A stretch of DNA of 64,000 nt from Candidatus Binatia bacterium (GTDB lineage: Bacteria > Desulfobacterota > Binatia > HRBIN30): positions 186,001 to 250,000 of the forward strand of contig JAOAHD010000016.1 of assembly GCA_026415395.1 (NCBI GenBank). The letters run 5' to 3'. A program made the translations under genes and the position numbers. How positions within the stretch are numbered: the first letter of the stretch is position 1; each line of letters starts with the position of its first letter. The notes beneath the pieces are model-generated. The model did not search any database and was not told where the DNA came from. It saw nothing but the letters and a program-made list of their open reading frames with translations. Positions 1-64,000 of this stretch are shown one piece after another.

Positions 1-67
1 CTCCTGCTTCCGCAGCAGCCATCGCATCCTCAGGCCTTGTGACACCGCAAATTTTGACCACGACCAT
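1..67 (-). CDS. trpF: Phosphoribosylanthranilate isomerase, N-terminus only (window edge)
   Basis: Only the first 22 codons are inside the window. They read MVVVKICGVTRPEDAMAAAE, the canonical TrpF N-terminus, with the KICG(V/I)T strand that carries the catalytic Cys of this TIM barrel. TrpF isomerises phosphoribosylanthranilate to CdRP, the substrate of TrpC. The ATG lies 15 bases downstream of the trpC stop, in the same direction, as the last visible gene of a trpE-G-D-C-F series. The rest of the protein is off the left edge, so intactness cannot be judged. Confidence 0.85.
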   Translation of the reverse strand, partial: MVVVKICGVTRPEDAMAAAEAG

Positions 68-82
68 GTGCCCAATTGGTTC

Positions 83-856
83 TCAGGCCAACAACGCGGC
101 AAGTTTGGCCGCGGGGTCGTTCGCCCGTACCAGTGCTTCCCCGATCAGAAATGCGTGCACCCCCGCACGCTCCAAGCGCTCAATGTCGTCCCGGCTGTCG
201 ATCCCGCTTTCTGCAACAAGAATCAAGCCGTCTTGGTGCCGAACTCGCGCCGCCACCCGCTCGGTGACGCCCAACGAGGTAACAAACGTTCCCAGGTCGC
301 GGTTATTGACGCCGATCAACCGAGCTCCAGCCGCCAGGGCAACCTCCAATTCTCCTTCGCCATGGACCTCGACGAGCGCAGCAAGTCCTAAGGCCGTCGC
401 CCCTTCAATGAGCTCACGCAACAGATCGGTCGCGAGCGCTCGCACAATCAGCAACACCGCATCCGCGCCATACGCACGCGCTTCGTGTAACTGGTAGGGG
501 TCGAACAGAAAATCCTTGCGCAACAGCGGTAGCCGCACCGCTCGGCGGATTGCCTGCAGGTGCTGCAAATGCCCGAGGAAAAACTGGGTTTCGGTCAGCA
601 CCGATATCGCCGCTGCCCCACCAGCCTCGTATGCGCGCGCGAGCCCCACGGGGTTAAAATCCTGTCGCATCACACCCCTAGAGGGCGACGCCTGTTTTAC
701 CTCCGCGATGATTGCACGCTGCCGTTGCAAAGCCCCTACGAAATCCCGCCGCGGTTCGTGGTACAACGCAACCTGGGTCAGCTCTGCGAGCGGCACACGC
801 TGCTTTGTGTCCGCCAACTCCGCGCGTTTGGCTTCCAGAATACGATCGAGAATCAT
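83..856 (-). CDS. trpC: Indole-3-glycerol-phosphate synthase
   Basis: A 257-residue TIM-barrel enzyme that decarboxylates and cyclises CdRP to indole-3-glycerol phosphate in tryptophan synthesis. It opens MILDRILEAKRAEL and carries IIAEVKQASPSRG (catalytic Lys and phosphate loop), LRKDFLFDPYQ, LVEVHGEGE, GVNNRDL and VAESGI, all family landmarks. The ATG at 856 overlaps the trpD stop (ATGA), indicating translational coupling. A longer in-frame extension toward 1444 is rejected because it would run through trpD. Length is normal and no catalytic residue appears to be missing. Confidence 0.96.
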   Translation of the reverse strand: MILDRILEAKRAELADTKQRVPLAELTQVALYHEPRRDFVGALQRQRAIIAEVKQASPSRGVMRQDFNPVGLARAYEAGGAAAISVLTETQFFLGHLQHLQAIRRAVRLPLLRKDFLFDPYQLHEARAYGADAVLLIVRALATDLLRELIEGATALGLAALVEVHGEGELEVALAAGARLIGVNNRDLGTFVTSLGVTERVAARVRHQDGLILVAESGIDSRDDIERLERAGVHAFLIGEALVRANDPAAKLAALLA

Positions 857-1869
857 CGGTTCGTCCAGGCAATCACCTGTTGGAGTTTTTGCCAAGCGAC
901 TCCTCCCACGATCGCCTCGTGTGCTTGCCGTACACCTTCTTCGAGGGTAGCGGCGTGCCCGGCAACGTACAGTGCTGCACCCGCATTGAGCTCGGCTACT
1001 TCTGTACAAGGGCCGGGCTCTCCATGGAGAACAGCCTGCATCCGCTCGAGGGCAGTGAGCAGGTCTGGGCACACGAACGCCTCGCGCGGGTAGGTCGAGA
1101 AGCCGAGTCGAGCAGGATCCAAGCGCCAACGGCGCAACTCCCCTCCCCGCCACTCGCACACTTGCGTGGGGGCAGACAAAGAGATTTCGTCCAATCCATC
1201 TTCGCTGTGCACCACCATGGCATGCTCGGCCCCGAGTTCCGCCAAGGCCCACGCCAACGGCTCGAGCCACTTCCCCGCGAACACCCCCACGAGTTGCCGC
1301 TTTGCTCCAGCCGGATTGGCCAGCGGCCCTAGCAAGTTGAAAATCGTTCTCAGTCCTAGCTCTCGCCGCACTGGAGCAACGTGACGCATGGCGGGATGGA
1401 ACCGCGGCGCGAACAAGAATCCGAAACCAGTGGCCTCGATGCACTCGCGAACTTGGTCGGGCGGTAAGTCAATGCGCACGCCCAAGGCTTCCAAAATATC
1501 GGCCCCACCAACTCGGCCCGACACCGCCCGGTTGCCGTGCTTCGCCACCGCGGCTCCGGCCGCAGCGGCAATCAGCGCTGCTGCCGTGGAAATGTTGAAG
1601 GTGCTCTTCCCGTCCCCACCCGTTCCGCACGTATCCACAACTGCAACCTGGGGGCGAATGTTCTCCGCACGCGCCCGCATCGCGCGTGCTGCCCCAACAA
1701 GCTCCGCAACCGTTTCACCTTTCATGCGCCAAGCCACAAGCAGTCCGGCCAAATGGACCGGGCTAACCTCACCGCCCATCACTTCCAGCATCACAGCTTC
1801 TGCTTCGCTGGCTTGCAGATCTCGCCCGTCGACAAACGCTTTGAGGGCACCAACCACTTGCTCCGACAT
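853..1869 (-). CDS. trpD: Anthranilate phosphoribosyltransferase
   Basis: Transfers phosphoribose from PRPP to anthranilate, the second step of the tryptophan branch. The N-terminal helical bundle is followed by DTCGTGGDGKSTFN (PRPP/Mg binding), AKHGNRAVSGRVGGAD, the RFHPAMRHV segment and FNLLGPLANPA, all diagnostic. I start at the ATG giving MSEQVV (338 aa); a TTG three codons upstream would overlap the trpG stop and is the alternative. The 3' end overlaps trpC by 4 bases. A stand-alone TrpD, not fused to TrpG. Confidence 0.95.
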   Translation of the reverse strand: MSEQVVGALKAFVDGRDLQASEAEAVMLEVMGGEVSPVHLAGLLVAWRMKGETVAELVGAARAMRARAENIRPQVAVVDTCGTGGDGKSTFNISTAAALIAAAAGAAVAKHGNRAVSGRVGGADILEALGVRIDLPPDQVRECIEATGFGFLFAPRFHPAMRHVAPVRRELGLRTIFNLLGPLANPAGAKRQLVGVFAGKWLEPLAWALAELGAEHAMVVHSEDGLDEISLSAPTQVCEWRGGELRRWRLDPARLGFSTYPREAFVCPDLLTALERMQAVLHGEPGPCTEVAELNAGAALYVAGHAATLEEGVRQAHEAIVGGVAWQKLQQVIAWTNR

Positions 1870-1874
1870 GCGCT

Positions 1875-2444
1875 TCAAGCTGTGAGCGTGAGGAAATTTT
1901 GCAGCAACTGCTTCCCGGCGACCGTAAGGATCGATTCAGGATGGAATTGCACCCCTTCCACGATGTACTCCCGATGGCGCAAGCCCATGATTTCCCCCTC
2001 AGCCGTACGGGCGCTGACCTCCAAGCATGCCGGCAAGGTACTCTCCTCGACAAGCAACGAATGGTACCGCGTGGCCTGAAAGGGGTTTGGGAGGCCGAGG
2101 AAGATGGTTCTTCCATCGTGAAAAATTTCCGAAGTTTTGCCGTGCATCAATCGAGCGGCTCGCACCACCCGCCCGCCAAAAGCTGCAGCGATGCTTTGGT
2201 GGCCCAGACACACGCCAAGCAACGGAATTTTCCCGGCAAAATGCTGGATCACCGCCACCGATACCCCAGCCTCGGCTGGTGTACAAGGACCAGGAGAAAT
2301 CACGATTTGTTTAGGCTGCCACGAAGCGATTTCTTCGACCGTAACTGCGTCGTTGCGCACCACGCGCACATCAGCCCCCAGCTCCGCGAAGTACTGCACG
2401 AGGTTGTACGTAAACGAATCGTAATTGTCGATCATCAAAAGCAT
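1875..2444 (-). CDS. trpG: Anthranilate synthase glutamine amidotransferase component
   Basis: A 189-residue class I glutamine amidotransferase that supplies ammonia to TrpE. It starts [18 protein letters not shown], with the oxyanion motif [11 protein letters not shown], the nucleophile in LLGVCLGHQ (Cys about residue 79) and the C-terminal HPESI containing the catalytic His-Glu pair. TrpG and PabA are nearly indistinguishable; position between trpE and trpD argues for TrpG, though it may serve both pathways. The start lies 14 bases downstream of trpE. Confidence 0.93.
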
Positions 2445-2458
2445 GCGAGGTTACGACC

Positions 2459-3940
2459 TTAGTCGGCCTGCAGGCTCTCTGCCAGGCGAATCGCATGCAG
2501 CGCAGCCCGTGCTTTGTTCACACACTCTTGATGCTCCTTTTCCGGCACGGAATCGGCGACCACCCCCGCTCCAGCCTGCACGTAGTAATGGTGCCCTTTG
2601 ATCAAAATGGTCCGGATGGTAATGCAGGTGTCCATATTGCCGGAAAAGCCGAAGTAGCCGACTGCGCCTCCATACACTCCGCGGCGCGTGGGCTCGAGTT
2701 CGTCGATGATCTCCATGGCTCGGATCTTCGGCGCACCGGTGAGCGTGCCCGCGGGAAACGCTGCGGCAAACGCGTCAAAGGCGTCCAATCCGGCTCGCAA
2801 GGTGCCACGCACGTTGGAAACAAGGTGCATAACGTGGGAGTAACGCTCCACCGCCATGCACTCCGTCACCTCCACGGAGCCTACTTCCGCTACGCGTCCC
2901 ACGTCGTTGCGCCCCAGATCCACCAGCATGATGTGTTCGGCAATCTCTTTGGCATCTTGACGCAACTCAGCTTCCAGCTCACGGTCCGACACCTCATCGG
3001 TGCCACGCGGGCGCGTGCCCGCAATCGGGCGCACCGTCACCTCTCGGCCCTCCAAGCGCACCATCACCTCCGGCGAGGAGCCTACCAGGGTCACCTCCCC
3101 CGCGCGCAGGAAAAACATGTACGGAGCTGGGTTAACCTTGCGCAAGCAGCGATAAACCTCGAAAGGGTCGGCCCGGAGCTCACCTTCGAACCGCTGCGCC
3201 AAGACAACCTGAATGATGTCACCGGCAGCGATGTACTCCTTGGCACGCCGCACCATGGCCTCGTACTGCTCCTGCGTCACGTTCCCGCGCTCCCCGGGAC
3301 TCGTTCTCGGGGGACCGAACTCTCGCCGAGCGTGCAGCGGGCGCCGCAGGCGCGCGATGATGTCCTCCAGTCTTGCACATGCCTGCGCGTAACTCTCCCG
3401 TAGCGAATCCTTTTGCGTGGGCACATACGTCACGGCGGTGATCGTGTGGCGGAGGTTGTCGAACACCAAGAACGTGTCGACCAGCATCAAGTAGAGATCC
3501 GGCACCCCCAAATCGTCGCGCGGAGGTTTCGGCAACCGTTCGAAGTGCCGCACGAGGTCGTAACCGAGGTAGCCGACCCATCCGCCATCGAAGCGCGGCA
3601 AAGGCCGTGCGGAGACGACGTGGAACTCTCGGAGTACCCTGCGGGCGTGCTCCAAGGGGTTGCGCCCTTCGAACACGGTGGGCGGCTCTCCAACCCGGGT
3701 CAGGACTGCCCGCTGATCCTTCGCGCTCAACACCTGCGCTGGACGAATCCCGAGAAAACTAAACCGCCCCCATTTCTCTGCACCCTCTACGCTCTCGAAC
3801 AAAAAGGCGTCGCTGCCATCGTCGAGCTTGAGAAACGCAGAAACGGGCGTCTCCAAGTCCGCAAGGATTTCGCGGGTGACGGCTACGAAGTTCCCTTGCG
3901 CCGCCAAGTCGCAAAATTGCGCATAGTCCGGCTCAAACAT
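2459..3940 (-). CDS. trpE: Anthranilate synthase component I
   Basis: A 493-residue chorismate-utilising enzyme producing anthranilate. The N-terminal domain has the feedback-site equivalent LFESVEGAEKWGRFSFLG, so tryptophan inhibition is expected. The catalytic half includes IAGTRPRGTDE, MLVDLGRNDVGRVA, the PAGTLTGAPK loop and a terminal GAGVVADS, all chorismate/Mg-binding elements. It follows the SPOR gene by 12 bases, so no room exists for its own leader; a trp attenuator was looked for here and not seen. Stop is TAA. Confidence 0.96.
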   Translation of the reverse strand: MFEPDYAQFCDLAAQGNFVAVTREILADLETPVSAFLKLDDGSDAFLFESVEGAEKWGRFSFLGIRPAQVLSAKDQRAVLTRVGEPPTVFEGRNPLEHARRVLREFHVVSARPLPRFDGGWVGYLGYDLVRHFERLPKPPRDDLGVPDLYLMLVDTFLVFDNLRHTITAVTYVPTQKDSLRESYAQACARLEDIIARLRRPLHARREFGPPRTSPGERGNVTQEQYEAMVRRAKEYIAAGDIIQVVLAQRFEGELRADPFEVYRCLRKVNPAPYMFFLRAGEVTLVGSSPEVMVRLEGREVTVRPIAGTRPRGTDEVSDRELEAELRQDAKEIAEHIMLVDLGRNDVGRVAEVGSVEVTECMAVERYSHVMHLVSNVRGTLRAGLDAFDAFAAAFPAGTLTGAPKIRAMEIIDELEPTRRGVYGGAVGYFGFSGNMDTCITIRTILIKGHHYYVQAGAGVVADSVPEKEHQECVNKARAALHAIRLAESLQAD

Positions 3941-3952
3941 CCTTCTATCCCA

Positions 3953-4684
3953 TTAGCGGGGCGTGACGAAGGCGCCGCTCAGTCCCGCTTCATTCTTCAA
4001 ACGCCTCTCCCACTGCTGCGCTTCTTCACGCGAAGAGAACCGCCCCACGCGGACACGATACCAAGTCGCACCCTCACGGCTCGGGACCTGCACCAGATAT
4101 GCATCGTACCCACGAGAACGAAGCCGCTGAACCAAGGCCCGAGCTTCGGTGGCGTCCGTCGTAGCGGTGACTTGCACCGTCCACCCTGCATCCGCCCACG
4201 TCTCCCGCCCCTCGTCCCGCAGGCGCGGTGGAGCAGTCGGAGTTGGGCGGGGTCGCGGCGTGTTCGTGGGCCGAGGAGTCACTCGCGGCCACAGCGGCGT
4301 GGGGGTCGGAAGCCAGAGAGGCGCAGCCACGGTCGGCGCAATACGTCCTTGGGTCGGAGGTGCCACCGTGGGTGCTGTTTCCACTGCGAGAGGAGAGGGA
4401 TTCGACTGCGCCAACCGCTCTGCAGCTTTCTGCCGGAGGCGCTCGTAAAACGCCCGGTCCACCGCCTCCTCCGGGCGCTCCTCGACGTGCGCTGGGGAAG
4501 GGGTCGCAAAAACAATCGGTGCCCGGACAATCCGCTCTTCTTGCAAGAGCCTGCGTTCGGCCGCATCCCGCCCCACCCACAAGCCGAAAAAAAAGATCAC
4601 CACCGACGCCCCGGCAAACAGTACAATCAGAACCAATACCTGGAAGTACGTCAGGCCCGATTGCCGTGCGCCCCGCATTTTCAT
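3953..4684 (-). CDS. SPOR-domain membrane protein
   Basis: A 243-residue bitopic inner-membrane protein. A short basic N-terminus (MKMRGARQSG) precedes one transmembrane helix at about residues 11-32, then a Pro/Thr-rich periplasmic linker (about 60-165) and a C-terminal SPOR fold with WTVQVTATTDATEA and WYRVRVGRF, which binds denuded septal peptidoglycan. SPOR proteins act in cell division or envelope maintenance; the exact partner cannot be read from sequence. The ATG follows the argS stop by 5 bases; the SD-like GGAGG lies within the last argS codons. A longer N-terminal reading to 5032 overlaps argS and is rejected. Confidence 0.85.
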   Translation of the reverse strand: MKMRGARQSGLTYFQVLVLIVLFAGASVVIFFFGLWVGRDAAERRLLQEERIVRAPIVFATPSPAHVEERPEEAVDRAFYERLRQKAAERLAQSNPSPLAVETAPTVAPPTQGRIAPTVAAPLWLPTPTPLWPRVTPRPTNTPRPRPTPTAPPRLRDEGRETWADAGWTVQVTATTDATEARALVQRLRSRGYDAYLVQVPSREGATWYRVRVGRFSSREEAQQWERRLKNEAGLSGAFVTPR

Positions 4685-4689
4685 CGTTC

Positions 4690-6336
4690 TCACATTTCCT
4701 CCGGGGCACGCACCCCGAGGAGTTCGAGTCCGTGACGCACGACTTTTCCTACCGCCCAGGCCAAATACAAGCGTGCCCCCGACTGTTCCGGGTTTTCCGT
4801 CAGCACACGGTGGCGGTTGTAAAACCGGTGAAACTCGCCAGCGAGATCGATCAGGTAAAACACCACGCGGTGAGGTTCGCAGACTCGCGCGGCTTCCTCT
4901 ACAACGTCTGCGTACGACGCAAGCAACTTCGTCACCGCGACTTCTTCCGGCGCAGTCAGCGTCTGCAAGGCTGCCGCGCTTGCGGCGGGCCGCGACACTC
5001 CCTGGGCGGCTGCTTGTTTCATCAAGCTGCACACCCGCGCGTGCGCGTACTGGACGTAAAAAACCGGGTTATCGGTCGACTGCTTTTTTGCCAGGTCGAG
5101 ATCGAACTCCAAGTGGCTATCGGCCTTGCGAGTGAGGAAGAAGAACCGGACCGCATCTGCACCGACCTCGTCAATGAGCTCATCCAGCGTGACATACTCG
5201 GCGCGACGCGTAGACATTTTTACCTGCTCCCCGCCGCGCGTCAGGGTCACGAACTGGTACAGGATGACACGCAATCGACCGACGTCGTAGCCCAACGCTT
5301 TCAGCGCCGCGCGTACATCTTCGTGCTCCGCAATATGGTCGGCACCAAGGACGTTGACCAATAAATCGAAACCTCTTGCAAACTTGTGGCGGTGGTACGC
5401 GATGTCCGGCAGCCGGTAGGCTGGCTCGCCAGTGGACTTTACCAAGACACGATCTTGGTCGAGCCCAACCGCCGCGCCGTTCAGCCACACGGCCCCATCG
5501 CGCTCAAAAGCCAGCCCGAGGCGTCGAAGATCGGCAAGCGTTTGCTTAATGCTGCCGTCTTTGTACAGCGAGTCCTCGTTGAAGTACGAGTCGAAGCGAA
5601 TGCCGAGCCGGTTCAAGGTGCGCTCGATATCGGCAAAAATGGCTTTTTCGGCCGCGTCTTTGAACACTCCCGTGGCAGGCTCACTGCGCAAGCGGTCGCC
5701 GTGTTCCTGCAACAAACCGGCAGCAATCTCGCGAATATACTCGCCTTGATACCCCTCTTCTGGAAAGGTGACCGAGTCTCCCAACAGCTCCAAGTACCGC
5801 GCCTTGACCGACTCGCCCAAGAGTTTCATTTGCCGGCCGGCGTTGTTGAAGTAGTACTCCCGGACGACACTGTGGCCTGTGGCTTCGAACAAGCGAGCAA
5901 TCGCATCCCCGAGCACAGCGTTGCGTCCGTGCCCGACGGTCAACGGCCCAGTCGGATTTGCGGAGACGAACTCCACCAACACGGATTGCCCCTTGCCAAA
6001 CGCGGTCGGCCCGAATCCCGGCGACTCAATCTCAGCCAGGCAACGAGCCCAAAACGCTGCGGACAACCGAAAGTTGATGTAACCTGGGCCGGCAATTTCC
6101 ACCGCTGAGAACAGTCCTTCGGGGTCCTCGAGGCAGCCCACGATCTTTTCCGCCACGGCACGCGGGGCGGAACGCTCTGACCGCGCCAAGCTCAGTGCCA
6201 CCGGAGTTGCCAAGTCGCCCAAAGCGGGATCTTTCGGAACTTCCAACACCAACGGCGGAGGTTCGCTCTGCAGTAAGCCTTCACGACGAGCGCGCTGCAA
6301 AGCTCGCTCCAGGACTGATTCAACCGGCTTCTTCAT
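4690..6336 (-). CDS. argS: Arginyl-tRNA synthetase
   Basis: A 548-residue class I aminoacyl-tRNA synthetase charging tRNA-Arg. It has the N-terminal Add1 domain (about 1-110), the HIGH-like ANPTGPLTVGHGRN, the REYYFNNAGRQM segment typical of ArgRS, a KMSK-equivalent VKMSTRRAEYVTL and an anticodon-binding DALR domain ending in LELLGVRAPEEM. Size and order are standard. It lies 99 bases downstream of rimI and directly upstream of the SPOR and trp genes, so tryptophan synthesis may be partly co-transcribed with it. Confidence 0.97.
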   Translation of the reverse strand: MKKPVESVLERALQRARREGLLQSEPPPLVLEVPKDPALGDLATPVALSLARSERSAPRAVAEKIVGCLEDPEGLFSAVEIAGPGYINFRLSAAFWARCLAEIESPGFGPTAFGKGQSVLVEFVSANPTGPLTVGHGRNAVLGDAIARLFEATGHSVVREYYFNNAGRQMKLLGESVKARYLELLGDSVTFPEEGYQGEYIREIAAGLLQEHGDRLRSEPATGVFKDAAEKAIFADIERTLNRLGIRFDSYFNEDSLYKDGSIKQTLADLRRLGLAFERDGAVWLNGAAVGLDQDRVLVKSTGEPAYRLPDIAYHRHKFARGFDLLVNVLGADHIAEHEDVRAALKALGYDVGRLRVILYQFVTLTRGGEQVKMSTRRAEYVTLDELIDEVGADAVRFFFLTRKADSHLEFDLDLAKKQSTDNPVFYVQYAHARVCSLMKQAAAQGVSRPAASAAALQTLTAPEEVAVTKLLASYADVVEEAARVCEPHRVVFYLIDLAGEFHRFYNRHRVLTENPEQSGARLYLAWAVGKVVRHGLELLGVRAPEEM

Positions 6337-6435
6337 TCTTGTATCCGCACGGTCGGCTTATTTGTGCTGCCTTGCTTGCCCGGCGCACCCGAGCACAAGA
6401 GGTTCGCGGGGCTATATGCAGCAGGGTCGGGCGAG

Positions 6436-6933
6436 TCAAGTTTGCCGCGGTGCGCCAGTAGCCGCTTGTTTTTTCGACTGTGGAAAGTATCGCGTCATCA
6501 ACACGGCGTGCCGACCCGGAGCGTAGTAGTTGCGCCGCAGCCCCGTTTGCACGAAGCCGTGAGCGGAGTACAGCGCTTGGGCTGCCTGGTTGTCGTGCCG
6601 CACTTCCAAAGTCACCAACCGGGCATCGGCACGACGGGCAGCATCGAGGACGACCTCGAGCAATAAACGACCGATCCCCCGCCGGCGCCGGTCCGGATGA
6701 ACAGCGAGATTCAGCAAGTGGACCTCGTCGCCGACCATCCACCAGCACACGTAACCAACGAGCGCGCTCCGTTCGTCCCGCGCCACCAAACATTTCGAAA
6801 ACGGCAACCGCAATTCGTGCCGAAACAGCCCCACCGACCACGGCTCGGCGAACGAGCGACGCTCGATCTCCATGACCGCATCGAGGTCCTCTTCTCGCAT
6901 GGGCTCAAGGCGCACATCCGTCCCGGTGTTCAT
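6436..6933 (-). CDS. rimI: Ribosomal-protein-alanine N-acetyltransferase (GNAT)
   Basis: A 165-residue GNAT acetyltransferase. The acetyl-CoA loop VHPDRRRRGIGRLLL (about residues 77-91) and the LEVRHDNQAAQALYSAHGF segment are characteristic of RimI, which acetylates the N-terminal Ala of ribosomal protein S18. The N-terminus (LDAVMEIERRSFAEPWS) also matches RimI. The ATG is 3 bases from the fabH stop. Other GNAT substrates cannot be excluded, but the YSAHGF-R-YY tail favours RimI. Confidence 0.88.
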   Translation of the reverse strand: MNTGTDVRLEPMREEDLDAVMEIERRSFAEPWSVGLFRHELRLPFSKCLVARDERSALVGYVCWWMVGDEVHLLNLAVHPDRRRRGIGRLLLEVVLDAARRADARLVTLEVRHDNQAAQALYSAHGFVQTGLRRNYYAPGRHAVLMTRYFPQSKKQAATGAPRQT

Positions 6934-6936
6934 CGC

Positions 6937-7938
6937 TTACCACCGCACAAGGGCACTCCCCCAGGTGAATCCTGCACCGAAGGCGGCAAAACAAACCAGC
7001 ATACCCGGTTGCAATCGCTCGTCTGCTAGGGCGTCGTACAACGCAAGCGGGATCGATGCGGCGGTGGTATTGCCGTACCGGTCGATGTTGTTGACCACCT
7101 GTTCTTCCCGCAAGCCCAACTCCATGGCCACCATTTGGTTGATGCGCAAGTTCGCCTGATGGGGCACGAGTAAATCGAGATCCGTCGGGGCCACGCCGTT
7201 GGCATCGAGCGCCTCGCGAATTACTTCGCACATTCGCGTGACCGCGTGTCGAAACACATAGCGCCCCTCCATGCGGGGGAAGACTTTGGCATCGGGCCCG
7301 GTGATCATTTCCTCCGTCAAACGTGGGCGCAGTCGGCTTCCCGGAGCTTCCACCCACAGTTTTTCCGCGTACTTGCCTTCTGCGTGGAGGTGCGTGGACA
7401 ACACACCGCGCTCGCCATCGGGCGCAGGCCCCACGACGACGGCTCCGGCCCCGTCGCCAAAAATCACCGCCACGTCCCGGCCGCGCGTACTGAGATCAAC
7501 GCCCGTCGAGTGCACTTCAGCCCCAACCACGAGAACGTAATCGAGTGTTTCTGTTTTCACGAACTGGTCCGCAACCGCGAGCGCGTAGAGGAAGCCGCTA
7601 CACTGATTGCGCACATCGAACGCAGGGACCCCTGGAATGCCCAGCTTGTCTTGCAACAGGAACGCGCTGCCCGGCATGTCCACGTCTGGGCTCAGGGTGG
7701 CAAACACCACACATTGCACTTGTTCGGCCCCAATGCCCGCACGCTCCAGTGCCTCGCGCGCCGCAACGACACCCATATCCGATGCACCCACACAGCCATC
7801 GCTAAAACGACGCTCGCGAATTCCGGTTCGCTGCTGAATCCACTCATCCGACGTGTCCATGAGTCGGGTCAAGTCCTGGTTGGTCACCACACGCTCCGGG
7901 ACACAGCGCCCGACGCCCAGGATATGCGATCTCCGCAT
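6937..7938 (-). CDS. fabH: Beta-ketoacyl-ACP synthase III
   Basis: A 333-residue thiolase-fold enzyme that condenses acyl-CoA with malonyl-ACP to start fatty-acid synthesis. All three active-site residues are visible: Cys in RNQCSGFLYALA, His in LVPHQANLRI and Asn in YGNTTAAS. The N-terminal LMDTSDEWIQQRTGIRERR is typical of FabH. A strong SD (AGGAGGAG) precedes the ATG. It lies 32 bases downstream of a second, divergent KAS III-like gene. The pairing suggests specialised primer use beside housekeeping FabH, but the substrate is not predictable. Confidence 0.93.
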   Translation of the reverse strand: MRRSHILGVGRCVPERVVTNQDLTRLMDTSDEWIQQRTGIRERRFSDGCVGASDMGVVAAREALERAGIGAEQVQCVVFATLSPDVDMPGSAFLLQDKLGIPGVPAFDVRNQCSGFLYALAVADQFVKTETLDYVLVVGAEVHSTGVDLSTRGRDVAVIFGDGAGAVVVGPAPDGERGVLSTHLHAEGKYAEKLWVEAPGSRLRPRLTEEMITGPDAKVFPRMEGRYVFRHAVTRMCEVIREALDANGVAPTDLDLLVPHQANLRINQMVAMELGLREEQVVNNIDRYGNTTAASIPLALYDALADERLQPGMLVCFAAFGAGFTWGSALVRW

Positions 7939-7970
7939 GACCTACTCCTCCTCAGCCTCCTGGTTCCGGC

Positions 7971-8903
7971 TTACACACGTAGCAACGCGGCACCCCACGC
8001 GAACCCAGCACCGCACGCGGCCAGGCACACCCTCGCTCCGCTAGAAAGACGCCCCTCTTGAAGAGCGCGGCTCACGGCCAATGGCAAACTAGCCGCGCCG
8101 AGGTGCCCCATATCGGCCGCCGGGTTCGTGAGGTTGCCTTCCAAGAGGCCCAAGCGACGCCCGGCTTCCTCGGCCACTTCGGGGAAAACGTGCGCCATTA
8201 CGAAGTGGTCAACTGCCGACAACGAACAGCCGGCCCGATCCAATGCTTCCTTGACGACGGCAGGCAAGTGCTCCCGTCCGAACTCGGCAACCGTGTCGAC
8301 GTTCAGCCGCGGCAAGTGCTTTCCCAAACCGAAGTCCTCGCGGGTGATCCGCAAAGGATGCTGTCGGCTTGCCGGGTACTCGCACCAAAACGCACGATGA
8401 TGACGCCCGTCGGAATGGGTCACTATCGCCTCGATTCCGCTCCCATCGGCCGCCGGCCCTAAAACCGCGACTCCCGCACCATCTCCGAACAGCCGGGCAA
8501 CCTCCGGCTGCCACTCGTAATCCACCCCAGAGGAGTACACTTCTCCCCCAGCAACCAAAGCGCACTGGGCCTGCCCCGTTCGGAGGAACTTCTCCGCCAC
8601 ATCCAGGGCAAAGATAAAGCCCGCACACTGGGCGCGGATGTCGAGGCACGGCACGGTGCCACAGCCAAGTTGATCCTGCAGGTAGCAAGCCGAGCCCGGA
8701 AAGGTGACATCTGGAGTGGTAGTCGCGAATACGATGAAATCCACATCTTGGGCAGTGCGACCACTACGCTCGAAGGCCAGTGCCGCGGCGCGTGCTGCCA
8801 GGGTCGATGGCCCCACCGGCTCTTCCGCAATCGGCCGGCGAGTGCCCACCCTCTCCACAAAAGGCGGCAAATGGTGGCCCCAGGCCAACACTCTCGCTTG
8901 CAT
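7971..8903 (-). CDS. Divergent KAS III-like synthase
   Basis: A 310-residue FabH paralogue beginning MQARVLAWGHHLPPF. The Cys (RAQCAGFIFAL) and a His (VMAHVFPEV) are in place, but the usual Asn in the GN-x-x-AAS motif is replaced: the corresponding stretch reads DMGHLGAASLP. The N-terminal DEW-x-x-x-RTGI segment of FabH is also missing. Together these suggest a changed reaction (acyl transfer or another condensation) rather than standard fatty-acid initiation. The chosen ATG has AGGCGG upstream; a longer reading to 9089 adds an unlikely Arg/Pro-rich leader. It is the first gene of the minus-strand run. Confidence 0.85.
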   Translation of the reverse strand: MQARVLAWGHHLPPFVERVGTRRPIAEEPVGPSTLAARAAALAFERSGRTAQDVDFIVFATTTPDVTFPGSACYLQDQLGCGTVPCLDIRAQCAGFIFALDVAEKFLRTGQAQCALVAGGEVYSSGVDYEWQPEVARLFGDGAGVAVLGPAADGSGIEAIVTHSDGRHHRAFWCEYPASRQHPLRITREDFGLGKHLPRLNVDTVAEFGREHLPAVVKEALDRAGCSLSAVDHFVMAHVFPEVAEEAGRRLGLLEGNLTNPAADMGHLGAASLPLAVSRALQEGRLSSGARVCLAACGAGFAWGAALLRV

Positions 8904-9073
8904 GGGCCGCCTGTCTAGCGAGTTGCAGCGCATGATGCGAGCGCGGGCCTGCCCAAGGGCCAGCGGCAGTGCCTCCGTGGGGTCAGAAGGAACATCAGTT
9001 GCCGGACGACCCTCCAATGCCAGTAGGAGGCAAGCAGCAAGTGGCGGACGGTGCGAATCGGCCAATCGCGAAT

Positions 9074-9103
9074 CGTAGGGGCGACGCATGCGTCGCCCCT
9101 ACG
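9074..9103. repeat. 30-base perfect palindrome (REP-like)
   Basis: CGTAGGGGCGACGCA followed by its exact reverse complement. The core GCGACGCATGCGTCGC plus the flanking AATCGTAGG recurs at about 45259-45284, so this is a dispersed intergenic element and not a single operator. It could form a long hairpin in either transcript. Confidence 0.8.
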
Positions 9104-9147
9104 CTGCCGCAGTGCAGCAGCGTGGCCCAGTGGAACGGGGGCGCCCC

Positions 9148-9305
9148 TAAGCCTCTCTCCCTCTCTCCCTCTCGCCCTCCCGGGGGAAAGGGGGGATTTT
9201 TTATTAGCGACAGACATCGTCACCAAATTGCACTTGCGCAGCCATAACCAGACACCCTCGCCCCCGTTAGGGGGCAGGGGGTGCGGCGTTAGCCGCGGGT
9301 GAGGG
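9148..9305. repeat. C-tract/G-tract hairpin block
   Basis: Contains a CCTCTCT-type pyrimidine run followed by CCCGGGGGAAAGGGGGG, then CCCCCGTTAGGGGG and GCGGCGTTAGCCGC, each able to form a small hairpin, ending near GGGTGAGGGGCGAAGCC. Mixed C/G mirror tracts like this are common intergenic repeats in environmental bacterial genomes (general knowledge). No reading frame uses it. Confidence 0.45.
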
Positions 9306-9366
9306 GCGAAGCCACGCGAGCCTCACCACTCCCACAACAATCGATCCGAGGGACGTACAGCCGCCC

Positions 9367-10734
9367 TTACGGCAAGGGGCAAGCGGTGAGGGCAGCTTCC
9401 ACCGCCACGAGCAATTCGTCCACGGTGACACTCCCGTCGCGGTTCAGATCCATGTCTGAGCAAGCGCTCACTCCGACCCGCTCCAAGATGATGTTCACGC
9501 CGAGGATCAGCTCGTCGATGGTTACCGCGCCGTCGCCATTACAATCGCCAACGCAGGCCGGAGGCGGTGGGCTTGTGGGCGTTGCTGTCGGCGACTCTTC
9601 CGGGGTTGCTATAGGCGATTCTTCAGGAGTCGGTGTCGGTGTTTCCTCGGGCGTTGCGGTCGGCTCTGGGCTCTGCTCCACCGTCGCCGTGGGCCTCGGG
9701 GATTCCGCCGGGGTCGCCGTTGCGGTCGGCGACTCTTCCGGTGTAGCTGTCGGCACCGGGCTCTCCTCAACTGTCGCGGTCGGCGTCGGGGACTCAGCCG
9801 GCGTGGCCGTAGGTGTCGGAGATTCAGCAGGCGATGCGGTCGCAGTTGGTGAGGCCTCCCCGCCGGGTGTTGAAGTCGCTGTTGGTGCGGGACTTTCCTC
9901 CACTGTCGCCGTCGGCACGGGAGAGCTTTCAGGCGTTGTGGTCGCTGTCGGTGACTCCTCGGCTGTGGCCGTGGGCACCGGACTCTCTTCGACCGTCGCT
10001 GTCGGAACGGGGGACTCTCCCGGCGAGCCGCTCGGCGTTGGCGTTTCCGCCGGTGTAGGCGTCGGCGTAGCGGTCACTTCAGCCGTGTTGGTTGCCGCGG
10101 CTGTGGGGGTGGGGGTCGGCTCCGCGCTGGGGCTTGCGGTCGGGACCTCGCCGCCGTTCACCACGGGTTCTCCACGGCACTCGCCTGCTTGGCAGGCATC
10201 ATTCACGGTGCACTCGTTCCCATCATCACAAGCCGTCCCATCTGGCGCGTTGCCAGCGTAGGTGCACGAGCCCGTCTCCGGATCGCACGTTCCACCCACT
10301 TTGCAGGGATCCATGCACGGTATGTCAAAAGTGCCGCACTGGCCGGTAACGGGGTTACAAGTGGCGGTGCAAAGATTCTCCGGAAGGGGGCACTGCAGAT
10401 CACCCAAGCAGAAACCAAACTGGCAGCGATCGTTCGTCGTACATGCACCAAGTACGTCGACGCACGGGGTGCCATCTGGTGCCCGCTCACCAATGCACAC
10501 CCCGGCCAGGCAGGCGTCGTTCACCGTGCATGGGTTCAAGTCGTCACATGAGGTGCCATTCGGCAGCGGCGTGCCTTGGCAAGATCCGTCCGGCTGGCAG
10601 GTACCGCCGGTCATACACGGGTTCGCCACGTCGCACGCAACCTGGGCGTGAGCCTTTCCCCCAAAATAACTCGCCAAGACCAACGCCACTGCAACCCCCA
10701 AGTGACACCCAAGGCGTACCCACGTCGTCCCCAT
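9367..10734 (-). CDS. Secreted Cys-rich, Thr/Pro-stalk, dockerin-like protein
   Basis: A 455-residue exported protein. A signal peptide (about 1-31, ending KAHAQ) is followed by a Cys-rich region (about 32-190) with repeats such as CDDGNECTVNDACQAGEC, a low-complexity stalk (about 195-390) built from ESPxPTATxEESP units, and a C-terminal pair of EF-hand loops: CVGDCNGDGAVTIDEL and DLNRDGSVTVDELL. The last module resembles dockerins. A clear SD (GGGAGGAG) precedes the ATG. Function is unknown; the architecture suggests a calcium-stabilised surface or matrix protein. It is intact, unlike several relatives in the window. Confidence 0.8.
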   Translation of the reverse strand: MGTTWVRLGCHLGVAVALVLASYFGGKAHAQVACDVANPCMTGGTCQPDGSCQGTPLPNGTSCDDLNPCTVNDACLAGVCIGERAPDGTPCVDVLGACTTNDRCQFGFCLGDLQCPLPENLCTATCNPVTGQCGTFDIPCMDPCKVGGTCDPETGSCTYAGNAPDGTACDDGNECTVNDACQAGECRGEPVVNGGEVPTASPSAEPTPTPTAAATNTAEVTATPTPTPAETPTPSGSPGESPVPTATVEESPVPTATAEESPTATTTPESSPVPTATVEESPAPTATSTPGGEASPTATASPAESPTPTATPAESPTPTATVEESPVPTATPEESPTATATPAESPRPTATVEQSPEPTATPEETPTPTPEESPIATPEESPTATPTSPPPPACVGDCNGDGAVTIDELILGVNIILERVGVSACSDMDLNRDGSVTVDELLVAVEAALTACPLP

Positions 10735-10891
10735 ACAAACTCCTCCCTGGCGAATGATAGCTACCTGCTACCGGAGCGATTCTGAGGAAGCAAGATCGTT
10801 TCTCGCGACTGACTATCGTCGCGCCTGTAGAGTAGAAGCGCACCACGACCCGGGGGTCGCACGCGTTTCCCAACGGACAAGGAGGTTTGTG

Positions 10892-11213
10892 ATGATGAGG
10901 AAGGCTTTATACACGCTAACGGCTTTGCTCCCGTTGAGTCTTGCAGCATGTGTGCAACCGATGTGGGCACCCGTGCATGGGCACTTGTATCTCGACGTTA
11001 AGGGGCCCGTCGCCGCTACCGAGGGCGACGTCTGCCACTAAGCAAGGGAGAGCTTGCGCGCAAACAATCCTGGGGCTTGTCGCCACAGGCGACGCCAGCA
11101 TCGAAGCGGCCACGAGAGCTGGCGGCATCAAGCAAATTGTATCCGTCGTCCACGAGTCGAAGCACATCCTAGGAATCATCGGCACGTTTTGCACAATCGT
11201 CCGCGGCAACTAA
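10892..11213 (+). pseudogene. TRL-like lipoprotein gene with a frameshift
   Basis: An excellent SD (AAGGAGG) precedes ATGATG. The first frame gives a lipoprotein signal (MMRKALYTLTALLPLSLAAC) and HGHLYLDVKGPVAAT, then stops at 11039. The next frame resumes from about 11024 with ATSATKQGRACAQTILGL and VATGDASIEAATRAGG, ending CTIVRGN. Together they match the TRL-type small lipoprotein family end to end, so one base is lost or gained around 11018-11033. Either a pseudogene or a sequencing error. The role of the TRL family is not known to me beyond the export signal. Confidence 0.75.
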
Positions 11214-11461
11214 TCGGCATTTTAAGGAAATCAAGCGAAGGACTCCGCAAAGCGTGCGACGCCCCGGTTTGCAGGCTAGCTGGAATCGCAACGACTTCAC
11301 ACGATCGCGGTGTGTCTGTTTTCGCCGGACGCGAGTTTTACCTGCAGCGCGAATGTGACGCACCCGCAGGGTGGCTCGCCTCGGCTAACCGCTCAGCCAT
11401 GACCAGCAGCCTCGGGGAGTTCGACACGTGCCACATGCCACGTGACTCCTCCTCGAGGGGG

Positions 11462-12469
11462 TCAGAGCTGCTCCTTCTCCAGGAAGAGGCCTTTATCCAC
11501 CTTGGAGAAGAACTGCTGGTAGTATTCAGGCACGACAATCGTGTGCACCTCCATGACTTCGCCACGGTTGTTGAAGGTCTTGGTCTGGCAGTTCAGCCGC
11601 ACCTTGGTTTCCTCGCCGAACTCGCTGACTGTGGCCGAGCACTCGATCACTGTGACCTTCGCCCATCTGGCCTCTGATCCGTCGGCCCCGAGCGCCAGCA
11701 ACAACGCTAGCGGGCTTTCGACGTCAACCTCTTTGGTCGCACTCACAAGCCCTAATTCGCGATCGGCGTGTTTTACGATGAACCCCTCATCCTGGAATAC
11801 CGCGAGGAGCGCCTTGAGCACCATCTTGGTGTCCTTGGTGGGATACGAGCGGGTTTGCAGCTCGCGGATTTGCAACTGGCTCATCGGCGGTGCGGCGGCA
11901 CTGCCGACCATAAACACGACTCCGCTGCAGAGAACGCCGAGGAAGGCCACCGGGCGAAGCCTGCCGGGCACTCCTCCAACGGACTCGCTCCTTCGGCGCG
12001 GAAGCATCCAGCAAAGATACGCCACACCGACACCGGCCCAACCCCCTATGAGGTCCCACCAGTCGAACGTGCCGTTCGCTACGTAGGCGCACCACAACCT
12101 GGCAGCCGCTCCATTGGCGCCTCGCAGCCAGTCTGGGCAAGCACCTCCCGCCTGCGCGAATTCGCCCAGGCTACCGAGCACAAGCCACAGGCTAGCTGCT
12201 AACAATCCAGCGAATGGGCCCTCAATCGCCGCCGCAGTGAAGAGCGTGAATGCAAAGGTATACAGCGCACTTGGCAGGACGCCTGCTAGTGCGGCTGCGC
12301 TCCCCGCTGCCCAGGCGGCCGCGGCCGAAATCCCTGGGGCTGCGGAAGCAAAGAGAAAGAGACTACCGAGACCCCGAAACTCAAGATAGACCAGCGCCCC
12401 GAGGATCAGAGCCCCCATACCAAGCACCAGTGCAAAGAACTGCCTAGTCTCGATTCGACCCACCACCAT
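11462..12469 (-). CDS. VanZ-like membrane protein with C-terminal periplasmic-type domain
   Basis: Predicted 335 aa from the ATG giving MVVGRIETRQFF. Residues about 1-155 hold four hydrophobic segments with a VanZ-like signature (E-x-x-Q followed by GTFDWWDL). After another hydrophobic stretch (about 175-195) comes a soluble domain with LQTRSYPTKDTKMVLKALL and DEGFIVKHADRELGL, resembling lipoprotein-type domains of unknown function in Proteobacteria. The domain usually stands alone, so an internal ATG at 12007 may start a separate gene. Reading frame is uninterrupted. Its start is 38 bases from the end of the BamE-like gene, on the same strand. Confidence 0.65.
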   Translation of the reverse strand: MVVGRIETRQFFALVLGMGALILGALVYLEFRGLGSLFLFASAAPGISAAAAWAAGSAAALAGVLPSALYTFAFTLFTAAAIEGPFAGLLAASLWLVLGSLGEFAQAGGACPDWLRGANGAAARLWCAYVANGTFDWWDLIGGWAGVGVAYLCWMLPRRRSESVGGVPGRLRPVAFLGVLCSGVVFMVGSAAAPPMSQLQIRELQTRSYPTKDTKMVLKALLAVFQDEGFIVKHADRELGLVSATKEVDVESPLALLLALGADGSEARWAKVTVIECSATVSEFGEETKVRLNCQTKTFNNRGEVMEVHTIVVPEYYQQFFSKVDKGLFLEKEQL

Positions 12470-12507
12470 CGATAGCGCACATCTTCTGGCGAAGTTGCCT
12501 CTCCCGC

Positions 12508-12918
12508 TCAAAACCTGCTCGCATGGTACGAAAACGACTCGACTCGCCCCGAATCGTCGAACTTGATGACTACGGTCAGCGTTCTTTGCGACGTGCGCAC
12601 GCTTCCGGAAGCCCCACCTACAGTTACCAGCAACACGGTTCCGAAGACGCCGCTTCTCGAATACGAGGCCTCCGCGGCCATCTTGTCGTAGATCCAAGTT
12701 TCTTGCCCAGTCGCATCGCGCGTCACGATGTTCGGCGAACCCAATCGCTCGGCCACATCGGCTTGCGACAAGCCCACGTGGATCTCCTTCTGCACCCTGC
12801 CGAGGGTCAACTCATGCTCACCAACCGGCTCTTCCCGGCGATAAACACAGCCGCCCACACTGAGGAAAAACACGAACCCTATCACAACCCCGGACACGGC
12901 CGAACTTCGCAACAACAC
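12508..12918 (-). CDS. BamE/SmpA-like outer-membrane lipoprotein
   Basis: A GTG start gives a lipoprotein signal with FVFFLSVGGC followed by a domain containing GRVQKEIHVGLSQADVAERL, then GSPNIVTRD and ETWIYDK. The pattern (helix, LGxP turn, then W-x-Y strand) is typical of the SmpA/OmlA (BamE) fold. About 136 aa. BamE stabilises the outer-membrane assembly complex, but many BamE-like lipoproteins have other roles. No ATG is available near the signal peptide; the frame is open upstream to 13071, but that extension is Arg-rich and unlikely. Confidence 0.65.
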   Translation of the reverse strand: MLLRSSAVSGVVIGFVFFLSVGGCVYRREEPVGEHELTLGRVQKEIHVGLSQADVAERLGSPNIVTRDATGQETWIYDKMAAEASYSRSGVFGTVLLVTVGGASGSVRTSQRTLTVVIKFDDSGRVESFSYHASRF

Positions 12919-13324
12919 CTCTTCGCTCCCGAATACAGTTCGCCTTCTCTCACCGCAGCAACGCAGCGGCTCCTCCCCGGCGCCCGAGAAGCAAAACCGC
13001 AGCGGCGCTCGCCAAAGTCCGCTTCGCCGACGCCTCGCCCTCGTGCGTACCGCGCACGCGTGCCCAAACAAGCGGTTGCCCTAGGGAGCCATTGCGAATC
13101 GTCATTGTCCCCTGCCACAAAATGCTTCGTTGCGTTTCCCCCTGCCACAATCTCTTGGCGATGGCAAATCCTTTCTTCCCATTTCGGCAAAGCCCCGCCG
13201 AAGCAGCGCTCACGGAAACGCCGACCCGACGGATCTTGCTCGCCCGCTCCAACCGCCAGCCCGCGATCACTAAGCTGGGCAGCTCCTGTTGCATCCGGCG
13301 AGCGCGGCAAGTAGCTAAGCGGCC
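12919..13324. other. Intergenic, no recognisable gene
   Basis: Overlapping Arg/Ala-rich frames are present on both strands but none shows family features or a good ribosome site. The sequence CCCCTGCCACAA occurs twice about 40 bases apart near 13109-13156. Likely a divergent promoter region. Confidence 0.4.
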
Positions 13325-13594
13325 ATGCGCGTTGAACCAGGAACTCTCGTGTGCCGCCCGCGGTTTGCCCCATATCCGCTGTATGGCCGCGTGGTCCGCA
13401 TGGTCGGCGATGACGCTGTGCTCGTTACGCAAGTCGAGTGCGGCGACCCGCGCTGCGCCAGCGAGCACCATCATGCGGATGCGGTTTGGCCCATTGCGGA
13501 TTTGGAAGGCGCCCACGCCTATCAAGGCCGCGCCGAGTGGGAACTCGGACGTTTGAGCTCACCGAACGCAGTGTTGCTCGACGACGCTGCTTGA
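13325..13594 (+). CDS. Small hypothetical protein
   Basis: An 89-residue frame starting MRVEPGTLVCRPRF with evenly distributed hydrophobic residues (YGRVVRMVGDDAVLVTQVE) and a Cys/His cluster CGDPRCASEHHH. It ends 19 bases before the GH13 gene. The amino-acid composition looks protein-like, not a GC shadow, but I recognise no family and the ribosome site is weak. It might be a small metal-binding or regulatory protein co-transcribed with the glucosidase. Confidence 0.5.
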   Translation: MRVEPGTLVCRPRFAPYPLYGRVVRMVGDDAVLVTQVECGDPRCASEHHHADAVWPIADLEGAHAYQGRAEWELGRLSSPNAVLLDDAA

Positions 13595-13613
13595 GCGCCT
13601 AAAGAGGTGCCCG

Positions 13614-15245
13614 ATGGCAGAGTGGTGGCGCACTGGCGTCTTCTACGAAATTTACGTCCGCAGTTTCCAAGACTCCAACGGCGACGGCGTCGGTGACCTC
13701 GAAGGCATCCTCCAGCACCTCGACTACCTCAACGATGGGACGCCAAGTTCGCTCGGGGTCGACGCCCTGTGGCTTACGCCCATTTATCCATCGCCAATGC
13801 GCGATTTCGGCTACGACGTTGCCAACTACTGCGAGGTGCATCCGCTGTTCGGAGACCTCCGGACGTTCGATCGACTCGTCGAGGAGGCCCATCGCCGCAA
13901 CATCCGCATCATCCTCGACTTCGTACCGAACCATACGTCATCCGAGCATCCCTGGTTTCTCGAATCGCGCCGCAGCCGCACGAACCCAAAGCGTTCGTGG
14001 TACGTTTGGCGCGACCCCAAGCCTGACGGTAGCCCACCGAACAATTGGGTGAGCTCCTTCGGGGGGCCGGCGTGGACCCTCGAGCCAGCCACCGGGCAAT
14101 ACTACTTGCATTCGTTTCTTCCTGAGCAGCCCGACCTCAATTGGCGTAACCCGGAAGTCGTCAGCGCCATGGAGGATGTGTTGCGTTTTTGGCTCGACCG
14201 CGGCGTGGATGGTTTTCGTATCGACGTGATTCACAAGCTCGTCAAGGATGCAGCGCTGCGCGACAACCCCAAGCCTCCACCGGAAGAAGAGCACCCAGTT
14301 TACCACTTCGGCGGTCAGGTGCACCTGTACGACGAAGATCAGCCGGAAGTGCACGACATCATTCGCCGCTGGCGACAGTTGCTCGACCGCTACGGCAGCC
14401 GGATGATGGTCGGTGAGGTGTATTTGTTCGATGCGCAACGCATCGCCCGCTACTACGGCAGCGGCCAGGACGAACTCCACCTTGCGTTTAACTTCCGCTT
14501 TTTGTGGAGCCCTTGGGACGCTGGGAGTTTTCGCCACGAAGTGGAAACCATGGAAGCGCTGCTGCCCCGCGGCGCGCAGCCGACCTACGTGCTCTCGAGC
14601 CACGACGCCCCCCGGCATCGTACCCGCTTCGACCATCCTGAGTACGGCGATGCACGTGCCCGCGTTGCCGCTCTCATGCTGCTCACATTGCGCGGGACGC
14701 CGTTTATTTATTACGGCGAGGAAATCGGCATGCGCGACGTGCCGATTCCGCCGGAGCGCATCTGCGACCCGGTGGGCCAGCGGTTTCCCGGTCTCGGCCG
14801 CGATCCCGAACGCACACCCATGCAGTGGAGCGGTGCCGCCTACGCTGGCTTTTCGAGCGTCGAACCGTGGCTCCCCGTGGCCTCGGACTTCGCCGACTGC
14901 AATGTCGAGAAGCAACGCCATGACCCTGCTTCGCTGTTGAGTTTTTACCGCAAACTCATTTGGAAACGAAAGCAAAGCCCGGCCCTGCAGCGAGGTAGCT
15001 ACTCCACGCTGGATGCGCCGGAACATGTCTTTGCCTACGAACGGGCCCATGCGGAGCAAACCCTCGTGGTGGTCTTGAATTTCGGAACTCAGCCGACAGC
15101 GCTGACTTTGCCGCACGCGGGCACGCTGTGGCTCTCTACCTCTCCCCAACGACGGGACGCAGGCCCTAAGCAACAGTGGGAGCTCGATGCCAACGAGGGA
15201 ATTGTGGTGGAACTCAAACGAGGTGGGTCGACCGCCAGCCGTTGA
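13614..15245 (+). CDS. GH13 alpha-glucosidase-type enzyme
   Basis: A 543-residue glycoside hydrolase family 13 protein acting on alpha-glucosidic bonds. The (beta/alpha)8 barrel starts YEIYVRSFQDSNGDGVGDL, with LDFVPNHTSSEHPWF, the nucleophile in DGFRIDV (Asp about residue 203), the acid/base in MVGEVYLF (Glu about 267) and the third acid in SSHDAPRHRT (about 330). No signal peptide, so cytoplasmic. Closest to oligo-1,6-glucosidase, alpha-glucosidase or trehalulose/isomaltulose-type enzymes; specificity cannot be settled. It precedes a sugar ABC transporter, suggesting use of imported oligosaccharide. Confidence 0.9.
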   Translation: MAEWWRTGVFYEIYVRSFQDSNGDGVGDLEGILQHLDYLNDGTPSSLGVDALWLTPIYPSPMRDFGYDVANYCEVHPLFGDLRTFDRLVEEAHRRNIRIILDFVPNHTSSEHPWFLESRRSRTNPKRSWYVWRDPKPDGSPPNNWVSSFGGPAWTLEPATGQYYLHSFLPEQPDLNWRNPEVVSAMEDVLRFWLDRGVDGFRIDVIHKLVKDAALRDNPKPPPEEEHPVYHFGGQVHLYDEDQPEVHDIIRRWRQLLDRYGSRMMVGEVYLFDAQRIARYYGSGQDELHLAFNFRFLWSPWDAGSFRHEVETMEALLPRGAQPTYVLSSHDAPRHRTRFDHPEYGDARARVAALMLLTLRGTPFIYYGEEIGMRDVPIPPERICDPVGQRFPGLGRDPERTPMQWSGAAYAGFSSVEPWLPVASDFADCNVEKQRHDPASLLSFYRKLIWKRKQSPALQRGSYSTLDAPEHVFAYERAHAEQTLVVVLNFGTQPTALTLPHAGTLWLSTSPQRRDAGPKQQWELDANEGIVVELKRGGSTASR

Positions 15246-15423
15246 CGAATTGCTTCCTCCACCACGCTACCAGCGCGCCTTCGTGAGTCACTCCTTGCGT
15301 TGCTCCCCAGTGGTCCGGCGTAGCGCCGTCTGACTTCGGCCCCAACAGCTGGCTCCTCTCACCGGCCTCGAAGTCGAACAGGCAATTGCCTCCGTGGGGC
15401 AATTCCGGCAACAAGGGGCCACC

Positions 15424-16857
15424 GTGCCCATCGCCGCTCGACCGCCGGACACCATTGCCGAACTGCATAACGTCTCCGTGCGCTTCGGCGACACGCGAGC
15501 AGTCGACGCTGTGAGCCTCACGCTACGCAGCGCGGAAGTCCACGCCTTGCTCGGCGAGAACGGCGCGGGGAAATCCACCCTTCTCAAGGTGTTCGCGGGT
15601 CTCGTGAGGCCGAACACCGGCGCGGTGCGTGCGCGCCAGGGCATCCGCGTGGCCTTCGTGCCCCAGGAGTTGGAGATGCCCTGGACGCTCACCGTCGCCG
15701 ATTGGCTTTTTCTCGGACACGAGATGAAGACTCGCTGGCATTCTCTCGATCGCGACCGGCAACGGGCCTCTGCCTCGGAGTGGCTCCGCCGCTTTCGCCT
15801 TACCCTTAGCGCCGACGCCCCGCTCGCCACCCTATCTGCTCCTCAACTCAAATGGGTGCAAATCCTCCGTGCTGCCAGCATGAAGCCGGATCTCCTGCTT
15901 CTCGACGAGCCCACCGCCACGCTTTCCCTGGCCGACACCGCTGTGCTGTTCGAGTATCTTACCACGATGCGTGCCTCAGGGGCGGCAGTGGTGTTCGTCA
16001 CCCATCGGCTGGCCGAAATTCAATCTCTCGCCGACTGGGTCACCGTGATGCGCGACGGCCAAGTTGTCGCCAGCGGACCCCAGCCCTCGTTCCCACCCGA
16101 CCACCTCCTAAAACTGATGGCAGGCAGCGGCAAAGTGCAGCCAAGTTTGCCGAGCCCTCCGCAGGGAACGCTCTGTTTGCAGGTAGCTGAGTTGAGCAGC
16201 GGACAGGTCCATGGAGTTTCCTTTACTCTGCAAGAGGGCGAAATTGTCGGGCTGGCCGGCCTTTCGGGCTCGGGGCGCTCCACGCTCCTCGAAGCGCTGG
16301 CTGGCTTACGCCCGTTTACGGCAACGAGGTTTTTCCGCGTAGAACCCAGTGCATTTGTTCCCGAAGATCGGCTGCGCAAAGGGCTCTTGCCCTCTCTATC
16401 GCTGCGCGAGAATGTGTTCGTGCCCGCGCCACATTCCTGGTTGCACCACCGCCGTGAGCGAGAGCTCTTGCGCCCGTGGCTCGACCGCCTGCGCATTCGC
16501 AGCGCGGGGCCAGATGCCCCGCTATCGTCGCTTTCCGGCGGCAACCAACAAAAAGTGCTGCTGGCGCGTGCTCTGCGACGACAGCCTCGGTTGTTGCTGC
16601 TGGACGAACCAACCACGGGAGTCGACGTGGCGACTAAAGCGGACATTTATGCGCTGCTGCAAAGCCTCGCCCGAGAAGGTTGCGGCGTTCTGTGGGCGTC
16701 CAGCGACGCGCAGGAACTGTTGGAACACAGCCATCGCGTGCTTGCGCTGTATCGAGGCCGGCTGATCGCCGACCGCCTCAGCTCTTCGCTCAATGAAGCA
16801 GAGTTAGTTGCGCTCATCACCGGAGCGAGCGGAGGGAGCCGGGTACTTCTGCCATGA
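15424..16857 (+). CDS. Sugar ABC transporter, tandem ATP-binding protein
   Basis: A 477-residue protein with two ABC domains, as in RbsA/MglA/XylG. Domain 1: Walker A LGENGAGKSTLLK, Walker B LLLDEPTATLS. Domain 2: the degenerate Walker A SGSGRSTLLEAL (Lys replaced by Arg, usual for the second domain), signature LSGGNQQKVLLARAL and LLLDEPTTGVD. The GTG at 15424 is preferred (AAGGGG upstream); an in-frame GTG at 15394 is possible. Its end overlaps the permease ATG by 4 bases. Energises uptake of a monosaccharide or related ligand. Confidence 0.93.
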   Translation: MPIAARPPDTIAELHNVSVRFGDTRAVDAVSLTLRSAEVHALLGENGAGKSTLLKVFAGLVRPNTGAVRARQGIRVAFVPQELEMPWTLTVADWLFLGHEMKTRWHSLDRDRQRASASEWLRRFRLTLSADAPLATLSAPQLKWVQILRAASMKPDLLLLDEPTATLSLADTAVLFEYLTTMRASGAAVVFVTHRLAEIQSLADWVTVMRDGQVVASGPQPSFPPDHLLKLMAGSGKVQPSLPSPPQGTLCLQVAELSSGQVHGVSFTLQEGEIVGLAGLSGSGRSTLLEALAGLRPFTATRFFRVEPSAFVPEDRLRKGLLPSLSLRENVFVPAPHSWLHHRRERELLRPWLDRLRIRSAGPDAPLSSLSGGNQQKVLLARALRRQPRLLLLDEPTTGVDVATKADIYALLQSLAREGCGVLWASSDAQELLEHSHRVLALYRGRLIADRLSSSLNEAELVALITGASGGSRVLLP

Positions 16858-17849
16858 AGAGTTGGAGACGCCTCGGGCAATTTGGGCTCATTCCGGGCTG
16901 GAGTGCGGCTGCGCTCCTTGTTTTAGAAGTTCTCCTCTTCACCTGGCTTTTAGCCCCGAGCGATGGTCGCCCTCACCCATTTGCCAACGCGGAGAACTTC
17001 GCCCTCGTGCTCAAATATTCTGCAGTGTTCAGCCTCGGCGCCATCGCCGCCGCGCTGATCATCGGCTCCGGCGGAATCGACCTTGCACCCGGGGCAGTCA
17101 TGGCCTTGGCTTCCGTGGTCGCTGGCCATCTGCTTGCCGAAGCCCGTTGGTGGTGGGTCACAGCAGCGTTCGCCAGCCTTGCTGTCGGCACGGTGCTGGG
17201 AGTGCTCGCCGCCGGCCTGATTGCTGCACTGCGCCTGCCGCCTTTTGTTGCCACTTTGGGAATTATGGGAGTCGCCCGCGGCAGCGCGTTTTTGCTCACC
17301 GAAGGTCGCTTTTACGATCTCTCCGCGCATCTCCCACCGAACTTTGCTCCGCTCGGCGTGCCGCTCAGTTGGTGGCCAGCAACGCTGATCCTGTTGTGCA
17401 CTGTGGTTTTCCACCTACTTCTCACCCGCACGGCCCTCGGCCGCCACATCCTGGCGGTGGGCAGCAATCCGGTGGCCGCGCATTATGCGGGGATACGCGT
17501 CGCCCGCGTGCAAACCTTCGTGTACACCTGCGGAGGTTTTCTTGCCGCCCTTGCCGGCGTGCTCCTCGCGTTCGTGCAAGGCCAAGGGAAAGCGGATCTC
17601 GCCATGGGCTATGAGCTCGATATGATTGCTGCTGCTGTGATCGGCGGCGCTTCGTTGAGCGGCGGACGTGCCTCCGTTGTCGGCGCGGTGTTCGGCGCGC
17701 TTATCTTCGGGGTGCTGCGCAACGCGCTGACGCAGTTCCCGGGCGGCACGTTTGCCGACCGCTTGATTCTCGGCATCGCGGTCCTCGTCGTCGTTGTGCT
17801 CGATCGGCTTGCTACCCGGCAATCCATACGAGAAGGAAGGGCTCTATGA
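16854..17849 (+). CDS. Sugar ABC transporter permease (RbsC family)
   Basis: A 331-residue inner-membrane protein with about ten hydrophobic segments. The family signatures GSGGIDLAPGAVMAL, LPPFVATLGIMGVARG, GSNPVAAHYAGIRV and GGASLSGGRASVVGAVFGA are clear. It forms the channel of a ribose/xylose-type importer. Overlaps both the ATPase gene (ATGA at 16854) and the binding-protein gene (17846), so all three are translationally coupled. Confidence 0.93.
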   Translation: MKSWRRLGQFGLIPGWSAAALLVLEVLLFTWLLAPSDGRPHPFANAENFALVLKYSAVFSLGAIAAALIIGSGGIDLAPGAVMALASVVAGHLLAEARWWWVTAAFASLAVGTVLGVLAAGLIAALRLPPFVATLGIMGVARGSAFLLTEGRFYDLSAHLPPNFAPLGVPLSWWPATLILLCTVVFHLLLTRTALGRHILAVGSNPVAAHYAGIRVARVQTFVYTCGGFLAALAGVLLAFVQGQGKADLAMGYELDMIAAAVIGGASLSGGRASVVGAVFGALIFGVLRNALTQFPGGTFADRLILGIAVLVVVVLDRLATRQSIREGRAL

Positions 17850-18802
17850 AGCTCGGCGTATACGTTGCGGTGCTCCTCGGGATTTCGGCTATGGCGTGTA
17901 GCCGAAGTGAACCCACTCCGTCGGCCCGCTTACGCTTTGCCTTTATTCCCAAAGCGCTCCACATTCCCGTCTTCCGCTACGCCCGGATCGGTGCGGAGCG
18001 GGAAGCGAAGCGTATCGGCAACGTCGACATTTTGTGGAAGGGACCCGAAACCACCGACGAGATCCGGCAAAAAGAGATCTTGGAATCTTTCATCGCGCAA
18101 CGGGTCGACGGCATTGCCATCTCCTGCCTCAATGGCGACTTGCTGGCGGACGCCATCGATCGTGCAGTGGACGCGGGGATCCCGGTGGTCACCTGGGACT
18201 CGGATGCCCCGAAAAGCAAGCGGCAAGCGTTTTACGGCGTGAACGACTTGGAAGCGGGCCGCGCCCTCGGCGAGGGCCTGGCTAAGTTACTCGACGGACG
18301 CGGGAAGGTAGCGCTGATCACTGCATTGGGTGCAGACAACCTGCAAAAGCGGCTAGATGGCGCGCGGCAAGCGCTCGCTCGCTACCCGGGAATCGAGGTC
18401 GTCGAGGTGTTCGACATTCGCGACGATGCCGTGCGCGTTAGCGAAGTTATCGCCACGGGCACGCAACGATACCCTGACCTCGCCGGCTGGCTCTCGGTCG
18501 GCGGTTGGCCGGTGTTCCTTCGCAATGCGCTCGATCCGGTGGACACCACCCGAACAAAAGTCGTGGCGTTCGACACGATTCCCCCAGCTCCAGACCTCAT
18601 CCGTGCTGGAAAGGTTCACCTGCTGATTGGCCAAAAGTATTTTGGCTGGGGGAGGGAATCCGTGCGCCTTCTTTACCGCCTGCGCCAAGGCGAGCGCCTC
18701 GATCAGCCGCTCCAGCACTCCGGGATCGACATTGTCACCGCCGAGAACCTGGATGACTACTTGCGCCAATGGGCGCGGTGGGAAGCGGGAGACGAGCTGT
18801 AG
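17846..18802 (+). CDS. Sugar ABC transporter substrate-binding lipoprotein
   Basis: A 318-residue periplasmic binding protein of the ribose/galactose type. A lipoprotein signal (MKLGVYVAVLLGISAMAC) is followed by ALHIPVFRYARIGAEREA, FIAQRVDGIAISC, AGIPVVTWDSDAP and LAGWLSVGGWP. Both Rossmann lobes are complete. As the last gene of the ATPase-permease-binding-protein set it is in an unusual but not unknown order. Ligand unknown; the neighbouring GH13 enzyme suggests a glucoside-derived sugar. Confidence 0.92.
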   Translation: MKLGVYVAVLLGISAMACSRSEPTPSARLRFAFIPKALHIPVFRYARIGAEREAKRIGNVDILWKGPETTDEIRQKEILESFIAQRVDGIAISCLNGDLLADAIDRAVDAGIPVVTWDSDAPKSKRQAFYGVNDLEAGRALGEGLAKLLDGRGKVALITALGADNLQKRLDGARQALARYPGIEVVEVFDIRDDAVRVSEVIATGTQRYPDLAGWLSVGGWPVFLRNALDPVDTTRTKVVAFDTIPPAPDLIRAGKVHLLIGQKYFGWGRESVRLLYRLRQGERLDQPLQHSGIDIVTAENLDDYLRQWARWEAGDEL

Positions 18803-18808
18803 CCTCGC

Positions 18809-19888
18809 TCACCAAGCGCTCCGTTCCAGCCAAGGGCGCAGCGCCGCCAGCGCCGCAGCTTCCTCTTCAGGCACCCGCAGGCCAGTGATGACCCACCAGT
18901 CCTCGGGCATGATCACCTCCTCGCCAGGCGCAATCGTGGCGAGTGGGCCGAGGTGCTCGAGTTCGAGGAATTCTGCGCTCGAGTATACTTCGATGGTCGC
19001 GCCACCGTCGGGGTATTTCGCGCCAGGAACATAGGCAAACCGTTTGAGGAAAACGGTGTCGTTCCATGCATACGCTGCCCAGCCTTGCTGCGAATCGGTG
19101 GCAATTTTGCTCTCATCCTGCCGCCGTTGGGCTCGCGGCCACGCCGCGCCCGCGCGAACCTGCCGCTGATCTACCTGCACCAGTTCATTACCCCAGCGGT
19201 ACCGCGGGTCATCGATGCGCGCGTAGCTCCACAAGATGTACCGGCGCACGGCATCGAAGGCGTCCAGCGGGCCACGGTCTACCGGGATGAGTGCGCGTCC
19301 ACCAGGGCGCATGACCGCCAAGCTCCAGGGGGCGTACTCTACTGGGCGCTCGAAGAGATTGCGGATGCGGCTTTTCAGCCGAATGCGCGGCTGTTCCGGA
19401 TCGAGACGAACCTCGACAATTTTCTGGATGCCGGCGCGCGGTTGCGGCGGACCCATGACGACCAGCGTGCGATCGTCACGCAGTTCCACCTTACACGGCG
19501 CATTGTCGGGATCGTATGTGGTCTCGCGCCGTTCTGGCGCAACCCACAAACGCCATCCCCCGCGGAAGACCCACTCCGTCTCGCCGCTCCACCCGGCTTC
19601 GCTTTCCCGCACGTAAAACAAATTCGGCCCGCCGCGGCTCGCCACCGCCATAATGCGAGGACCAACGTCGGTCACTACCCGCACCTCGACTGCGCCATTC
19701 CGCAGCACATAGGTGTTGGGCCAGCCGAGGAAGGTTTCTTTTTCAATGGTCACGCGCGCCTCGCTACCGAGCGCTTTCCCCACCAAGGATGCCCACAAGA
19801 GGGCACTCACACCCACCTGCAAACATAGCCCCACCCTTGCCCAACCACGCGCACGCCCGAGCCGCACGACAGCGGCGTGGAGATTCAC
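18809..19888 (-). CDS. Exported DUF4380-like protein
   Basis: A 359-residue protein with a signal-anchor at about 15-40 and a beta-rich domain containing NTYVLRNGAVEVRVVTDVG and PRIMAVASRGGPNLFYV, then YAPWSLAVMRPGGRALIP and a late EFLELEHLGPLATIAPGE. This resembles the DUF4380 galactose-mutarotase-like fold. Possibly a sugar-binding or isomerising periplasmic protein, consistent with the convergent sugar transporter, but no catalytic assignment is made. GTG start overlaps the thioesterase stop. Confidence 0.75.
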   Translation of the reverse strand: MNLHAAVVRLGRARGWARVGLCLQVGVSALLWASLVGKALGSEARVTIEKETFLGWPNTYVLRNGAVEVRVVTDVGPRIMAVASRGGPNLFYVRESEAGWSGETEWVFRGGWRLWVAPERRETTYDPDNAPCKVELRDDRTLVVMGPPQPRAGIQKIVEVRLDPEQPRIRLKSRIRNLFERPVEYAPWSLAVMRPGGRALIPVDRGPLDAFDAVRRYILWSYARIDDPRYRWGNELVQVDQRQVRAGAAWPRAQRRQDESKIATDSQQGWAAYAWNDTVFLKRFAYVPGAKYPDGGATIEVYSSAEFLELEHLGPLATIAPGEEVIMPEDWWVITGLRVPEEEAAALAALRPWLERSAW

Positions 19889-20349
19889 CCCACGGCTTTG
19901 TCTCCCTTCGCTGGAGGATCGACAATCAAGAGCGTCCCCTGGGCAACGGCCGCGAGAGTATCGTCATTCTTAACTTCCACTTGCACCACTGCCGTCCGTT
20001 TGGTCATGGCAAGTACGCGTGACTCAGCCACGAGCTTGCCGCCTTTCACCGCCGCCAGGTAATTGAGCTTGAATTCCGTGGTCGCTGCCCACTGGCCGGG
20101 CTTCATCAGCGGGTAAAGAACACAGCCGAGCACGTGGTCGATGAGTGCAGCCATGACCCCACCGTGCATCGTTCCCATGGGGGTAATGAGTTCGCTACGG
20201 ACCTGCATTTCTGCGCGCAGATAACCGGGCCGAAATTCGACGAACTGCACGCCCAAGAACTGTGGCAGTCCTGTTGCTGCTGCATTCGCCTGGATCATCA
20301 TCTCCGCAATCCGCGGATTGTATTGTCCGAATCTTGTTTCTTGTGCCAC
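19885..20349 (-). CDS. Hotdog-fold acyl-CoA thioesterase (PaaI family)
   Basis: A 154-residue single-hotdog protein. The helix/turn LITPMGTMHGGVMAALID contains the HGG motif and catalytic Asp position of the PaaI/YbgC-like 4HBT family, followed by the strands TEFKLNYLAAVKGGKL and VVQVEVKND. It hydrolyses a small or aromatic acyl-CoA, substrate unknown. GTG start. It overlaps the DUF4380-like gene by 4 bases. Confidence 0.85.
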   Translation of the reverse strand: MAQETRFGQYNPRIAEMMIQANAAATGLPQFLGVQFVEFRPGYLRAEMQVRSELITPMGTMHGGVMAALIDHVLGCVLYPLMKPGQWAATTEFKLNYLAAVKGGKLVAESRVLAMTKRTAVVQVEVKNDDTLAAVAQGTLLIVDPPAKGDKAVG

Positions 20350-20633
20350 GGTGAACGCTCCGAACCTCAGCGATGGTCGGCTTCCTACTCCAAGTCGCGT
20401 TTAGAAGCGAGAAGGCTCGGTGGGCCTGGACCCCGACGGGGATTCCACTCAACGCAGAGCGCAGTTCCGACATGGCAGTACGAACCACGCCAGGTTTCCA
20501 CCGCAGCGCCATCGCTGGAACGGCGGTCACGGCCAGCGCAAATCCGCTCTTCTAATTTTCCGGCACACAGACAGCCACCGGTGCACCGCCCGCATCTTGC
20601 ACCGTTTGCCGCATCGTCCTTAATAAGCGTGCA
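20350..20633. promoter_or_regulatory. Divergent promoter region
   Basis: 284 bases between the divergent thioesterase and hydrolase genes. It must hold both promoters, but no convincing -35/-10 pair, operator or hairpin was identified by eye. Confidence 0.35.
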
Positions 20634-21407
20634 ATGCCGTGCCGAAGCGACACGATCCGGGTGGACGACATCGAGGTCCACCTCTTGCGAGGGGGTCGCG
20701 GCGAGCCGCTGTTAGTTCTTCACTCAGAATTTGCCTCAGGCCGTTGGTTCCCCTACCACGACGATCTGGCCCAGCACTTCCACGTCTTGGCGCCCGACCA
20801 TCCCGGCTTTGGCAAAACTCCGCGCCCCGAATGGTTAGACCGCATCGACGACTTCGCGATTTTTTACGCGGATTTCCTTCGGGCCTGCGGCTGGGAGCGA
20901 GTGCGGATGCTAGGTCTTTCGTTCGGCGGCTGGATCGCTGCCGAATTTGCCTCGCTGTTTCCTGAACGGGTGAGCCACCTCGTTCTAGTCGGCGCGGGCG
21001 GGCTCAAGGTCGAAGGGGAGAGCCGCTTCGACCTCTTCGCGCAGCCCTTCGAAGAAACGCTGCAACACCTCTTTTTTGCTCCCGACCGCTGGTTGCAACT
21101 CATGCCCACGGAGCCTGGCACGGAGCTGATTTTGCGGACCTACCGTGAAGCTACGACGCTCGCGCGCGTGAGCTGGAATCCTTACTGGTACAATCCCAAG
21201 CTCGAACGGCGGCTCAGGCGCATTCGCTGCCCTACCCTGGTCGTCTGGGGCGCGGAGGACCGCTTCCTTTCGCCTGCGCACGCGCGGGCCTTTGCTGCGT
21301 CGATTCCCACAGCCGAGCTTGTGCTCTTGCCCCGCTGCGGACACCTCCCGCCACTCGAATGTCAGTCAGAGTTCATCGGGCACGTGTTACCGTTCCTGCA
21401 GAGGTAG
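20634..21407 (+). CDS. Alpha/beta-hydrolase
   Basis: A 257-residue alpha/beta-hydrolase. The nucleophile elbow is GLSFGGWIAAE (Ser about residue 98), followed by VVWGAEDRFLSP (acid) and LPRCGHLPPLE (His), a complete triad. Similar to meta-cleavage-product or ester hydrolases. The ATG at 20634 has a weak ribosome site; an in-frame GTG at about 20660 is an alternative. The stop is 3 bases before the luciferase-like gene, so the pair probably acts on one substrate. Confidence 0.85.
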   Translation: MPCRSDTIRVDDIEVHLLRGGRGEPLLVLHSEFASGRWFPYHDDLAQHFHVLAPDHPGFGKTPRPEWLDRIDDFAIFYADFLRACGWERVRMLGLSFGGWIAAEFASLFPERVSHLVLVGAGGLKVEGESRFDLFAQPFEETLQHLFFAPDRWLQLMPTEPGTELILRTYREATTLARVSWNPYWYNPKLERRLRRIRCPTLVVWGAEDRFLSPAHARAFAASIPTAELVLLPRCGHLPPLECQSEFIGHVLPFLQR

Positions 21408-21410
21408 GCC

Positions 21411-22580
21411 GTGTTGCAATTTTTCTACTTTCACCTCATGCCGTGGCCCCGTTTGCCTGCTCACTTCGACCGTAGCGAGCCGAGTGCGTGGGTGACGTTG
21501 TCGAACCGCTACTACGACCCGCAAGAAGGCCACACGCTTTACAACGAGTATCTCGACGAACTAGAGCGTGCCGAAGAACTCGGCTTCGACGGTCTGGCCG
21601 TCAACGAACACCACCAAAACGCGTACGGCACTATGCCCTCTCCGAACCTGATGGCCGCCGCTCTGGTGCGGCGCACGCACCGCGCGAAAATCGCCATCCT
21701 CGGAAACGCATTGCCCCTGCACGACCACCCTCTGCGGGTTGCCGAAGAGGTTGCGATGTTGGATGTTCTTTCCGGGGGCCGCATCATCTCCGGTTTCGTG
21801 CGCGGCATTGGCTGCGAGTATGTGTCGCTCGGCGTCAATCCCACCTTCTCGCGCGAGCGCTTTTACGAGGCGCACGATTTGATCGTACGGGCGTGGACCG
21901 AGCCCGGTCCATTTGCCTTCGAGGGCAAACATTATCGCTTCCGTTACGTGAATGTGTGGCCTCGCCCACTGCAGCAGCCTCACCCGCCGATTTGGCTGCC
22001 GTCTCAGGGCAGCACAGAAACGATTCGTTGGGGCGCAGAGCATCGCTACCCCTTCGTCAGCGTGTTTAATTCCTACGCGCTCACCAAGCGTTGGATCGAG
22101 GAGTACAAAGAGGCCGCTCGCGCCTGTGGCTACGAGGCCCCACCCGAGCAGATCGGGTTTGCCCTGCCGATTTACGTTGCCGAAAGCGACGCGCGCGCGG
22201 TGGCCGAGGCCGAGCCGCACTTCCTTTGGTTGTTTCGGCGGGGGCTCAAAATCCCGCCGAATTTCCTCTTGCCCCCGGGCTACATTACCGAGGAATCGTT
22301 ACGCAAGTTTTTGGCTGCAGGGATCCGATTGCCGGCGGAGCTTTCGTACAAAGAGTTGTTAGACCACGGGTACGTGCTCGCCGGTAGCCCGGCCACGGTT
22401 TTGGAACGGCTGCGCGCCGTGCACGAGGAGCTCGGGGTAGGCATCTTTATCTTCAGCGGGCGCACCGGCGACATGCCGAAAGACAAGGCCTGGCGCAGCA
22501 TGGAACTGTTTGCCACCGAAGTCATGCCCCGCTTGCGCCAGGCAGCTTCGACGCCTAGCGCTGCGCCGTCGAGCACGTAG
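21411..22580 (+). CDS. Luciferase-like flavin-dependent monooxygenase
   Basis: A 389-residue LLM-class oxidoreductase (TIM barrel, FMNH2 or F420). Diagnostic parts: ELGFDGLAVNEHHQNAYG, LPLHDHPLRVAEEVAMLD, LSGGRIISGFVRGIG and the C-terminal VLAGSPATVLERL. GTG start, preceded by AGAGGTAGG. It probably oxygenates a substrate handled by the adjacent hydrolase. Length is typical of the larger LLM proteins. No reductase partner lies nearby. Confidence 0.87.
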   Translation: MLQFFYFHLMPWPRLPAHFDRSEPSAWVTLSNRYYDPQEGHTLYNEYLDELERAEELGFDGLAVNEHHQNAYGTMPSPNLMAAALVRRTHRAKIAILGNALPLHDHPLRVAEEVAMLDVLSGGRIISGFVRGIGCEYVSLGVNPTFSRERFYEAHDLIVRAWTEPGPFAFEGKHYRFRYVNVWPRPLQQPHPPIWLPSQGSTETIRWGAEHRYPFVSVFNSYALTKRWIEEYKEAARACGYEAPPEQIGFALPIYVAESDARAVAEAEPHFLWLFRRGLKIPPNFLLPPGYITEESLRKFLAAGIRLPAELSYKELLDHGYVLAGSPATVLERLRAVHEELGVGIFIFSGRTGDMPKDKAWRSMELFATEVMPRLRQAASTPSAAPSST

Positions 22581-22599
22581 TGGCATGGGAGTTCAGTCG

Positions 22600-24306
22600 A
22601 TGACACAAGAGGCAGAAACTGCTGGCATGCATGACGCCGCTTTGGTCGCGCGGGCCTGTGGGCTCCTGTCCACAGCGTTGCGTGAAAGCTTGCACCTGGC
22701 TCGGGATCTCGTTGCCGAGGAGGCCGCGCACCTGCCACCGGCAGCATTGGAAACGCTCGATCAGTTGCTCGACGAATTTGCCCGCCGGCGCATCCGCATC
22801 GCCTTGTTCGGCGAAGTCAAGGCCGGCAAATCCACGCTGATCAATGCCATCGCTGGTCGTGCCCTCTCTCCCGTCGCGTTCGACCCGCTGACCTCCGTGC
22901 CCGTGCACATTACCTACGGCCAAGAAACCACTTGGTCGGTCAACGAACACCGGCTGCAAGCAATCGAAGAGCTCGAGAACTTCATGCGCACGCACCCCTT
23001 CGAAGCCTCGGAGGTGCGGGTGACAACCCCGCTCGACCTTCTCGCCCTCGGCGGACAAGTTGATTTGCTCGACACTCCGGGCATGGGTAGCCGCGAGCGA
23101 CATTTCGATTCCGTTACGGAGGAGATCCTGCAGGCGCTGGACGCGGTTGTGCTGGTTGTTCGCTACCCTGGATTGTTTACCCGCTTCACCCACGAACTAG
23201 TGGAGCGACTCGACGGAAGAATCAGCAAGCTTTTCGTCGTGTGGAATTTGGATCGCGGGTGCATCGATCTCTCGGAAACCGAGCGGCGCCACTTTGCCCG
23301 CCAACTTTCCGACAATGTCGGGATGACGCACGAGCTTCATCTCGTCGATGCGCGCACAGCCTTCGAGCGGGCCCACGACCCCGAGGCGCGTCGCGGCAGT
23401 GGAATCGACACATTCGTTGCCGCCTTGCGCGAGTTTGCCGCCTCGAATGCGCGCGATGTTGCAGCGCTGCGCGAAGCAGCCAAGGCTGGCGTTCGCTGGT
23501 TTGCCGATGTTTTGCCGGCACTGGAACTTCGGCTGCAAACTGTCGAGCAATACGTGCGCGAAGCCCGTGCGGCTGTGAGTGCTGTGCAACAAGAGGGCGA
23601 AAACGAACTCGCCGAAGCACGCAAGCGGGAAGCACAATTCGAAGCCAGCATCCAGCAACTGGTGCAGCGCCGGGCCAAACAGGCGCACGAACGAGGCGCT
23701 CGATTGCTCGAAGAAATTCACGCCGCTCGACGGCGCTGGATGCGCAATGGTCATCTACTGAAGCTCGAACGGGCCGTGGCCACAGCGGTCAGCGCCTTCG
23801 TAAACGACATGCACTCGCTCGCACGAGAAATTCGCGACGAACTGGTCACGGCTACTGCGGCGTTTGGGGCTGACCTGTCGCTCTCCATTCGCGCGCGCCA
23901 GCCCCTCGAGGTCGGTCGCCTCGCCCCCGAGGACCGTAACGTCCGCGCCAACAGCGGAAGCTTCAAGATCCTCCGCCGAGCTGTGTGGAACCAGTGGTAC
24001 TTGCCTGGGCTCGTTCGCTTCGAACGGGAAACCTTGAAGAAAGAAATGCAAGCTGTGACCGCCTGGCTACAAAGCGGCGCGCAAGCGGCCGTACAGGCCG
24101 GGCAGTCGACTACGGCGCAGCGTTTGCGACGGATTGCGGAACGCACTGCTGAGCGGGTGGAACAACTGCGCGAGGCCAAGCAGCTCGACGCTTACGAAGA
24201 GGAATACGAGCGGCTGCGCCAAGGGGTTCCAGGGTTAAAAGCCGAGGTGGAACACATCGAGCGTCTGGCCGAGCAAGCGCGCGATTTGCTGCAAGCAGCT
24301 CGGTGA
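22600..24306 (+). CDS. Dynamin-like GTPase
   Basis: About 568 aa. The G1 P-loop FGEVKAGKSTLINA (about residue 70), G2 Thr in PLTSVPVHI, G3 DLLDTPG and a G4-like VVWNLD identify a bacterial dynamin-type GTPase. The rest is largely coiled-coil (about 290-400 and 500-568) with a short hydrophobic patch near WNQWYLPGLVRFE that may touch membrane. Such proteins remodel or protect membranes. The ATG giving MTQEAETAG is chosen because GGGAG sits 8 bases upstream; ATG at 22585 is the alternative. Single copy, not the usual tandem pair. Confidence 0.85.
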   Translation: MTQEAETAGMHDAALVARACGLLSTALRESLHLARDLVAEEAAHLPPAALETLDQLLDEFARRRIRIALFGEVKAGKSTLINAIAGRALSPVAFDPLTSVPVHITYGQETTWSVNEHRLQAIEELENFMRTHPFEASEVRVTTPLDLLALGGQVDLLDTPGMGSRERHFDSVTEEILQALDAVVLVVRYPGLFTRFTHELVERLDGRISKLFVVWNLDRGCIDLSETERRHFARQLSDNVGMTHELHLVDARTAFERAHDPEARRGSGIDTFVAALREFAASNARDVAALREAAKAGVRWFADVLPALELRLQTVEQYVREARAAVSAVQQEGENELAEARKREAQFEASIQQLVQRRAKQAHERGARLLEEIHAARRRWMRNGHLLKLERAVATAVSAFVNDMHSLAREIRDELVTATAAFGADLSLSIRARQPLEVGRLAPEDRNVRANSGSFKILRRAVWNQWYLPGLVRFERETLKKEMQAVTAWLQSGAQAAVQAGQSTTAQRLRRIAERTAERVEQLREAKQLDAYEEEYERLRQGVPGLKAEVEHIERLAEQARDLLQAAR

Positions 24307-24790
24307 GCCCGCTTGCTCTGCTGCGCCAGCCGGTTGCTCGCGAGTTCGATCCTACCACGCCGCGCCCTTTCGCCGGAGGCCCCTAGCAAATTCCGTCCAT
24401 CGCGGGCGCAACGCTTGGAGCAGGAAGGCGAGCCGCGGGGGGCGAACGGCGAACAGCGGTGGATGATAGTTGTCACGTGACGTCCCCCGTGCCGTACGTA
24501 CCGGGCGCCGCAGGCTGCAGCACGGCCGGCGTGTGGCGGGGTACCTGGAGGGGTACTTCGCCCTCTCGAGCCACCTGCCTTTAGTTGCAGTGCAGCTAAT
24601 CTGATTTCTTGCGTTTCCTAATCGATGGTGGTACGGGGTGAGAGTTGCCGAGAAGGGTCCTGCAATGATTTACTGGCCCACTCCGCAAACCGGCGCAGGT
24701 TGGTGCCGAGGAGCCGTGCACGCCTGCAGGCTGCAAAGGCAGCGAAGCAGTGTGAAGCCACCGCCGCGGCACCTCCGACTGACGGGGCGG
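24307..24790. other. Intergenic region, no gene recognised
   Basis: No frame with family features. Small palindromes (TGTCACGTGACG-like near 24471 and GTACGTAC near 24494) are present but too short to interpret. The 3' part may hold the promoter of the disrupted dockerin-like gene. Confidence 0.35.
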
Positions 24791-25143
24791 ATGTTTTTGG
24801 CTGTCGTGTTGCCGTGTGTAGCCGTTCTGCCTTGGGGGGGCGGCTTCTCGCCGCACCAGCTTACCCTGCTCACTGCAACGGCAACGGAGCTGTGGACCTC
24901 GCCGAACTGCGCTATGCGCTGAACAATGTACTGGAACCTTCCAATGAGGGTCTCCCCGTGCGCTGCCCAGCCGTGGATGCAGATGGCAATTCGGACTACG
25001 GTGTGGAGGACTTGATTCGCGGCGCCACCGCCCGCGGCGTGGGCTGGCGTTGGGTGGTTTCCCCTGCTGGCTGGCGGGGAGCCATTGTCGACGCGCTCAC
25101 GCGCTTGCCCCTCGTGGATGCGATCGTAGAGGCAAACCCCTGA
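24791..25143 (+). pseudogene. Secreted dockerin-like protein, frameshifted at a G7 run
   Basis: Frame A begins MFLAVVLPCVAVLPWGG, a good signal peptide, then loses meaning after the homopolymer of seven G at 24834-24840. Frame B takes over with LLAAPAYPAHCNGNGAVDL, NNVLEPSNEGLPVRC and VDADGNSDYGVEDLI, a pair of EF-hand loops like the other dockerin-like modules here. One G too many or too few would restore a single protein. It then ends GWRGAIVDALTRLP...VEANP. Either slippage-prone, a sequencing error or a pseudogene. Confidence 0.6.
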
Positions 25144-25462
25144 CCACTTGCTTCGCCAGGAGCGCAGCACCCCGACTGGTATTGGCCAGCGAAGAACAGC
25201 GGCACGCCGAGGCCCGCGCCAGCACTTTGGGCGCAGACAGCGTACGGCAGCCCACCACTCATGTGGCCTGGTTTGCCGCCGCCGACCCTCGCCTTCGACC
25301 CAAGCGCCGCTCCTTGTTTGCCGAGCACTTCGGCGACACCACCGCCGACCCCGGGTTGGGAACGTGTGCGCGTGCGAAGACCGCCCGATTATTCGACTCG
25401 GGTCTTCTACCGACCGGTAGAGTTCACTCAACGCGAAATGTCTTTCTCGACTGCCGCTTGCC
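25144..25462. other. Degenerate stretch before lysyl-oxidase-like gene
   Basis: All forward frames are open for long stretches but none shows a signal peptide or family motif. The region probably contained the true 5' end (export signal) of the lysyl-oxidase-like gene; I could not reconstruct it. Confidence 0.3.
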
Positions 25463-26464
25463 GTGCTGGAACGCTGCGCAGCGCGGCAACCGACGCGTGG
25501 CCTCTGTACCCGCGAGGCACAACGCCCCCCGGAGGGGATCCTCCCCGACATCATCGTCGACGAGCGACAGATGGTAAGCGACCGCCGCCACATCTGCGTC
25601 GGCATGCCGGACGGCTGGGGAGACATCCGCGTCCTTCGGCTCGGTATCGCTACCCCGAACGTGGGGCTGGGAGACCTGCGCCTCGAAGGCAGCAACGTGG
25701 AGGACTGCGATACGAGCAACGACCGCGTCGAGCAGTGGATTGCCCTTGACCAGGAGCAAAGCAGTTTCCGCCGACGCGCCTTGCCGCCTGCATCGATCGA
25801 ACACCACCCAGCACACAATCACTTTCACTTGCGTAACTGGCCGCGCTTTCGGCTGGTGAAGCCGACCCCAGGGGTATGCGACCGGGTGAATTCCCGCCCG
25901 CAATCGTGCGTGGTGCGGGAATCTGAGAAGCTGAGCTTTTGCATCCGAGACACCCAAACGTTCGACCGCGAGATTGGCCCCCCTGACAGGCGCTTCACAG
26001 ATTGCGAGCTTCAAGCCGACGGGCTCGTGCACATGGGCATCCAGCGGGGCTGGTCGGACGTCTACGACAGTGGACTGTTCGGCCAGCTCATCGAAACCAC
26101 TGGCCTTTCCGGCACGTACCGGCTCGAAGCAGAAGCGAATTTGGACGGGGCCATCGAAGAGGAGGATCGGACAAACAATGTGGTGCGCGTACCAGTGACG
26201 TTTTCCACCCCGCAAGCGTGCGTGCGTACAACCTCCAGTTGGCAATGCGGAGCGAGCGCATCGGCTTGCAAGAATCTTGACTGTAGATCCGTAAGCCCCG
26301 ATTGCTGCCCCTGCTCGGGACCGGGCGGAAGGTGCCAGTCGGGTGACGAGTTCTCCCCATGCGGGCGTTGCAAGGACTACTTTAGTCTTCAGGATCCGAA
26401 CAGCGTCGCGTGCTTAGGTGTTTGTGGAACTTGCCCCGCCGATGCGGAGTGCTCCCAGGGTTGA
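25463..26464 (+). CDS. Lysyl-oxidase-like copper enzyme, N-terminus unclear
   Basis: A 333-codon frame from a GTG; the recognisable domain starts at ILPDIIVDERQMV. It has the copper-binding type motif HHPAHNHFHLRNW (His cluster), then KLSFCIRDTQTF, VHMGIQRGWSDVYDSGLFGQ and GTYRLEAEANLDG with EEDRTNNVV, the order seen in bacterial lysyl oxidases (PF01186). Family members oxidise Lys side chains to allysine, cross-linking proteins. A Cys-rich tail (CCPCSGPGGRC to CPADAECSQG) follows. No signal peptide is seen, so the start may be lost. The TGA at 26462 is followed in the same frame by a Thr/Pro linker and a cohesin-like domain. Confidence 0.7.
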   Translation: MLERCAARQPTRGLCTREAQRPPEGILPDIIVDERQMVSDRRHICVGMPDGWGDIRVLRLGIATPNVGLGDLRLEGSNVEDCDTSNDRVEQWIALDQEQSSFRRRALPPASIEHHPAHNHFHLRNWPRFRLVKPTPGVCDRVNSRPQSCVVRESEKLSFCIRDTQTFDREIGPPDRRFTDCELQADGLVHMGIQRGWSDVYDSGLFGQLIETTGLSGTYRLEAEANLDGAIEEEDRTNNVVRVPVTFSTPQACVRTTSSWQCGASASACKNLDCRSVSPDCCPCSGPGGRCQSGDEFSPCGRCKDYFSLQDPNSVACLGVCGTCPADAECSQG

Positions 26465-27131
26465 GGAGCAGCCGTTACACCCTGTGCCAGCGTTACACCA
26501 ACACCTACGCCCACAGCACCGACCCGCACGCCCACCCCCAGCGTCACACCCGCTGGCCCCACCCGCACTCCTACGTCGACTCCGCCCACCCCGGCCCTAC
26601 CTGGCCTTGCCGTGTTGATTCCGGGTGTCGAGGGTGCGCCTGGCCAACGCGTACTCCTCGACGTTCACCTCACTGGAAGCCGAGGGCTGGCGGCAGGCTT
26701 GCAGTTCGACTTGCTCCTCCCACAGGCAGCTCTGGCCGCGCTGAACGTCGCCGAGAGCAGGGGCGACTGCAGCCTTGTGGGGACTTTTTCCACTACCCAC
26801 CGCTTCCGCGCTGCCTACGCGTCGGATCATCCGTTGCCAGGGTACGACCGCGTGCGCCTGCTGGTCGTGGATCCGAACGTGGTCGACTCCAGCTACGATC
26901 CCACCGACGTGCTGGCCGATGGCATCGTGGTGCAGTGCTGGCTTACGATTTTGACCAATGCCCAGCGCGGCGCCTACCCCCTGCGCGTGGAGCGCGCGCG
27001 TGGGGGCGATGTGCGGGGCACGTCGCTTTGGCCGTTTGCTGGCCGCAGCACACTTTGGGTGGGAGGTTACAGTGGCAGTTGCTGCCGAAGGTCCCGCCAC
27101 CGGTGGAGGTACACAGACACGAAACGCCATG
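26465..27131 (+). pseudogene. Thr/Pro linker and cohesin-like domain without a start
   Basis: Continues the lysyl-oxidase frame directly after its TGA: a [17 protein letters not shown] linker, then GAPGQRVLLDVHLTGSRGL, AAGLQFDLLLPQAALAAL, YDRVRLLVVDPN, DGIVVQCWLTIL and GAYPLRVERA. The strand pattern (x-V-x-L-x...AA-x-QFDL...R-LLVVDPN...YPL) is that of cohesin-like jelly-roll domains. Past about 27030 the plausible end (WEVTVAVAAEG) lies one frame over. No start codon or ribosome site precedes it, so it is either a fragment or the C-terminal half of an interrupted fusion. Confidence 0.5.
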
Positions 27132-27133
27132 GC

Positions 27134-28145
27134 GTGCGGAGCAAGGGCAGGGTGGCCACCATTGGGTGGCTGATGCTGTTCGCTTGCGTGCTCTTCCTGC
27201 CAAAGGAAGCGGAGCCAAAGATGCCTTGTTTATCCATGGACCCGGAGCGGTCGTATGTCGTTCCGCCGGTGCGTGTACGCACGGAGCTGGTGGATGCCAG
27301 CGGGCGGGCGTTCGGGAAGCGGGAGGTGGCTCCGGGGGAAAGCACGCACATTTGCGTGGGTTTCAAGCCCCCCCCGGACGTGCCTGAGCGGGATGATGAA
27401 GCGGTTTTCGGCGGCTCCTTCCTGGTTTACGCCGAGCAAGCGGGCTTGACGCTCTCGTCCGTCGAGTGCCGGAAACGTGGCACTTGGCCGTGTATTTGGG
27501 GCCGGGGAGGACTCTTGAACTGTGACCCGCCGGGTTCCCGCGAGTCGTGTAGTGGCTTTGGCAACACAGTTTACGGTGGGGGATCCTGGGAGCCGCCCTA
27601 CCCTGGCGACATCCCCTGGCCGCGCGATCCGGCGGACGCCGAGGTGAGCTACCCTTTGCTGCCGGGTGAAGATCGCGCCCAAAAGCCGCCCAGGCTTGTA
27701 CACGCTGGGTTGTGGGCCGATGTCCTGCTGCGGAGAGGACGACGCCTGCGAGCGAACCGATGCCTGCGGGGAGGCGATCAACCTGCACCCTATTCCGCCC
27801 CCGATACGTTGCTGTTGTTGCCCGGAATGCGAGGTGGACACACTGCGGGTGGTGCCCTGCGTGGGGGACTGCGAGCGCGCTGGCGTGGTGACGGTGGAGG
27901 AGATCTTGCGCGGGGTGGCGGTGGCGTTGGGCTAGGCGGAGGCGGGGAGTTGCGAGGCAGCCGACGGCAACGAAGATGGGCTGGTGAGTATCGAGGAGTT
28001 GGTGCGCGCGGTGCGCAATGCGCTTTCGGGCTGCGTGGAGACTGCACGCGAAGACCGCGCAGCCGCTACCATTGGCGAAAGCGGTCGCCAGGCTACCGCG
28101 AAGCGTGAAGAGGGCGCGCGCGGCAGCGGTGTTTCCGATGACTAG
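27134..28145 (+). pseudogene. Secreted dockerin-like protein, frameshift plus amber stop
   Basis: A GTG start gives a good signal peptide (basic RSKGR, core IGWLMLFACVLFL). The mature part includes RTELVDASGRAFGKREV, ESTHICVGFKPPPDVPE and several Cys. Near 27660-27670 the sense moves to the next frame (VKIAPKSRPGLYTLGCGP, then CCCCPECE), ending in a dockerin-like module CVGDCERAGVVTVEEIL. TAG at 27933 cuts this module between its two loops; the same frame goes on with CEAADGNEDGLVSIEELV and ends at 28143. Family unknown. At least two disruptions make this a likely pseudogene. Confidence 0.6.
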
Positions 28146-28807
28146 CCCTCTTCTGCCGGTGGAGTTTGCTTGGCCAAGATGTCGAGAAGTCCCGACAAGA
28201 TCCGGTGGGTAAGGCCCCAAATCGTATGCCCTTGAAATTCGAATGCGGGCACAAATCCCACCTGAGCGTTTGTGGGATGACGGTACGGCTTGGAATTGTG
28301 CCGCAGCGCCGCAAGGGGGATCCACAAAGCACTTTGGACCTCCTCGGGATTGGGCACGAGCTGAACAGGGGCACGCAGCACGAACACCACGGGCCGAATC
28401 ACCAAGTCTAGAAGCTGGCCGCGGCCCACAGCCCTTAACTCATCGAGCTCGCCGACCACCTCCGCTGCCCGCTCCAGATCGACGCCAATTTCCTCACGCG
28501 TCTCGCGGACAGCAGTGGCAATCAAATGCGCATCCCCTGGTTGCTGCCGGCCGCCGGGAAGCGCCATGTGGCCCGACCAAGGGTCGCCTCTACGGTGTGC
28601 TCGGTGAATCGCCACAAACTCGCTGCCATGCACCCCGTCGCGCAGAATGAGCGCGACCGCTGCCCGCGGCAGGTCCGGGGGATCCTTCACCAGATGAACA
28701 GGTCGCTCGCGCAAGCGCTCGGCAATCTCCTGCGCACTCCATCTGCCCCATTCGTTCCCTGCCGCGCCCTTCGTTGCTTCCCGCCTGCTACGTTCAGACT
28801 CCTCCAT
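28142..28807 (-). CDS. Nudix hydrolase, CoA-pyrophosphatase type
   Basis: A 221-residue Nudix protein. The box reads [20 protein letters not shown] then EEIGVD; the Asp in place of the first Glu and the preceding [19 protein letters not shown] fit the NudL/YeaB subfamily that cleaves CoA and its derivatives. C-terminal [12 protein letters not shown] is also typical. It converges with, and overlaps by a few bases, the broken dockerin-like gene on the other strand. Confidence 0.88.
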
Positions 28808-28976
28808 AAGCCGCCAAGCTAGCCCAGAGTCCGATTTTCGCCACTATTCCAGCGGGGTGGCCCGCCCCCTCATAGCGGGTGTTCGTTCGCTTCTCCGAGG
28901 CCAGCTCTTACCCTACCCCTGGGCGATGCCTTTCGCTAAGAAAGCGCGTCGCTCGCCAAAAGAGAGGAGATTCCGC

Positions 28977-29174
28977 ATGGCACGCATCACTGTGGAAGAC
29001 TGTTTGGAGAAAGTACCCAACCGCTTCGAACTGGCTTTGCTTGCGGCTCGCCGAGCCAAAATGCTGCTCAAAGGTGCGCGCCCGCTGGTGGAATCGGACA
29101 ACAAGGAGGTCGTCACCGCACTGCGCGAAATCGCTGCGGGGCGGGTGGATCGCCGCTATCCCAAGGCGGGCTGA
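28977..29174 (+). CDS. rpoZ: RNA polymerase omega subunit
   Basis: A 65-residue protein starting [18 protein letters not shown] with [20 protein letters not shown], the conserved core of omega, which helps assemble beta-prime into RNA polymerase. The ATG is preceded by AGAGGAGA at good spacing; an upstream in-frame extension to 28857 is Arg-rich and rejected. Shorter than many omegas but complete for this family. It lies 80 bases upstream of dnaJ. Confidence 0.92.
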
Positions 29175-29254
29175 TCGATTGCTCGTACAATCCGGGGGCA
29201 AGCTCCCGGCCCGCGCCTGAAACGGCCAGCTGCGGGAGGGGGTGATGTTTTTCC

Positions 29255-30388
29255 ATGGGAGAAAAGGATCTCTACGCGATTTTGGGCGTTCCACGGAACG
29301 CGAGCCAAGAGGAAATCAAGCGGGCCTACCGGAAGCTCGCGCGGCGGTATCACCCTGACGTCAACCCGGGCAACAAGGAAGCCGAGGAGAGGTTCAAGGA
29401 AATCTCGGAAGCCCACGAAATCCTCAGCGACCCGGAGAAGCGCAAGCTGTACGACGAATTCGGCATGGCGGGCCTGCAAGCTGGGTTCGATGCCGATCGC
29501 GCACGGGCCTACGAGCAGTGGCAGCGTCAACAACGGGAGTTCGCAGGCGGGTTCGGTCCGGGCGGCTTCAGCGGCTTTGGGCGCTTCGAGAGTTTCGAGG
29601 ATATTTTTAGCGACCTTTTCGGTGAACGCGCCCGCCCGGGCCCACGCGCCGGCGCGGATTTGGAAACCGAGGTAGAAATCGACCTGCTGGACGCGGTGCG
29701 CGGGCGCACGATGGAAATCTCGCTGCAACGGCCCTCCGTGTGCGCGAGCTGCCAAGGTACGGGTGAGGACCGTGCCGCCGCCACGACCTGCAGCGAATGC
29801 TTGGGTAGCGGGCGCGTCCAGGCAGCGCGCGGACCGGTACGCTTTTCTCGCACCTGCCCGCGTTGCGGCGGCAGTGGAAGAATGTCCACGCGCCCCTGCT
29901 CCACCTGCGGCGGCGCGGGGGAGACGGTGCAAACCGAACGGCTGCAGGTGCGCATTCCTCCAGGCGTGGAAGATGGCTCACGTGTACGTCTCGCCGGTAA
30001 AGGCGCTCCTGGCTTACACGGCGGCCCTCCGGGCGACCTTTACTTGCGCGTGCACATCCGCCCGCACCCAATCCTCGAGCGCCGTGGCGATGACCTGTAT
30101 ATGAACGTCCCCATTACCGTAGGCGAGGCGGTGAACGGAGCGTCCATCACCGTGCCAAGCCCAGCAGGGGGTGCGCTCCGGGTGCAAGTGCCCGCAGGGA
30201 GCCAAAGCGGGAAGTTGCTCCGCATTCGCGGGCGCGGCGTGCCTCATCTACACGGCGGGGGTGCGGGTGATTTGTACTTGCGCCTGATGATTCATGTGCC
30301 AACGAAGGATACAGAAGCGGTCCGCCAGGCGGCCAAGGTGCTCGATGAGCACACCGTGCCGCACCCGCGGGACAACTTAAAACTCTGA
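29255..30388 (+). CDS. dnaJ: Chaperone DnaJ
   Basis: A 377-residue type I Hsp40. J domain (about 1-68) with [11 protein letters not shown] (HPD loop), a Gly/Phe region ([12 protein letters not shown]), four CxxCxGxG zinc repeats ([32 protein letters not shown], about residues 162-215) and two C-terminal substrate-binding domains. It delivers unfolded clients to DnaK. The next gene starts 11 bases later with its own GGAGGG, giving a dnaJ-cbpM-rpoH heat-shock cluster; dnaK is not in the window. Confidence 0.95.
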
Positions 30389-30399
30389 GGGGAGGGACC

Positions 30400-30711
30400 G
30401 TGGTCCATCGCTATTTCCGCTTGGAAGAAGTGCTCCGCGAGTTGGGCGTAGATCGCGAGTTCGTGCACGTGCTGGAGGTGGAAGAAATCATCCATCCTAA
30501 ACTGTCCTCCGAGGGAGAACCCGTGCTTTCAGCCGAAGATGTCGAGCGCGTGCGTGTTGCCCGCCTGCTGATGCACGAACTGGAAGTCAATCTGGCCGGT
30601 GTGGAAATCGTGCTGCACTTGCGCGATGAAATCCTCTCCATGCAGCGGCAGTTCGGGGAAATTCTCGAGCAACTCGTGCAGGAGTTGCGCCGCCAACTTC
30701 CCAAGGCGTGA
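30400..30711 (+). CDS. MerR/CbpM-like DnaJ modulator
   Basis: A 103-residue helical protein: RYFRLEEVLRELGVDREF, EEIIHPKLSSEGEPVLSAED and a C-terminal coiled-coil rich in hydrophobic heptads (ILSMQRQFGEILEQLVQELR). It resembles the MerR-like HTH region of CbpM/HspR-type proteins, which modulate J-proteins or repress heat-shock genes. GTG start with GGAGGG upstream. Location between dnaJ and rpoH supports a heat-shock role. CbpM versus transcriptional repressor cannot be decided from sequence. Confidence 0.75.
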   Translation: MVHRYFRLEEVLRELGVDREFVHVLEVEEIIHPKLSSEGEPVLSAEDVERVRVARLLMHELEVNLAGVEIVLHLRDEILSMQRQFGEILEQLVQELRRQLPKA

Positions 30712-30778
30712 CGGCAAGAGCCTGCGGTGCAACAAACTTGCCCCCCTCTGCAAAAGCCTATAGGTTGCCTCCGCATCC

Positions 30779-31825
30779 ATGAGCGAAGAAGAACGAGAGA
30801 CCGCGCTGGGCGAGGAGAGCGGTTCAAGCGACGACCTTCCTACGCTCGAGCCGGAAATCGTGGAAATTCCCAGCGAGGTTCCGGAGGTACCGGAAACCGC
30901 ACTGGACGTATTGCCGGCACCGGCGGCGGAGGAGGAAGAAGAGGCTGGCCCGACAAGCCGCGAGGTGGTGCCGTTCGACCCGCTGCAGCGGTACCTCGTG
31001 GAAATCCGGCGTTATCCCATCTTGTCTCGCGAAGAGGAACACGAGCTGGCGGTTCGTTACAAGGAACATGGCGACCTCGACGCCGCCTACCGGCTGGTCA
31101 CGTCGAATTTGCGCCTCGTGGTGATGATCGCGCGTGAGTACCAGCGCGCGTTTCAAAATCTCTTGGACTTGATCCAAGAAGGCAACATGGGCTTGCTCGA
31201 GGCCGTCAAGAATTACGATCCGTATCGCGGTATCCGCTTTCCTTCGTACGCCGTCTGGTGGATCCGCGCCTACATCATCCGCTACATCATGAACAACTGG
31301 CGGCTGGTGAAGGTCGGTACCACGCAGGCACAGCGCAAACTTTTCTTCAACCTGCAAAAAGAAAAGGAGCGGCTCGAACGCGAGGGCTTCAAACCCACAC
31401 CCAAGCTGCTCGCCCAACGGCTCGACGTGAAGGAGTCCGAGGTCATCGAGATGGACCAACGCCTCTCTTCTCGCGAGCTCTCGGTCGACGCTCCGATCGA
31501 GGAGGGCGAAGAAAGCACGCTGCTCGATTTCATCGCCAGCCGTGAGGCGAATGCGGAAGAAAAAGTGGCTGACGCCGAAGCCCGCGCTTTGCTCAAGCAG
31601 AAGATCAAAGAATTTGGCCGCACTCTGACCGGCAAGGAGAAAGTCATTTTCGACGAGCGGCTGATGGCAGAGGAACCGAAGACGCTGCAAGAAATCGGCG
31701 ACCGTTACGGCATCAGCCGCGAGCGCGTGCGCCAATTGGAAGAGCGCGTAAAGAAGAAGCTCAAGAAGTACTTGCTGGACAGCGCCAAGGATATCGAGGT
31801 CGCAGTCAAAGACATCATCCGCTAA
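30779..31825 (+). CDS. rpoH: Sigma-32 family heat-shock sigma factor
   Basis: A 348-residue sigma-70 family factor. An acidic N-terminal extension (about 1-60, Glu/Pro-rich) is followed by region 2 (NLLDLIQEGNMGLLEAV, IRFPSYAVWWIRAYI), the RpoH-box-like AQRKLFFNLQKEKE and region 4 with LQEIGDRYGISRERVRQLE. It directs RNA polymerase to heat-shock promoters. The acidic extension is longer than in enterobacterial RpoH. Co-location with dnaJ implies feedback by its own chaperone. Confidence 0.9.
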   Translation: MSEEERETALGEESGSSDDLPTLEPEIVEIPSEVPEVPETALDVLPAPAAEEEEEAGPTSREVVPFDPLQRYLVEIRRYPILSREEEHELAVRYKEHGDLDAAYRLVTSNLRLVVMIAREYQRAFQNLLDLIQEGNMGLLEAVKNYDPYRGIRFPSYAVWWIRAYIIRYIMNNWRLVKVGTTQAQRKLFFNLQKEKERLEREGFKPTPKLLAQRLDVKESEVIEMDQRLSSRELSVDAPIEEGEESTLLDFIASREANAEEKVADAEARALLKQKIKEFGRTLTGKEKVIFDERLMAEEPKTLQEIGDRYGISRERVRQLEERVKKKLKKYLLDSAKDIEVAVKDIIR

Positions 31826-31941
31826 GGCGGCTTCGCCACGGGTCCTCACGGGACCATTTGCAGGCGAAGCGTCTCCGCCGCCCCGGGCCGTTACCTTGCC
31901 ACTCTTGGCCGGTTTTCGCCCCTTGGCTACAAGCGCGGCTC

Positions 31942-32775
31942 ATGCCTGAGGTTCAGGTCCGCGGTGCAGTCACGCTGCACTATCTCGATGAAGGAGAGGG
32001 AACACCGCTTGTCTTGCTGCACGGCCTCGGCGGCAACTCGCACGTGTGGGACGAGTTTATCCCTCATTTCACCCGCTATCACCGAGTGGTACGGCCCGAC
32101 CTGCGTGGCTTTGGCCAGTCAGATAAGCCCGCCGGACCCTACACGCTCGCCGATTACTCCAGCGATTTGGATGCGTTACTCGAGCAAGCACAACTCGGCC
32201 CCGTGCATTTGCTCGGGATCTCGATGGGCGGGGTGATCGCTCAACGCTTCACCCTGGATCGGCCGGAGCGCGTCCGCTCGCTGATCTTAGTGTCGACCTC
32301 CAGCGAGGTGGGGCCGCGTGCCACTGCGGCTTGGCTGCGCTTGGCCGACATGATCGAAAGCCGCGGCTTCGGCGACAATGCCGTGGATGCCACCCGTTCG
32401 GTATCGCCCGCATTCGCCGCGCGTTACCCGGAGCGGGTGCGAGCACTGGGTGAACTCACACGCCAGTGCGATCCGCGCGCGTACGCTGCCGCGGCACGCT
32501 CCGTGGCCGACTATCACTTCACGGCCGAGCTCAGGGGCGTGGCGCAACCGGCTCTGATCTTACAGGGGCTCGACGATCAGCTCACGCCACCGGGTGGATC
32601 GGTGAAAATGGCGCGAGCACTGCCGCATGCCCGCTTGCTGCTGGTGCCCGAGGCTGGTCACAATCTGCCGACGGAAAAGCCCGAGCTGTTCGTGTTCAGC
32701 GTGCTGAGTTTTCTTGGCGGTGTCGAGTTGGCCCAGGCGGTTTTAACGAAGCGCGGGCAGACTCGGCACACATGA
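31942..32775 (+). CDS. Alpha/beta-hydrolase
   Basis: A 277-residue hydrolase with oxyanion HGLGGNSHVW, nucleophile LGISMGGVIAQ, Asp in LQGLDDQLTPP and His in PEAGHNLPTEKPE. Close to 3-oxoadipate enol-lactonase or other esterases (PcaD-like), but with no pathway neighbours to fix the substrate. The ATG giving MPEVQVRG is chosen; an upstream reading to 31858 is implausible. It ends 13 bases before the PPOX-family gene. Confidence 0.83.
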   Translation: MPEVQVRGAVTLHYLDEGEGTPLVLLHGLGGNSHVWDEFIPHFTRYHRVVRPDLRGFGQSDKPAGPYTLADYSSDLDALLEQAQLGPVHLLGISMGGVIAQRFTLDRPERVRSLILVSTSSEVGPRATAAWLRLADMIESRGFGDNAVDATRSVSPAFAARYPERVRALGELTRQCDPRAYAAAARSVADYHFTAELRGVAQPALILQGLDDQLTPPGGSVKMARALPHARLLLVPEAGHNLPTEKPELFVFSVLSFLGGVELAQAVLTKRGQTRHT

Positions 32776-32788
32776 TTGGAGGAGGGCA

Positions 32789-33247
32789 ATGCATCGACGG
32801 AAACAAATCGAAATGACGGAAGAAGAGCGAGCTCAGTTTTTGGCTCACGCGCGCACTGCGGCGTTTTCCACGATCGACCCGTGGGGCTACCCGCACACCG
32901 TGGCCATGTGGTTCGCCATGGAGGGCGATTGCCCGGTAATGACCACGTATGCCAAGTCGCAAAAAGCTCGCAACGTGGAGCGCAACCCGAAAGTGGCGTT
33001 CATGGCCGAGTCCGGTCAGACCTACGACACACTGAAGGGCGTTCTCATTCGGGGCGAAGCCGAATTAGTCCGCGAGCCGGAGTACACACTCGCCGTCTTG
33101 AAGCGCATCCACGAAAAGATGCTCGGCGCACTGGTTCCAGGAGTGGAGGAAGCTATGCGCCGGCAGGCACAAAAGCGAGTGGTGGTGCGCATTCGACCCG
33201 TGCGGATCAGTAGCTGGGATCACAGCAAACTCGGCGGCCTGTACTAA
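32789..33247 (+). CDS. PPOX-class (flavin/F420-binding) protein
   Basis: A 152-residue split-barrel protein with FSTIDPWGYPHTVAMWF, AKSQKARNVERNPKVAFM and a C-terminal VVVRIRPVRISSWDHSKLGG, typical of pyridoxamine-phosphate-oxidase-like proteins that bind FMN or F420. An SD (GGAGGAGG) lies 5 bases before the ATG. Substrate unknown. A luciferase-like enzyme elsewhere in the window may use the same cofactor, but no direct link is visible. Confidence 0.82.
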   Translation: MHRRKQIEMTEEERAQFLAHARTAAFSTIDPWGYPHTVAMWFAMEGDCPVMTTYAKSQKARNVERNPKVAFMAESGQTYDTLKGVLIRGEAELVREPEYTLAVLKRIHEKMLGALVPGVEEAMRRQAQKRVVVRIRPVRISSWDHSKLGGLY

Positions 33248-33315
33248 ACTTTCCGCTGGCGGGCGCGTTTGCTCGGTTGAAAACCGCGTGCCGCCACGCA
33301 TACAGTGGGCTTTCC

Positions 33316-35289
33316 ATGTTCCGTCGTGTAGCCCGTGGGCGTGCCTCCGCCGTTTGGTGGGTAGCGCTCGTCCTCGCCGCGATTTGCCGGCCGGCGACCA
33401 GTGGCGCTGCGGCGGAGGGGTGTGTGCCGGTGGAAGACCCGCCGTCGGTGGTGCGCACCTTGGCGGGGCAGGTTTTCGGCGGACTTCCCCCTTGTGGCTT
33501 CGTGGATGCGAACAACGACGGCGGCCCTACCGCCGCCGATCTACCGGCGGCAATCCTTCGCCTCAGCAGCCTACCAAGCCCCACGGCAACTCCTTCGTTC
33601 ACCATCCTACCGGCAACTCCCACGCCCACGCCGAGCACGGCATGGGCAACACCAACGCCTACCTCGAGCGAGACGGCCTCGTTCACCCCAACAGCGCCGG
33701 AATCGCCCACCCCGACCATGTCCTCGACTGTGCCGCCCACCGACACCCCGGAGCCCACGCCGTCCGCATCTGCCACGCCGTCCGTTCCCAGTTCACCGAC
33801 GCTCACCCCTGTGCCCTCGCATTTATGGACACTGACACCCACGGAAACGGCCTCGGCCACGGCCACACGCTCGGCCTCGCCAACTCGCACTCCCACGCCC
33901 ACTGGCACGCCTACCCGAACCCCCACCGCCTCGAACACAATTCCACCCACGCGGACTCGCACGGCAACCGCAACCCCAATCCCAACACGCACCGCAACTC
34001 CCACAGCCACAAATAGCACCAACCCATCTCCGACCCTCTCCTCCAGCGTCACTCCGTCTCCGACCTTGTCCCCACTGCCAAGCGCAACCACAGCCTCTAC
34101 GTCGACATCCGTCACCTCCACTCGAACTCCTTCACGGCCAGAGCCCACCTACACCATGACACTACCGCCCCCAGCGAGCCTATCTGCGACTCCGTCGGCT
34201 TCTCGCACAGCGACGCGTACTGCCACAAACACCAGTACCGCTACACTTACACGCTCGAGGACGCCGTCGCGCACCCCAGTGCCGTCGCTCACACCCACAG
34301 CTACGGCGAGTTTCACGGCAAGCCCAACTTCCTCGCCGACCCGGACGAGCACAGCTTCCCCTTCTTGGACTCCATCGCCGACCCCAACGCGTTCGCTGCC
34401 GCCGACGCTGACTCCTAGCTGGAGCCCCACCGCCACCTCGTCTCGGACCCCTTCGCTCACGCCCACGGCGACTGCCACACGGACTCGCACGGCTACCCGC
34501 TCGACAACGCCAACTCCGACGACAACACCCACCCCTTCGGCAACATTTTCCTTCACGCGCACCCGCTCCGCCACCGCAACGCGAACACCAACACCCACGA
34601 TCACTGATACGCGTACGCGCACGGCAACGAACACCCCGACCTACACGCCGCCGGGCATCGGACCTGAGGTCACCTTTTTTGGTGTCGTCACCAACCTGGA
34701 CGGTTGCGTCTTTTGCTGCGACCAACGCTGCCGCCGCACCCCCACGCCAACCCCGTGGATCGATGCGCAAGGGCGGCGCATCTTCTCAGCGAACAGCGGG
34801 CAATTCATCATTGTGGTCGAGGGCAAACCGGGCGCGAGCGGCGCGGCAGTGGGAACCTCATTAGAACCCGGATTCGATGGGCGGCCAGACCTGCAGATCC
34901 AGAACTCGCGGGCCATGGGAAACGGTAGCCTCACCGTGTGCGACACTGGCCCTCCGAGCCAAGGAGGTGGCGGTGTACCGGGCGTGTGGCCTCCGCGCTT
35001 CGATCCTGCAGACACCTTCGTGACCAATGCATTGCAAGATTTTGCCTGCCGCTTCGATCCTTCCGTCAGCGCTTCTGCTCCGTGTACCATGCTCGACCCG
35101 GGCCGCGAGCCAAGCCTGGTGGTGGCGACGTCGACCGCGCAATTTTGCGACTTCGTCGCAGCCACCGCTGTGTTCCCGCCCGGAGACAACATTCTCACTG
35201 TGCGCTTGCGGGACGCCCAAGGAAACCCTGGGCCGACGGCGCAAATCGTGGTGCGCGTGGCGACACCCACGGCCACCCGCACTCCCTGA
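33316..35289 (+). CDS. Giant Thr/Pro-stalk secreted protein A
   Basis: A 657-residue exported protein. Signal peptide (about 1-31), a short Cys-containing module with one EF-hand-like half (DANNDGGPTAADLPAAIL), then a 350-residue stalk of (S/T)PTxT units, and a C-terminal domain (about 445-657) starting [20 protein letters not shown], with IIVVEGKPGASG, DTGPPSQGGGGVPG and VFPPGDNILTVRLRDAQG. That domain is shared with the next gene. I recognise no enzyme in it; conserved Cys pairs suggest disulfides. The stalk would display it away from the cell. Reading to 33277 is unlikely because MFRRVARGR starts the signal. Confidence 0.75.
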   Translation: MFRRVARGRASAVWWVALVLAAICRPATSGAAAEGCVPVEDPPSVVRTLAGQVFGGLPPCGFVDANNDGGPTAADLPAAILRLSSLPSPTATPSFTILPATPTPTPSTAWATPTPTSSETASFTPTAPESPTPTMSSTVPPTDTPEPTPSASATPSVPSSPTLTPVPSHLWTLTPTETASATATRSASPTRTPTPTGTPTRTPTASNTIPPTRTRTATATPIPTRTATPTATNSTNPSPTLSSSVTPSPTLSPLPSATTASTSTSVTSTRTPSRPEPTYTMTLPPPASLSATPSASRTATRTATNTSTATLTRSRTPSRTPVPSLTPTATASFTASPTSSPTRTSTASPSWTPSPTPTRSLPPTLTPSWSPTATSSRTPSLTPTATATRTRTATRSTTPTPTTTPTPSATFSFTRTRSATATRTPTPTITDTRTRTATNTPTYTPPGIGPEVTFFGVVTNLDGCVFCCDQRCRRTPTPTPWIDAQGRRIFSANSGQFIIVVEGKPGASGAAVGTSLEPGFDGRPDLQIQNSRAMGNGSLTVCDTGPPSQGGGGVPGVWPPRFDPADTFVTNALQDFACRFDPSVSASAPCTMLDPGREPSLVVATSTAQFCDFVAATAVFPPGDNILTVRLRDAQGNPGPTAQIVVRVATPTATRTP

Positions 35290-35298
35290 GGAGTCACC

Positions 35299-37845
35299 GT
35301 GCGGGGCAAAATGGCGCAAACGGGTCTCGTGGCTGCGTTCCTCTGGCTCTTGCCAGCGGCGAGCCGAGGTGCGGAATGCACGGTGACGCTGGACGCGCAC
35401 GGGGCCATTGCCTGGCTCGGACTGCTGTTCGAGGAGGCTGCCGACTGCTCGGACGCCGACACCAATCGCGATGGGGCCGTAACTGCGGCTGACCTAGTGA
35501 GCGCGATTGCGCGCTTGCAAGTTCCCGCAGCGACAACCACGCCAGTGTCCCCGAGTAGCACTCGTACACCCGGCGCCACCGCAACATCCACGCCGGCACT
35601 CCCCAGTCCCACAGACACAAGCAGCGTGACGGCAACGCCGACGCATAGCACCACGCCACCCCCCACTGACAGCCGAACGCCCACACCGAGTGGGACGCCT
35701 TCGCTCACGCCTCGCCCTCTGGCCACGGCCTCGCCAACGGCTTCCGCGTCACCATCCCGAACGCCATCCACGACGCCTTCCAGGACATCCACACTGACGC
35801 CCACACCGCCATCCCCGACCCTGCCCACACCGTCGCATTCCGCCACCAGCACGTACACCAGCGTCCGCAGTGCGAGCGGGACCCTGACTCCGAGCAGCAC
35901 CCCCACCGCAACCTTGCAATCGACAGCGACGGGCACGGGCACGGTCAGCGCAACCCCATCGCCGAGCCCGGCAGCGTCTCTCACTCCCGAACCACCGTCG
36001 CCCAGCCCGAGCTGGTCTCGCACGCCGGAGCCGTCCCCCTCGCCCAGCCCGGTACCAGCGTCGGCCACCGAGACCCCAACAGAGACGACTTCGCCCACTC
36101 CCACCCTTCAGCCGATCTCGGCAACACCCACTGAAACACCCTCGCCTACGGAAACGGCCAGCGCGACGGGGTCGCCGACGGCAACGCGAACCCCAATCCC
36201 GGGAAGCCAGCCGACAAACACGCCGACGGCTTCATTCACGATTCCAGCGACGCGCACTCGGACCCCTACGCGCACGCGCAGTAGCGCGCCCTCGCCCACG
36301 CCAACGAACACCGCTTCACTCACCCCTTCTCCAAGTGCATCGCCCTCAGCGAGCCACTCGCCCACGGCCACCGAAAGTCCGACGGCAACGAGTTCAGCTA
36401 CTGAGACAGCCACGGTTACGCACACGTCGTCCCCGACCGTCTCACCGTCAAACACGGGGACAGCAACGGAATCCGCAACCCCTACGGCAACCCCCACGCC
36501 ATCACCCACTGCAACGGCGTCTCACAGCCCATCGCCAACACCTTCGCTCACTTTGACCGCGACACCCACGGTAACCCCAACAGCGACGTCCACGCTGAGC
36601 CCTACCGTCTCGCCGACGTCCACGCCCTCTCCCACGCCCAGCGATACCCCGACGATCACTGCCACCGCCACACACACAGCAACGCCAACCCACTCGGCAA
36701 CCCACACCTTTTCTCCCACACCGTCGCCCTCACCTACCAGCACAGCGAGCCCTACCCCGACGGCAACTCACTCGGCCACCGCCACGCTCACCCCCACGAT
36801 GACCCGCACGGCCACGCGCACAGCCACACCGACCGTAACAATGACACCCACTCCAACCCCGACCGCATCCCACACTGCGACGCCGACGCGCACGCACACC
36901 CCCACACGCACGCGGACACACACGGCCACTCCTTCAGCCACTCCGACGCTGAGCAGCACTCCAACTGCGTCCGCAACACCGACACCGACGGGTCAGGGGC
37001 CCGTCGTCACCGCGTTTGCAGCGATTGCCCGGCTCGATGGCTGCGTGTTCTGCTGTGAGCTCGAATGCCAAAGCTGGCCGACGCCGACGCCAGAGTTCGA
37101 TGCAGCCGGACGGCTCGTCTACAGGCTCACGTCCGGACAGTTTCTCATCGTCGTCGAGGGGCGTCCTGGCCTCAGTGCCCAACCGCTCGGAACCTCCCTG
37201 CAACCGGGTGCAGACGGTCGCCCTGACATCTGGATCGAAAACAACCGTAATCTCGGCAATGGCAGTTTGACCGTGTGCGATACGGGTCCGCCTTCCCTCG
37301 GTGGAGGCGGCATTCCCGGAGTGGACCCACCGCGATTCGACCCCGACGATCTCTTTGTCACGAATGCACTCGTGGACTTTGCCTGCCGTTTCGATCCGTA
37401 CATCACTGTGAACACGCCGTGCACGATCGTCGACGCCTCGCGCGATCCCAAGCTCCTGCAACCGAACTCCACCTGGCAGTTTTGCAGTGCGGTGACCGCG
37501 ACGATGGTTTTTCCGCCCGGAGAAAACTTGCTGAGCGTCGCCCTGCGCGATGTGGCCGGAAACACCGGTCCGACAGCACAAATCGTCGTGGTCGTGGCCA
37601 CGCCAACCGTTACTCCGACCCCGACCCCCACATCTCCTTCACCCACACCCACGGTGACCCTCACCCGCACCCGCTCGCCCACGCGCACCCGCACGCCTAC
37701 ACGCACACCCTCAGCCACGGCGAGCCCCACCGACACCGCCACATTCACTCCTTCTGCCACGCCGTCCGCAACACCCACACCCACGCCAAGCCCCTCCATA
37801 ACACCGTCCGCATCGCCCTCACCACCCGCGCCTCCGTCTCCATAA
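35299..37845 (+). CDS. Giant Thr/Pro-stalk secreted protein B (paralogue of A)
   Basis: An 848-residue tandem paralogue of the preceding gene. GTG start, signal peptide (about 1-25), EF-hand-like half ([19 protein letters not shown]), a stalk of nearly 490 residues made of TPTPS-type repeats, then the same C-terminal domain ([43 protein letters not shown]) at about 565-768 and, unlike A, an extra Thr/Pro/Arg tail of about 80 residues ending abruptly. Stalk DNA is near-repetitive, so copy number is likely to vary. Antisense of the repeat is open in all frames but meaningless. Confidence 0.75.
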
Positions 37846-37993
37846 AAAGCAGCGCCGCTCGCCACTCACCTGTCCTCGTTAAAAAGCAGGCCGCGACCGT
37901 TGACTTCGCAAGGGGAATCGGGCATGCGGTTGCGGATTTTCGCTGCGGTCGCAACAGCGTTCCGCAGACAAAGGAAGGGGAGGATCGAGAAGG

Positions 37994-38995
37994 ATGAATC
38001 GTCGCTCGGTACGTGGTTTGGTGCTCGGGGTTGTGACCGTGGCCGCTGCCACTGTGGCGCAGGCACAGCCGTGCATGATCTTCGTGCACGGCAAACAAAC
38101 GGACACGAATACGTACACCAACTGGTCCTACGCGCGGAACTATTGGAAGACAAGCAGCACCGACTTTGTGCAAACTGCCACGAAGAATTTCGCGGCGAGT
38201 TACTACGTGGTCGGCTACAAAGGAAATGATCCTTACTGGGGTGCAGGCGCCGCTGACGAAGTCGCCAACGAGATCATCAATGCCACGAACGGCGGGGCAG
38301 ACGGGGGCGGAAATCGCTGCGCGCTGACTTATGCGAACGGCGGTACTTTCTGGGTCATTGCTCACAGCATGGGCGGCACGATCATGGACTACATCCTCGG
38401 GAACAGCCGCACCACCGATCCGAACTACAAGAGCATTTATGGCACCGTGGGCCAGAGGATCAGCCGAGTCATTGCCGTGAGCGGGGCACACCGCGGCTCG
38501 CAGGGAGCGGACGCCGTTTGTGGCCAGAGTAACCTTTTGTGCAACTTCATCGCGTTCTTCATTCAAAGCTGCGACACCGCCACCTACTGGCTGCGCAGCG
38601 CCGACGATGTGCAGGTGCGTACGTATTCGAATGCACCGTCGAAGAATGTGTATCTCGTTGGCGGTTACCAAGCCATTTTTGGTGCCAGTGCTTGCCTCAG
38701 CGGGGAGGACGACGGGATTGTCCAGTACGCGTCGATTTATGCCTGTAACGGCAGCGCAACCGCTGGCTACGACAACTCGAACGTATGCAATAACTCCTAC
38801 AAGCAGGAGAGCTCGGGCTTCCGCAACCTCGACGCCGGTCACGAAAACCACGACAACATCCGCAATGACTCTCGCTACGCAAACCGCAAGCAAATTCCCG
38901 ACGGCGTGTGGTACTGCAACGGTTCGCCGTGCGCTCCGAACACCACGGTGCAAAGTTCGATGTCGACGGCAAAGTTCGTCACCTTGCTTTACTAA
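37994..38995 (+). CDS. Secreted lipase-like alpha/beta-hydrolase
   Basis: A 333-residue exported hydrolase. Signal peptide (about 1-24, ending AQAQP), oxyanion segment MIFVHGKQTDTNT, nucleophile FWVIAHSMGGTIMDYIL (Ser about residue 120), Asp in LSGEDDGIVQY and His in DAGHENHDNIRND, plus several Cys likely forming disulfides. A cluster of Asn/Tyr/Ser suits an extracellular protein. A GGAAGGGGAGGATCG ribosome site precedes the ATG. Substrate may be lipid or polyester; not determinable. A strong terminator follows at 39026. Confidence 0.83.
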   Translation: MNRRSVRGLVLGVVTVAAATVAQAQPCMIFVHGKQTDTNTYTNWSYARNYWKTSSTDFVQTATKNFAASYYVVGYKGNDPYWGAGAADEVANEIINATNGGADGGGNRCALTYANGGTFWVIAHSMGGTIMDYILGNSRTTDPNYKSIYGTVGQRISRVIAVSGAHRGSQGADAVCGQSNLLCNFIAFFIQSCDTATYWLRSADDVQVRTYSNAPSKNVYLVGGYQAIFGASACLSGEDDGIVQYASIYACNGSATAGYDNSNVCNNSYKQESSGFRNLDAGHENHDNIRNDSRYANRKQIPDGVWYCNGSPCAPNTTVQSSMSTAKFVTLLY

Positions 38996-39025
38996 TCGCT
39001 CGTAACTCTCACCGCCGAGCGCTGA

Positions 39026-39071
39026 GCCCCGCAGTCAGCTTCAGGCATGGCTGCGGGGCGCGCTGTTTTTT
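39026..39071 (+). terminator. Rho-independent terminator after the lipase gene
   Basis: Stem GCCCCGCAG (39026-39034) pairs with CTGCGGGGC (39051-39059), loop 16 bases, then GCGCTG and a T6 run. It separates the lipase gene from the following envelope cluster. Confidence 0.75.
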
Positions 39072-39086
39072 ATACACGGTTTCGCA

Positions 39087-40337
39087 ATGCCCAAGGCCAG
39101 CGAGCCTCAGACCGACGCTTCCCCGCAACGGCGCCCCGCATTGTTCGTGCTCGCCGCTGCGGCCGCCGCTCTGCTGCTCCTCACGATTGTCTGGCTATTG
39201 CTCGCTCGCGGCGGCCAACGCCCTCCTCAAGAGAGCGAGCTAACGCTCCGCCCAGCACCAGTGGTCGAGCCTCAACGGGACCGAGTGCAGAGTCACACTG
39301 CGGCACACTCGCAGGCTGCAGCTCCCTCTCCCACCGCGGCGCCACCTCCGTCGCCCGCGACTCCCGAGGAGCAAGCGGCCCTCGATGCGCGCTCCACCGC
39401 CATCGCCATGACCAAGCAGCTCATCGACGATTACAAGAAGCGCGCGGCATATCCGCCGGAAACGAAACCCATCACGCAAGAGCAGGATCCTTTGCTGAGC
39501 GACCGCGAGGTGTCGCCGATCTCTGCTGGGGGGCCGGACGGCGAAGATCCGGTCCTCACCGTTTTCCCCGAGCAGATTTCATTCGAGGAGGGCGAAACCC
39601 CAAGGATCTTTGCGCACCTCACCGTTGGTGGTGAAAAAGTAGCCGCTCGAGAAATCACCGGGACCGTGTTCACTCATGAAATGGTTCCTGTTGGCGAGTT
39701 GGTCTTTCACGATGACGGCCAAGCCGGTGACGCAGAAGCTTTCGACAACGTCTACACGGTGACCTGGACCCCGCCGACGGACGACACCGCGCTCGCGGCG
39801 TCGTACTTCGTCCGCGTGATTGCCTTTTCCCTGGAAGGCATCGAGCGCCGTGCCGGAACGAGTTTTCAGGTAAGCCGCCCGCACGCCCGCCTCACGGGGC
39901 GTTTTCGCGACCGCCTGGACCAAGGCAGCTTGGTCATCGAGGCGGAAGTCGAGGTAGTCAAAGCAGGCCGGTTCCATTTGGCCGCAACGTTGTACTCCAA
40001 CGCCAATCGGCCGCTCGGCCTTGCCCAAAGCAGTCACGAACTTGAGCCCGGCATGTACTGGTTACCACTGCGATTTTACGGCCGGCTGTTCCATGGCTTC
40101 GAGACCGGCACCGGCCCCGTGGACGGCCCCTACGTCCTCCGGTTCGTTTCCTTGATGACGACCACTTCCATGCCCAACGCTCTCAGCCGTCTCGTTGAGC
40201 CGAAGTTCGTCACGCAACCCTACCGGGCCAGTCAGTTCACCGCCGAGTCCTTCAACGACCCGTTTTACTTGGAAGCCATCGAGCGCGAGACCGAGGAGTT
40301 GCGCCGGCTCGAGGCAATGGCGGAGAACCCCGAGTGA
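39087..40337 (+). CDS. Membrane-anchored Ig-like protein of the choice-of-anchor X type
   Basis: A 416-residue protein: one N-terminal transmembrane helix (about 19-41), a Pro/Ala-rich linker, and a beta-sandwich region with FHDDGQAGDAEAFDNVYTV, the aspartate-rich D-D-G-x-x-x-D motif of choice-of-anchor X domains. The C-terminal half contains MYWLPLRFYGRLFHGF and PYVLRFVSLMTTT. Exposed on the periplasmic side of the inner membrane. It starts 16 bases after the terminator T-run with no clear SD. Stop overlaps the next start (GTGA). Confidence 0.7.
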   Translation: MPKASEPQTDASPQRRPALFVLAAAAAALLLLTIVWLLLARGGQRPPQESELTLRPAPVVEPQRDRVQSHTAAHSQAAAPSPTAAPPPSPATPEEQAALDARSTAIAMTKQLIDDYKKRAAYPPETKPITQEQDPLLSDREVSPISAGGPDGEDPVLTVFPEQISFEEGETPRIFAHLTVGGEKVAAREITGTVFTHEMVPVGELVFHDDGQAGDAEAFDNVYTVTWTPPTDDTALAASYFVRVIAFSLEGIERRAGTSFQVSRPHARLTGRFRDRLDQGSLVIEAEVEVVKAGRFHLAATLYSNANRPLGLAQSSHELEPGMYWLPLRFYGRLFHGFETGTGPVDGPYVLRFVSLMTTTSMPNALSRLVEPKFVTQPYRASQFTAESFNDPFYLEAIERETEELRRLEAMAENPE

Positions 40338-40663
40338 CGCATCTTCCGACGGCGCAACTGGCAACCCTACGGGTGCCGCGAATCGCGTGGGCGCTGCTCG
40401 TGGTCCAACCGCCGTTGTCGCTCGCGTATTTGTGGAGCGTGCGCGAACATTGGCTACCGCCGACTTTCTGGGCGCCGCTCGCCTTCGCAGCACTACCGGT
40501 TATTGCAGCCGGGTTTGCCATAGTGGCTCTTCGCGGAGGAGCCCGATCTGGCAAGCCGCGCGTGCAACCTGCGCTGGCCCTCTTGCTCGCCACGGTGGAA
40601 CTCGGCTGGTGCGTGCTCGTGGCGGGGATGGTGGGATTTGCCATCGCATTGCAGAGTGGGTGA
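40334..40663 (+). CDS. Small multispanning membrane protein
   Basis: A 109-residue hydrophobic protein with three predicted membrane segments (about 18-35, 44-65 and 80-105). GTG start overlaps the previous stop. No family recognised. Its position between the anchor-X protein and a small exported protein suggests a shared membrane complex. Confidence 0.65.
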   Translation: MTHLPTAQLATLRVPRIAWALLVVQPPLSLAYLWSVREHWLPPTFWAPLAFAALPVIAAGFAIVALRGGARSGKPRVQPALALLLATVELGWCVLVAGMVGFAIALQSG

Positions 40664-40664
40664 G

Positions 40665-41000
40665 ATGTCCGGGAATAAGGCACTGTGCACCGTTCTCGTC
40701 CTGCTCGCGAGCTGGACTGAGGCCTGGCCCGTGCGGGCTGCCGAACCGGTGCAAATCGAGGTTCGCCAACCGGAAGACGAACCGCGGGCTGATGCGACCG
40801 CGGACGTACCCACGGCCGCTGCGTTACCACGCGAAATGACGATTTGCCGGGGCACCCGTCGCTGTTGGTCGGAAGCGGGGCGGAGCAATTGTGCCGGACA
40901 AGACGAACCTGCCACCCCTTTTCGTATCTTGCCAGTCGACTCCAGCGGGAGCCTGCCGCAGGCTTTGCAAGACTGTTGGCAAAGCCTCGTCCCCCGATAG
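40665..41000 (+). CDS. Small exported Cys-containing protein
   Basis: A 111-residue protein with a signal peptide (MSGNKALCTVLVLLASW to VRAAEP) and a mature region bearing MTICRGTRRCW and a C-terminal LPQALQDCWQSLVPR. Four Cys may form disulfides. Family unknown. It begins one base after the upstream stop region and lies in the same operon. Confidence 0.6.
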   Translation: MSGNKALCTVLVLLASWTEAWPVRAAEPVQIEVRQPEDEPRADATADVPTAAALPREMTICRGTRRCWSEAGRSNCAGQDEPATPFRILPVDSSGSLPQALQDCWQSLVPR

Positions 41001-41233
41001 CCGTGTCGCTCGCGCGTGCGGCGATTCGCGACGGCCCGGAGCAGCTCCTAGGCGCACCGGATCATTTCGCAACCAGCACGGCGGAAAGGTTACGCCTCGC
41101 CGCTGCACCTGCGCAGTTCAACTCAGCGTGCCGGGATAGCGCGCGGAATTCCTGCCCCGAACGGCAACCGCTGGCACTCGCCCGCAACACCGCAGTTTTC
41201 CTCTTCGCTAAACGACGCTACCATGCCATCGCC

Positions 41234-42358
41234 ATGGAGGAAGCAGTGCTCGATCGGCGCCTCATATGGGGGCTCGTGGCGTCGCTACTGGTGCACATGA
41301 TGCTGCTCACCTCCCTCAGGAGTTCGTGGTTTTCAATCGTGCCTCCACAAGCGCTGTTGCCGATCGAAGTCGACCTTGCTCCTCCGCCCCCGCCACCGCC
41401 TGCACCCAAGGCAAATGAGTTACCCCTCGAGCCCGCGCCGAATGCCGAGCCCGCTCAACCACAATTGGTCCTCCCCGAGCGCCAAATCGTGAATCCACCC
41501 GATGCCGGCGAGGAGGCTACCCCGCGGAACACGCGGCTCCTCAGCGATCGCGACAACCGGGTTGCCGAGGAAACCGTGCGGCGCGCCGATCGCTACCAAG
41601 AAAAGCCCGCCAAGCAGGCAGCCGCTACAGAGCGCCGGCAAAAGGAGAGCGCGGGCGCGGCGGCGGGGTCAAACCGCGCAAGTGAACACAAGGCGATGAA
41701 AAACCCTGCCCCGGCAGGCGAGCAAATCGCCGCGCTCCCGAAACTCGATCAGTTGCTGCCGAACATTGGCGACGTTTCCTTACCAGCCGCAGCGCAACCC
41801 ACCCCCGCGGAAGGCGGAACGAGCGAGGCAGGACCGAAACGGCGCCTGCTGTTGGACAGCGGCGGTCCCACGTTTTCGGTGCAACCGGGAACGGCCGACT
41901 TCTTGCCGGGAATTCGCGAGGGCAACATTACCCTGCTCAATACCAAGGCCGAGCGCTTTGCGCCGTTCGTGCGGCGTGTGGCGGCACGCGTGTTCCAGCA
42001 CCTGGACATCCGCCTGCGGCAGACCGCACGTGCGGGCAATGCCAGCGCGGGGCGGGAATATGCCATTGTGGAAGCAATCATGGACCGGCAAGGACAGCTT
42101 GTGCGTGCGCGTGTGGTCGAGCGGCAAAGCACGAGCACGTTCGGTGCCGATCGCGTGTTGTTGAGTGTCACTACCCCGGACACCTTTTTCGATGCGAACC
42201 CGCCCCCGGGCGCAGAAGCCAGCGATGGCTACATCCACTTCCTGCTGTTGATCGACTTGGATATCGTCACCGTGCCCGATCCGCGCTCTGGCCGGATAGC
42301 TGTAGGTTACCGTGGAATTGCCGGCGTCGGACTCGATGCACTTGCCGACCGCCGCTGA
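41234..42358 (+). CDS. TonB-like energy-transducer-type protein
   Basis: About 374 aa. One N-terminal membrane helix (LIWGLVASLLVHMMLLT), a Pro-rich segment (APPPPPPPAPKA), an Ala/Glu/Lys-rich spacer and a C-terminal domain with VRRVAARVFQHLDIRLRQ and EAIMDRQGQLVRARVVERQ, similar in plan to TonB/TolA C-terminal domains. It could couple the proton gradient to an outer-membrane partner. No ExbB/ExbD neighbours are present, so this is a family-level guess. The ATG giving MEEAVLDRRL is used because an upstream in-frame reading has no signal. Confidence 0.6.
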   Translation: MEEAVLDRRLIWGLVASLLVHMMLLTSLRSSWFSIVPPQALLPIEVDLAPPPPPPPAPKANELPLEPAPNAEPAQPQLVLPERQIVNPPDAGEEATPRNTRLLSDRDNRVAEETVRRADRYQEKPAKQAAATERRQKESAGAAAGSNRASEHKAMKNPAPAGEQIAALPKLDQLLPNIGDVSLPAAAQPTPAEGGTSEAGPKRRLLLDSGGPTFSVQPGTADFLPGIREGNITLLNTKAERFAPFVRRVAARVFQHLDIRLRQTARAGNASAGREYAIVEAIMDRQGQLVRARVVERQSTSTFGADRVLLSVTTPDTFFDANPPPGAEASDGYIHFLLLIDLDIVTVPDPRSGRIAVGYRGIAGVGLDALADRR

Positions 42359-42423
42359 ACGAACAGTGGCAGGTTCGTGCGCGCGGCTGTTTTTCGGAGA
42401 ACACCGGCGCGAAGCGCGAACCG

Positions 42424-44031
42424 TTACATCCGGTACACCCCCGGACGCATGGGCTCGATTGGCGCATTGCGCGCAGCGGCAAGAGCGAAACCCAGCACGT
42501 CGCGAGTTTGCACCGGATCGAGAATGCCGTCGTCCCACAGCCGTGCGGTGGAGTAGTATGCGCTGCTTTCCTGCTCGTACTTGGCCCGAATCGGTGCGAG
42601 GAAAGCTTCTTGTTCCTCCGCCGTCATCGTCTCGCCGCGGGCCGCGAGTTGTTGGAGTTTGACGGTCAACAGCGTTTGCGCCGCCTGTTCCCCGCCCATT
42701 ACGGAAATTCGCGCGTTCGGCCACATGAACAACAGCCGCGGCTGGTATGCTCGCCCGCACATGCCGTAGTTCCCCGCACCGTGCGAGGCGCCGATAATCA
42801 CCGTAAACTTGGGCACACCCACGGTGCTGACCGCGTGCACCATCTTGGCGCCGTCCTTGGCTATGCCCCCGTGTTCGTACTGCTTACCCACGATGAAGCC
42901 GGTGATGTTTTGCAAGAACAGCAGCGGGATTCCACGTTGCCCACAAAGCTCGATAAAGTGGGTGGCTTTGAGCGAGGACTCGGAGAACAAAATCCCGTTG
43001 TTCGCCACGATGCCGATCAAGTAGCCGTGGATGCGGGCGAAGCCGGTCACGATAGTGGTCCCGTAACGAGCCTTGAATTCATGAAATCGGCTGCCATCGA
43101 CGAGCCGGGCAATGATCTCGCGCACGTCGAACGGCTTCCGTGGGTCGCGCGGCAAAATGCCGTAAATTTCTTCCGGGGGGTAGGCTGGGTCCTCCGGCGG
43201 CGCCACGTCGAATAAGGCGCGCTTCGGCGGCCCCAAACTCGCAAAGATGCTGCGCGTGACCTCCAAGGCGTGATGGTCGTTGAGCGCGAGGTGGTCCGCC
43301 ACTCCGGAGATCCGGGTGTGCACGTCGCCGCCGCCGAGCTCCTCAGCTGTGACCTCTTCTCCCGTGGCTGCTTTGACCAGCGGAGGCCCGCCGAGAAAAA
43401 TCGTTCCCGTGCCTTGAACGATTACCGTTTCGTCGCTCATTGCTGGCACGTACGCGCCACCAGCCGTACACGAGCCCATGACCACGGCGACTTGGGGAAT
43501 CCCCAGCGCGGACATGCGGGCTTGGTTGTAAAAAATGCGCCCAAAGTGGTCGCGGTCGGGGAAGATCTCCGCTTGCAGCGGCAAAAACGCTCCACCCGAG
43601 TCGACGAGGTACACGCAGGGCAAGTGATTTTCCAAAGCGATTTCTTGTGCGCGCAGGTGCTTTTTCACCGTCATCGGATAGTAAGTGCCGCCTTTGACGG
43701 TGGCGTCGTTCGCCACGATCATGGCCTCGCGCCCGTGAATCATGCCAATGCCCGTTACGATACCGGCGCTGGGGGCCTCGTTGTCGTACAACCCGTACGC
43801 TGCGAGGGGCGATAACTCGAGGAACGGCGTGTCGGGGTCGACGAGCGCATCGATGCGCTCGCGCACGAGCAGCTTGCCGCGCTCGCGGTGGCGTTGGCGC
43901 TGGTCTTCCGGTCCACCTTGCTGCACCGCGCGAATCCGCTCGCGCAGCTCCTCGGCTAGCGCTTCATGGTAGCGGCGATTTTCCTGAAATTCCGAGCTTT
44001 GGGGGCGAACGCGGGATTCGATTCGGCGCAT
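42424..44031 (-). CDS. Acyl-CoA carboxylase beta subunit (methylcrotonyl-CoA type)
   Basis: A 535-residue carboxyltransferase. It starts [18 protein letters not shown], contains [19 protein letters not shown] (typical of methylcrotonyl-CoA carboxylase beta), [35 protein letters not shown] and [15 protein letters not shown]. It transfers carboxyl from biotin to an acyl-CoA in leucine or isoprenoid breakdown. The biotin-carrying alpha subunit is not in the window. An earlier in-frame ATG at 44085 is less typical of the family. Confidence 0.9.
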
Positions 44032-44255
44032 GGCTGGGCCCATAGCAAAGGCAACGTCTCCGGAGCTACCGGCAACCGATTGCAAAAGTGTCTAAGCGCC
44101 CCCGTAGCTCGAGCGCGCTGCGCGATGCGGCGTGCCTACTCTTCTGTGGTCCTCACACTCGTGTCCCCAGCCCACGCGCAGACAACGGTGCCGGCACTCG
44201 CGGCCAGTCGCGGACGGGCCCCGCGTGTGAACTCGGCTTCGCGTCGTGGGAGCAA

Positions 44256-44852
44256 TTAAAAGCGATAGGTCAGGCCGAAGGTGACGGGGATGTGATCCTT
44301 GTCCTCCACGTCAAAGGCCGTGAACACGTACGAAGCTTCCAACGTCGCCGCGATGTTTTCGGTGGCGTACACGTCGAAGCCAAGACCACCCCGTGGACTG
44401 AAGCCGTTGTCGTCGCGAGAAATGCCCATCAAACCGGAGCGGCCGGCATCCAGGTGCATCACCCCAGGGCCAATCAAGGCGTACGGCTGCACCCTTCCGG
44501 TGAGCGCGTAAAGCTTCACGTTCATCCAAAAGCCCCAACTTAAGAGATCCACCGATGGTCCATCCGGGGGTTCCAGCTCGCGGTCGCGATAATGCTGGAA
44601 GCTTCCTTCCACCGCCACGTTCGTATGTGCACGGTAGCCAACGCGCAAGTCGAACCCGAGCGCGTTCTTTACATTTACGCCGGTGGCATCGGTGTCGAAA
44701 TTCTCGACCGAGTAGGCACCCAGCCCCGCCACATAGAAACCGGTGCGGCCAAACTTCTCCTCCTGGGCAAGACACCGAGCGGCAGGCAACAACGCCAAGC
44801 CCAGAAGAGCCCCGAAGAACCACCCGCTGCCAATATTCACGCGCCGTCTCAT
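44256..44852 (-). CDS. Outer-membrane beta-barrel protein
   Basis: A 198-residue protein with a signal peptide (about 1-29, ending RCLAQE) and alternating strands: FYVAGLGAYSVENF, GFDLRVGYRAHTNVAVEG, YALIGPGVMHLD, and a C-terminal aromatic PVTFGLTYRF typical of barrel proteins recognised by BAM. It fits an OmpA-like 8-stranded porin. Role unknown. The ATG giving MRRRVNIGSG is chosen. Confidence 0.75.
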   Translation of the reverse strand: MRRRVNIGSGWFFGALLGLALLPAARCLAQEEKFGRTGFYVAGLGAYSVENFDTDATGVNVKNALGFDLRVGYRAHTNVAVEGSFQHYRDRELEPPDGPSVDLLSWGFWMNVKLYALTGRVQPYALIGPGVMHLDAGRSGLMGISRDDNGFSPRGGLGFDVYATENIAATLEASYVFTAFDVEDKDHIPVTFGLTYRF

Positions 44853-45200
44853 AACGTCCACCTCCCGAGTCGCTCGCGGTCGCGCAGGCCACAGCCTTGG
44901 GCTCGCGAATCGCTTTGCGGCTATCACGAAAAGGCTCCTTCGGCAACAAGAACTACAAGTGTTCGCTCCTCGTACCGCCCCGCAAGGCCCATCTTGCGTA
45001 CGACCAGCGAAACTGCCGAGCAGTGACGGCTATGGATCGGCGACTCCCGAATAGCAAATGGGGAACGCGTGGATCGGTGATGCTGTCGCCACCGCTGCTA
45101 CGCGTTGCCATCCTAGCACGCGGCACCAGCGCGGTCGTAGGGGCAGCCCTTGTCGCTACCCTCGTTTGCCTGCGCCACCGCTAATACCTCAACCTCCCAC

Positions 45201-45221
45201 GGGCAGGCGCGAGGCCTGCCC
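45201..45221. repeat. Inverted repeat hairpin
   Basis: GGGCAGGC followed by GCGAG and GCCTGCCC: an 8-base-pair stem with a 5-base loop, flanked by CCTAC as in the palindrome family at 9074. Possibly a member of the same dispersed repeat. Confidence 0.5.
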
Positions 45222-45258
45222 CTACAACTTTTCCATGCACTGTCGCGGCACCTGCACA

Positions 45259-45284
45259 ATCGTAGGCGCGACGCATGCGTCGCC
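45259..45284. repeat. Second copy of the 9074 palindrome core
   Basis: AATCGTAGGCGCGACGCATG then CGTCGC: shares AATCGTAGG and the perfect 16-base core GCGACGCATGCGTCGC with the element at 9074-9103. The outer arms have diverged. Confidence 0.7.
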
Positions 45285-45369
45285 GCGTTGCCATAGTGCC
45301 AAAATGCCGCCCCTGCTCCAACGGTACCTTGCGATCGCGCCGCAACGCGTACGGGCGGCGCAGTGGCCA

Positions 45370-46413
45370 TCAGACCAAGCCGAGGCGGGCCGCGACGTCT
45401 TCGTAGTTCGGCACCTCGGCGTACAGCTTTTCAAGGTCGTTCCGGGCACGCCGAACGTCGCCCAGGCCTTCGTAAACCAGAGCGCGCTCGTAGCGGAGGG
45501 CGCGGAGCAACTCTGGGTCTCTGCCTGCCGTCTTCCGGAGCGCCGTGCTCAGCGTCTCCAGCGCGGCAGCAAGTAAACCGAGTCGACGTAGAGCCCTGGC
45601 TTTGTAAAGCAGCAGCGCGGTGTGCAGCGGGGTGTCGTTCTCTACACCGGCGGCCAACTGCACGACCTCCTGCAGCGACTCGCGATCGTTCGGGCGTGCG
45701 TCCAAGAGCAGCTCGGCTAACGAAAGGCGCACCACGAGATCGTCCGGCGCAAGCGAGCGTAGCCGCTCGAGGCAGAGCGATGCATCCACCCACTGTCCGG
45801 TGTGCTGATAGAGCTCGGCGAGAGCAAGGAGCAGCCCCTGCAGGTTCGGGCCAACGTGGGCACAGATCTCCGGGGCAATGCGCACACTGACGGTGAGGGC
45901 CACACCGTACTTGGCGAACAACGTTCCAAGCTCCTTCTCGTGCTCCAAGGCGAAGGTAAGGTGCCGCTTTGCCTTGTCCCAATCGCCCCGCTCGAATGCC
46001 AGCACACCGGCAAAAAACGCCGCATCGGCAAGCTGCGGGGCTTGGTCCAGCATCGCCAAAGCTTGCGCCGTCTCGCCCTGCACCAGCGCGCGACAGCCAT
46101 CCACAAACGCTTCTTCCTCCTTGGGCGTCCACAGCCGCGCAAAAAAGCCTAGCGTGAGGCGATCTTCCGGCCTGACCGCAGGCAGAGCCGGCTCGCTGAC
46201 CTGCGCATTTCCCCCGCGACTGGTTTTCTTCGTCGGAAAAGTCGTCGTGTAAAAGATTCCTGTTCCGGGAATGCCAACGGTGGCGCGCTGTCCACCCGGA
46301 CCGATCGTGAACTTGGCCCCGCGCGGCCCGAAACTCAGCGATGCTCCCGACTTGCTCAGGTTCACGCTCACCCCTGGCAAGATCTGCACCCGCCGCCAAA
46401 AACGAAATCCCAT
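45370..46413 (-). CDS. DUF4236 plus TPR-type protein
   Basis: About 347 aa. The N-terminal MGFRFWRRVQILPGVSVNLS, SFGPRGAKFTIG and GIPGTGIFYTT are the DUF4236 signature. Residues about 95-345 form helix-pair repeats of TPR type (LAELYQHTGQWVDASLCLE, ALVYEGLGDVRRARNDLE). No signal peptide. The SD GGAGG lies before the ATG at 46413; a GTG two codons earlier overlaps it. Function unknown; the TPR part suggests a protein-binding scaffold. Confidence 0.75.
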   Translation of the reverse strand: MGFRFWRRVQILPGVSVNLSKSGASLSFGPRGAKFTIGPGGQRATVGIPGTGIFYTTTFPTKKTSRGGNAQVSEPALPAVRPEDRLTLGFFARLWTPKEEEAFVDGCRALVQGETAQALAMLDQAPQLADAAFFAGVLAFERGDWDKAKRHLTFALEHEKELGTLFAKYGVALTVSVRIAPEICAHVGPNLQGLLLALAELYQHTGQWVDASLCLERLRSLAPDDLVVRLSLAELLLDARPNDRESLQEVVQLAAGVENDTPLHTALLLYKARALRRLGLLAAALETLSTALRKTAGRDPELLRALRYERALVYEGLGDVRRARNDLEKLYAEVPNYEDVAARLGLV

Positions 46414-46562
46414 GGGCACCTCCTTCGGCTGGCTTTCTGCCCCACTCGTGTGCCATCACGTCTCGGGGCCCGAGTCAAGCGCCGGGCGCGCATGTTGAGC
46501 CCTCCGCCCCTCTCCGGCGCCTCGAGATTACCGTCAGCAACGCGCGCGCAACTCGCGCCGAT

Positions 46563-48647
46563 TCAAATCTGGTAGTTGTGTACGAACACGCGCATTTTCT
46601 TCGGAAAGACAAACAGCCGCTCCGCCGGCTGTGGGCGCAGCTCCGCGTAACGTTCCCACGGCAACTCCACGCGCAGCACCATGCCGAAGTGCACCGCGTG
46701 GAGTTCCAGTTTCACGGTGCCACCGAGCGGATTCACGCGTAGCAGGCGGGCTTCCACGCTATATACGCCACGGGGGATGCGATCCACTTCCAGTTCATGC
46801 GGGCGCACATACGCCACGGCGGCTTCTCCGTCGGCCTGTTCCTCTTCGCTCACACCTAGCGGGGCAACGAACCCTTGCCCCTCCCGCACGCGGCCAGGGA
46901 ACTTATTCACGTAGCCGAGGAATTCAGTGACGAATGCATTCGCTGGATGCTCGAAGACCTCCACTGGTGTTCCCGTTTGCTCGACCTTGCCATGATTCAA
47001 CAACACAACCTGATCCGCTACCTCGAATGCCTCCTCCTGGTCGTGGGTAACGAACACACTCGTCACGCCTATCTCATCGTGTAAGCGGCGAAGCCATTCC
47101 CGCAGTTCGCGGCGCACTTTGGCGTCGAGGGCGCCGAACGGCTCGTCGAGCAACAAAACCTCGGGCTCCGCGGCTAGTGCCCGTGCCAGGGCAACACGTT
47201 GCCGTTGGCCACCTGAAAGCTCGGCAGGCCGCTTCCCTTCGAGCCCCTCGAGGCGCACCAAATGCAACAGTTCGCGCACGCGGCGATCCACTTGCCGGCG
47301 TGGCCACCGACGCACGCGCAGCCCAAAGGCCACGTTTTCGTACACTGTCAGATGCCGAAACAGCGCATAGTGCTGGAACACGAATCCTACGTTGCGCTGG
47401 TGGGGAGATTCACCGGTGACATCACGCCCGCGGTAAAGTACAAGCCCGCGGTCAGGTTGCTCCAGTCCCGCAATGATCCGCAGTAACGTAGTCTTTCCCG
47501 AACCCGACGGACCGAGGAGGGCAAGCAAGCTCCCCGTGGGTACGGTGAAACTCACATTGTCCAACGCCACGAAGCGCCCGAACGACTTGCTCACTCCCTC
47601 CACTCGGATGCCATCTTCTGTGCCGCTCGCAGAGGGAGACGCCGAAAACGTGCTCGGTGCGGCACTAGCGGTTTGCGCAGAGTGAACCGGCCCGGTTGCC
47701 ACATGGTCACCACGACCTTGCCCTTCCTCTTGTCCCCGCGAGGGATCGTCCTCGCTTTCGAACGCTTGCAGCTCCTGGCGTGTCCTTCGCTCGAGCCACG
47801 TTTTCGCGACCACGGTGGCCATGCCGAGCAAAGCGAGCAAACTCGCGACAGCAAACGCGCCGGGTAGATCGTAATCCTGGAACAACTTCTCGACCCGCAG
47901 CGGTAAGGTATCGGTCACCCCGGTGATGCGTCCCGACACTACATACACTGCGCCGAATTCGCCCATGGCTCGCGCGTTGCACAAAACCACGGCGTACAAG
48001 AGGCCCCAACGGATGTTCCGCAGGGTAATTTTGCCCCACATCTGCCACGCACTCGCCCCCAGGCTACGCGCTGCCAACTCCTCCTCCGCACCGACGGCTT
48101 GCAACAACGCTACCAATTGTCGCGCCACGATGGGGAACGTAACCAGCACGGTGGCAAGCACGAGCCCTGGCTCAGCAAACACGATCCTGATGCCCCACGC
48201 CTCCAGCCACGGGTACAAGGGCCCCCGGGCACCGAACACGAGAACCAAGCTCAGCCCCGCCACTACGGGAGACACCGACAGCGGCAGGTCGATCACGGCC
48301 GCTAACAGCTTGCGGCCGAAAAACTCGAAGCGAGCCAATAACCACGCTGCGCACAAGCCGAAGCCGGTATTGATCGCCACGGCAAGCAAGGCCACGCGCA
48401 GAGTCAGCGACGCAGCAGCCCGGGTGTCGGGATCGCCTACAAGCTGGCGCAAAAACGCACGCGGGCCATGCACTAGTGCTTGCGAAGCGATGACACCAAG
48501 CGGCAGCAGGATCAAAAGACCGACAACCACGAGCGCCGAGGAGGCCACCACAGCGTTGGCCCACTGTTCAACCTGCAAGAGCCGCTTTGGCCGCTCCTTG
48601 AACCACCGGTTCATTACTAACCGCTTGCGGATTTCCTCAGCCCACAT
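46563..48647 (-). CDS. cysWA: CysW-CysA fusion: sulfate permease joined to its ATPase
   Basis: A 694-residue fusion. Residues about 1-275 form a CysW-type permease with [40 protein letters not shown] and the [12 protein letters not shown] loop. A hydrophilic linker rich in Glu/Ser/Gly (about 285-340) leads to an ABC ATPase: Walker [13 protein letters not shown], signature [15 protein letters not shown], Walker [14 protein letters not shown], and a CysA-type TOBE region. No stop or frameshift separates the halves. Normally these are separate subunits. It overlaps the cysT stop by 11 bases. The start MWAEEIRK is chosen over an earlier Arg/Trp-rich reading. Confidence 0.9.
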
Positions 48648-49461
48648 AGCGCGCCCCCCAACGATGCAGAACTTCGATCGTGAGCAGAACGAGCAGCGAG
48701 GCGCCCAAAAGCACCGAGGCAACCGCTGCAGCCTCGGCGTATGCGAACTCCTCCAAGCGCGCGACGACCAAAACCGGCGCAATCTCCGTGACGAAGGGCT
48801 TGTTCCCCGAAACGAACACCACCGAACCGTACTCGCCGGCCGCCCGAGAGAAGGCCAAAGCAAAACCGGTTAGGAGTGCCGGGACGAGTTGGGGAATCTG
48901 GACACGAACCAACGTCTGCCAACGCGACGCACCGAGGCAAGCGGCTGCCTCCTCGAGTTCCCTTTCCAAATTGGCAATCACCGGCTGCAGGCTGCGCACA
49001 GCCAGCGGGAAACTCACGAATACCAGCACCAACACGACCGCCGCACGGGAGTACGCCAGAGTCACGCCCCAGCGAGTCAGGTACTGGCCGAGGAAGCCGT
49101 TCGGTGCGTACAAATTCGCGTACACCAAACCCGCTACGGCCGTCGGCAATGCCAGAGGAACATCTACCAGGGCGTCGACGAGTCCGCGTGCCGGGAACGT
49201 TGCCCGCACCAGCGCCCACGCGACAACACTGCCGAGAAGCGTCGCCACGGTCGCGGCCAAGAGAGCGGCACCGAAGGTGAGCTGGTATGCAGCGAGCGCG
49301 CGCGGCGTGAGCACGGCAGCCCAGAACCCATGCCAGCCGAGCGACGCAGCGTGGAGCAACACCGCACCAAGCGGCAAAGCCACCACAACCGCCACCGAAA
49401 CCACGGACAAGGTAAGGGCGGCGCGAAACCCGGGAAGAATCCTGCGCTCGTAGCGACTCAT
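48637..49461 (-). CDS. cysT: Sulfate/thiosulfate permease CysT (CysU)
   Basis: A 274-residue membrane protein with six segments and the permease motif [20 protein letters not shown] (EAA loop), plus [19 protein letters not shown] typical of CysT. It pairs with the CysW half of the fusion as the channel. The ATG overlaps the binding-protein stop (ATGA). Normal length. Confidence 0.92.
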
Positions 49462-50555
49462 CGCTGCCCCTCCCCCGATGCAAAGATCCGGTCGAACAGC
49501 GCGCCTTCGGCAAAGAACTTCTCCTGGGCGGCCTCCCAACCGGAAACAATCTCCTGAACGCGGAACAGCCGAAGCGCCGGAAACCGCTCCGCGTAGCGCT
49601 CCAGTACAGCGCGATCGACGGGGCGGTAGTAGTGTTGCGCGATCATCTCTTGCGCCGCCGGGGTAAACAAAAAACGCAAGTACGCTTCCGCCACCGCCCG
49701 AGTTCCCTTACGCTCCACCACACGATCGACCCATGCAACCGGCGGCTCTGCCAAAATACTGATGGGCGGGTAGACGATTTCGACTCCTCCTTGAGACTCG
49801 CGAACTTCGAGGTGGGCCTCGTTCTCCCAACTGAGGTGCACATCTCCCATGCCCCGCTGCACAAAGGTGGTAGTTGCACCACGGGCACCGGTGTCCAACA
49901 CGGGCACATTGCGATACAGCTTGGTGACGTAATCGCGAGCATCGGCCTCCGAGCCGCCACGGAGAACCACCGCGCCCCAAGCGGCGAGGAAGCTCAGGCG
50001 TCCGTTGCCCGATGTCTTGGGATTGGGCGTGATCACTTGCACGCCCGGGCGAACAAGGTCAGCCCAGTCCCGAATGTTTTTCGGATTGCCCTTACGCACG
50101 ACGAACACGATGGTGGACACGTAAGGCACGGAATTGTTCGGCAGCCGCTGTTCCCAGCCCTCCGGAATCAAGCCCGCCTTGCGGATTGCATCCACGTCCG
50201 GCCACAACGCCAGGGTCACAACATCGGCGGCCAAGCCGTCGATCACCGCACGAGCCTGACTTCCCGAGCCCCCGTGCGATTGACGGATGACCAACCTTTT
50301 GCCGCCTTCGGCTTCGTACTTGGCGCGAAATGCGCCGTTCAGGTCGCGCCACAGCTCCCGCGTTGGATCGTACGAGGCGTTGAGCAACTCGAGCGCCTCC
50401 TCGGCGAGCGCGGGGAAGGCAAGGCCCACCGCTCCCGCCATCCACACGCAAAGTGGCAGGACGACCCACAAACTTGCGTAACGACGCCGACGGGAGACGC
50501 GCGAAAATTGCCGTTCGGCACCGTATCCAATTCCCGATGCAATCGGAGTTCTCAT
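49458..50555 (-). CDS. cysP: Sulfate-binding periplasmic protein
   Basis: A 365-residue binding protein (Sbp/CysP). An extended twin-charged N-terminus (SRVSRRRRYAS) precedes the signal helix ending FPALAEE; then ELLNASYDPTREL, QSHGGSGSQARAVIDGL, TPNPKTSGNGRLSFLAAWG and GMGDVHLSWENEAHLE, all family-specific. It delivers sulfate or thiosulfate to CysT-CysWA. An excellent SD (AGGAGGG) precedes the ATG. First gene of the operon, behind the attenuator-like leader. Confidence 0.93.
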   Translation of the reverse strand: MRTPIASGIGYGAERQFSRVSRRRRYASLWVVLPLCVWMAGAVGLAFPALAEEALELLNASYDPTRELWRDLNGAFRAKYEAEGGKRLVIRQSHGGSGSQARAVIDGLAADVVTLALWPDVDAIRKAGLIPEGWEQRLPNNSVPYVSTIVFVVRKGNPKNIRDWADLVRPGVQVITPNPKTSGNGRLSFLAAWGAVVLRGGSEADARDYVTKLYRNVPVLDTGARGATTTFVQRGMGDVHLSWENEAHLEVRESQGGVEIVYPPISILAEPPVAWVDRVVERKGTRAVAEAYLRFLFTPAAQEMIAQHYYRPVDRAVLERYAERFPALRLFRVQEIVSGWEAAQEKFFAEGALFDRIFASGEGQR

Positions 50556-50600
50556 AAATCCCTCCTCGACGAGTGAAAGAATGACAACGCTCGATGTGCC

Positions 50601-50640
50601 GCCTCTCGCCCCACCGCCGTCGCGGAGCGCGGCGAGAGGC
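50601..50640 (-). promoter_or_regulatory. Hairpin in the cysP leader
   Basis: GCCTCTCGCC (50601-50610) pairs with GGCGAGAGGC (50631-50640), a 10-base-pair stem, between the terminator and the cysP ribosome site. It may stabilise the leader or pause polymerase; no riboswitch family is recognised. Confidence 0.5.
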
Positions 50641-50653
50641 AGCGGTCTTGGCG

Positions 50654-50690
50654 CAAAACAACGAAGGCCCAGGGGCTTCCCGGGCCTTCG
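50654..50690 (-). terminator. Attenuator terminator before cysP
   Basis: On the minus strand CGAAGGCCC (50690-50682) pairs with GGGCCTTCG (50670-50662), 9 bp with an 11-base loop, followed by TTGTTTTG. It precedes cysP by about 100 bases. The 5' arm plus loop can instead pair with an upstream segment (50776-50760), giving a choice between termination and read-through. No other minus-strand gene lies upstream that would need it. Confidence 0.6.
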
Positions 50691-50715
50691 CGGGTGGTGC
50701 GTTGATTCTCAATTA

Positions 50716-50829
50716 TTACAACGCAACGCAGTGCCGGCGCACGCAGCGCACCACCACCCGGCCCCGGGAGAACCCCTGAGCCTGACTACAGCAACAACAG
50801 CAGTAAGTACGCGGTGCATGCGAACTCAT
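50716..50829 (-). CDS. Polycysteine leader peptide of the sulfate operon
   Basis: A 37-codon ORF, MSSHAPRTYCCCCCSQAQG followed by an Arg/Val/Cys tail ending CVAL, stop TAA. Codons 10-14 are five consecutive Cys codons (50788-50802). It ends 26 bases before the terminator arm. The downstream segment 50776-50760 can pair with the terminator's 5' arm. Ribosome stalling on Cys codons would free that segment. This is the expected design of a cysteine-sensing leader for sulfate uptake. The ribosome site is weak, and an overlapping frame (50709-50819) is the competing reading. Confidence 0.6.
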   Translation of the reverse strand: MSSHAPRTYCCCCCSQAQGFSRGRVVVRCVRRHCVAL

Positions 50830-51799
50830 GCGACGCCGTTGCCTACCTTCGCACGCAGGAAAACGCAAGCGCCGCGTTTCCACGCTCGTGGAAGCGAGCG
50901 TCCTCGGACCGAGTACGCGAAGCGCCGAGCTCCACACCGGCAAATTCTCATTGCAGAGCAGCGACATCAATCAGGCGCCGGTGCGGGCTACGGAATCCTC
51001 AGAGCTCGGAGAGCCAAACACGAAGCGAGGTCGCCGCGTTTCCATGCACGCATCGAGACGAAGGGGGGTTCGTCAATGAGGACCATCTGGGTGCCCGTTT
51101 CATCGAAGCAGCCCTGAGCGCCGAAGCGCGTATTCGCCAGTGGACATCCAACCTCGCGCCGGCCATGTATGTTAGCGTCCATTCTTCTGGACGAAGCAGC
51201 GAGGCTAGTTTTGTTGAGCCTGGGCGAAGCGGACTATGTCGGCGCGGGCGGTGTCGTGCTGGGCGTCGCTAGTCGTGGAGGAGCGATAGGCGAGAAGGTA
51301 GCGGCCACTGCAGCAGTGCAGCGTGTGCGCTGCTGCGGATGGGGAACGACAGGCGGCGCAGCATTGGCGCTGCAAACGCGCCGGGCTTTGGGTTCGACCG
51401 CTGGAGCGTGTTTCCCTCCGATGGGGTTGCGAAGAGCAACCGCGACGCAGGCCAGGCCAGCCCCCCGCCACTCCCGCCAGCACCTCACTGCTACCGAACT
51501 GCTACCGACCTGCCTGTATGCGTTGGTCTCCCCGCTCTGGCCAGCGGCCAGCCCACCGCACGGCACCGGCACAGTGGGGCGGAGGCCAAGGAAATGCCGG
51601 TGCCCTTTGCGGGTGCGGCGTACGCGCGAGCCAATCAAACATGTTCTGACGAGGCCAAGTTTGCGGCGGAGATCATTGGCTACGAGCCGAAGGACGACCA
51701 GCCCCTCATCGAGGCCGGAACCCTGGTGGTATCGAACCTGGCCCTCTCACCTACCATCGGTTCTCCCGGGGGCACTTGTAGGAGCCGAGGAGAAGGAAC
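50830..51799. other. Low-information region with a possible gene remnant
   Basis: Nearly 1 kb with many overlapping frames and no intact gene. A stretch at about 51595-51777 (plus) reads MPVPFAGAAYARANQTCSD, then KFAAEIIGYEPKDDQPLIE and GTLVVSNLALSPTIGSPGG, which looks like genuine protein sequence and may be the end of a secreted or toxin-associated protein. The remainder is Arg/Pro/Ala-rich in all frames. Confidence 0.35.
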
Positions 51800-52704
51800 A
51801 TGGAACGGCTGGTCGTTCTCATCTGTGTGCAGTTGTCCCTGGCCTTGAGCTCGGCCCTGGCTTGGGCAGCAGAACAGCCCAGGCCAGAGGATATCGCGGC
51901 CCTTCGCCTGGCACTTGAGCGATATTTTTGTTTCAAGGGCTACTCGGGGTTTCTCAGGGACCGGGGCATGGACAAAACCCGAGAAGGCTACCGTGCTCAA
52001 CGTTGATGCCCGCTTCTACGCGATCCGGGAAAAGCTCCGAAACAAGCTCACCCGGCCGGAGATGATGACGTGGTTCTCCGAGGGAACGGTGAAGCCCGGT
52101 CACGCGCGGGTCGTACAAGCATTCGACTTGGCGGAGGACTCGTTTTGGGATGACCTCGGCAGACCGTGGTTGCGCCAGTGGTTTGCGGAGCGGCCCACAG
52201 TGTCATTCCAGCTTGCCATCCCACCAGATTGCCCGCGCTACGATCCGCCAACTCCCGAGAAGGAGCGCATGGTGGAGAACATCGTGCGAAACATGCGCAA
52301 CTTTATGCAGTGGATCGTCGATCATGAGCGTGCACGGGGCGAGAGGCCGTCGTACCCGGACAAAGTCACTTTGGTGATCGCCAATTTCAACGTGGAGGAT
52401 GACTTCACGTACGTGCTCATCAAAGAGCCGCACGAGGTCTGAAACATACAGCTCCACCTCAACAACGACACCGAAGACGAAGCCTACCAGCGGCAAGGAG
52501 AGTATTCCGTGTCGTCGGCGCCTCAGCAGCACGAAGCTGTCCGAAAGCGTCACCAAGCAGGTGACAGCTCGTTCGGCGGCAAAGATTCTGAAGCACGGGA
52601 TTTGGCGCACCAACGTGCTTGAGACTGCTGGAGCCACGGTGGGCGCCAGCACACCAGGGAGCGAGGGTTCACCCACGCCGAAGCCCGACAGTGAGCCTCA
52701 TTAA
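51800..52704 (+). pseudogene. Exported protein gene broken by two frameshifts and a TGA
   Basis: A GAGGAGAAGG ribosome site precedes ATG, giving a signal peptide (MERLVVLICVQLSLALSS to WAAEQ). The frame shifts near 51985 to one reading VLNVDARFYAIREKLRNKL, WFSEGTVKPGHARVVQAFD and VTLVIANFNVEDDFTYVLI. TGA at 52440 interrupts, yet the same frame continues NIQLHLNNDTEDEAYQRQ; after about 52515 the next frame (TKLSESVTKQVTARSAAK) ends at 52704. At least three lesions. Family unknown; looks like a decayed secreted protein. Confidence 0.55.
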
Positions 52705-53128
52705 GGATGAGGGCTTCACGGCGGTTGCGCCACGGCCCGCGCGACGAAGGCCTCAGGCTCCCGAACCCCGCCTGCTGATTCTGTGGCGAGAAGAACTCCG
52801 GAGCCCGTCGAAGCCGTGGTGGAGGCGCGGACTGGTGACGCCCCGGCCAGATCCAGCACGGCCCCGCACGGTTCGGCGATGGACAACCAATCGAGCGCGG
52901 GGCGTAGCGTGATGCCGTGAGTGCTCGACGATGACTGGGCGCGAATCCTCACGGGCACGGTCGCACCGGTGCGCGCCGTGGGCGCGGTGGCGCTGCGGTT
53001 TCGCGCATGCGGCCGCTCCGTCGTCACGCCGGGCGAACACCACGTGCGCGTTGCGCCCAGTCCGCATCGCAGCGGCAGAGCAGCATCAACGCCTGCCATC
53101 CGGAGATCCCGCTCCCCCAACCGCCGCG
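52705..53128. other. No gene recognised
   Basis: Between two broken genes. Arg/Pro-rich frames exist on both strands (one minus-strand frame runs 52716-53204) but none has a ribosome site or a family motif. Possibly eroded coding sequence upstream of the toxin-like fragment. Confidence 0.3.
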
Positions 53129-53500
53129 GTAAGTGCGCTACTGCTCGCTGCCGGTGCGTACGCGCTCTACTCCCGCCGCTCGAGCACGGGACAGCCGGCG
53201 GCAACGCAGGGTGGCGATAACAGCAATCCTGGCGGGAGAGCCAGCGTCACGCTCGAAGAGATGGAGGAGCTTTACAACGCGAAGCTTACGCCGAAGAGCG
53301 AGACTCGGTCCAGTTCGTACAGTGACAACTTCTTCGAAGTACGACCGGAAAACGGCGACGGCTACCTCACGCTGGGTGAGGCGAAATGACAGTGGCAGAA
53401 CGGCAATGGGGCGCCGGTTACGGTGGATGTGGACAAACTCGACTTCTCCGGACTGCCCGCCAAGAGCATCACCGATGCGCGATGTGAGAAGGTTGCTTGA
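53129..53500 (+). pseudogene. Toxin C-terminus-like fragment with in-frame TGA
   Basis: The frame shows one hydrophobic helix (ALLLAAGAYALYSRR), then VTLEEMEELYNAKLTPKSE, NFFEVRPENGDGYLTLGEAK and, after TGA at 53387, QWQNGNGAPVTVDVDKLDF and SGLPAKSITDARCEKVA. The LTLxEA...W..GNG.PVTVD pattern resembles segments near the end of polymorphic (RHS-type) toxins, from memory. The reading across the TGA is continuous and protein-like, so the stop probably inactivated a gene whose 5' part is already eroded. The immunity-like gene overlaps its end. Confidence 0.45.
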
Positions 53501-53861
53501 GCGCCGGTGGTGGCTCTTACCCGGTTCGGTCATGGTACTAGGCGTGGTCTCCTTGCGCGTTCAAGTCGTGCTCAGTCGCCTGCGAGTGACGACGGCTGAT
53601 TTGGTGTCGCTACAATCGTCGCTCGAAAACGAGATGCATGCGGGAAGTACAACTTACGCAAGGGTCGAACAGGCAACGCAGCGGTTACAGATCGCCACCC
53701 TCTCTTTAGTGAATCTGGGCGCGCTGGTCTCGTTGGTGACGTTGTTGCTTGCCTTGGTCTGCTTGCGGTTCTCGGAAATACCCTGGTGGGTGCGGGCGCT
53801 TACGATTGGCTACGCGCTCTACTGCAGCGTCTGGGCCGTACTGACGGCGCCGTTGGAGTAG
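53475..53861 (+). CDS. Small membrane protein, possible immunity partner
   Basis: A 128-residue frame, MRDVRRLLERRWWLLPGSVM, with three hydrophobic helices (about 13-35, 73-98, 103-125) and a helical loop SLENEMHAGSTTYARVEQ. It overlaps the end of the toxin-like fragment by 26 bases in another frame, the usual spacing of a toxin-immunity pair. No family recognised, so immunity is an inference from position only. The frame is intact. Confidence 0.5.
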   Translation: MRDVRRLLERRWWLLPGSVMVLGVVSLRVQVVLSRLRVTTADLVSLQSSLENEMHAGSTTYARVEQATQRLQIATLSLVNLGALVSLVTLLLALVCLRFSEIPWWVRALTIGYALYCSVWAVLTAPLE

Positions 53862-54641
53862 GCCGGTCCACGACTCGGCGGAGGCCTGACCGGAGCGGAC
53901 GGCAGCAGCGTGGTCTTTTGGTCAGCGGGAGAGCCGCGCGGGATCGACGAAACGCGCCCACAGTGGTGGACACGCCCGCCCGATGCGGCGGGGTCTCACA
54001 GAGAGAAGGGGGCGGATGCCGGTGGCGAAGGTTCACTGGAACCGGTGACAGGAAGATTAAGCAAATACTCGCCTCGCGATGGTGCTGTTACAGAGAAAGG
54101 AACTCGATTGCAGCGCAGAGGGCCTCCTGAGGTCGGCCCGCTCAATTCCTGCGACCGTGTGTGCGTTCTCAGCCACCACCGGATCTCTACCCGGCTCCAG
54201 AGAAGCTGCTTGGACGGCAGCTGTTCGCATCACAACTCAACTACACTCGAGACATCTTGGTGGCAAGCTGGCCACGCGGCGACGGACGGTGCACTTCGCC
54301 AGCCGAGCCCTTCTGTCACTCCTCACGGCCTGTATGCGCTAGCGCAAAATGGGAGAAAAATACTCCAGCGTGGAAGGAGTATCATCGCACGGATATATGT
54401 GGAATCCGTTGCCGTCGATGAGTGCGGACTAGTTGTGGTGGTTACGACAGGAGTCAACGACGGCGCTACGGAGCGTGTCGTAATGGGCGCTCGCGTGTGC
54501 AGCATGGAGCAGGTTGGCTCCAGCGGTCAGCGCGGCAGCGATGATCTCGCGGGGCTAGCGATCGGGGACACGCGCGAGCTCCTCTGCAAAAGCGTCACAC
54601 TTCCGTAACCAATGAGGTAGCGGTGTTGCAGGCATGTCGAG
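53862..54641. other. Eroded coding-like region
   Basis: No intact gene. A plus-strand frame ending at 54608 contains RSIIARIYVESVAVDECGLV and LLCKSVTLP, which looks like a real C-terminus, while the neighbouring frame has LYPAPEKLLGRQLFASQLNY near 54185-54250. Together they may be a frameshifted small exported protein. Too degraded to name. Confidence 0.3.
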
Positions 54642-55169
54642 TTGCCGCGTCAGCACTCGTCCCGCCCCTTCCTACCGAAAAGCTCGCGCCCACCGCTACC
54701 GGCAGAGGCTCGGGAAGATCGTGTGGCGGTCCGCGCCTACGCGCAGGGCAGAGATACCATGCTCGAATATAATGACGGGACTGTAGAGGTACGTTCTGGT
54801 GGCACCGTTTCGTGGCGCAACAATAATCCCGGTAACCTCCACAACTATCCTTTCTCTCAGCGGCATGGCTCGATCGGTGAGGCCCACGGGTTCGTCGTGT
54901 TCCCAGATGAAGGAACGGGCCAGAGAGCCCTTGTCGACTTGCTCAATACGCAAGCATATCAAAGCCGCACGTTGAACCAGGCTATCGCGAGCTTTGCGCG
55001 CGACGCTAGCATCGCGCGTTACCAGCAACTTGTCAGTCGATGGACAGGCATTGCGGGAACAAGAAGGCTCGATCAGTTAACACCTTCTCAACTCCGCAGC
55101 GTCGCGTCGGCTATCCAGAGAATGGATGGCTGGCGAGTCAGGACAGTCACTTATGGCGTACCACAGTAG
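54642..55169 (+). CDS. P5-like peptidoglycan-hydrolase-type protein
   Basis: Up to 175 aa from a TTG; an ATG at 54759 gives a shorter form starting MLEYNDGTVEVRSGG. The core VSWRNNNPGNLHNYPFSQR, GEAHGFVVFPDEGTGQRAL and IASFARDASIARYQQLV resembles the WRNNNPGN-type lytic domain of phage PRM1-family P5 and of some toxin or tail-associated proteins. It would act on cell-wall peptidoglycan. Frame intact, start uncertain. Located among toxin-like debris, which fits an effector cargo role. Confidence 0.6.
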   Translation: MPRQHSSRPFLPKSSRPPLPAEAREDRVAVRAYAQGRDTMLEYNDGTVEVRSGGTVSWRNNNPGNLHNYPFSQRHGSIGEAHGFVVFPDEGTGQRALVDLLNTQAYQSRTLNQAIASFARDASIARYQQLVSRWTGIAGTRRLDQLTPSQLRSVASAIQRMDGWRVRTVTYGVPQ

Positions 55170-55203
55170 GTGTGCAACCGTGACGGCCCGATTGACGATT
55201 CGC

Positions 55204-55737
55204 ATGAGACACTTCGCGATCGTACCGGTGGCCTTGTGGGTCATCATGGTCTCCGCTGCGCAAGATGGAGACAGTCTTCCCCGTTGGTTTGCCTTCGAGT
55301 CGGCAACCGTGGAATTGCAAGGAATCATTAAAATTGAATTTCACTTTGGGCCGCCGAACTTTGGTGAGAACCCCAAGACGGATCAGAGGTTGCACATTCC
55401 TATCCTTTAGCTTCCACAGCCAATCAGCGTTCGCGGTGATCCAGGGAGCGAGCTGAACACGGAGACGAAAGAGTATGTTCGTGAGGTGCAGCTGACGTTT
55501 CGGCGGCCCGGAGATTATCGGCGTGCACGCCGCTGCGAAGGTCAGCACATCAGTGTCAAAGGCAAGCTGGCCTCGGCGCTTCTCCCGAATGACTTTAGAG
55601 AAGTCATCACGGAGGTGGTTGAAGTCAAATGGTGTGAACTTCAGGCTAACCCCGGCCAGACAGTTCCCCACCCGGCACAGTTGCGGCGGCGATCCGGTGA
55701 ACGGGACCCATCCGACGGGGGTGTGTTGGGAAAATAG
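55204..55737 (+). pseudogene. Exported DUF4431-like protein with an amber stop
   Basis: A signal peptide (MRHFAIVPVALWVIMVSAA) is followed by ATVELQGIIKIEFHFGPPNF and NPKTDQRLHIPIL, then TAG at 55408. The same frame continues LPQPISVRGDPGSELNTET, VREVQLTFRRPGDYRRAR and LLPNDFREVITEVVEVKW to a stop at 55735. The combined order (PPN-GENPKTD, PI-V-GDP-SELNTE) matches DUF4431-type proteins. So a single codon (Lys, Gln or Glu by one change) became TAG. Function of the family is unknown to me. Confidence 0.65.
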
Positions 55738-56167
55738 CTGTGATCACCGCTGTTGGGTCCGTTGTGGCTCGATTACGGCGGGCAGCAGGTGAAGCAGACA
55801 GATTTTGGACACCCACATGAGAGAGATTCTCACTCAACCTCTTCCGACAAATTGGATGCTGCACGCTCCTGCACGTACCCGCCGGCCGACCCTGGCCCGT
55901 ACGCCACCGCCGCGGTGAGCGGGCTACGTACCCCTACGCAGCCCCACGGTTGGCGCCGTTGCTCTGCCCGCAACCACACCGCAGATTGCCGAAATGCGTT
56001 CGGCGCGTTGACCACTCCGCACGGGCAAAGCATCGTGCCAGCGCGCCGCGGCTGCGGGGTTCCGGCTATCGGGCTCGTTCCCATCCGCGTTCCGCTCACC
56101 GCGGAAAAGTGGAACCTACGGGACGGTTGCGTTGCGTGGTCGAGAACGGCACTCTACACGCTCGGTG
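55738..56167. other. Intergenic, nothing recognised
   Basis: No frame with features. It lies upstream of the ThiS-like gene and should contain its promoter; I could not pick one. Confidence 0.35.
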
Positions 56168-56389
56168 ATGCGCATCGTGTTTCTTCCAAGCCGAAAGGAG
56201 ATCGAGCTTCGTGGCAGCTATCGCGTGGGCGATTTGCTGCGCGAGTTGAAACTTCTGCCGGGCACGGTGTTGGTTATCCGCAACGACGAAATGCTCACGA
56301 CCGAAGACGAGGTGCACGACAGCGACACGGTGGAAATCCGCAACGTGATTTCTGGCGGCACTGCGGATCGCATAGAGAAATCCGCTTGA
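56168..56389 (+). CDS. ThiS/TtuB-like sulfur-carrier protein
   Basis: A 73-residue beta-grasp protein: MRIVFLPSRKEIELRGSYRV, then GTVLVIRNDEMLTTEDEV and DTVEIRNVISGG. The C-terminal Gly-Gly is the thiocarboxylate site of ThiS/MoaD/TtuB carriers. A further tail TADRIEKSA follows the Gly-Gly, so processing would be needed to expose it. The TtuA-like and TrmI-like genes downstream suggest a role in tRNA 2-thiolation. GTG one codon earlier is an alternative start. Confidence 0.75.
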   Translation: MRIVFLPSRKEIELRGSYRVGDLLRELKLLPGTVLVIRNDEMLTTEDEVHDSDTVEIRNVISGGTADRIEKSA

Positions 56390-56460
56390 CCGCGCTGGCT
56401 GCGCCAAGCACCCGCCTGCTCCCCAAGGTTCAGGATCCTTTACTTCCCGAAGCGTCCTAG

Positions 56461-56474
56461 GGTAAGCGCTTACC
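56461..56474. promoter_or_regulatory. Perfect 14-base palindrome before the matrixin gene
   Basis: GGTAAGCGCTTACC lies 2 bases before the ATG at 56477, where a ribosome site would normally be. It may be an operator or a start-site hairpin controlling the metalloprotease gene. Single occurrence seen. Confidence 0.4.
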
Positions 56475-56476
56475 GA

Positions 56477-57760
56477 ATGGCTCGGTTTCGGTCCACGGCG
56501 GTATGCGCGCTACTCGGCACCATGACGCTTACGGTTGTTCTCCTACGCTCATCGCCGACGTGGGCGTTTACGCTCCTCGACGACCGCACGGACCTCGCTC
56601 CACCCGAGGCTGCGGCAATCGCCGCGCGGTGGAATGCGGCACCCGCGGAGCAAGCGGAGCACACCCTGTCAGACCGGATCACTGTGGGCGTATCCCCGGA
56701 CATTTTGCACGACCTCGGAATCGCAGCCGAAGTGGCCCAGCATTATGGAGTGGATGCGGAGACGCTGGGCGAGCTCACGCGGCAGGCCATTGTCGACGGA
56801 GTGCGCACCTGGGAGCACGGTGCCTTGCGTTTCGAGGTACGCTTCGATCTGCCGGTTGTGCCGGGAGCGCCCCGGGGCGGGAACGAGATCGACATTTTCG
56901 TCGGCGAAGCGGGAACCTTTTTCGGCTTCACGACGGTTGCCTGAGAGTTCGACCCCGCACGCCTCCTCACCAATGGCCAAACTGTTCCGGGGAACGCCAT
57001 CATCGGAGCGGATATCGTCATCAATCGCAACCGAGTGCCAGACGCCGCCCGTTTGCTCATGGCCATCGGCCAACCGCTCACGATTTTGGCCGCGGCGTTT
57101 CAGGTTCTAGTTGCGCACGAAGTGGGTCATGCGCTCGGGCTCGGGCATCCGAATGAGGGCCGTTTTCTCGACACCGACGAGAATCCCTACAACACGCTCA
57201 CGGTCGATCCGCGGGACCCGACCGGCGACCTCGCCGTGTGGCCGAACCCGCGAAATCCGCCCGTTCGGTCGATGCCCATCATGTGGGGCGGGCTCTCGCA
57301 AGCCAACCCGAGAGATTTGCTCGCGTTGTTGCGCCGCCTCGCCGATCCAGTGCTTGCGCCGGATGACGTCGCGGGCCGCGATGTTCTCTATCCGATGGTG
57401 GAGCAACCGACCCCGACGCCAACGCGGCCCCCGAGCCCCTCGCGCACGCCCACGCCGGTGCCCACCGCAACATTCACCGCCGAGCCCACGGCCACGGTGA
57501 TCCAAGTGTGCTTCGGCGACTGCCACGGTGATGGTGCAGTGACCGTGGACGAACTCGTGCTTCTCGTCAACATCGCCCTCGAGCTGGGGAGCGTCGAGGA
57601 GTGCACCTCCGCCGACGGCAACGGCGACCAGCGCATCACCATCGAAGAAATTGTCCGCGCGGTTCAGTCAGCCCTGCTCGGCTGTGCTGCCAGAGCACCG
57701 GAACGGCGGCGACTTGCCCCTGGCCGAATTCCGCGCTTCCCCTATAAACCGGCGCTATGA
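56477..57760 (+). pseudogene. Matrixin-like metalloprotease with in-frame TGA and dockerin-like tail
   Basis: A signal peptide (MARFRSTAVCALLGTMTLTV to PTWA) leads a pro/catalytic region. TGA at 56942 follows GTFFGFTTVA, and the same frame goes on EFDPARLLTNGQTVPGNAII, FQVLVAHEVGHALGLGHPNE (zinc motif HExxHxxGxxH) and SMPIMWGG (Met-turn-like), then a Thr/Pro linker and two EF-hand loops (DCHGDGAVTVDELVLL, DGNGDQRITIEEIV). A Trp codon at the TGA would be natural. As drawn the gene gives either a 155-residue truncated product or, if read through, a complete protease. The 3' end overlaps ttuA (ATGA). Confidence 0.7.
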
Positions 57761-58725
57761 GCACGCGCAAAATTGGCCACAAGCCCAAGTGCAAGCGATG
57801 CCGACAGCCGGCTGTGGTGCAACTACACTCGCACCACACCGCATTTTGCCAGGAATGCTTCCTGTTTTACTTTCGCCGCCAAGTGCAGCGCGCTGTGGAG
57901 GGCGAGCACATGTTTACGCGCGAAGAGCCAGTGTTGGTCGCGGTGTCCGGCGGCAAAGATAGCCTCGCCCTATGGGATGTCCTGCACCACCTCGGCTATC
58001 GCACCACTGGCCTCCACCTCGACTTGGGCATCGGTGGGTATTCCCAAGTGTCGCGTGCAAAAACGGAAGCCTTTGCGCGCGAACGGGGCTTGCCCCTGCT
58101 GGTTGTCGACTTTACCTCCGAAGGGCATGCGATTCCCGAGGTCGTGGGCCTCACACGTCGGCCTGCTTGCTCCGCCTGCGGCACCGCCAAGCGCCACCAC
58201 TTCGATCGGGTTGCCCTCGAGCACGGGTTTCCCGTCGTGGCCACCGGGCACAATCTCGACGACGAGGCCGCTCGCTTGCTCGGCAACGTGTTACGATGGG
58301 ATTTGCACTATCTCGCCCGGCAATCGCCCGTGCTTGCACCCTCGCACGAGAAGTTTGCCCGCAAGGTGAAGCCGTTGTTCCGTTTGAGCGAGTACGAAAC
58401 TGCGGCGTATGCCTTCTTGCGCAAGATCGATTACGTGCTCGACGAGTGCCCGAATGCTGTAGGTGCATCGCAACTTCTTTACAAGGAGGTGCTGCAACGC
58501 TTGGAAGCCGACATGCCAGGGACCAAGCAAAGCTTCGTGGTGGAATTTTATCGCCGCGCGCGTCCTGCACTGCTTCGCGAAGAGCTTGATGCGCCTACCA
58601 CTTGCACTCGTTGCGGCCTCCCCTCGCATCGGCCGGTTTGCCGATTCTGTAGCTTGCTCGCCGAGGTGGAAGCCAAGCGCCACAGCGCAAGCCAACGCCC
58701 CGCGAGCCCTGCGCCGGCTGAGTGA
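57757..58725 (+). CDS. ttuA: TtuA-like tRNA 2-thiolation enzyme
   Basis: A 322-residue PP-loop ATPase. N-terminal zinc finger CKRCRQPAV...CQEC, P-loop VSGGKDSLALWDVL (about residues 66-79), RRPACSACGTAKRHHFD plus DECPNAVGA, supplying the three Cys that hold the 4Fe-4S cluster in TtuA, and a C-terminal zinc finger CTRCGLPSHRPVCRFC. TtuA uses the carrier TtuB to form 2-thioribothymidine at T-loop position 54. The ATG overlaps the protease stop. TtcA/Ncs6-type enzymes are relatives, but the two zinc fingers favour TtuA. Confidence 0.85.
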   Translation: MSTRKIGHKPKCKRCRQPAVVQLHSHHTAFCQECFLFYFRRQVQRAVEGEHMFTREEPVLVAVSGGKDSLALWDVLHHLGYRTTGLHLDLGIGGYSQVSRAKTEAFARERGLPLLVVDFTSEGHAIPEVVGLTRRPACSACGTAKRHHFDRVALEHGFPVVATGHNLDDEAARLLGNVLRWDLHYLARQSPVLAPSHEKFARKVKPLFRLSEYETAAYAFLRKIDYVLDECPNAVGASQLLYKEVLQRLEADMPGTKQSFVVEFYRRARPALLREELDAPTTCTRCGLPSHRPVCRFCSLLAEVEAKRHSASQRPASPAPAE

Positions 58726-58747
58726 AATCCGCCAAGGGTTGACCACC

Positions 58748-59599
58748 ATGCAGCGTGCATCGGGTCGCTTGCGGGCGGGAGAGCATGTGCTGTTCGTCGA
58801 TCGCCGCCAGCGTCAATATCTGCGCCAGCTTGTTCCCGGCCAGCGGTTACACATCCGCGCGGGCTATTTTTGGGCGCACCATCTCATCGGGCTGCGGGAG
58901 GGGCACACGGTGTACGACTCGAGCGGCGAGCCTTTCGTGCTGGTGCGGCCAACCTTCGCCCAGTTCGTTCCGCATTTGCCTCGGCAGGCGCAGCCGATTT
59001 ATCCCAAGGATATCGGTCCGATTCTCCTTTGGGGCGATTTCTACCCTGGTGCGCGGGTGGTCGAGGTTGGCGTCGGTCCGGGCGCCCTCACGATCGCCTT
59101 GCTGCAAGCTATCGGACCCCACGGCCGCCTGGTGTCGTACGAAGTCCGGCAAGACTTTGCCCAACGCGCGCGCCAAAATGTGGCCATGTTTCTCGGCAAT
59201 GTTCCCCACTGGGAACTCAAAGAGGCGGATGTGTTCCACAGCATCGACGAGCGGGATGTCGACCGCATGGTCATCGACCTACCGGAGCCGTGGCGGCTGC
59301 TGGAAACAGCAGCGCAAGTGCTGCGCCCCGGCGGGGTTCTGCTGAGCTATTTGCCCACGGTGCTGCAGGTGAAGGAGCTCGTAGACTCTCTGCGCTCCAC
59401 AGCTTGCTTCGGGCTCGTCGAGGTGTTCGAAACCTTGCAGCGCTTCTGGCACGTAGAGCCACGCAGCATGCGCCCCGAGCATCGCATGGTGGCACACACC
59501 GGTTTCATCACGATCGCGCGCCGGCTGGCACTCGTTCCGGGAGAGCCAAGAAATTTCAACGCGCCGGAGCAACCCACCGCCAGCGATCCGGTTCGTTGA
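58748..59599 (+). CDS. trmI: tRNA m1A58 methyltransferase (TrmI family)
   Basis: A 283-residue SAM methyltransferase starting MQRASGRLRAGEHVLFVDR. It has the TrmI signatures YPKDIGPILLWGDFYPGARV, EVGVGPGALTIALLQAI, RMVIDLPEPWR and a C-terminal PEHRMVAHTGFITIARR. It methylates A58 of the T loop. In Thermus, m1A58 assists 2-thiolation at 54, so its position after ttuA is informative. The start is 22 bases after the ttuA stop; an upstream extension to 58463 overlaps ttuA and is rejected. Confidence 0.9.
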   Translation: MQRASGRLRAGEHVLFVDRRQRQYLRQLVPGQRLHIRAGYFWAHHLIGLREGHTVYDSSGEPFVLVRPTFAQFVPHLPRQAQPIYPKDIGPILLWGDFYPGARVVEVGVGPGALTIALLQAIGPHGRLVSYEVRQDFAQRARQNVAMFLGNVPHWELKEADVFHSIDERDVDRMVIDLPEPWRLLETAAQVLRPGGVLLSYLPTVLQVKELVDSLRSTACFGLVEVFETLQRFWHVEPRSMRPEHRMVAHTGFITIARRLALVPGEPRNFNAPEQPTASDPVR

Positions 59600-59631
59600 C
59601 ATCCCCCCAGCCCACCGATACCGCTAACGAC

Positions 59632-60657
59632 GTGCGTGCGTACATTCTGCAGGAACCCGGGCGCATGGAACTGCGCAATTGGCCCGAGCCGCAGCCGGGG
59701 CCTGGCGAAATCGTGGTGCGGGTGCGGGCTGCTTTAACTTGCGGCACCGACCTCAAGATGTTCCTCCGCGGACACCCGCGCTTTCCCACCCCTACTCCTT
59801 TTGGTCACGAATTCAGTGGTGAGGTCGCTGCTGTCGGAGCAGACGTTGGTCAATTGCGCGAGGGGGACGCAGTGATGGTAGCTCCGACCGGCCCCTGCAA
59901 CACCTGTTACTACTGCACCCGCGAGCAGGAAAATCTGTGCGACACGGTGATCGAAACGATGGTCCTCGGGGCCTACGGGGAATTCGTGAAAGTTCCTGCT
60001 CGCACGGTACGCTCCAATGTTTATCGCAAGCCCAGCTCGCTTTCGTTTGCCGAAGCCGCACTGTTGGAGCCGCTCTCCTGTGTCACTCATGGCTTCGAGG
60101 GCGTGCCCCTGCGGCCCGACGACACGGTGGTCGTGCTCGGCGCTGGTGCGATTGCGCTCCTCCATGTGCTGGTGTTGCGCGCGCGAGGTGTAGAAAACAT
60201 TTGGGTGGTGGGGCGCAACCCAACGCGGGCAGAGAATGCAGCCCGCCTCGGTGCCGGGCGGGTGCTCACGGAAGGCTTCGCGGCGGCGCGCCAGCAGTTG
60301 TACGAGGCCACTGGGGGCCGTGGCGCAGATTTGGTGATCGAATGTACGGGCCAAGTGGAGGTATGGGAGGAAGCGCCGAGCTTCGTTCGCCGCGGCGGTA
60401 CCGTGATTCTCTTTGGTGGTTGCGCGGCGGGCACCGTGGTGCGGTTCGACACGCAACGCCTGCACTACGAGCAACTGCGCATTCATAGCCCGTTTCACTT
60501 CACGCCCCGCGCCGTGCGCGCGGCTTACGAACTGCTCACCGAGCCGAGCTTCCGGGGCCGTGAACTGATCTCGGGCCATTTTGCCCTCGAGGACTTGCCA
60601 GCGGCACTGGCGGCTCATCGCGCTGGGCAGGGAATCAAGTTTGCGATTCAGCCATGA
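59632..60657 (+). CDS. Zinc-dependent alcohol dehydrogenase-like protein 1
   Basis: A 341-residue MDR protein from a GTG (MRAYILQEPGRMELRN). It has TCGTDLKMFLRGHPRF and FGHEFSGEVAAVG (catalytic zinc), GPCNTCYYCTREQENLC (structural zinc Cys set), VVLGAGAIALLHVLVLRARG (NAD loop) and the C-terminal LPAALAAHRAGQGIKF. Oxidises or reduces a polyol or alcohol. Ends 4 bases past the start of the next dehydrogenase (ATGA overlap), so the two are likely made together. Confidence 0.88.
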   Translation: MRAYILQEPGRMELRNWPEPQPGPGEIVVRVRAALTCGTDLKMFLRGHPRFPTPTPFGHEFSGEVAAVGADVGQLREGDAVMVAPTGPCNTCYYCTREQENLCDTVIETMVLGAYGEFVKVPARTVRSNVYRKPSSLSFAEAALLEPLSCVTHGFEGVPLRPDDTVVVLGAGAIALLHVLVLRARGVENIWVVGRNPTRAENAARLGAGRVLTEGFAAARQQLYEATGGRGADLVIECTGQVEVWEEAPSFVRRGGTVILFGGCAAGTVVRFDTQRLHYEQLRIHSPFHFTPRAVRAAYELLTEPSFRGRELISGHFALEDLPAALAAHRAGQGIKFAIQP

Positions 60658-61688
60658 AGGCAACCATGCGCGTGGCCAAAGCCTACGACTACCTCGACGT
60701 GCGCCTCGAGGAGGCCCCTGTGCCCAGCGTGGGGGCCAAGGAGATTCTCGTTCGCGCCCGTGCATGCGGCATTTGCTCGGGAGATGTCACCCCGTGGTAC
60801 ATCCGCAAGAAAGCACCAGTGGTGTTAGGGCATGAACCGGTCGGGGAAGTCGTGCAGGTGGGTGCAGGGGTCCAACATCTGGCCCCCGGTGCGCGGGTAT
60901 TCGTGCACCACCATGTGCCTTGCCTCGCCTGCTCGGCTTGCGATCGCGGCGAGTTCGTGCAGTGCGCGACTTGGCGCTCCACGGCGCTCGACCCTGGAGG
61001 TATGGCGGAGTTTTTTCGCGTTTCGTCGCTGCACGTTCAGGTTGACACCCTAGTGCTGCCGGAAACTGTGAGCGACCTCGATGGTATTCTGGTAGAACCA
61101 CTAGCTTGCGTGGTGAAATCCTTACGCCGCGCGGCACCCCTCGAGGGCGCAACGGTTCTCATCATTGGCCTCGGCGTGATGGGCCAGTTACACGTTCTCG
61201 TCGCGCGGCACTGGGGAGCGCGAACCGTGATTGGGGCTGACCTCCGCCAGGTTCGTTGTGAAAAAGCCGCTAGCCTCGGTGCCGATCACACGATCGATGC
61301 CAGCGCACGCGACTTGTACTCCGCCGTGCTCGAGCTCACCGATGGAAGGGGCTGCGACGTGGTCATTGCCGGCCCAGCCACCACCGAAGCAATTGGCCTC
61401 GGAATCCGTTGCGCTGCACGCGGCGGCACCGTGGTGCAGTTCATGGGCACACCGCCGGGCGAGTTCTACCCGCTCGACACCAACGACATTTACTTTCGCG
61501 AAATTCGCCTAGTGCCGAGCTACTCCGCTGGCCCCACGGATACGCGCGAGGCTCTTCGTTTAATCGAGCAAGGAGTCGTGCGTGCCCAGCACGTCGTCAC
61601 GCACACCTACCCCTTCGGAGAGATCGACCGGGCGTATCGCACTGCGGCGCAAGACCCGTCGGCAATCAAAGTCGTGGTCATTTTTTGA
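60654..61688 (+). CDS. Zinc-dependent alcohol dehydrogenase-like protein 2
   Basis: A 344-residue paralogue: ACGICSGDVTPWYIRKKAP, VLGHEPVGEVVQVGAG, VPCLACSACDRGEFVQC (structural zinc) and LIIGLGVMGQLHVLVA. The catalytic Cys-Gly-x-C and GHE motifs are intact. Similar to threonine/sorbitol dehydrogenase-type enzymes. The tandem pair with different sequences may be two subunits or two successive steps of one pathway. ATG overlaps the preceding stop. Confidence 0.88.
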   Translation: MKATMRVAKAYDYLDVRLEEAPVPSVGAKEILVRARACGICSGDVTPWYIRKKAPVVLGHEPVGEVVQVGAGVQHLAPGARVFVHHHVPCLACSACDRGEFVQCATWRSTALDPGGMAEFFRVSSLHVQVDTLVLPETVSDLDGILVEPLACVVKSLRRAAPLEGATVLIIGLGVMGQLHVLVARHWGARTVIGADLRQVRCEKAASLGADHTIDASARDLYSAVLELTDGRGCDVVIAGPATTEAIGLGIRCAARGGTVVQFMGTPPGEFYPLDTNDIYFREIRLVPSYSAGPTDTREALRLIEQGVVRAQHVVTHTYPFGEIDRAYRTAAQDPSAIKVVVIF

Positions 61689-61717
61689 GAACCGACGGGC
61701 TCGGATCCCTGAAACGC

Positions 61718-61751
61718 AGCACCCGACAGGCGTCGCCACCTGCCGGGTGCT
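61718..61751. terminator. Bidirectional terminator-like hairpin
   Basis: AGCACCCG(A)CAGG pairs with CCTG(C)CGGGTGCT with one mismatch and an 8-base loop. It lies between the convergent dehydrogenase and alanine-zipper genes. No strong T-run, so termination may be Rho-assisted. Confidence 0.5.
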
Positions 61752-61784
61752 CGCGGCGCATTTTCCGACTCGAACCGAGCGGAA

Positions 61785-62045
61785 TTACTTACGGAGGTGC
61801 TTCGAGAAAATCGCTTCTGCCTTGGCTGCCGCTGCCTCCGCACGGCTGGCAGCATCGGCCGCGGCTCGGGCTGCTTGCTCTGCACGACTGGCAGCGCTCT
61901 CTGCCTTGCTCGCAGCCGCTTCCACCCGAGACACCGCGTTTTGCTCTTCAGCGCTGAGCTTGCGCGAGCAACCAGAGGTTGCACCTAAAAGGGCAACACC
62001 TGCTGCGATCGCTACCAGAGCCTTTGCCTGCATCCCAAACTTCAT
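61785..62045 (-). CDS. Alanine-zipper lipoprotein 1 (Lpp-like)
   Basis: An 86-residue lipoprotein: signal MKFGMQAKALVAIAAG to GATSGC, then an uninterrupted heptad helix SRVEAAASKAESAASRAEQ-type repeating Ala/Glu/Arg-Ala, ending HLRK. The C-terminal Lys could link to peptidoglycan as in Lpp, making an envelope spacer. An excellent SD (TAGGAGGTGAGAACG) precedes the ATG. Paralogue of the next gene. Confidence 0.8.
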   Translation of the reverse strand: MKFGMQAKALVAIAAGVALLGATSGCSRKLSAEEQNAVSRVEAAASKAESAASRAEQAARAAADAASRAEAAAAKAEAIFSKHLRK

Positions 62046-62112
62046 CGTTCTCACCTCCTATTCGTTCTGGGAGCACCCGCTCCGCGTTGTTGCGAGGATT
62101 CCTCAAACCCCT

Positions 62113-62364
62113 TTACTTACGCAACCGTTCCTTGAACCGGCCAGCAGCTTTTTCCGCCGCAGCTTCCGCCTTTGCGGCGGCATCGGCCGCCCGCTTCGCC
62201 GCTGCCTCGGCCTGGCTTGCCGCCGACTCGGCCCGGCTCGCCGCTGACTCCACACGAGCAACAGTGTTCGGATCGATAATCGGCTTACGCTCGCCGCAAC
62301 CAGTCACCACGCTGCCGACCAAGCTCAGCCCCACAATTGCCAAGGCCCATTGAACTCTTCGCAT
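62113..62364 (-). CDS. Alanine-zipper lipoprotein 2 (Lpp-like)
   Basis: An 83-residue paralogue: signal MRRVQWALAIVGLSLVGSVV ending TGC, then ARVESAASRAESAASQAEAA heptads and a C-terminal RFKERLRK. Shares the Lys end. It lies 67 bases upstream of alanine-zipper lipoprotein 1 on the minus strand. The two may form mixed trimers of different length. The ATG giving MRRVQW is chosen because earlier in-frame Met codons lack a signal. Confidence 0.78.
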   Translation of the reverse strand: MRRVQWALAIVGLSLVGSVVTGCGERKPIIDPNTVARVESAASRAESAASQAEAAAKRAADAAAKAEAAAEKAAGRFKERLRK

Positions 62365-62472
62365 ACCCTGTCTCCTTCCTCTGTCTTGGCAAACCAACGA
62401 CGGGGCCCTTGTTGCACAAAATTTGCGCAGCCGCAAGGGCAAAACCCTCATGAGAAATTCTGTCACGACGCT

Positions 62473-63351
62473 TCAGAAATCAACACGAACGTCCCCAGTC
62501 AGGGGATAGCCCGGGCGGAACACCCGGAAGACTTCGATCGGCTGGGTGTTGGTGTACACATCCTCCGACATGAACTGAGGCAGCGGCACGCTCGGGGCTT
62601 GTGCACCCAACCATTGCGGTGCGGGTGCACCGGGCACATCGCTCGGGTCCAGCAGACGGCCCAACGTCAATGGGTGCAACACGTTGAGCCCGTCCCGGCG
62701 GCCGGTGCCGAACAGCTCGATGTCGGCCGCATACTGCCGCGCCCGCTCGACACCCCATGCCGCTGGTACTTGCGGCAGGCGCCCACGCGCCACCCGTACG
62801 GCCAACCCGTCAGTCAAGCGCACTCGGCCACCTGCCATTGCTTCGACCTTTGCCGTGACTTCCACTTCACCACTCAGGGTGACCACCTCGGTGAACTCAT
62901 CCTCAGGGTCGTAGCGAATCACGGTTTCTCCATCCGGTACAGCCACGCTCGCCGAGCCCGTTTCCACAAGACAGTGCGAGGCTCCACGAGCAAACCCTGG
63001 GGTTGTTCGCACGAGAATGCGCCCGCGAAACAAACGAGCCGCGAATGCCAAGCGCTGCACCTCGCGCACAGCGCTCAACTCATCGATGGCAAGCTCCGTG
63101 TTTGGCGCAATGTCCAACACGCCGGCATCCAAAATGACCAGCTTAACCCGTTGCGCAGCGCCGGTACGGATGCGGTCGCCCACGCTCACGCTCTCCCCCA
63201 CCTGAGCCACCGCACGGCCGCTCGCGCGGGTCCACTGCACTTCTCCCTGCACTGCCGCGAACTCCGCAGCCGCGCCAACCTCAGCAGTGGCACCTTCCGC
63301 GAGAGCGCTCACCAGCAGGACCGCCCACAACCAGCGCTGTTGTGGTTTCAT
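62473..63351 (-). CDS. Secreted FecR-domain protein
   Basis: A 292-residue exported protein (signal MKPQQRWLWAVLLVSALAEG). The FecR core reads VGESVSVGDRIRTGAAQRVK, NTELAIDELSAVREVQRLAF and VRTTPGFARGASHCLVETGS, giving a beta-helical/jelly-roll domain. It lacks a membrane helix, so it is not a FecR anti-sigma factor but a periplasmic relative. C-terminal part has a disordered Pro-rich end. 12 bases separate it from the beta-barrel gene; both may form an export or assembly unit. Confidence 0.8.
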   Translation of the reverse strand: MKPQQRWLWAVLLVSALAEGATAEVGAAAEFAAVQGEVQWTRASGRAVAQVGESVSVGDRIRTGAAQRVKLVILDAGVLDIAPNTELAIDELSAVREVQRLAFAARLFRGRILVRTTPGFARGASHCLVETGSASVAVPDGETVIRYDPEDEFTEVVTLSGEVEVTAKVEAMAGGRVRLTDGLAVRVARGRLPQVPAAWGVERARQYAADIELFGTGRRDGLNVLHPLTLGRLLDPSDVPGAPAPQWLGAQAPSVPLPQFMSEDVYTNTQPIEVFRVFRPGYPLTGDVRVDF

Positions 63352-63363
63352 CGCCTTTCTCCC

Positions 63364-64000
63364 TCAGTACTTGAGCTGCAGACCGGTGGACACAATGTGC
63401 CGGTCGTACTCGAACAGCGGCTCGTTGGAATCGTGCACCTGGCCGATGTAGGCAATCGTCCAAGCCGCATGCTCGGTTAAAGGATAACTGAGCCCCAGCG
63501 CGAACTCGTGCGCATTGTCGCTCCGCTTCCGTGCCCCGAAACCGCTTGCGCGATTGTCGTAGTCGTACCGCCGATACACGTATGCGCTCTCCACCTGCAG
63601 CGCGTCCGCCACAAGCCAATGAACCTCTGCGTCGAAGACATGGCCCTTGTACGCGAACGCGCGCCCTTGGGGGCCATTCGACACCGTGTCTTCGATTTCA
63701 TACCGGTAGCCGAGCGCGAAAACACCCTGCGGGCGGCCAAGGCCAAAGTATTGCCGCAGCCCAGGGCTATAGTTCCAAGCATCTCGTCCCGGATCGTAGG
63801 GGCGCCGCAAGAAATCCCGGCCGCGAAAATCCAGAAACGCCTGTGTGGCAACTTGGTCCGACCACCGCAACGCGGCCCAGGGAGTGAGCAAACCTTCGTG
63901 GAAAAACGAACTGTAGTCGAGGGCGAAAAAGTTGTACGCAGCGCTCGCCCCATAAGCCCAGCGGTCGTGTTGGGAGGTAGCCGCCAGGCCCAAGCGGTGG
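63364..64000 (-). CDS. Outer-membrane beta-barrel protein, C-terminal part (window edge)
   Basis: About 211 residues of a protein that continues past the right end. Alternating strands (WAYGASAAYNFFALDYSSFF, FALGYRYEIEDT, GHVFDAEVHWLVADALQVES) and a C-terminal STGLQLKY are typical of transmembrane barrels, for example the Slam/DUF560-type or other TPR-barrel proteins. The beginning is missing, so family cannot be fixed. It precedes the FecR-domain gene by 12 bases. Confidence 0.65.
   Translation of the reverse strand, partial: HRLGLAATSQHDRWAYGASAAYNFFALDYSSFFHEGLLTPWAALRWSDQVATQAFLDFRGRDFLRRPYDPGRDAWNYSPGLRQYFGLGRPQGVFALGYRYEIEDTVSNGPQGRAFAYKGHVFDAEVHWLVADALQVESAYVYRRYDYDNRASGFGARKRSDNAHEFALGLSYPLTEHAAWTIAYIGQVHDSNEPLFEYDRHIVSTGLQLKY

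Follow-up and report, generated by a model that had tools for sequence, protein, structure and literature searches.

A lysyl oxidase domain within a probably decaying modular gene of a Binatia bacterium

The window analysed here, 64,000 nucleotides of contig JAOAHD010000016.1 from a Candidatus Binatia bacterium (assembly GCA_026415395.1), carries on its forward strand an open reading frame (ORF) of 333 amino acids that begins with GTG and extends exactly from 25463 to 26464. Lysyl oxidases are copper enzymes with which animals cross-link collagen. The initial annotation had taken this ORF for a lysyl-oxidase-like gene, and a Pfam profile search bore this out: PF01186.22 scored 26.9 bits (E 4.4e-6), above its gathering cut-off of 20.4, with residues 111 to 254 (25793-26224) lying on positions 77 to 201 of the 204 in the profile. 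The copper motif HHPAHNHFHLRNW and the GWSDVYDSG block, on which that annotation had relied, are both within the ORF. Matches to the ORF protein at E <= 0.001 were found in 17 of 58 genomes (the window's own genome counted), and His118, His120, His122, Lys156 and Tyr201 were invariant in the 21 rows of an alignment of the ORF with 20 relatives; the PF01186 match is thus not a chance one. The histidines belong to the copper motif HPAHNHFH at 25805-25828, in which the codons of His115, His118, His120 and His122 begin at 25805, 25814, 25820 and 25826, respectively. With the human cofactor residues numbered K320 and Y355 (PMC4448552), Lys156 (25928-25930) corresponds to Lys320 of human LOX and Tyr201 (26063-26065) to Tyr355, the two residues that form the quinone, and comparison with the motif quoted in the same paper puts His115 at the position of human His289.

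A structure model was built from 25529-26461, with a mean pLDDT of 70.3, ten-residue block means of 55 to 92 up to residue 230 and values under 50 from residue 242. Its best solved match was human LOXL2 (5ze3; Foldseek E 2.7e-8), with Z 14.9 and an rmsd of 2.8 over 174 residues, and the runner-up reached Z 8.0. The fold, the copper histidines and the quinone-forming lysine and tyrosine are common to LOXL2 and the window domain; however, the latter is 20% identical over the aligned residues, is joined to dockerin-like and cohesin-fold modules, and is broken. A search of the ORF sequence against solved structures returned no lysyl oxidase (the single match, at E 1.5, is a chance one), and an NCBIfam search of the ORF gave no match. 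Taken together, the profile match, alignment, model and fold place at 25529-26230 a lysyl oxidase family domain with the predicted lysyl oxidase fold, and the copper histidines and the quinone-forming lysine and tyrosine, which the initial annotation had named for checking, are present in it.

All frames of 24300-28900 were read beside G001, a genome of the same genus, and a nucleotide alignment to G001 was added. Homology to G001 extends far past the ORF, with changes of frame, and a coding-frame track over 24718-28140 passes through three different frames in succession. At the upstream end, on the forward strand as are all features of the locus, six-frame reading revealed a stretch at 24791-24850, MFLAVVLPCVAVLPWGGG, that resembles a signal peptide by eye and lies in a different frame from the part that follows it; a run of seven G (24834-24840) stands near this change of frame. 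An EF-hand/dockerin-like pair with its following stretch occupies 24850-25140 in the frame of 24625 and is homologous to G001 (63%) and to G002, another genome of the genus (62%). The same frame is interrupted by a nonsense codon, TGA, at 25141-25143, where G001 has TGG in the nucleotide alignment, and continues, as indicated by codon-position differences from G001, through the linker between the dockerin-like part and the lysyl oxidase (25144-25530). At 25525-25531, next to six consecutive C (25525-25530), a single additional base shifts the reading into the frame of the lysyl oxidase domain. The DNA upstream of about 25531 therefore codes in another frame, and residues 1 to about 20 of the ORF are an out-of-frame reading; no signal peptide was seen by eye in 25463-26464.

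Beyond the enzyme domain, a Cys-rich stretch (26231-26461; model confidence under 50) leads to the TGA at 26462-26464 that ends the ORF, and the frame continues open through two further parts. We take this TGA as a lesion, although the lysyl oxidase gene may originally have ended here. The first of the two parts is a Pro/Thr-rich linker (26465-26602) in the frame of the lysyl oxidase domain, identified by six-frame reading and also present in G002; the second is a cohesin-fold domain (26603-27085), whose model has a pLDDT of 83. At 27086-27088, CGA replaces the stop TGA of G002, so that the end of the gene is lost. The remains of a downstream EF-hand/dockerin-like gene follow at 27125-28079; in the window their reading frame shifts within 27367-27657 and is interrupted by a TAG at 27933, and in G002 the corresponding sequence is part of one open ORF of 409 amino acids with EF-hand matches below cut-off.

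Sequence evidence that the first part is dockerin-like is weak. In the window copy (24850-25140), no Pfam model exceeded its cut-off (EF-hand_1, E 0.15); among 12 aligned members, the window copy included, EF-hand_1 was found in 11 and Dockerin_1 in 7 (E <= 1). For the cohesin-fold part, the best solved matches were cohesins, which are named in 47 of the 50 titles among the structure matches listed, and 6kgc_A aligned with Z 15.6 and an rmsd of 2.0 over 130 residues. The Pfam cohesin model PF00963 had no match in the window copy, and matched 7 of 11 aligned members of this part at E <= 1 (best E 0.0032). The fold is shared with type I cohesins of cellulosomes (PDB 6kgc, 1aoh), but the window part is 17% identical to 6kgc_A and stands in frame with an amine oxidase. 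The sequence comparisons indicate that one ancestral frame comprised the enzyme together with the dockerin-like and cohesin-fold parts.

The initial annotation had also placed the gene near stalk and dockerin-like proteins. Stalk-like ORFs are indeed present in the window at 33277-37845, but they lie about 7 kb away with several ORFs between. There are two of these long Pro/Thr-rich ORFs, each of which by eye starts with an EF-hand-like repeat and carries after the stalk a stretch similar in both.

The locus is also broken, at different places, in both further genomes of this genus identified in the 58-genome search. In G001, one-base shifts stand opposite 25260 and 25858, and there is no counterpart of about 25990-26963, a segment that holds the quinone tyrosine and the greater part of the cohesin domain; the following gene is likewise largely missing. 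The order dockerin-like part, linker, lysyl oxidase and end of the cohesin part is common to G001 and the window. In the G002 locus, nothing matched the lysyl oxidase part, and the dockerin-like and cohesin parts differ in frame. The complete architecture was not found uninterrupted in any relative examined. Concerning the surroundings, a comparison of window 24300-28100 and 44800-56100 indicated that 28.1-44.8 kb is inverted relative to G001 (and to G002 as far as contigs show), with the lysyl oxidase locus at one end of the inversion; in G001 and G002, the locus lies by eye near bactofilin-like and ATP synthase-like genes.

Divergence from G001 is concentrated at third codon positions to either side of the breaks. 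In the frame of 24625, the third position differs at 50 of 91 sites in 24870-25140 and at 55 of 76 in 25290-25520 (the other positions at 17 and 18 of 76); in the frame of 25463, it differs at 55 of 108 sites in 25535-25860. Across all three segments, 20-28% of the other two codon positions differ. The pN/pS values against G001 for four segments of the locus were 0.25, 0.34, 0.35 and 0.43, and those against G002 were 0.32 for the dockerin-like part, 0.34 for the cohesin part and 0.36 for the end of the following gene; for comparison, a lysyl oxidase paralog gave 0.12-0.18 and a neighbouring dynamin-like gene, roughly cut, 0.26, all values being rough as synonymous sites are near saturation. 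Since third-position-biased divergence and these pN/pS values persist across the breaks, the sequence was coding until recently; the pieces probably encoded a single protein during most of the period after the genomes diverged, and the breaks are probably of recent date. As a separate observation, the dockerin-like parts of the locus in G001 and G002 (L026 7660-7953 and L155 4517-4807) are far closer to each other (pS 0.35) than the lysyl oxidase paralogs of these genomes are (pS 0.70), a pattern that would suit an exchange of the locus between the two.

As a control for the frame changes, the window was compared in translation with pieces of G001 and G002. Within the locus, three net frame changes, all against G001, fell inside overlapping matches among 799 aligned codons, and in the flanks 11 junctions were flagged among 13,780 aligned codons. 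One of the 11, at 22561-22592, lay in overlapping matches and coincides with an overlap of two ORFs; the other ten fell between matches separated by 11 to 73 bases, and nine of these were gene-to-gene boundaries when set against the ORF list or the coding-frame track. The tenth, near 63.3 kb, could reflect a genuine frame shift in G001.

A second lysyl oxidase gene is present in the window's genome on another contig (L001 1141-2118, contig 18), encoding 325 amino acids with a Pro/Arg-rich tail and scoring 37.8 and 38.3 bits against PF01186 in two runs. This simpler paralog is uninterrupted in all three genomes, and is likely to be the working lysyl oxidase of the cell. PF01186 was detected in at least 4 of 296 genomes of the phylum, in a scan that missed the second copy in the window's genome, and in none of 14 control genomes. 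The 30 pattern matches from a single-protein scan of named genomes included no relative. With a profile built on 11 sequences, 136 relatives were identified among 172 stretches; the best 80 of the 136 were kept, and 74 of these best 80 named loci showed HxHxH, the lysine and the tyrosine by pattern. The fourth histidine, which comes first in the motif and is described in PMC4448552 as absent from bacterial sequences, is present in the window (25805-25807) and in 36 of these 74 bacterial loci.

In a tree with rows drawn from twelve named phyla, the window sequence paired with L051 of Verrucomicrobiales (support 91/88) on a very long branch, within a set of Planctomycetota, Verrucomicrobiota, Zixibacteria and others that stood apart from the Binatia paralogs. 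In a smaller tree of 31 hand-chosen rows out of 86, this group was weak and a clade of the window sequence with the Binatia paralogs was not rejected (p-AU 0.083). Given the very long branch and this value, a horizontal origin of the window lysyl oxidase is not established. Ten proteins of the tree set (L051, L061, L052, L055, L057, L059, L064, L069, L089 and L117) were searched with Pfam: Dockerin_1 was over cut-off in three (L061, L089 and L117), below cut-off in two (L064 and L069) and absent from five, and none of the ten had a cohesin match. The three over cut-off combine an uninterrupted lysyl oxidase with Dockerin_1: L061 3684-6821 in Zixibacteria, L089 4674-8207 in Planctomycetota and L117 4767-6254 in Phycisphaerae, the last with a PEP-CTERM anchor motif over cut-off at its C-terminal end. 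Together with L051, these three are the nearest to the window sequence in the tree; unlike the window locus, they are open ORFs with the dockerin after the enzyme, whereas the dockerin-like part of the window precedes it.

That lysyl oxidases are uncommon in bacteria, as the initial annotation had remarked, is a fair statement, but bacterial members have already been published (PMC4448552, PMC6452851). According to these reports, lysyl oxidases are sporadic in bacteria, occurring in five bacterial clades, and an archaeal one (HTU-LOX, PMC6452851) is active, with an unclear role; PF01186 and the active-site residues are common to these proteins and the window domain. The prokaryotic architecture described in PMC4448552 is simple, with all but three proteins being single-domain, whereas the window domain lies in a modular, broken frame with a cohesin-fold part. 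A Cys-rich C-terminal part is reported in PMC6452851 for Sorangium lysyl oxidases and is seen by eye after the enzyme in L054, L065, L067 and L075, as in the window; however, the Sorangium proteins fall on another branch of the tree and are without the fourth histidine (SACHGHYH in L054). No report of a lysyl oxidase paired with a dockerin was found in the literature searched, a collection with few subscription journals, and the main text of the Binatota genome paper PMC8262859 has no words beginning with lysyl, dockerin or oxidase. A bacterial lysyl oxidase is thus of a known kind, and its pairing with dockerin- and cohesin-type modules is less expected.

The most convincing explanation, which we hold with good confidence, is that the ORF represents the enzyme domain of a gene in decay, whose ancestor was modular and probably secreted and was followed by a second dockerin-like gene. 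The ancestral protein would have consisted of a signal peptide, the EF-hand/dockerin-like pair, the lysyl oxidase, the Cys-rich stretch, a Pro/Thr stalk and the cohesin domain, with a second dockerin-like protein encoded downstream. Copper held on the three histidines would have allowed Lys156 and Tyr201 to form lysyl tyrosyl quinone, with which the enzyme may have turned primary amines into aldehydes, and cohesin-dockerin contacts could have kept the exported enzyme at the cell surface. With its frame cut at 25141, about 25531, 26462 and 27086, the gene in the window's genome would no longer make this modular protein.

One observation against decay is that a single frame stays open through the entire lysyl oxidase domain, active-site residues included, and that an enzyme without signal peptide could be made from it. 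A shortened lysyl oxidase might start at GTG 25463 or ATG 25571 and work inside the cell or after lysis. We regard this as unlikely. By eye, no Shine-Dalgarno-like sequence just precedes either start, residues 1-20 come from out-of-frame DNA, and orthologous loci have lost the tyrosine half (G001) or the whole domain (G002). The broken original frame at 25141 and about 25531 and the missing signal peptide make a working enzyme less likely but leave the family membership of the domain untouched. The copper loading and disulfides of lysyl oxidases suggest an exported enzyme, which also counts against a shortened intracellular one. Export is, however, not universal, as prokaryotic lysyl oxidases that lack a signal peptide have been described (PMC6452851, PMC4448552).

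The signatures of selection that continue across the breaks would also fit an intact gene in living cells whose breaks are sequencing or assembly errors, and the two frame changes at short homopolymers (G7 at 24834-24840 and C6 at 25525-25530) are of a kind consistent with this. It is nonetheless very improbable, as the TGG-to-TGA difference and the lost stop are substitutions, the breaks are concentrated at the locus (the 13,780 flank codons hold no clear in-gene break, the 63.3 kb junction aside), and G001 and G002 are also broken, one of them without the enzyme domain. The coding constraint on either side of the breaks also suits expression by programmed frame shifting, read-through or on/off switching; yet the homopolymers are short and the break sites differ among the three genomes, with large losses included. 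We have set programmed frame shifting aside because of these differing positions, and the whole explanation has hardly any likelihood. Decay of a modular gene remains the preferred reading, and the suggestion of the initial annotation that the protein could cross-link the extracellular matrix is unsupported for the window copy, the gene being broken in the window, G001 and G002.

These observations carry a caution for annotation, namely that a clean domain match with the full set of active-site residues can sit in a dead gene. They also lead us to a broader proposal, offered tentatively and as a possibility that we rather doubt: some bacteria may carry a lysyl oxidase on a surface scaffold of cohesins and dockerins, such that the cross-linker is placed on, and polymerised with, their own matrix proteins. 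This genus would have inherited such a protein and be losing it by different lesions in each of the three genomes; related fusions of lysyl oxidase and dockerin, one with a PEP-CTERM anchor, are found uninterrupted in Zixibacteria and Planctomycetota. The role of prokaryotic lysyl oxidases has been called enigmatic and cryptic (PMC6452851). The modular ancestral frame and the uninterrupted dockerin fusions suggest that surface scaffolds may be a place to seek the substrates of these enzymes.

Follow-up and report, generated by a model that had tools for sequence, protein, structure and literature searches.

The leader region and the genes behind it

Within the window (the whole stretch of 64,000 nucleotides that was analysed) the sulfate-uptake genes cysPTWA lie on the minus strand behind a short, cysteine-rich reading frame and an intrinsic terminator (Table 1). 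The first-pass annotation had described a 37-codon minus-strand frame with five Cys codons before cysP, and every coordinate that it gave holds. The last of the Cys codons stands 23 codons ahead of the leader's stop codon, and a Shine-Dalgarno sequence is not evident for the leader frame (50829-50716). Known regulatory RNAs were sought with Rfam 15, including SAM riboswitches, T-boxes and amino-acid leaders, and neither the window nor any of 18 homologous loci gave a match at gathering score. The window was also checked for a trp leader ahead of trpE, but none was seen.

Table 1. Features of the leader region and of the genes that follow it; positions are those of the window
Feature	Position	Strand	Details
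Promoter-like pair	50840..50868	-	TTGCGT (50868-50863), 17-nt spacer, TAGGCA (50845-50840)
Leader ORF, MSSHAPRTYCCCCCSQAQGFSRGRVVVRCVRRHCVAL	50716..50829	-	ATG 50829-50827, stop TAA 50718-50716, 37 codons
Putative control codons	50788..50802	-	five consecutive Cys codons, TGC TGT TGT TGC TGT
Predicted antiterminator, 5' strand	50753..50774	-	from a transcript fold that leaves out the 3' arm of the terminator
Intrinsic terminator hairpin, GCGAAGGCCCGGGAAGCCCCTGGGCCTTCGT, then TGTTTTG	50661..50691	-	13 pairs by the scanner's count
cysP/sbp, sulfate ABC transporter substrate-binding protein	49458..50555	-	TIGR00971, E 3e-124
cysT, sulfate ABC permease	48637..49539	-	TIGR02139, E 3e-95
cysW + cysA, single ORF	46563..48863	-	matches both TIGR02140 and TIGR00968 within a single 766-aa frame

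The CysW permease (approximately residues 105-362) and the CysA ATPase (residues 419-765) share one 766-codon frame in the window and are encoded by two genes in the relatives at loci L142 and L148. The single frame is either a fusion or a sequencing artefact.

A family of homologous leaders

We searched 58 related genomes for CysP and inspected the regions upstream of full-length matches. Many of these regions carried reading frames that encode CCC or CCCC and end in a similar tail. From 15 leaders that were readily aligned we built a covariance model, with which 148 genomes from the same class were scanned. There were 25 strong matches, each with E <1e-9, and they were spread over 20 genomes from seven families (f1, f3, f4, f7, f9, f10 and f11). 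By the same matches, 17 of the 25 full-length CysP loci from the initial search of 58 genomes have the leader and the other 8 lack it. A model built without the window sequence found the window at E 1.1e-10, as the sole significant match in the 64 kb and the best in the genome. A phylum-wide scan of 395 genomes yielded no leader outside the class, and 80 named CysP loci gave no match at the family's strength, the best reaching 23 bits. The one weak match of the phylum scan (G186/L162) was considered as a leader and rejected, being a terminator after a gene. The weaker model matches that were inspected (E >1e-7) were likewise terminators only, save for the leaders before DAHP synthase that are described below and for L154 (G019:C23:13082-13212), where a TTGACG box accompanies a degenerate leader, MSFVRTERSCTRCLDDPSVRSRFV. 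The latter may belong to the family as a decayed or divergent leader.

The first-pass annotation had proposed looking for a conserved Cys run in homologous leaders, and a cluster of Cys codons is indeed kept in all 25, mostly as CCCC or CCC and with a minimum of two Cys codons. Its synonymous position varies (68 TGT and 18 TGC codons). In 24 of the leaders the first Cys codon of the cluster stands 5-13 codons behind the start codon, with the automatic choice of start giving 1 for the remaining one (L144), and the start codon is ATG in 24 cases and GTG in one. Every leader also has a stop codon and a terminator (a hairpin and a U-rich tail) at nearly fixed spacing, the stop lying +48 to +84 nt and the end of the terminator +127 to +147 nt from the first Cys codon. 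The non-Cys codons have a G+C content of 0.79 at position 3 vs 0.67 at positions 1 and 2, an excess as expected of coding sequence in these genomes. Translation of the overlapping frame instead, which had been raised as a possible objection, is argued against by the fact that the other frames are open and have an ATG in just 2-3 of the 25 leaders.

The spacing of promoter-like elements is also shared. By automatic assignment, a TTGAC or TTGCG box precedes the chosen start codon by 32-43 nt in 24 of the 25 leaders (37-43 nt in 23), and in most of them a TA-containing, -10-like stretch follows the box after about 17 nt. The promoter-like pair of the window is by itself a poor match, and is backed by this equal spacing in its homologues; from it we predict a transcription start at approximately 50833. 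Since the usual promoter spacing from the -35-like box would place the transcription start within a few nucleotides of the ATG, the leader reading frame is probably leaderless, or nearly so.

The genes that follow the leaders are mostly cysP/cysTWA, cysK with a serine acetyltransferase gene, and metY-metX. Some of the strong matches have no match to the CysP query behind them. Among these, cysK and the serine acetyltransferase gene (cysE/epsC) are preceded by the leaders L143 and L145, and cysTWA without cysP by L142, while the leader at L146 comes before a gene for a DUF3034 protein, after which O-acetylhomoserine sulfhydrylase (metY) and MetX are encoded. Two targets are not plainly tied to cysteine, namely an Alginate_exp porin gene (L149, G117:C156:8808-8972) and an acyl-carrier-protein-like gene (L147, G041:C103:51538-51691). 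We did not see cysS among the downstream genes that were read. Small reading frames were noted between the attenuator and cysP in two groups of leaders. In family f9 (L007, L148 and L150) a conserved frame contains ..RLWRLFHTCLC.., and L117 and L144 have another in common (..RWLRLxRHLRSCNxSARALRDAxRA..), with a Shine-Dalgarno-like motif.

Competing RNA structures and a model of attenuation

The antiterminator, together with two further helices termed P1 and P2, was found by a scan of all column pairs. The first-pass annotation had proposed that 50776-50760 pairs with the 5' arm of the terminator, and we reproduced this pairing: when the transcript is folded as far as that arm, the minimum-free-energy structure has 50774-50761 paired with 50674-50686 and extended by 50760-50753 with 50691-50698. 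It had also suggested a search for covarying stems. Covariation supports both structures, the antiterminator more weakly: in the unfitted alignment of 15 sequences, 96% of cells are paired for the terminator helix (covariation reached by 0/500 shuffles) and 84% for the antiterminator (18/500, a moderate value), the latter rising to 88% (7/500) for 25 sequences aligned to a model without the antiterminator; the antiterminator strand binds its own terminator arm with a mean of -24.8 kcal/mol as against -23.1 for swapped arms (p=0.0009), and in none of these swap and shuffle statistics is relatedness among the leaders corrected for. The RNAalifold consensus of all sequences contains the terminator only. 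P1, which joins the start region to bases after the antiterminator strand, gave 1/500 in an alignment fitted to it and 30/500 in the unfitted one and is weak in the window. For P2, a local hairpin within the antiterminator strand, covariation support was not found.

We consider it very probable that the leader is a cysteine-specific, ribosome-mediated transcription attenuator that controls cysPTWA. According to this model RNA polymerase would start a few bases ahead of the ATG at 50829, and a ribosome would translate the leader close behind it. With ample Cys-tRNA the ribosome would pass the five Cys codons and cover 50774-50753, whereupon the terminator (50691-50661) would form and transcription would end ahead of cysP. 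With scarce Cys-tRNA the ribosome would stall on the Cys codons and leave 50774-50753 free to pair with the emerging 5' arm of the terminator, which then could not form, so that cysPTWA would be transcribed and sulfate import would increase. What the sequences show directly is the anatomy, its conservation, the covariation and the kinds of target genes; the start of transcription, the translation of the leader, the stalling and the response to cysteine are what we infer from them. The same mechanism, in which a shortage of cysteine raises sulfate import, had been put forward in the first-pass annotation and is supported as far as sequence can tell; it had been missed that the start is probably leaderless, that further genes are targets, and that a comparable Cys leader has been predicted in Rhodobacterales (see below).

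For the 25 leaders we folded the transcript as far as the 5' arm of the terminator, placing a ribosome on each Cys codon. The modelled mean occupancy of the antiterminator was 0.78 with the ribosome on Cys codons and 0.06 with the ribosome ten codons further on (in the window about 0.79, range 0.74-0.80, vs 0.00), as classic attenuation requires. However, many leaders were predicted to be antiterminated also without a ribosome (mean 0.61) or with the ribosome on the stop codon (0.56), and repression should therefore need efficient and timely translation. This requirement is a weakness of the attenuation model, and in some species it may hinge on P1.

Other explanations should be weighed against the same data. 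The polycysteine frame could act on the translation of cysP, as in mycobacteria, by coupling or by unmasking a ribosome site, with the hairpin serving only to end or stabilise the RNA. The apparently leaderless start resembles the mycobacterial ones, and leaderless polycysteine frames are described in a review (PMC9031893) as regulating the translation of downstream genes. We regard such translational control as very unlikely here, given that the hairpin and its U-rich tail are kept in 25/25 leaders and that the competing pairing covaries. Moreover, the distance from the terminator to cysP ranges across loci from tens of nucleotides up to about 540 nt, which is ill-suited to direct coupling, and cysP has a strong Shine-Dalgarno sequence of its own (GAGGAGG).

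An ordinary terminator next to an accidental run of Cys codons, with nothing regulatory about either, must also be considered, insofar as GC-rich terminators are common, weak matches to the model are mostly terminators only, and runs of five TGY codons occur elsewhere in the genome. Such runs are found at only six places, partly overlapping, in the whole 3.69 Mb, so that such a run, though rare, would not by itself decide the matter. It is the 25 homologous leaders in 20 genomes that speak against chance: their common order, spacing and class of target already contradict this explanation, to which we assign next to no probability. Nor is there an evident minus-strand gene directly upstream that the terminator could end, the next likely gene starting at 51915 on the opposite strand. 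Finally, the leader could encode a functional Cys-rich peptide, either metal-binding or causing arrest, that senses something besides cysteine supply. Many leaders do have a similar peptide tail (AREASRAxGRAA-like), but the stretch that encodes it falls on the antiterminator strand and on the 3' arm of P1, and its conservation is thus explained by RNA pairing. The N-terminal part of the peptide varies freely, and most targets supply or use cysteine sulfur; a functional peptide is, in our view, extremely unlikely.

Relation to known leaders and to other leaders observed

Ribosome-mediated attenuation is a known kind of system. The leader family shares with the trp/his/leu-type attenuators of Proteobacteria a leader frame with a run of control codons, an intrinsic terminator and a mutually exclusive antiterminator right after the control codons, and in both cases the target genes belong to the pathway of the amino acid that would be sensed. 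It differs from them in that it would sense cysteine, in that the start codon apparently lies near the 5' end without a Shine-Dalgarno sequence, and in that no support was obtained for a classic protector hairpin inside the antiterminator strand.

Seliverstov 2005 (PMC1262725) predicted Cys-run leader peptides, with no terminator accompanying them, in mycobacteria, Propionibacterium acnes and Bifidobacterium longum; the mycobacterial runs lie near the stop codon, and a conserved terminator hairpin was not found in that study. According to later papers that cite it (PMC9094748, PMC9031893), Canestrari 2020 (doi 10.1111/mmi.14498) established the leaderless polycysteine frames of mycobacteria as cysteine-responsive attenuators. 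The first-pass annotation had mentioned polycysteine leaders in mycobacteria, and these sources bear it out. The mycobacterial frames resemble the present family in their run of Cys codons, in the probably leaderless start and in their association with sulfur and cysteine operons. By their descriptions they differ from it, since in the present family the Cys run lies further from the stop codon and a terminator/antiterminator pair is added. In Rhodobacterales, the uORFC-8-2 motif combines two tandem Cys codons with an intrinsic terminator before cysS, and ribosome-mediated attenuation has been proposed for it (PMC8632094). Our family has in common with this motif the Cys codons in an upstream reading frame and the intrinsic terminator, whereas it mostly has at least three Cys codons, and its targets serve sulfate uptake and the synthesis of cysteine and homocysteine rather than being cysS.

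In Chlorobiaceae, most of the cysP loci that were examined have a Cys-rich leader frame of about 30 codons and a terminator, usually about 100 nt before cysP. Such leaders were observed at L164-L174, L177, L178, L184, L185, L075, L083, L093 and L101 (examples are MSILKSTSPLLPGACCCRISVCSIKGDSGFCR and MHTLRENNTICCGTCCCRMNILVHMRIHQCHR), and their terminator is mostly GCCGGTT..AACCGGC-U. Leader and terminator sequences are unrelated to those of the family found here, and the Chlorobiaceae leader is probably a cysteine attenuator of separate origin.

Our search of the literature returned no description of such leaders for sulfate-uptake operons, and in the papers searched such control has not been reported for these bacteria. 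As far as our searches show, the novelty lies in the leader family as such, in its target genes, and in the way that a probably leaderless start is combined with a terminator/antiterminator switch. A well-conserved family of Cys-codon attenuators would link the supply of cysteine to sulfate import, to cysteine synthesis and to methionine precursors. The results also suggest several separate origins of Cys-codon attenuation, and they suggest that classic attenuation can work from a leader that is almost devoid of a 5' untranslated region.

In the class to which the window belongs, DAHP synthase genes were found to be preceded by leaders rich in aromatic codons and by a terminator, at L157 (approximately 505-650, MNPKTSIFFWYFSLWRAPGPTPCA) and at L160 (approximately 431-569, reverse strand, MKPSAIFVVWSYFIPQEPGPTTCA). 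The spacing from the promoter-like box to the ATG is similarly short in both. These leaders are likely to be an aromatic-amino-acid attenuator of the same class.

On a broader view, to which we incline by a narrow balance, there could be a class-wide cysteine regulon in which leaderless polycysteine frames are joined to classic terminator/antiterminator switches, having arisen independently of the mycobacterial, Rhodobacterales and Chlorobiaceae kinds. In this class, ribosomes would then bind straight to an AUG at the 5' end of the transcript and so read the amino-acid supply, and the aromatic version before DAHP synthase would work alike.

A further short frame was seen in Rhodopseudomonas (L060), where a very short ORF, MRHSHDEDFVADCCCA, lies about 186 nt before the gene for a sulfate-binding protein; it is possibly an alphaproteobacterial Cys leader.
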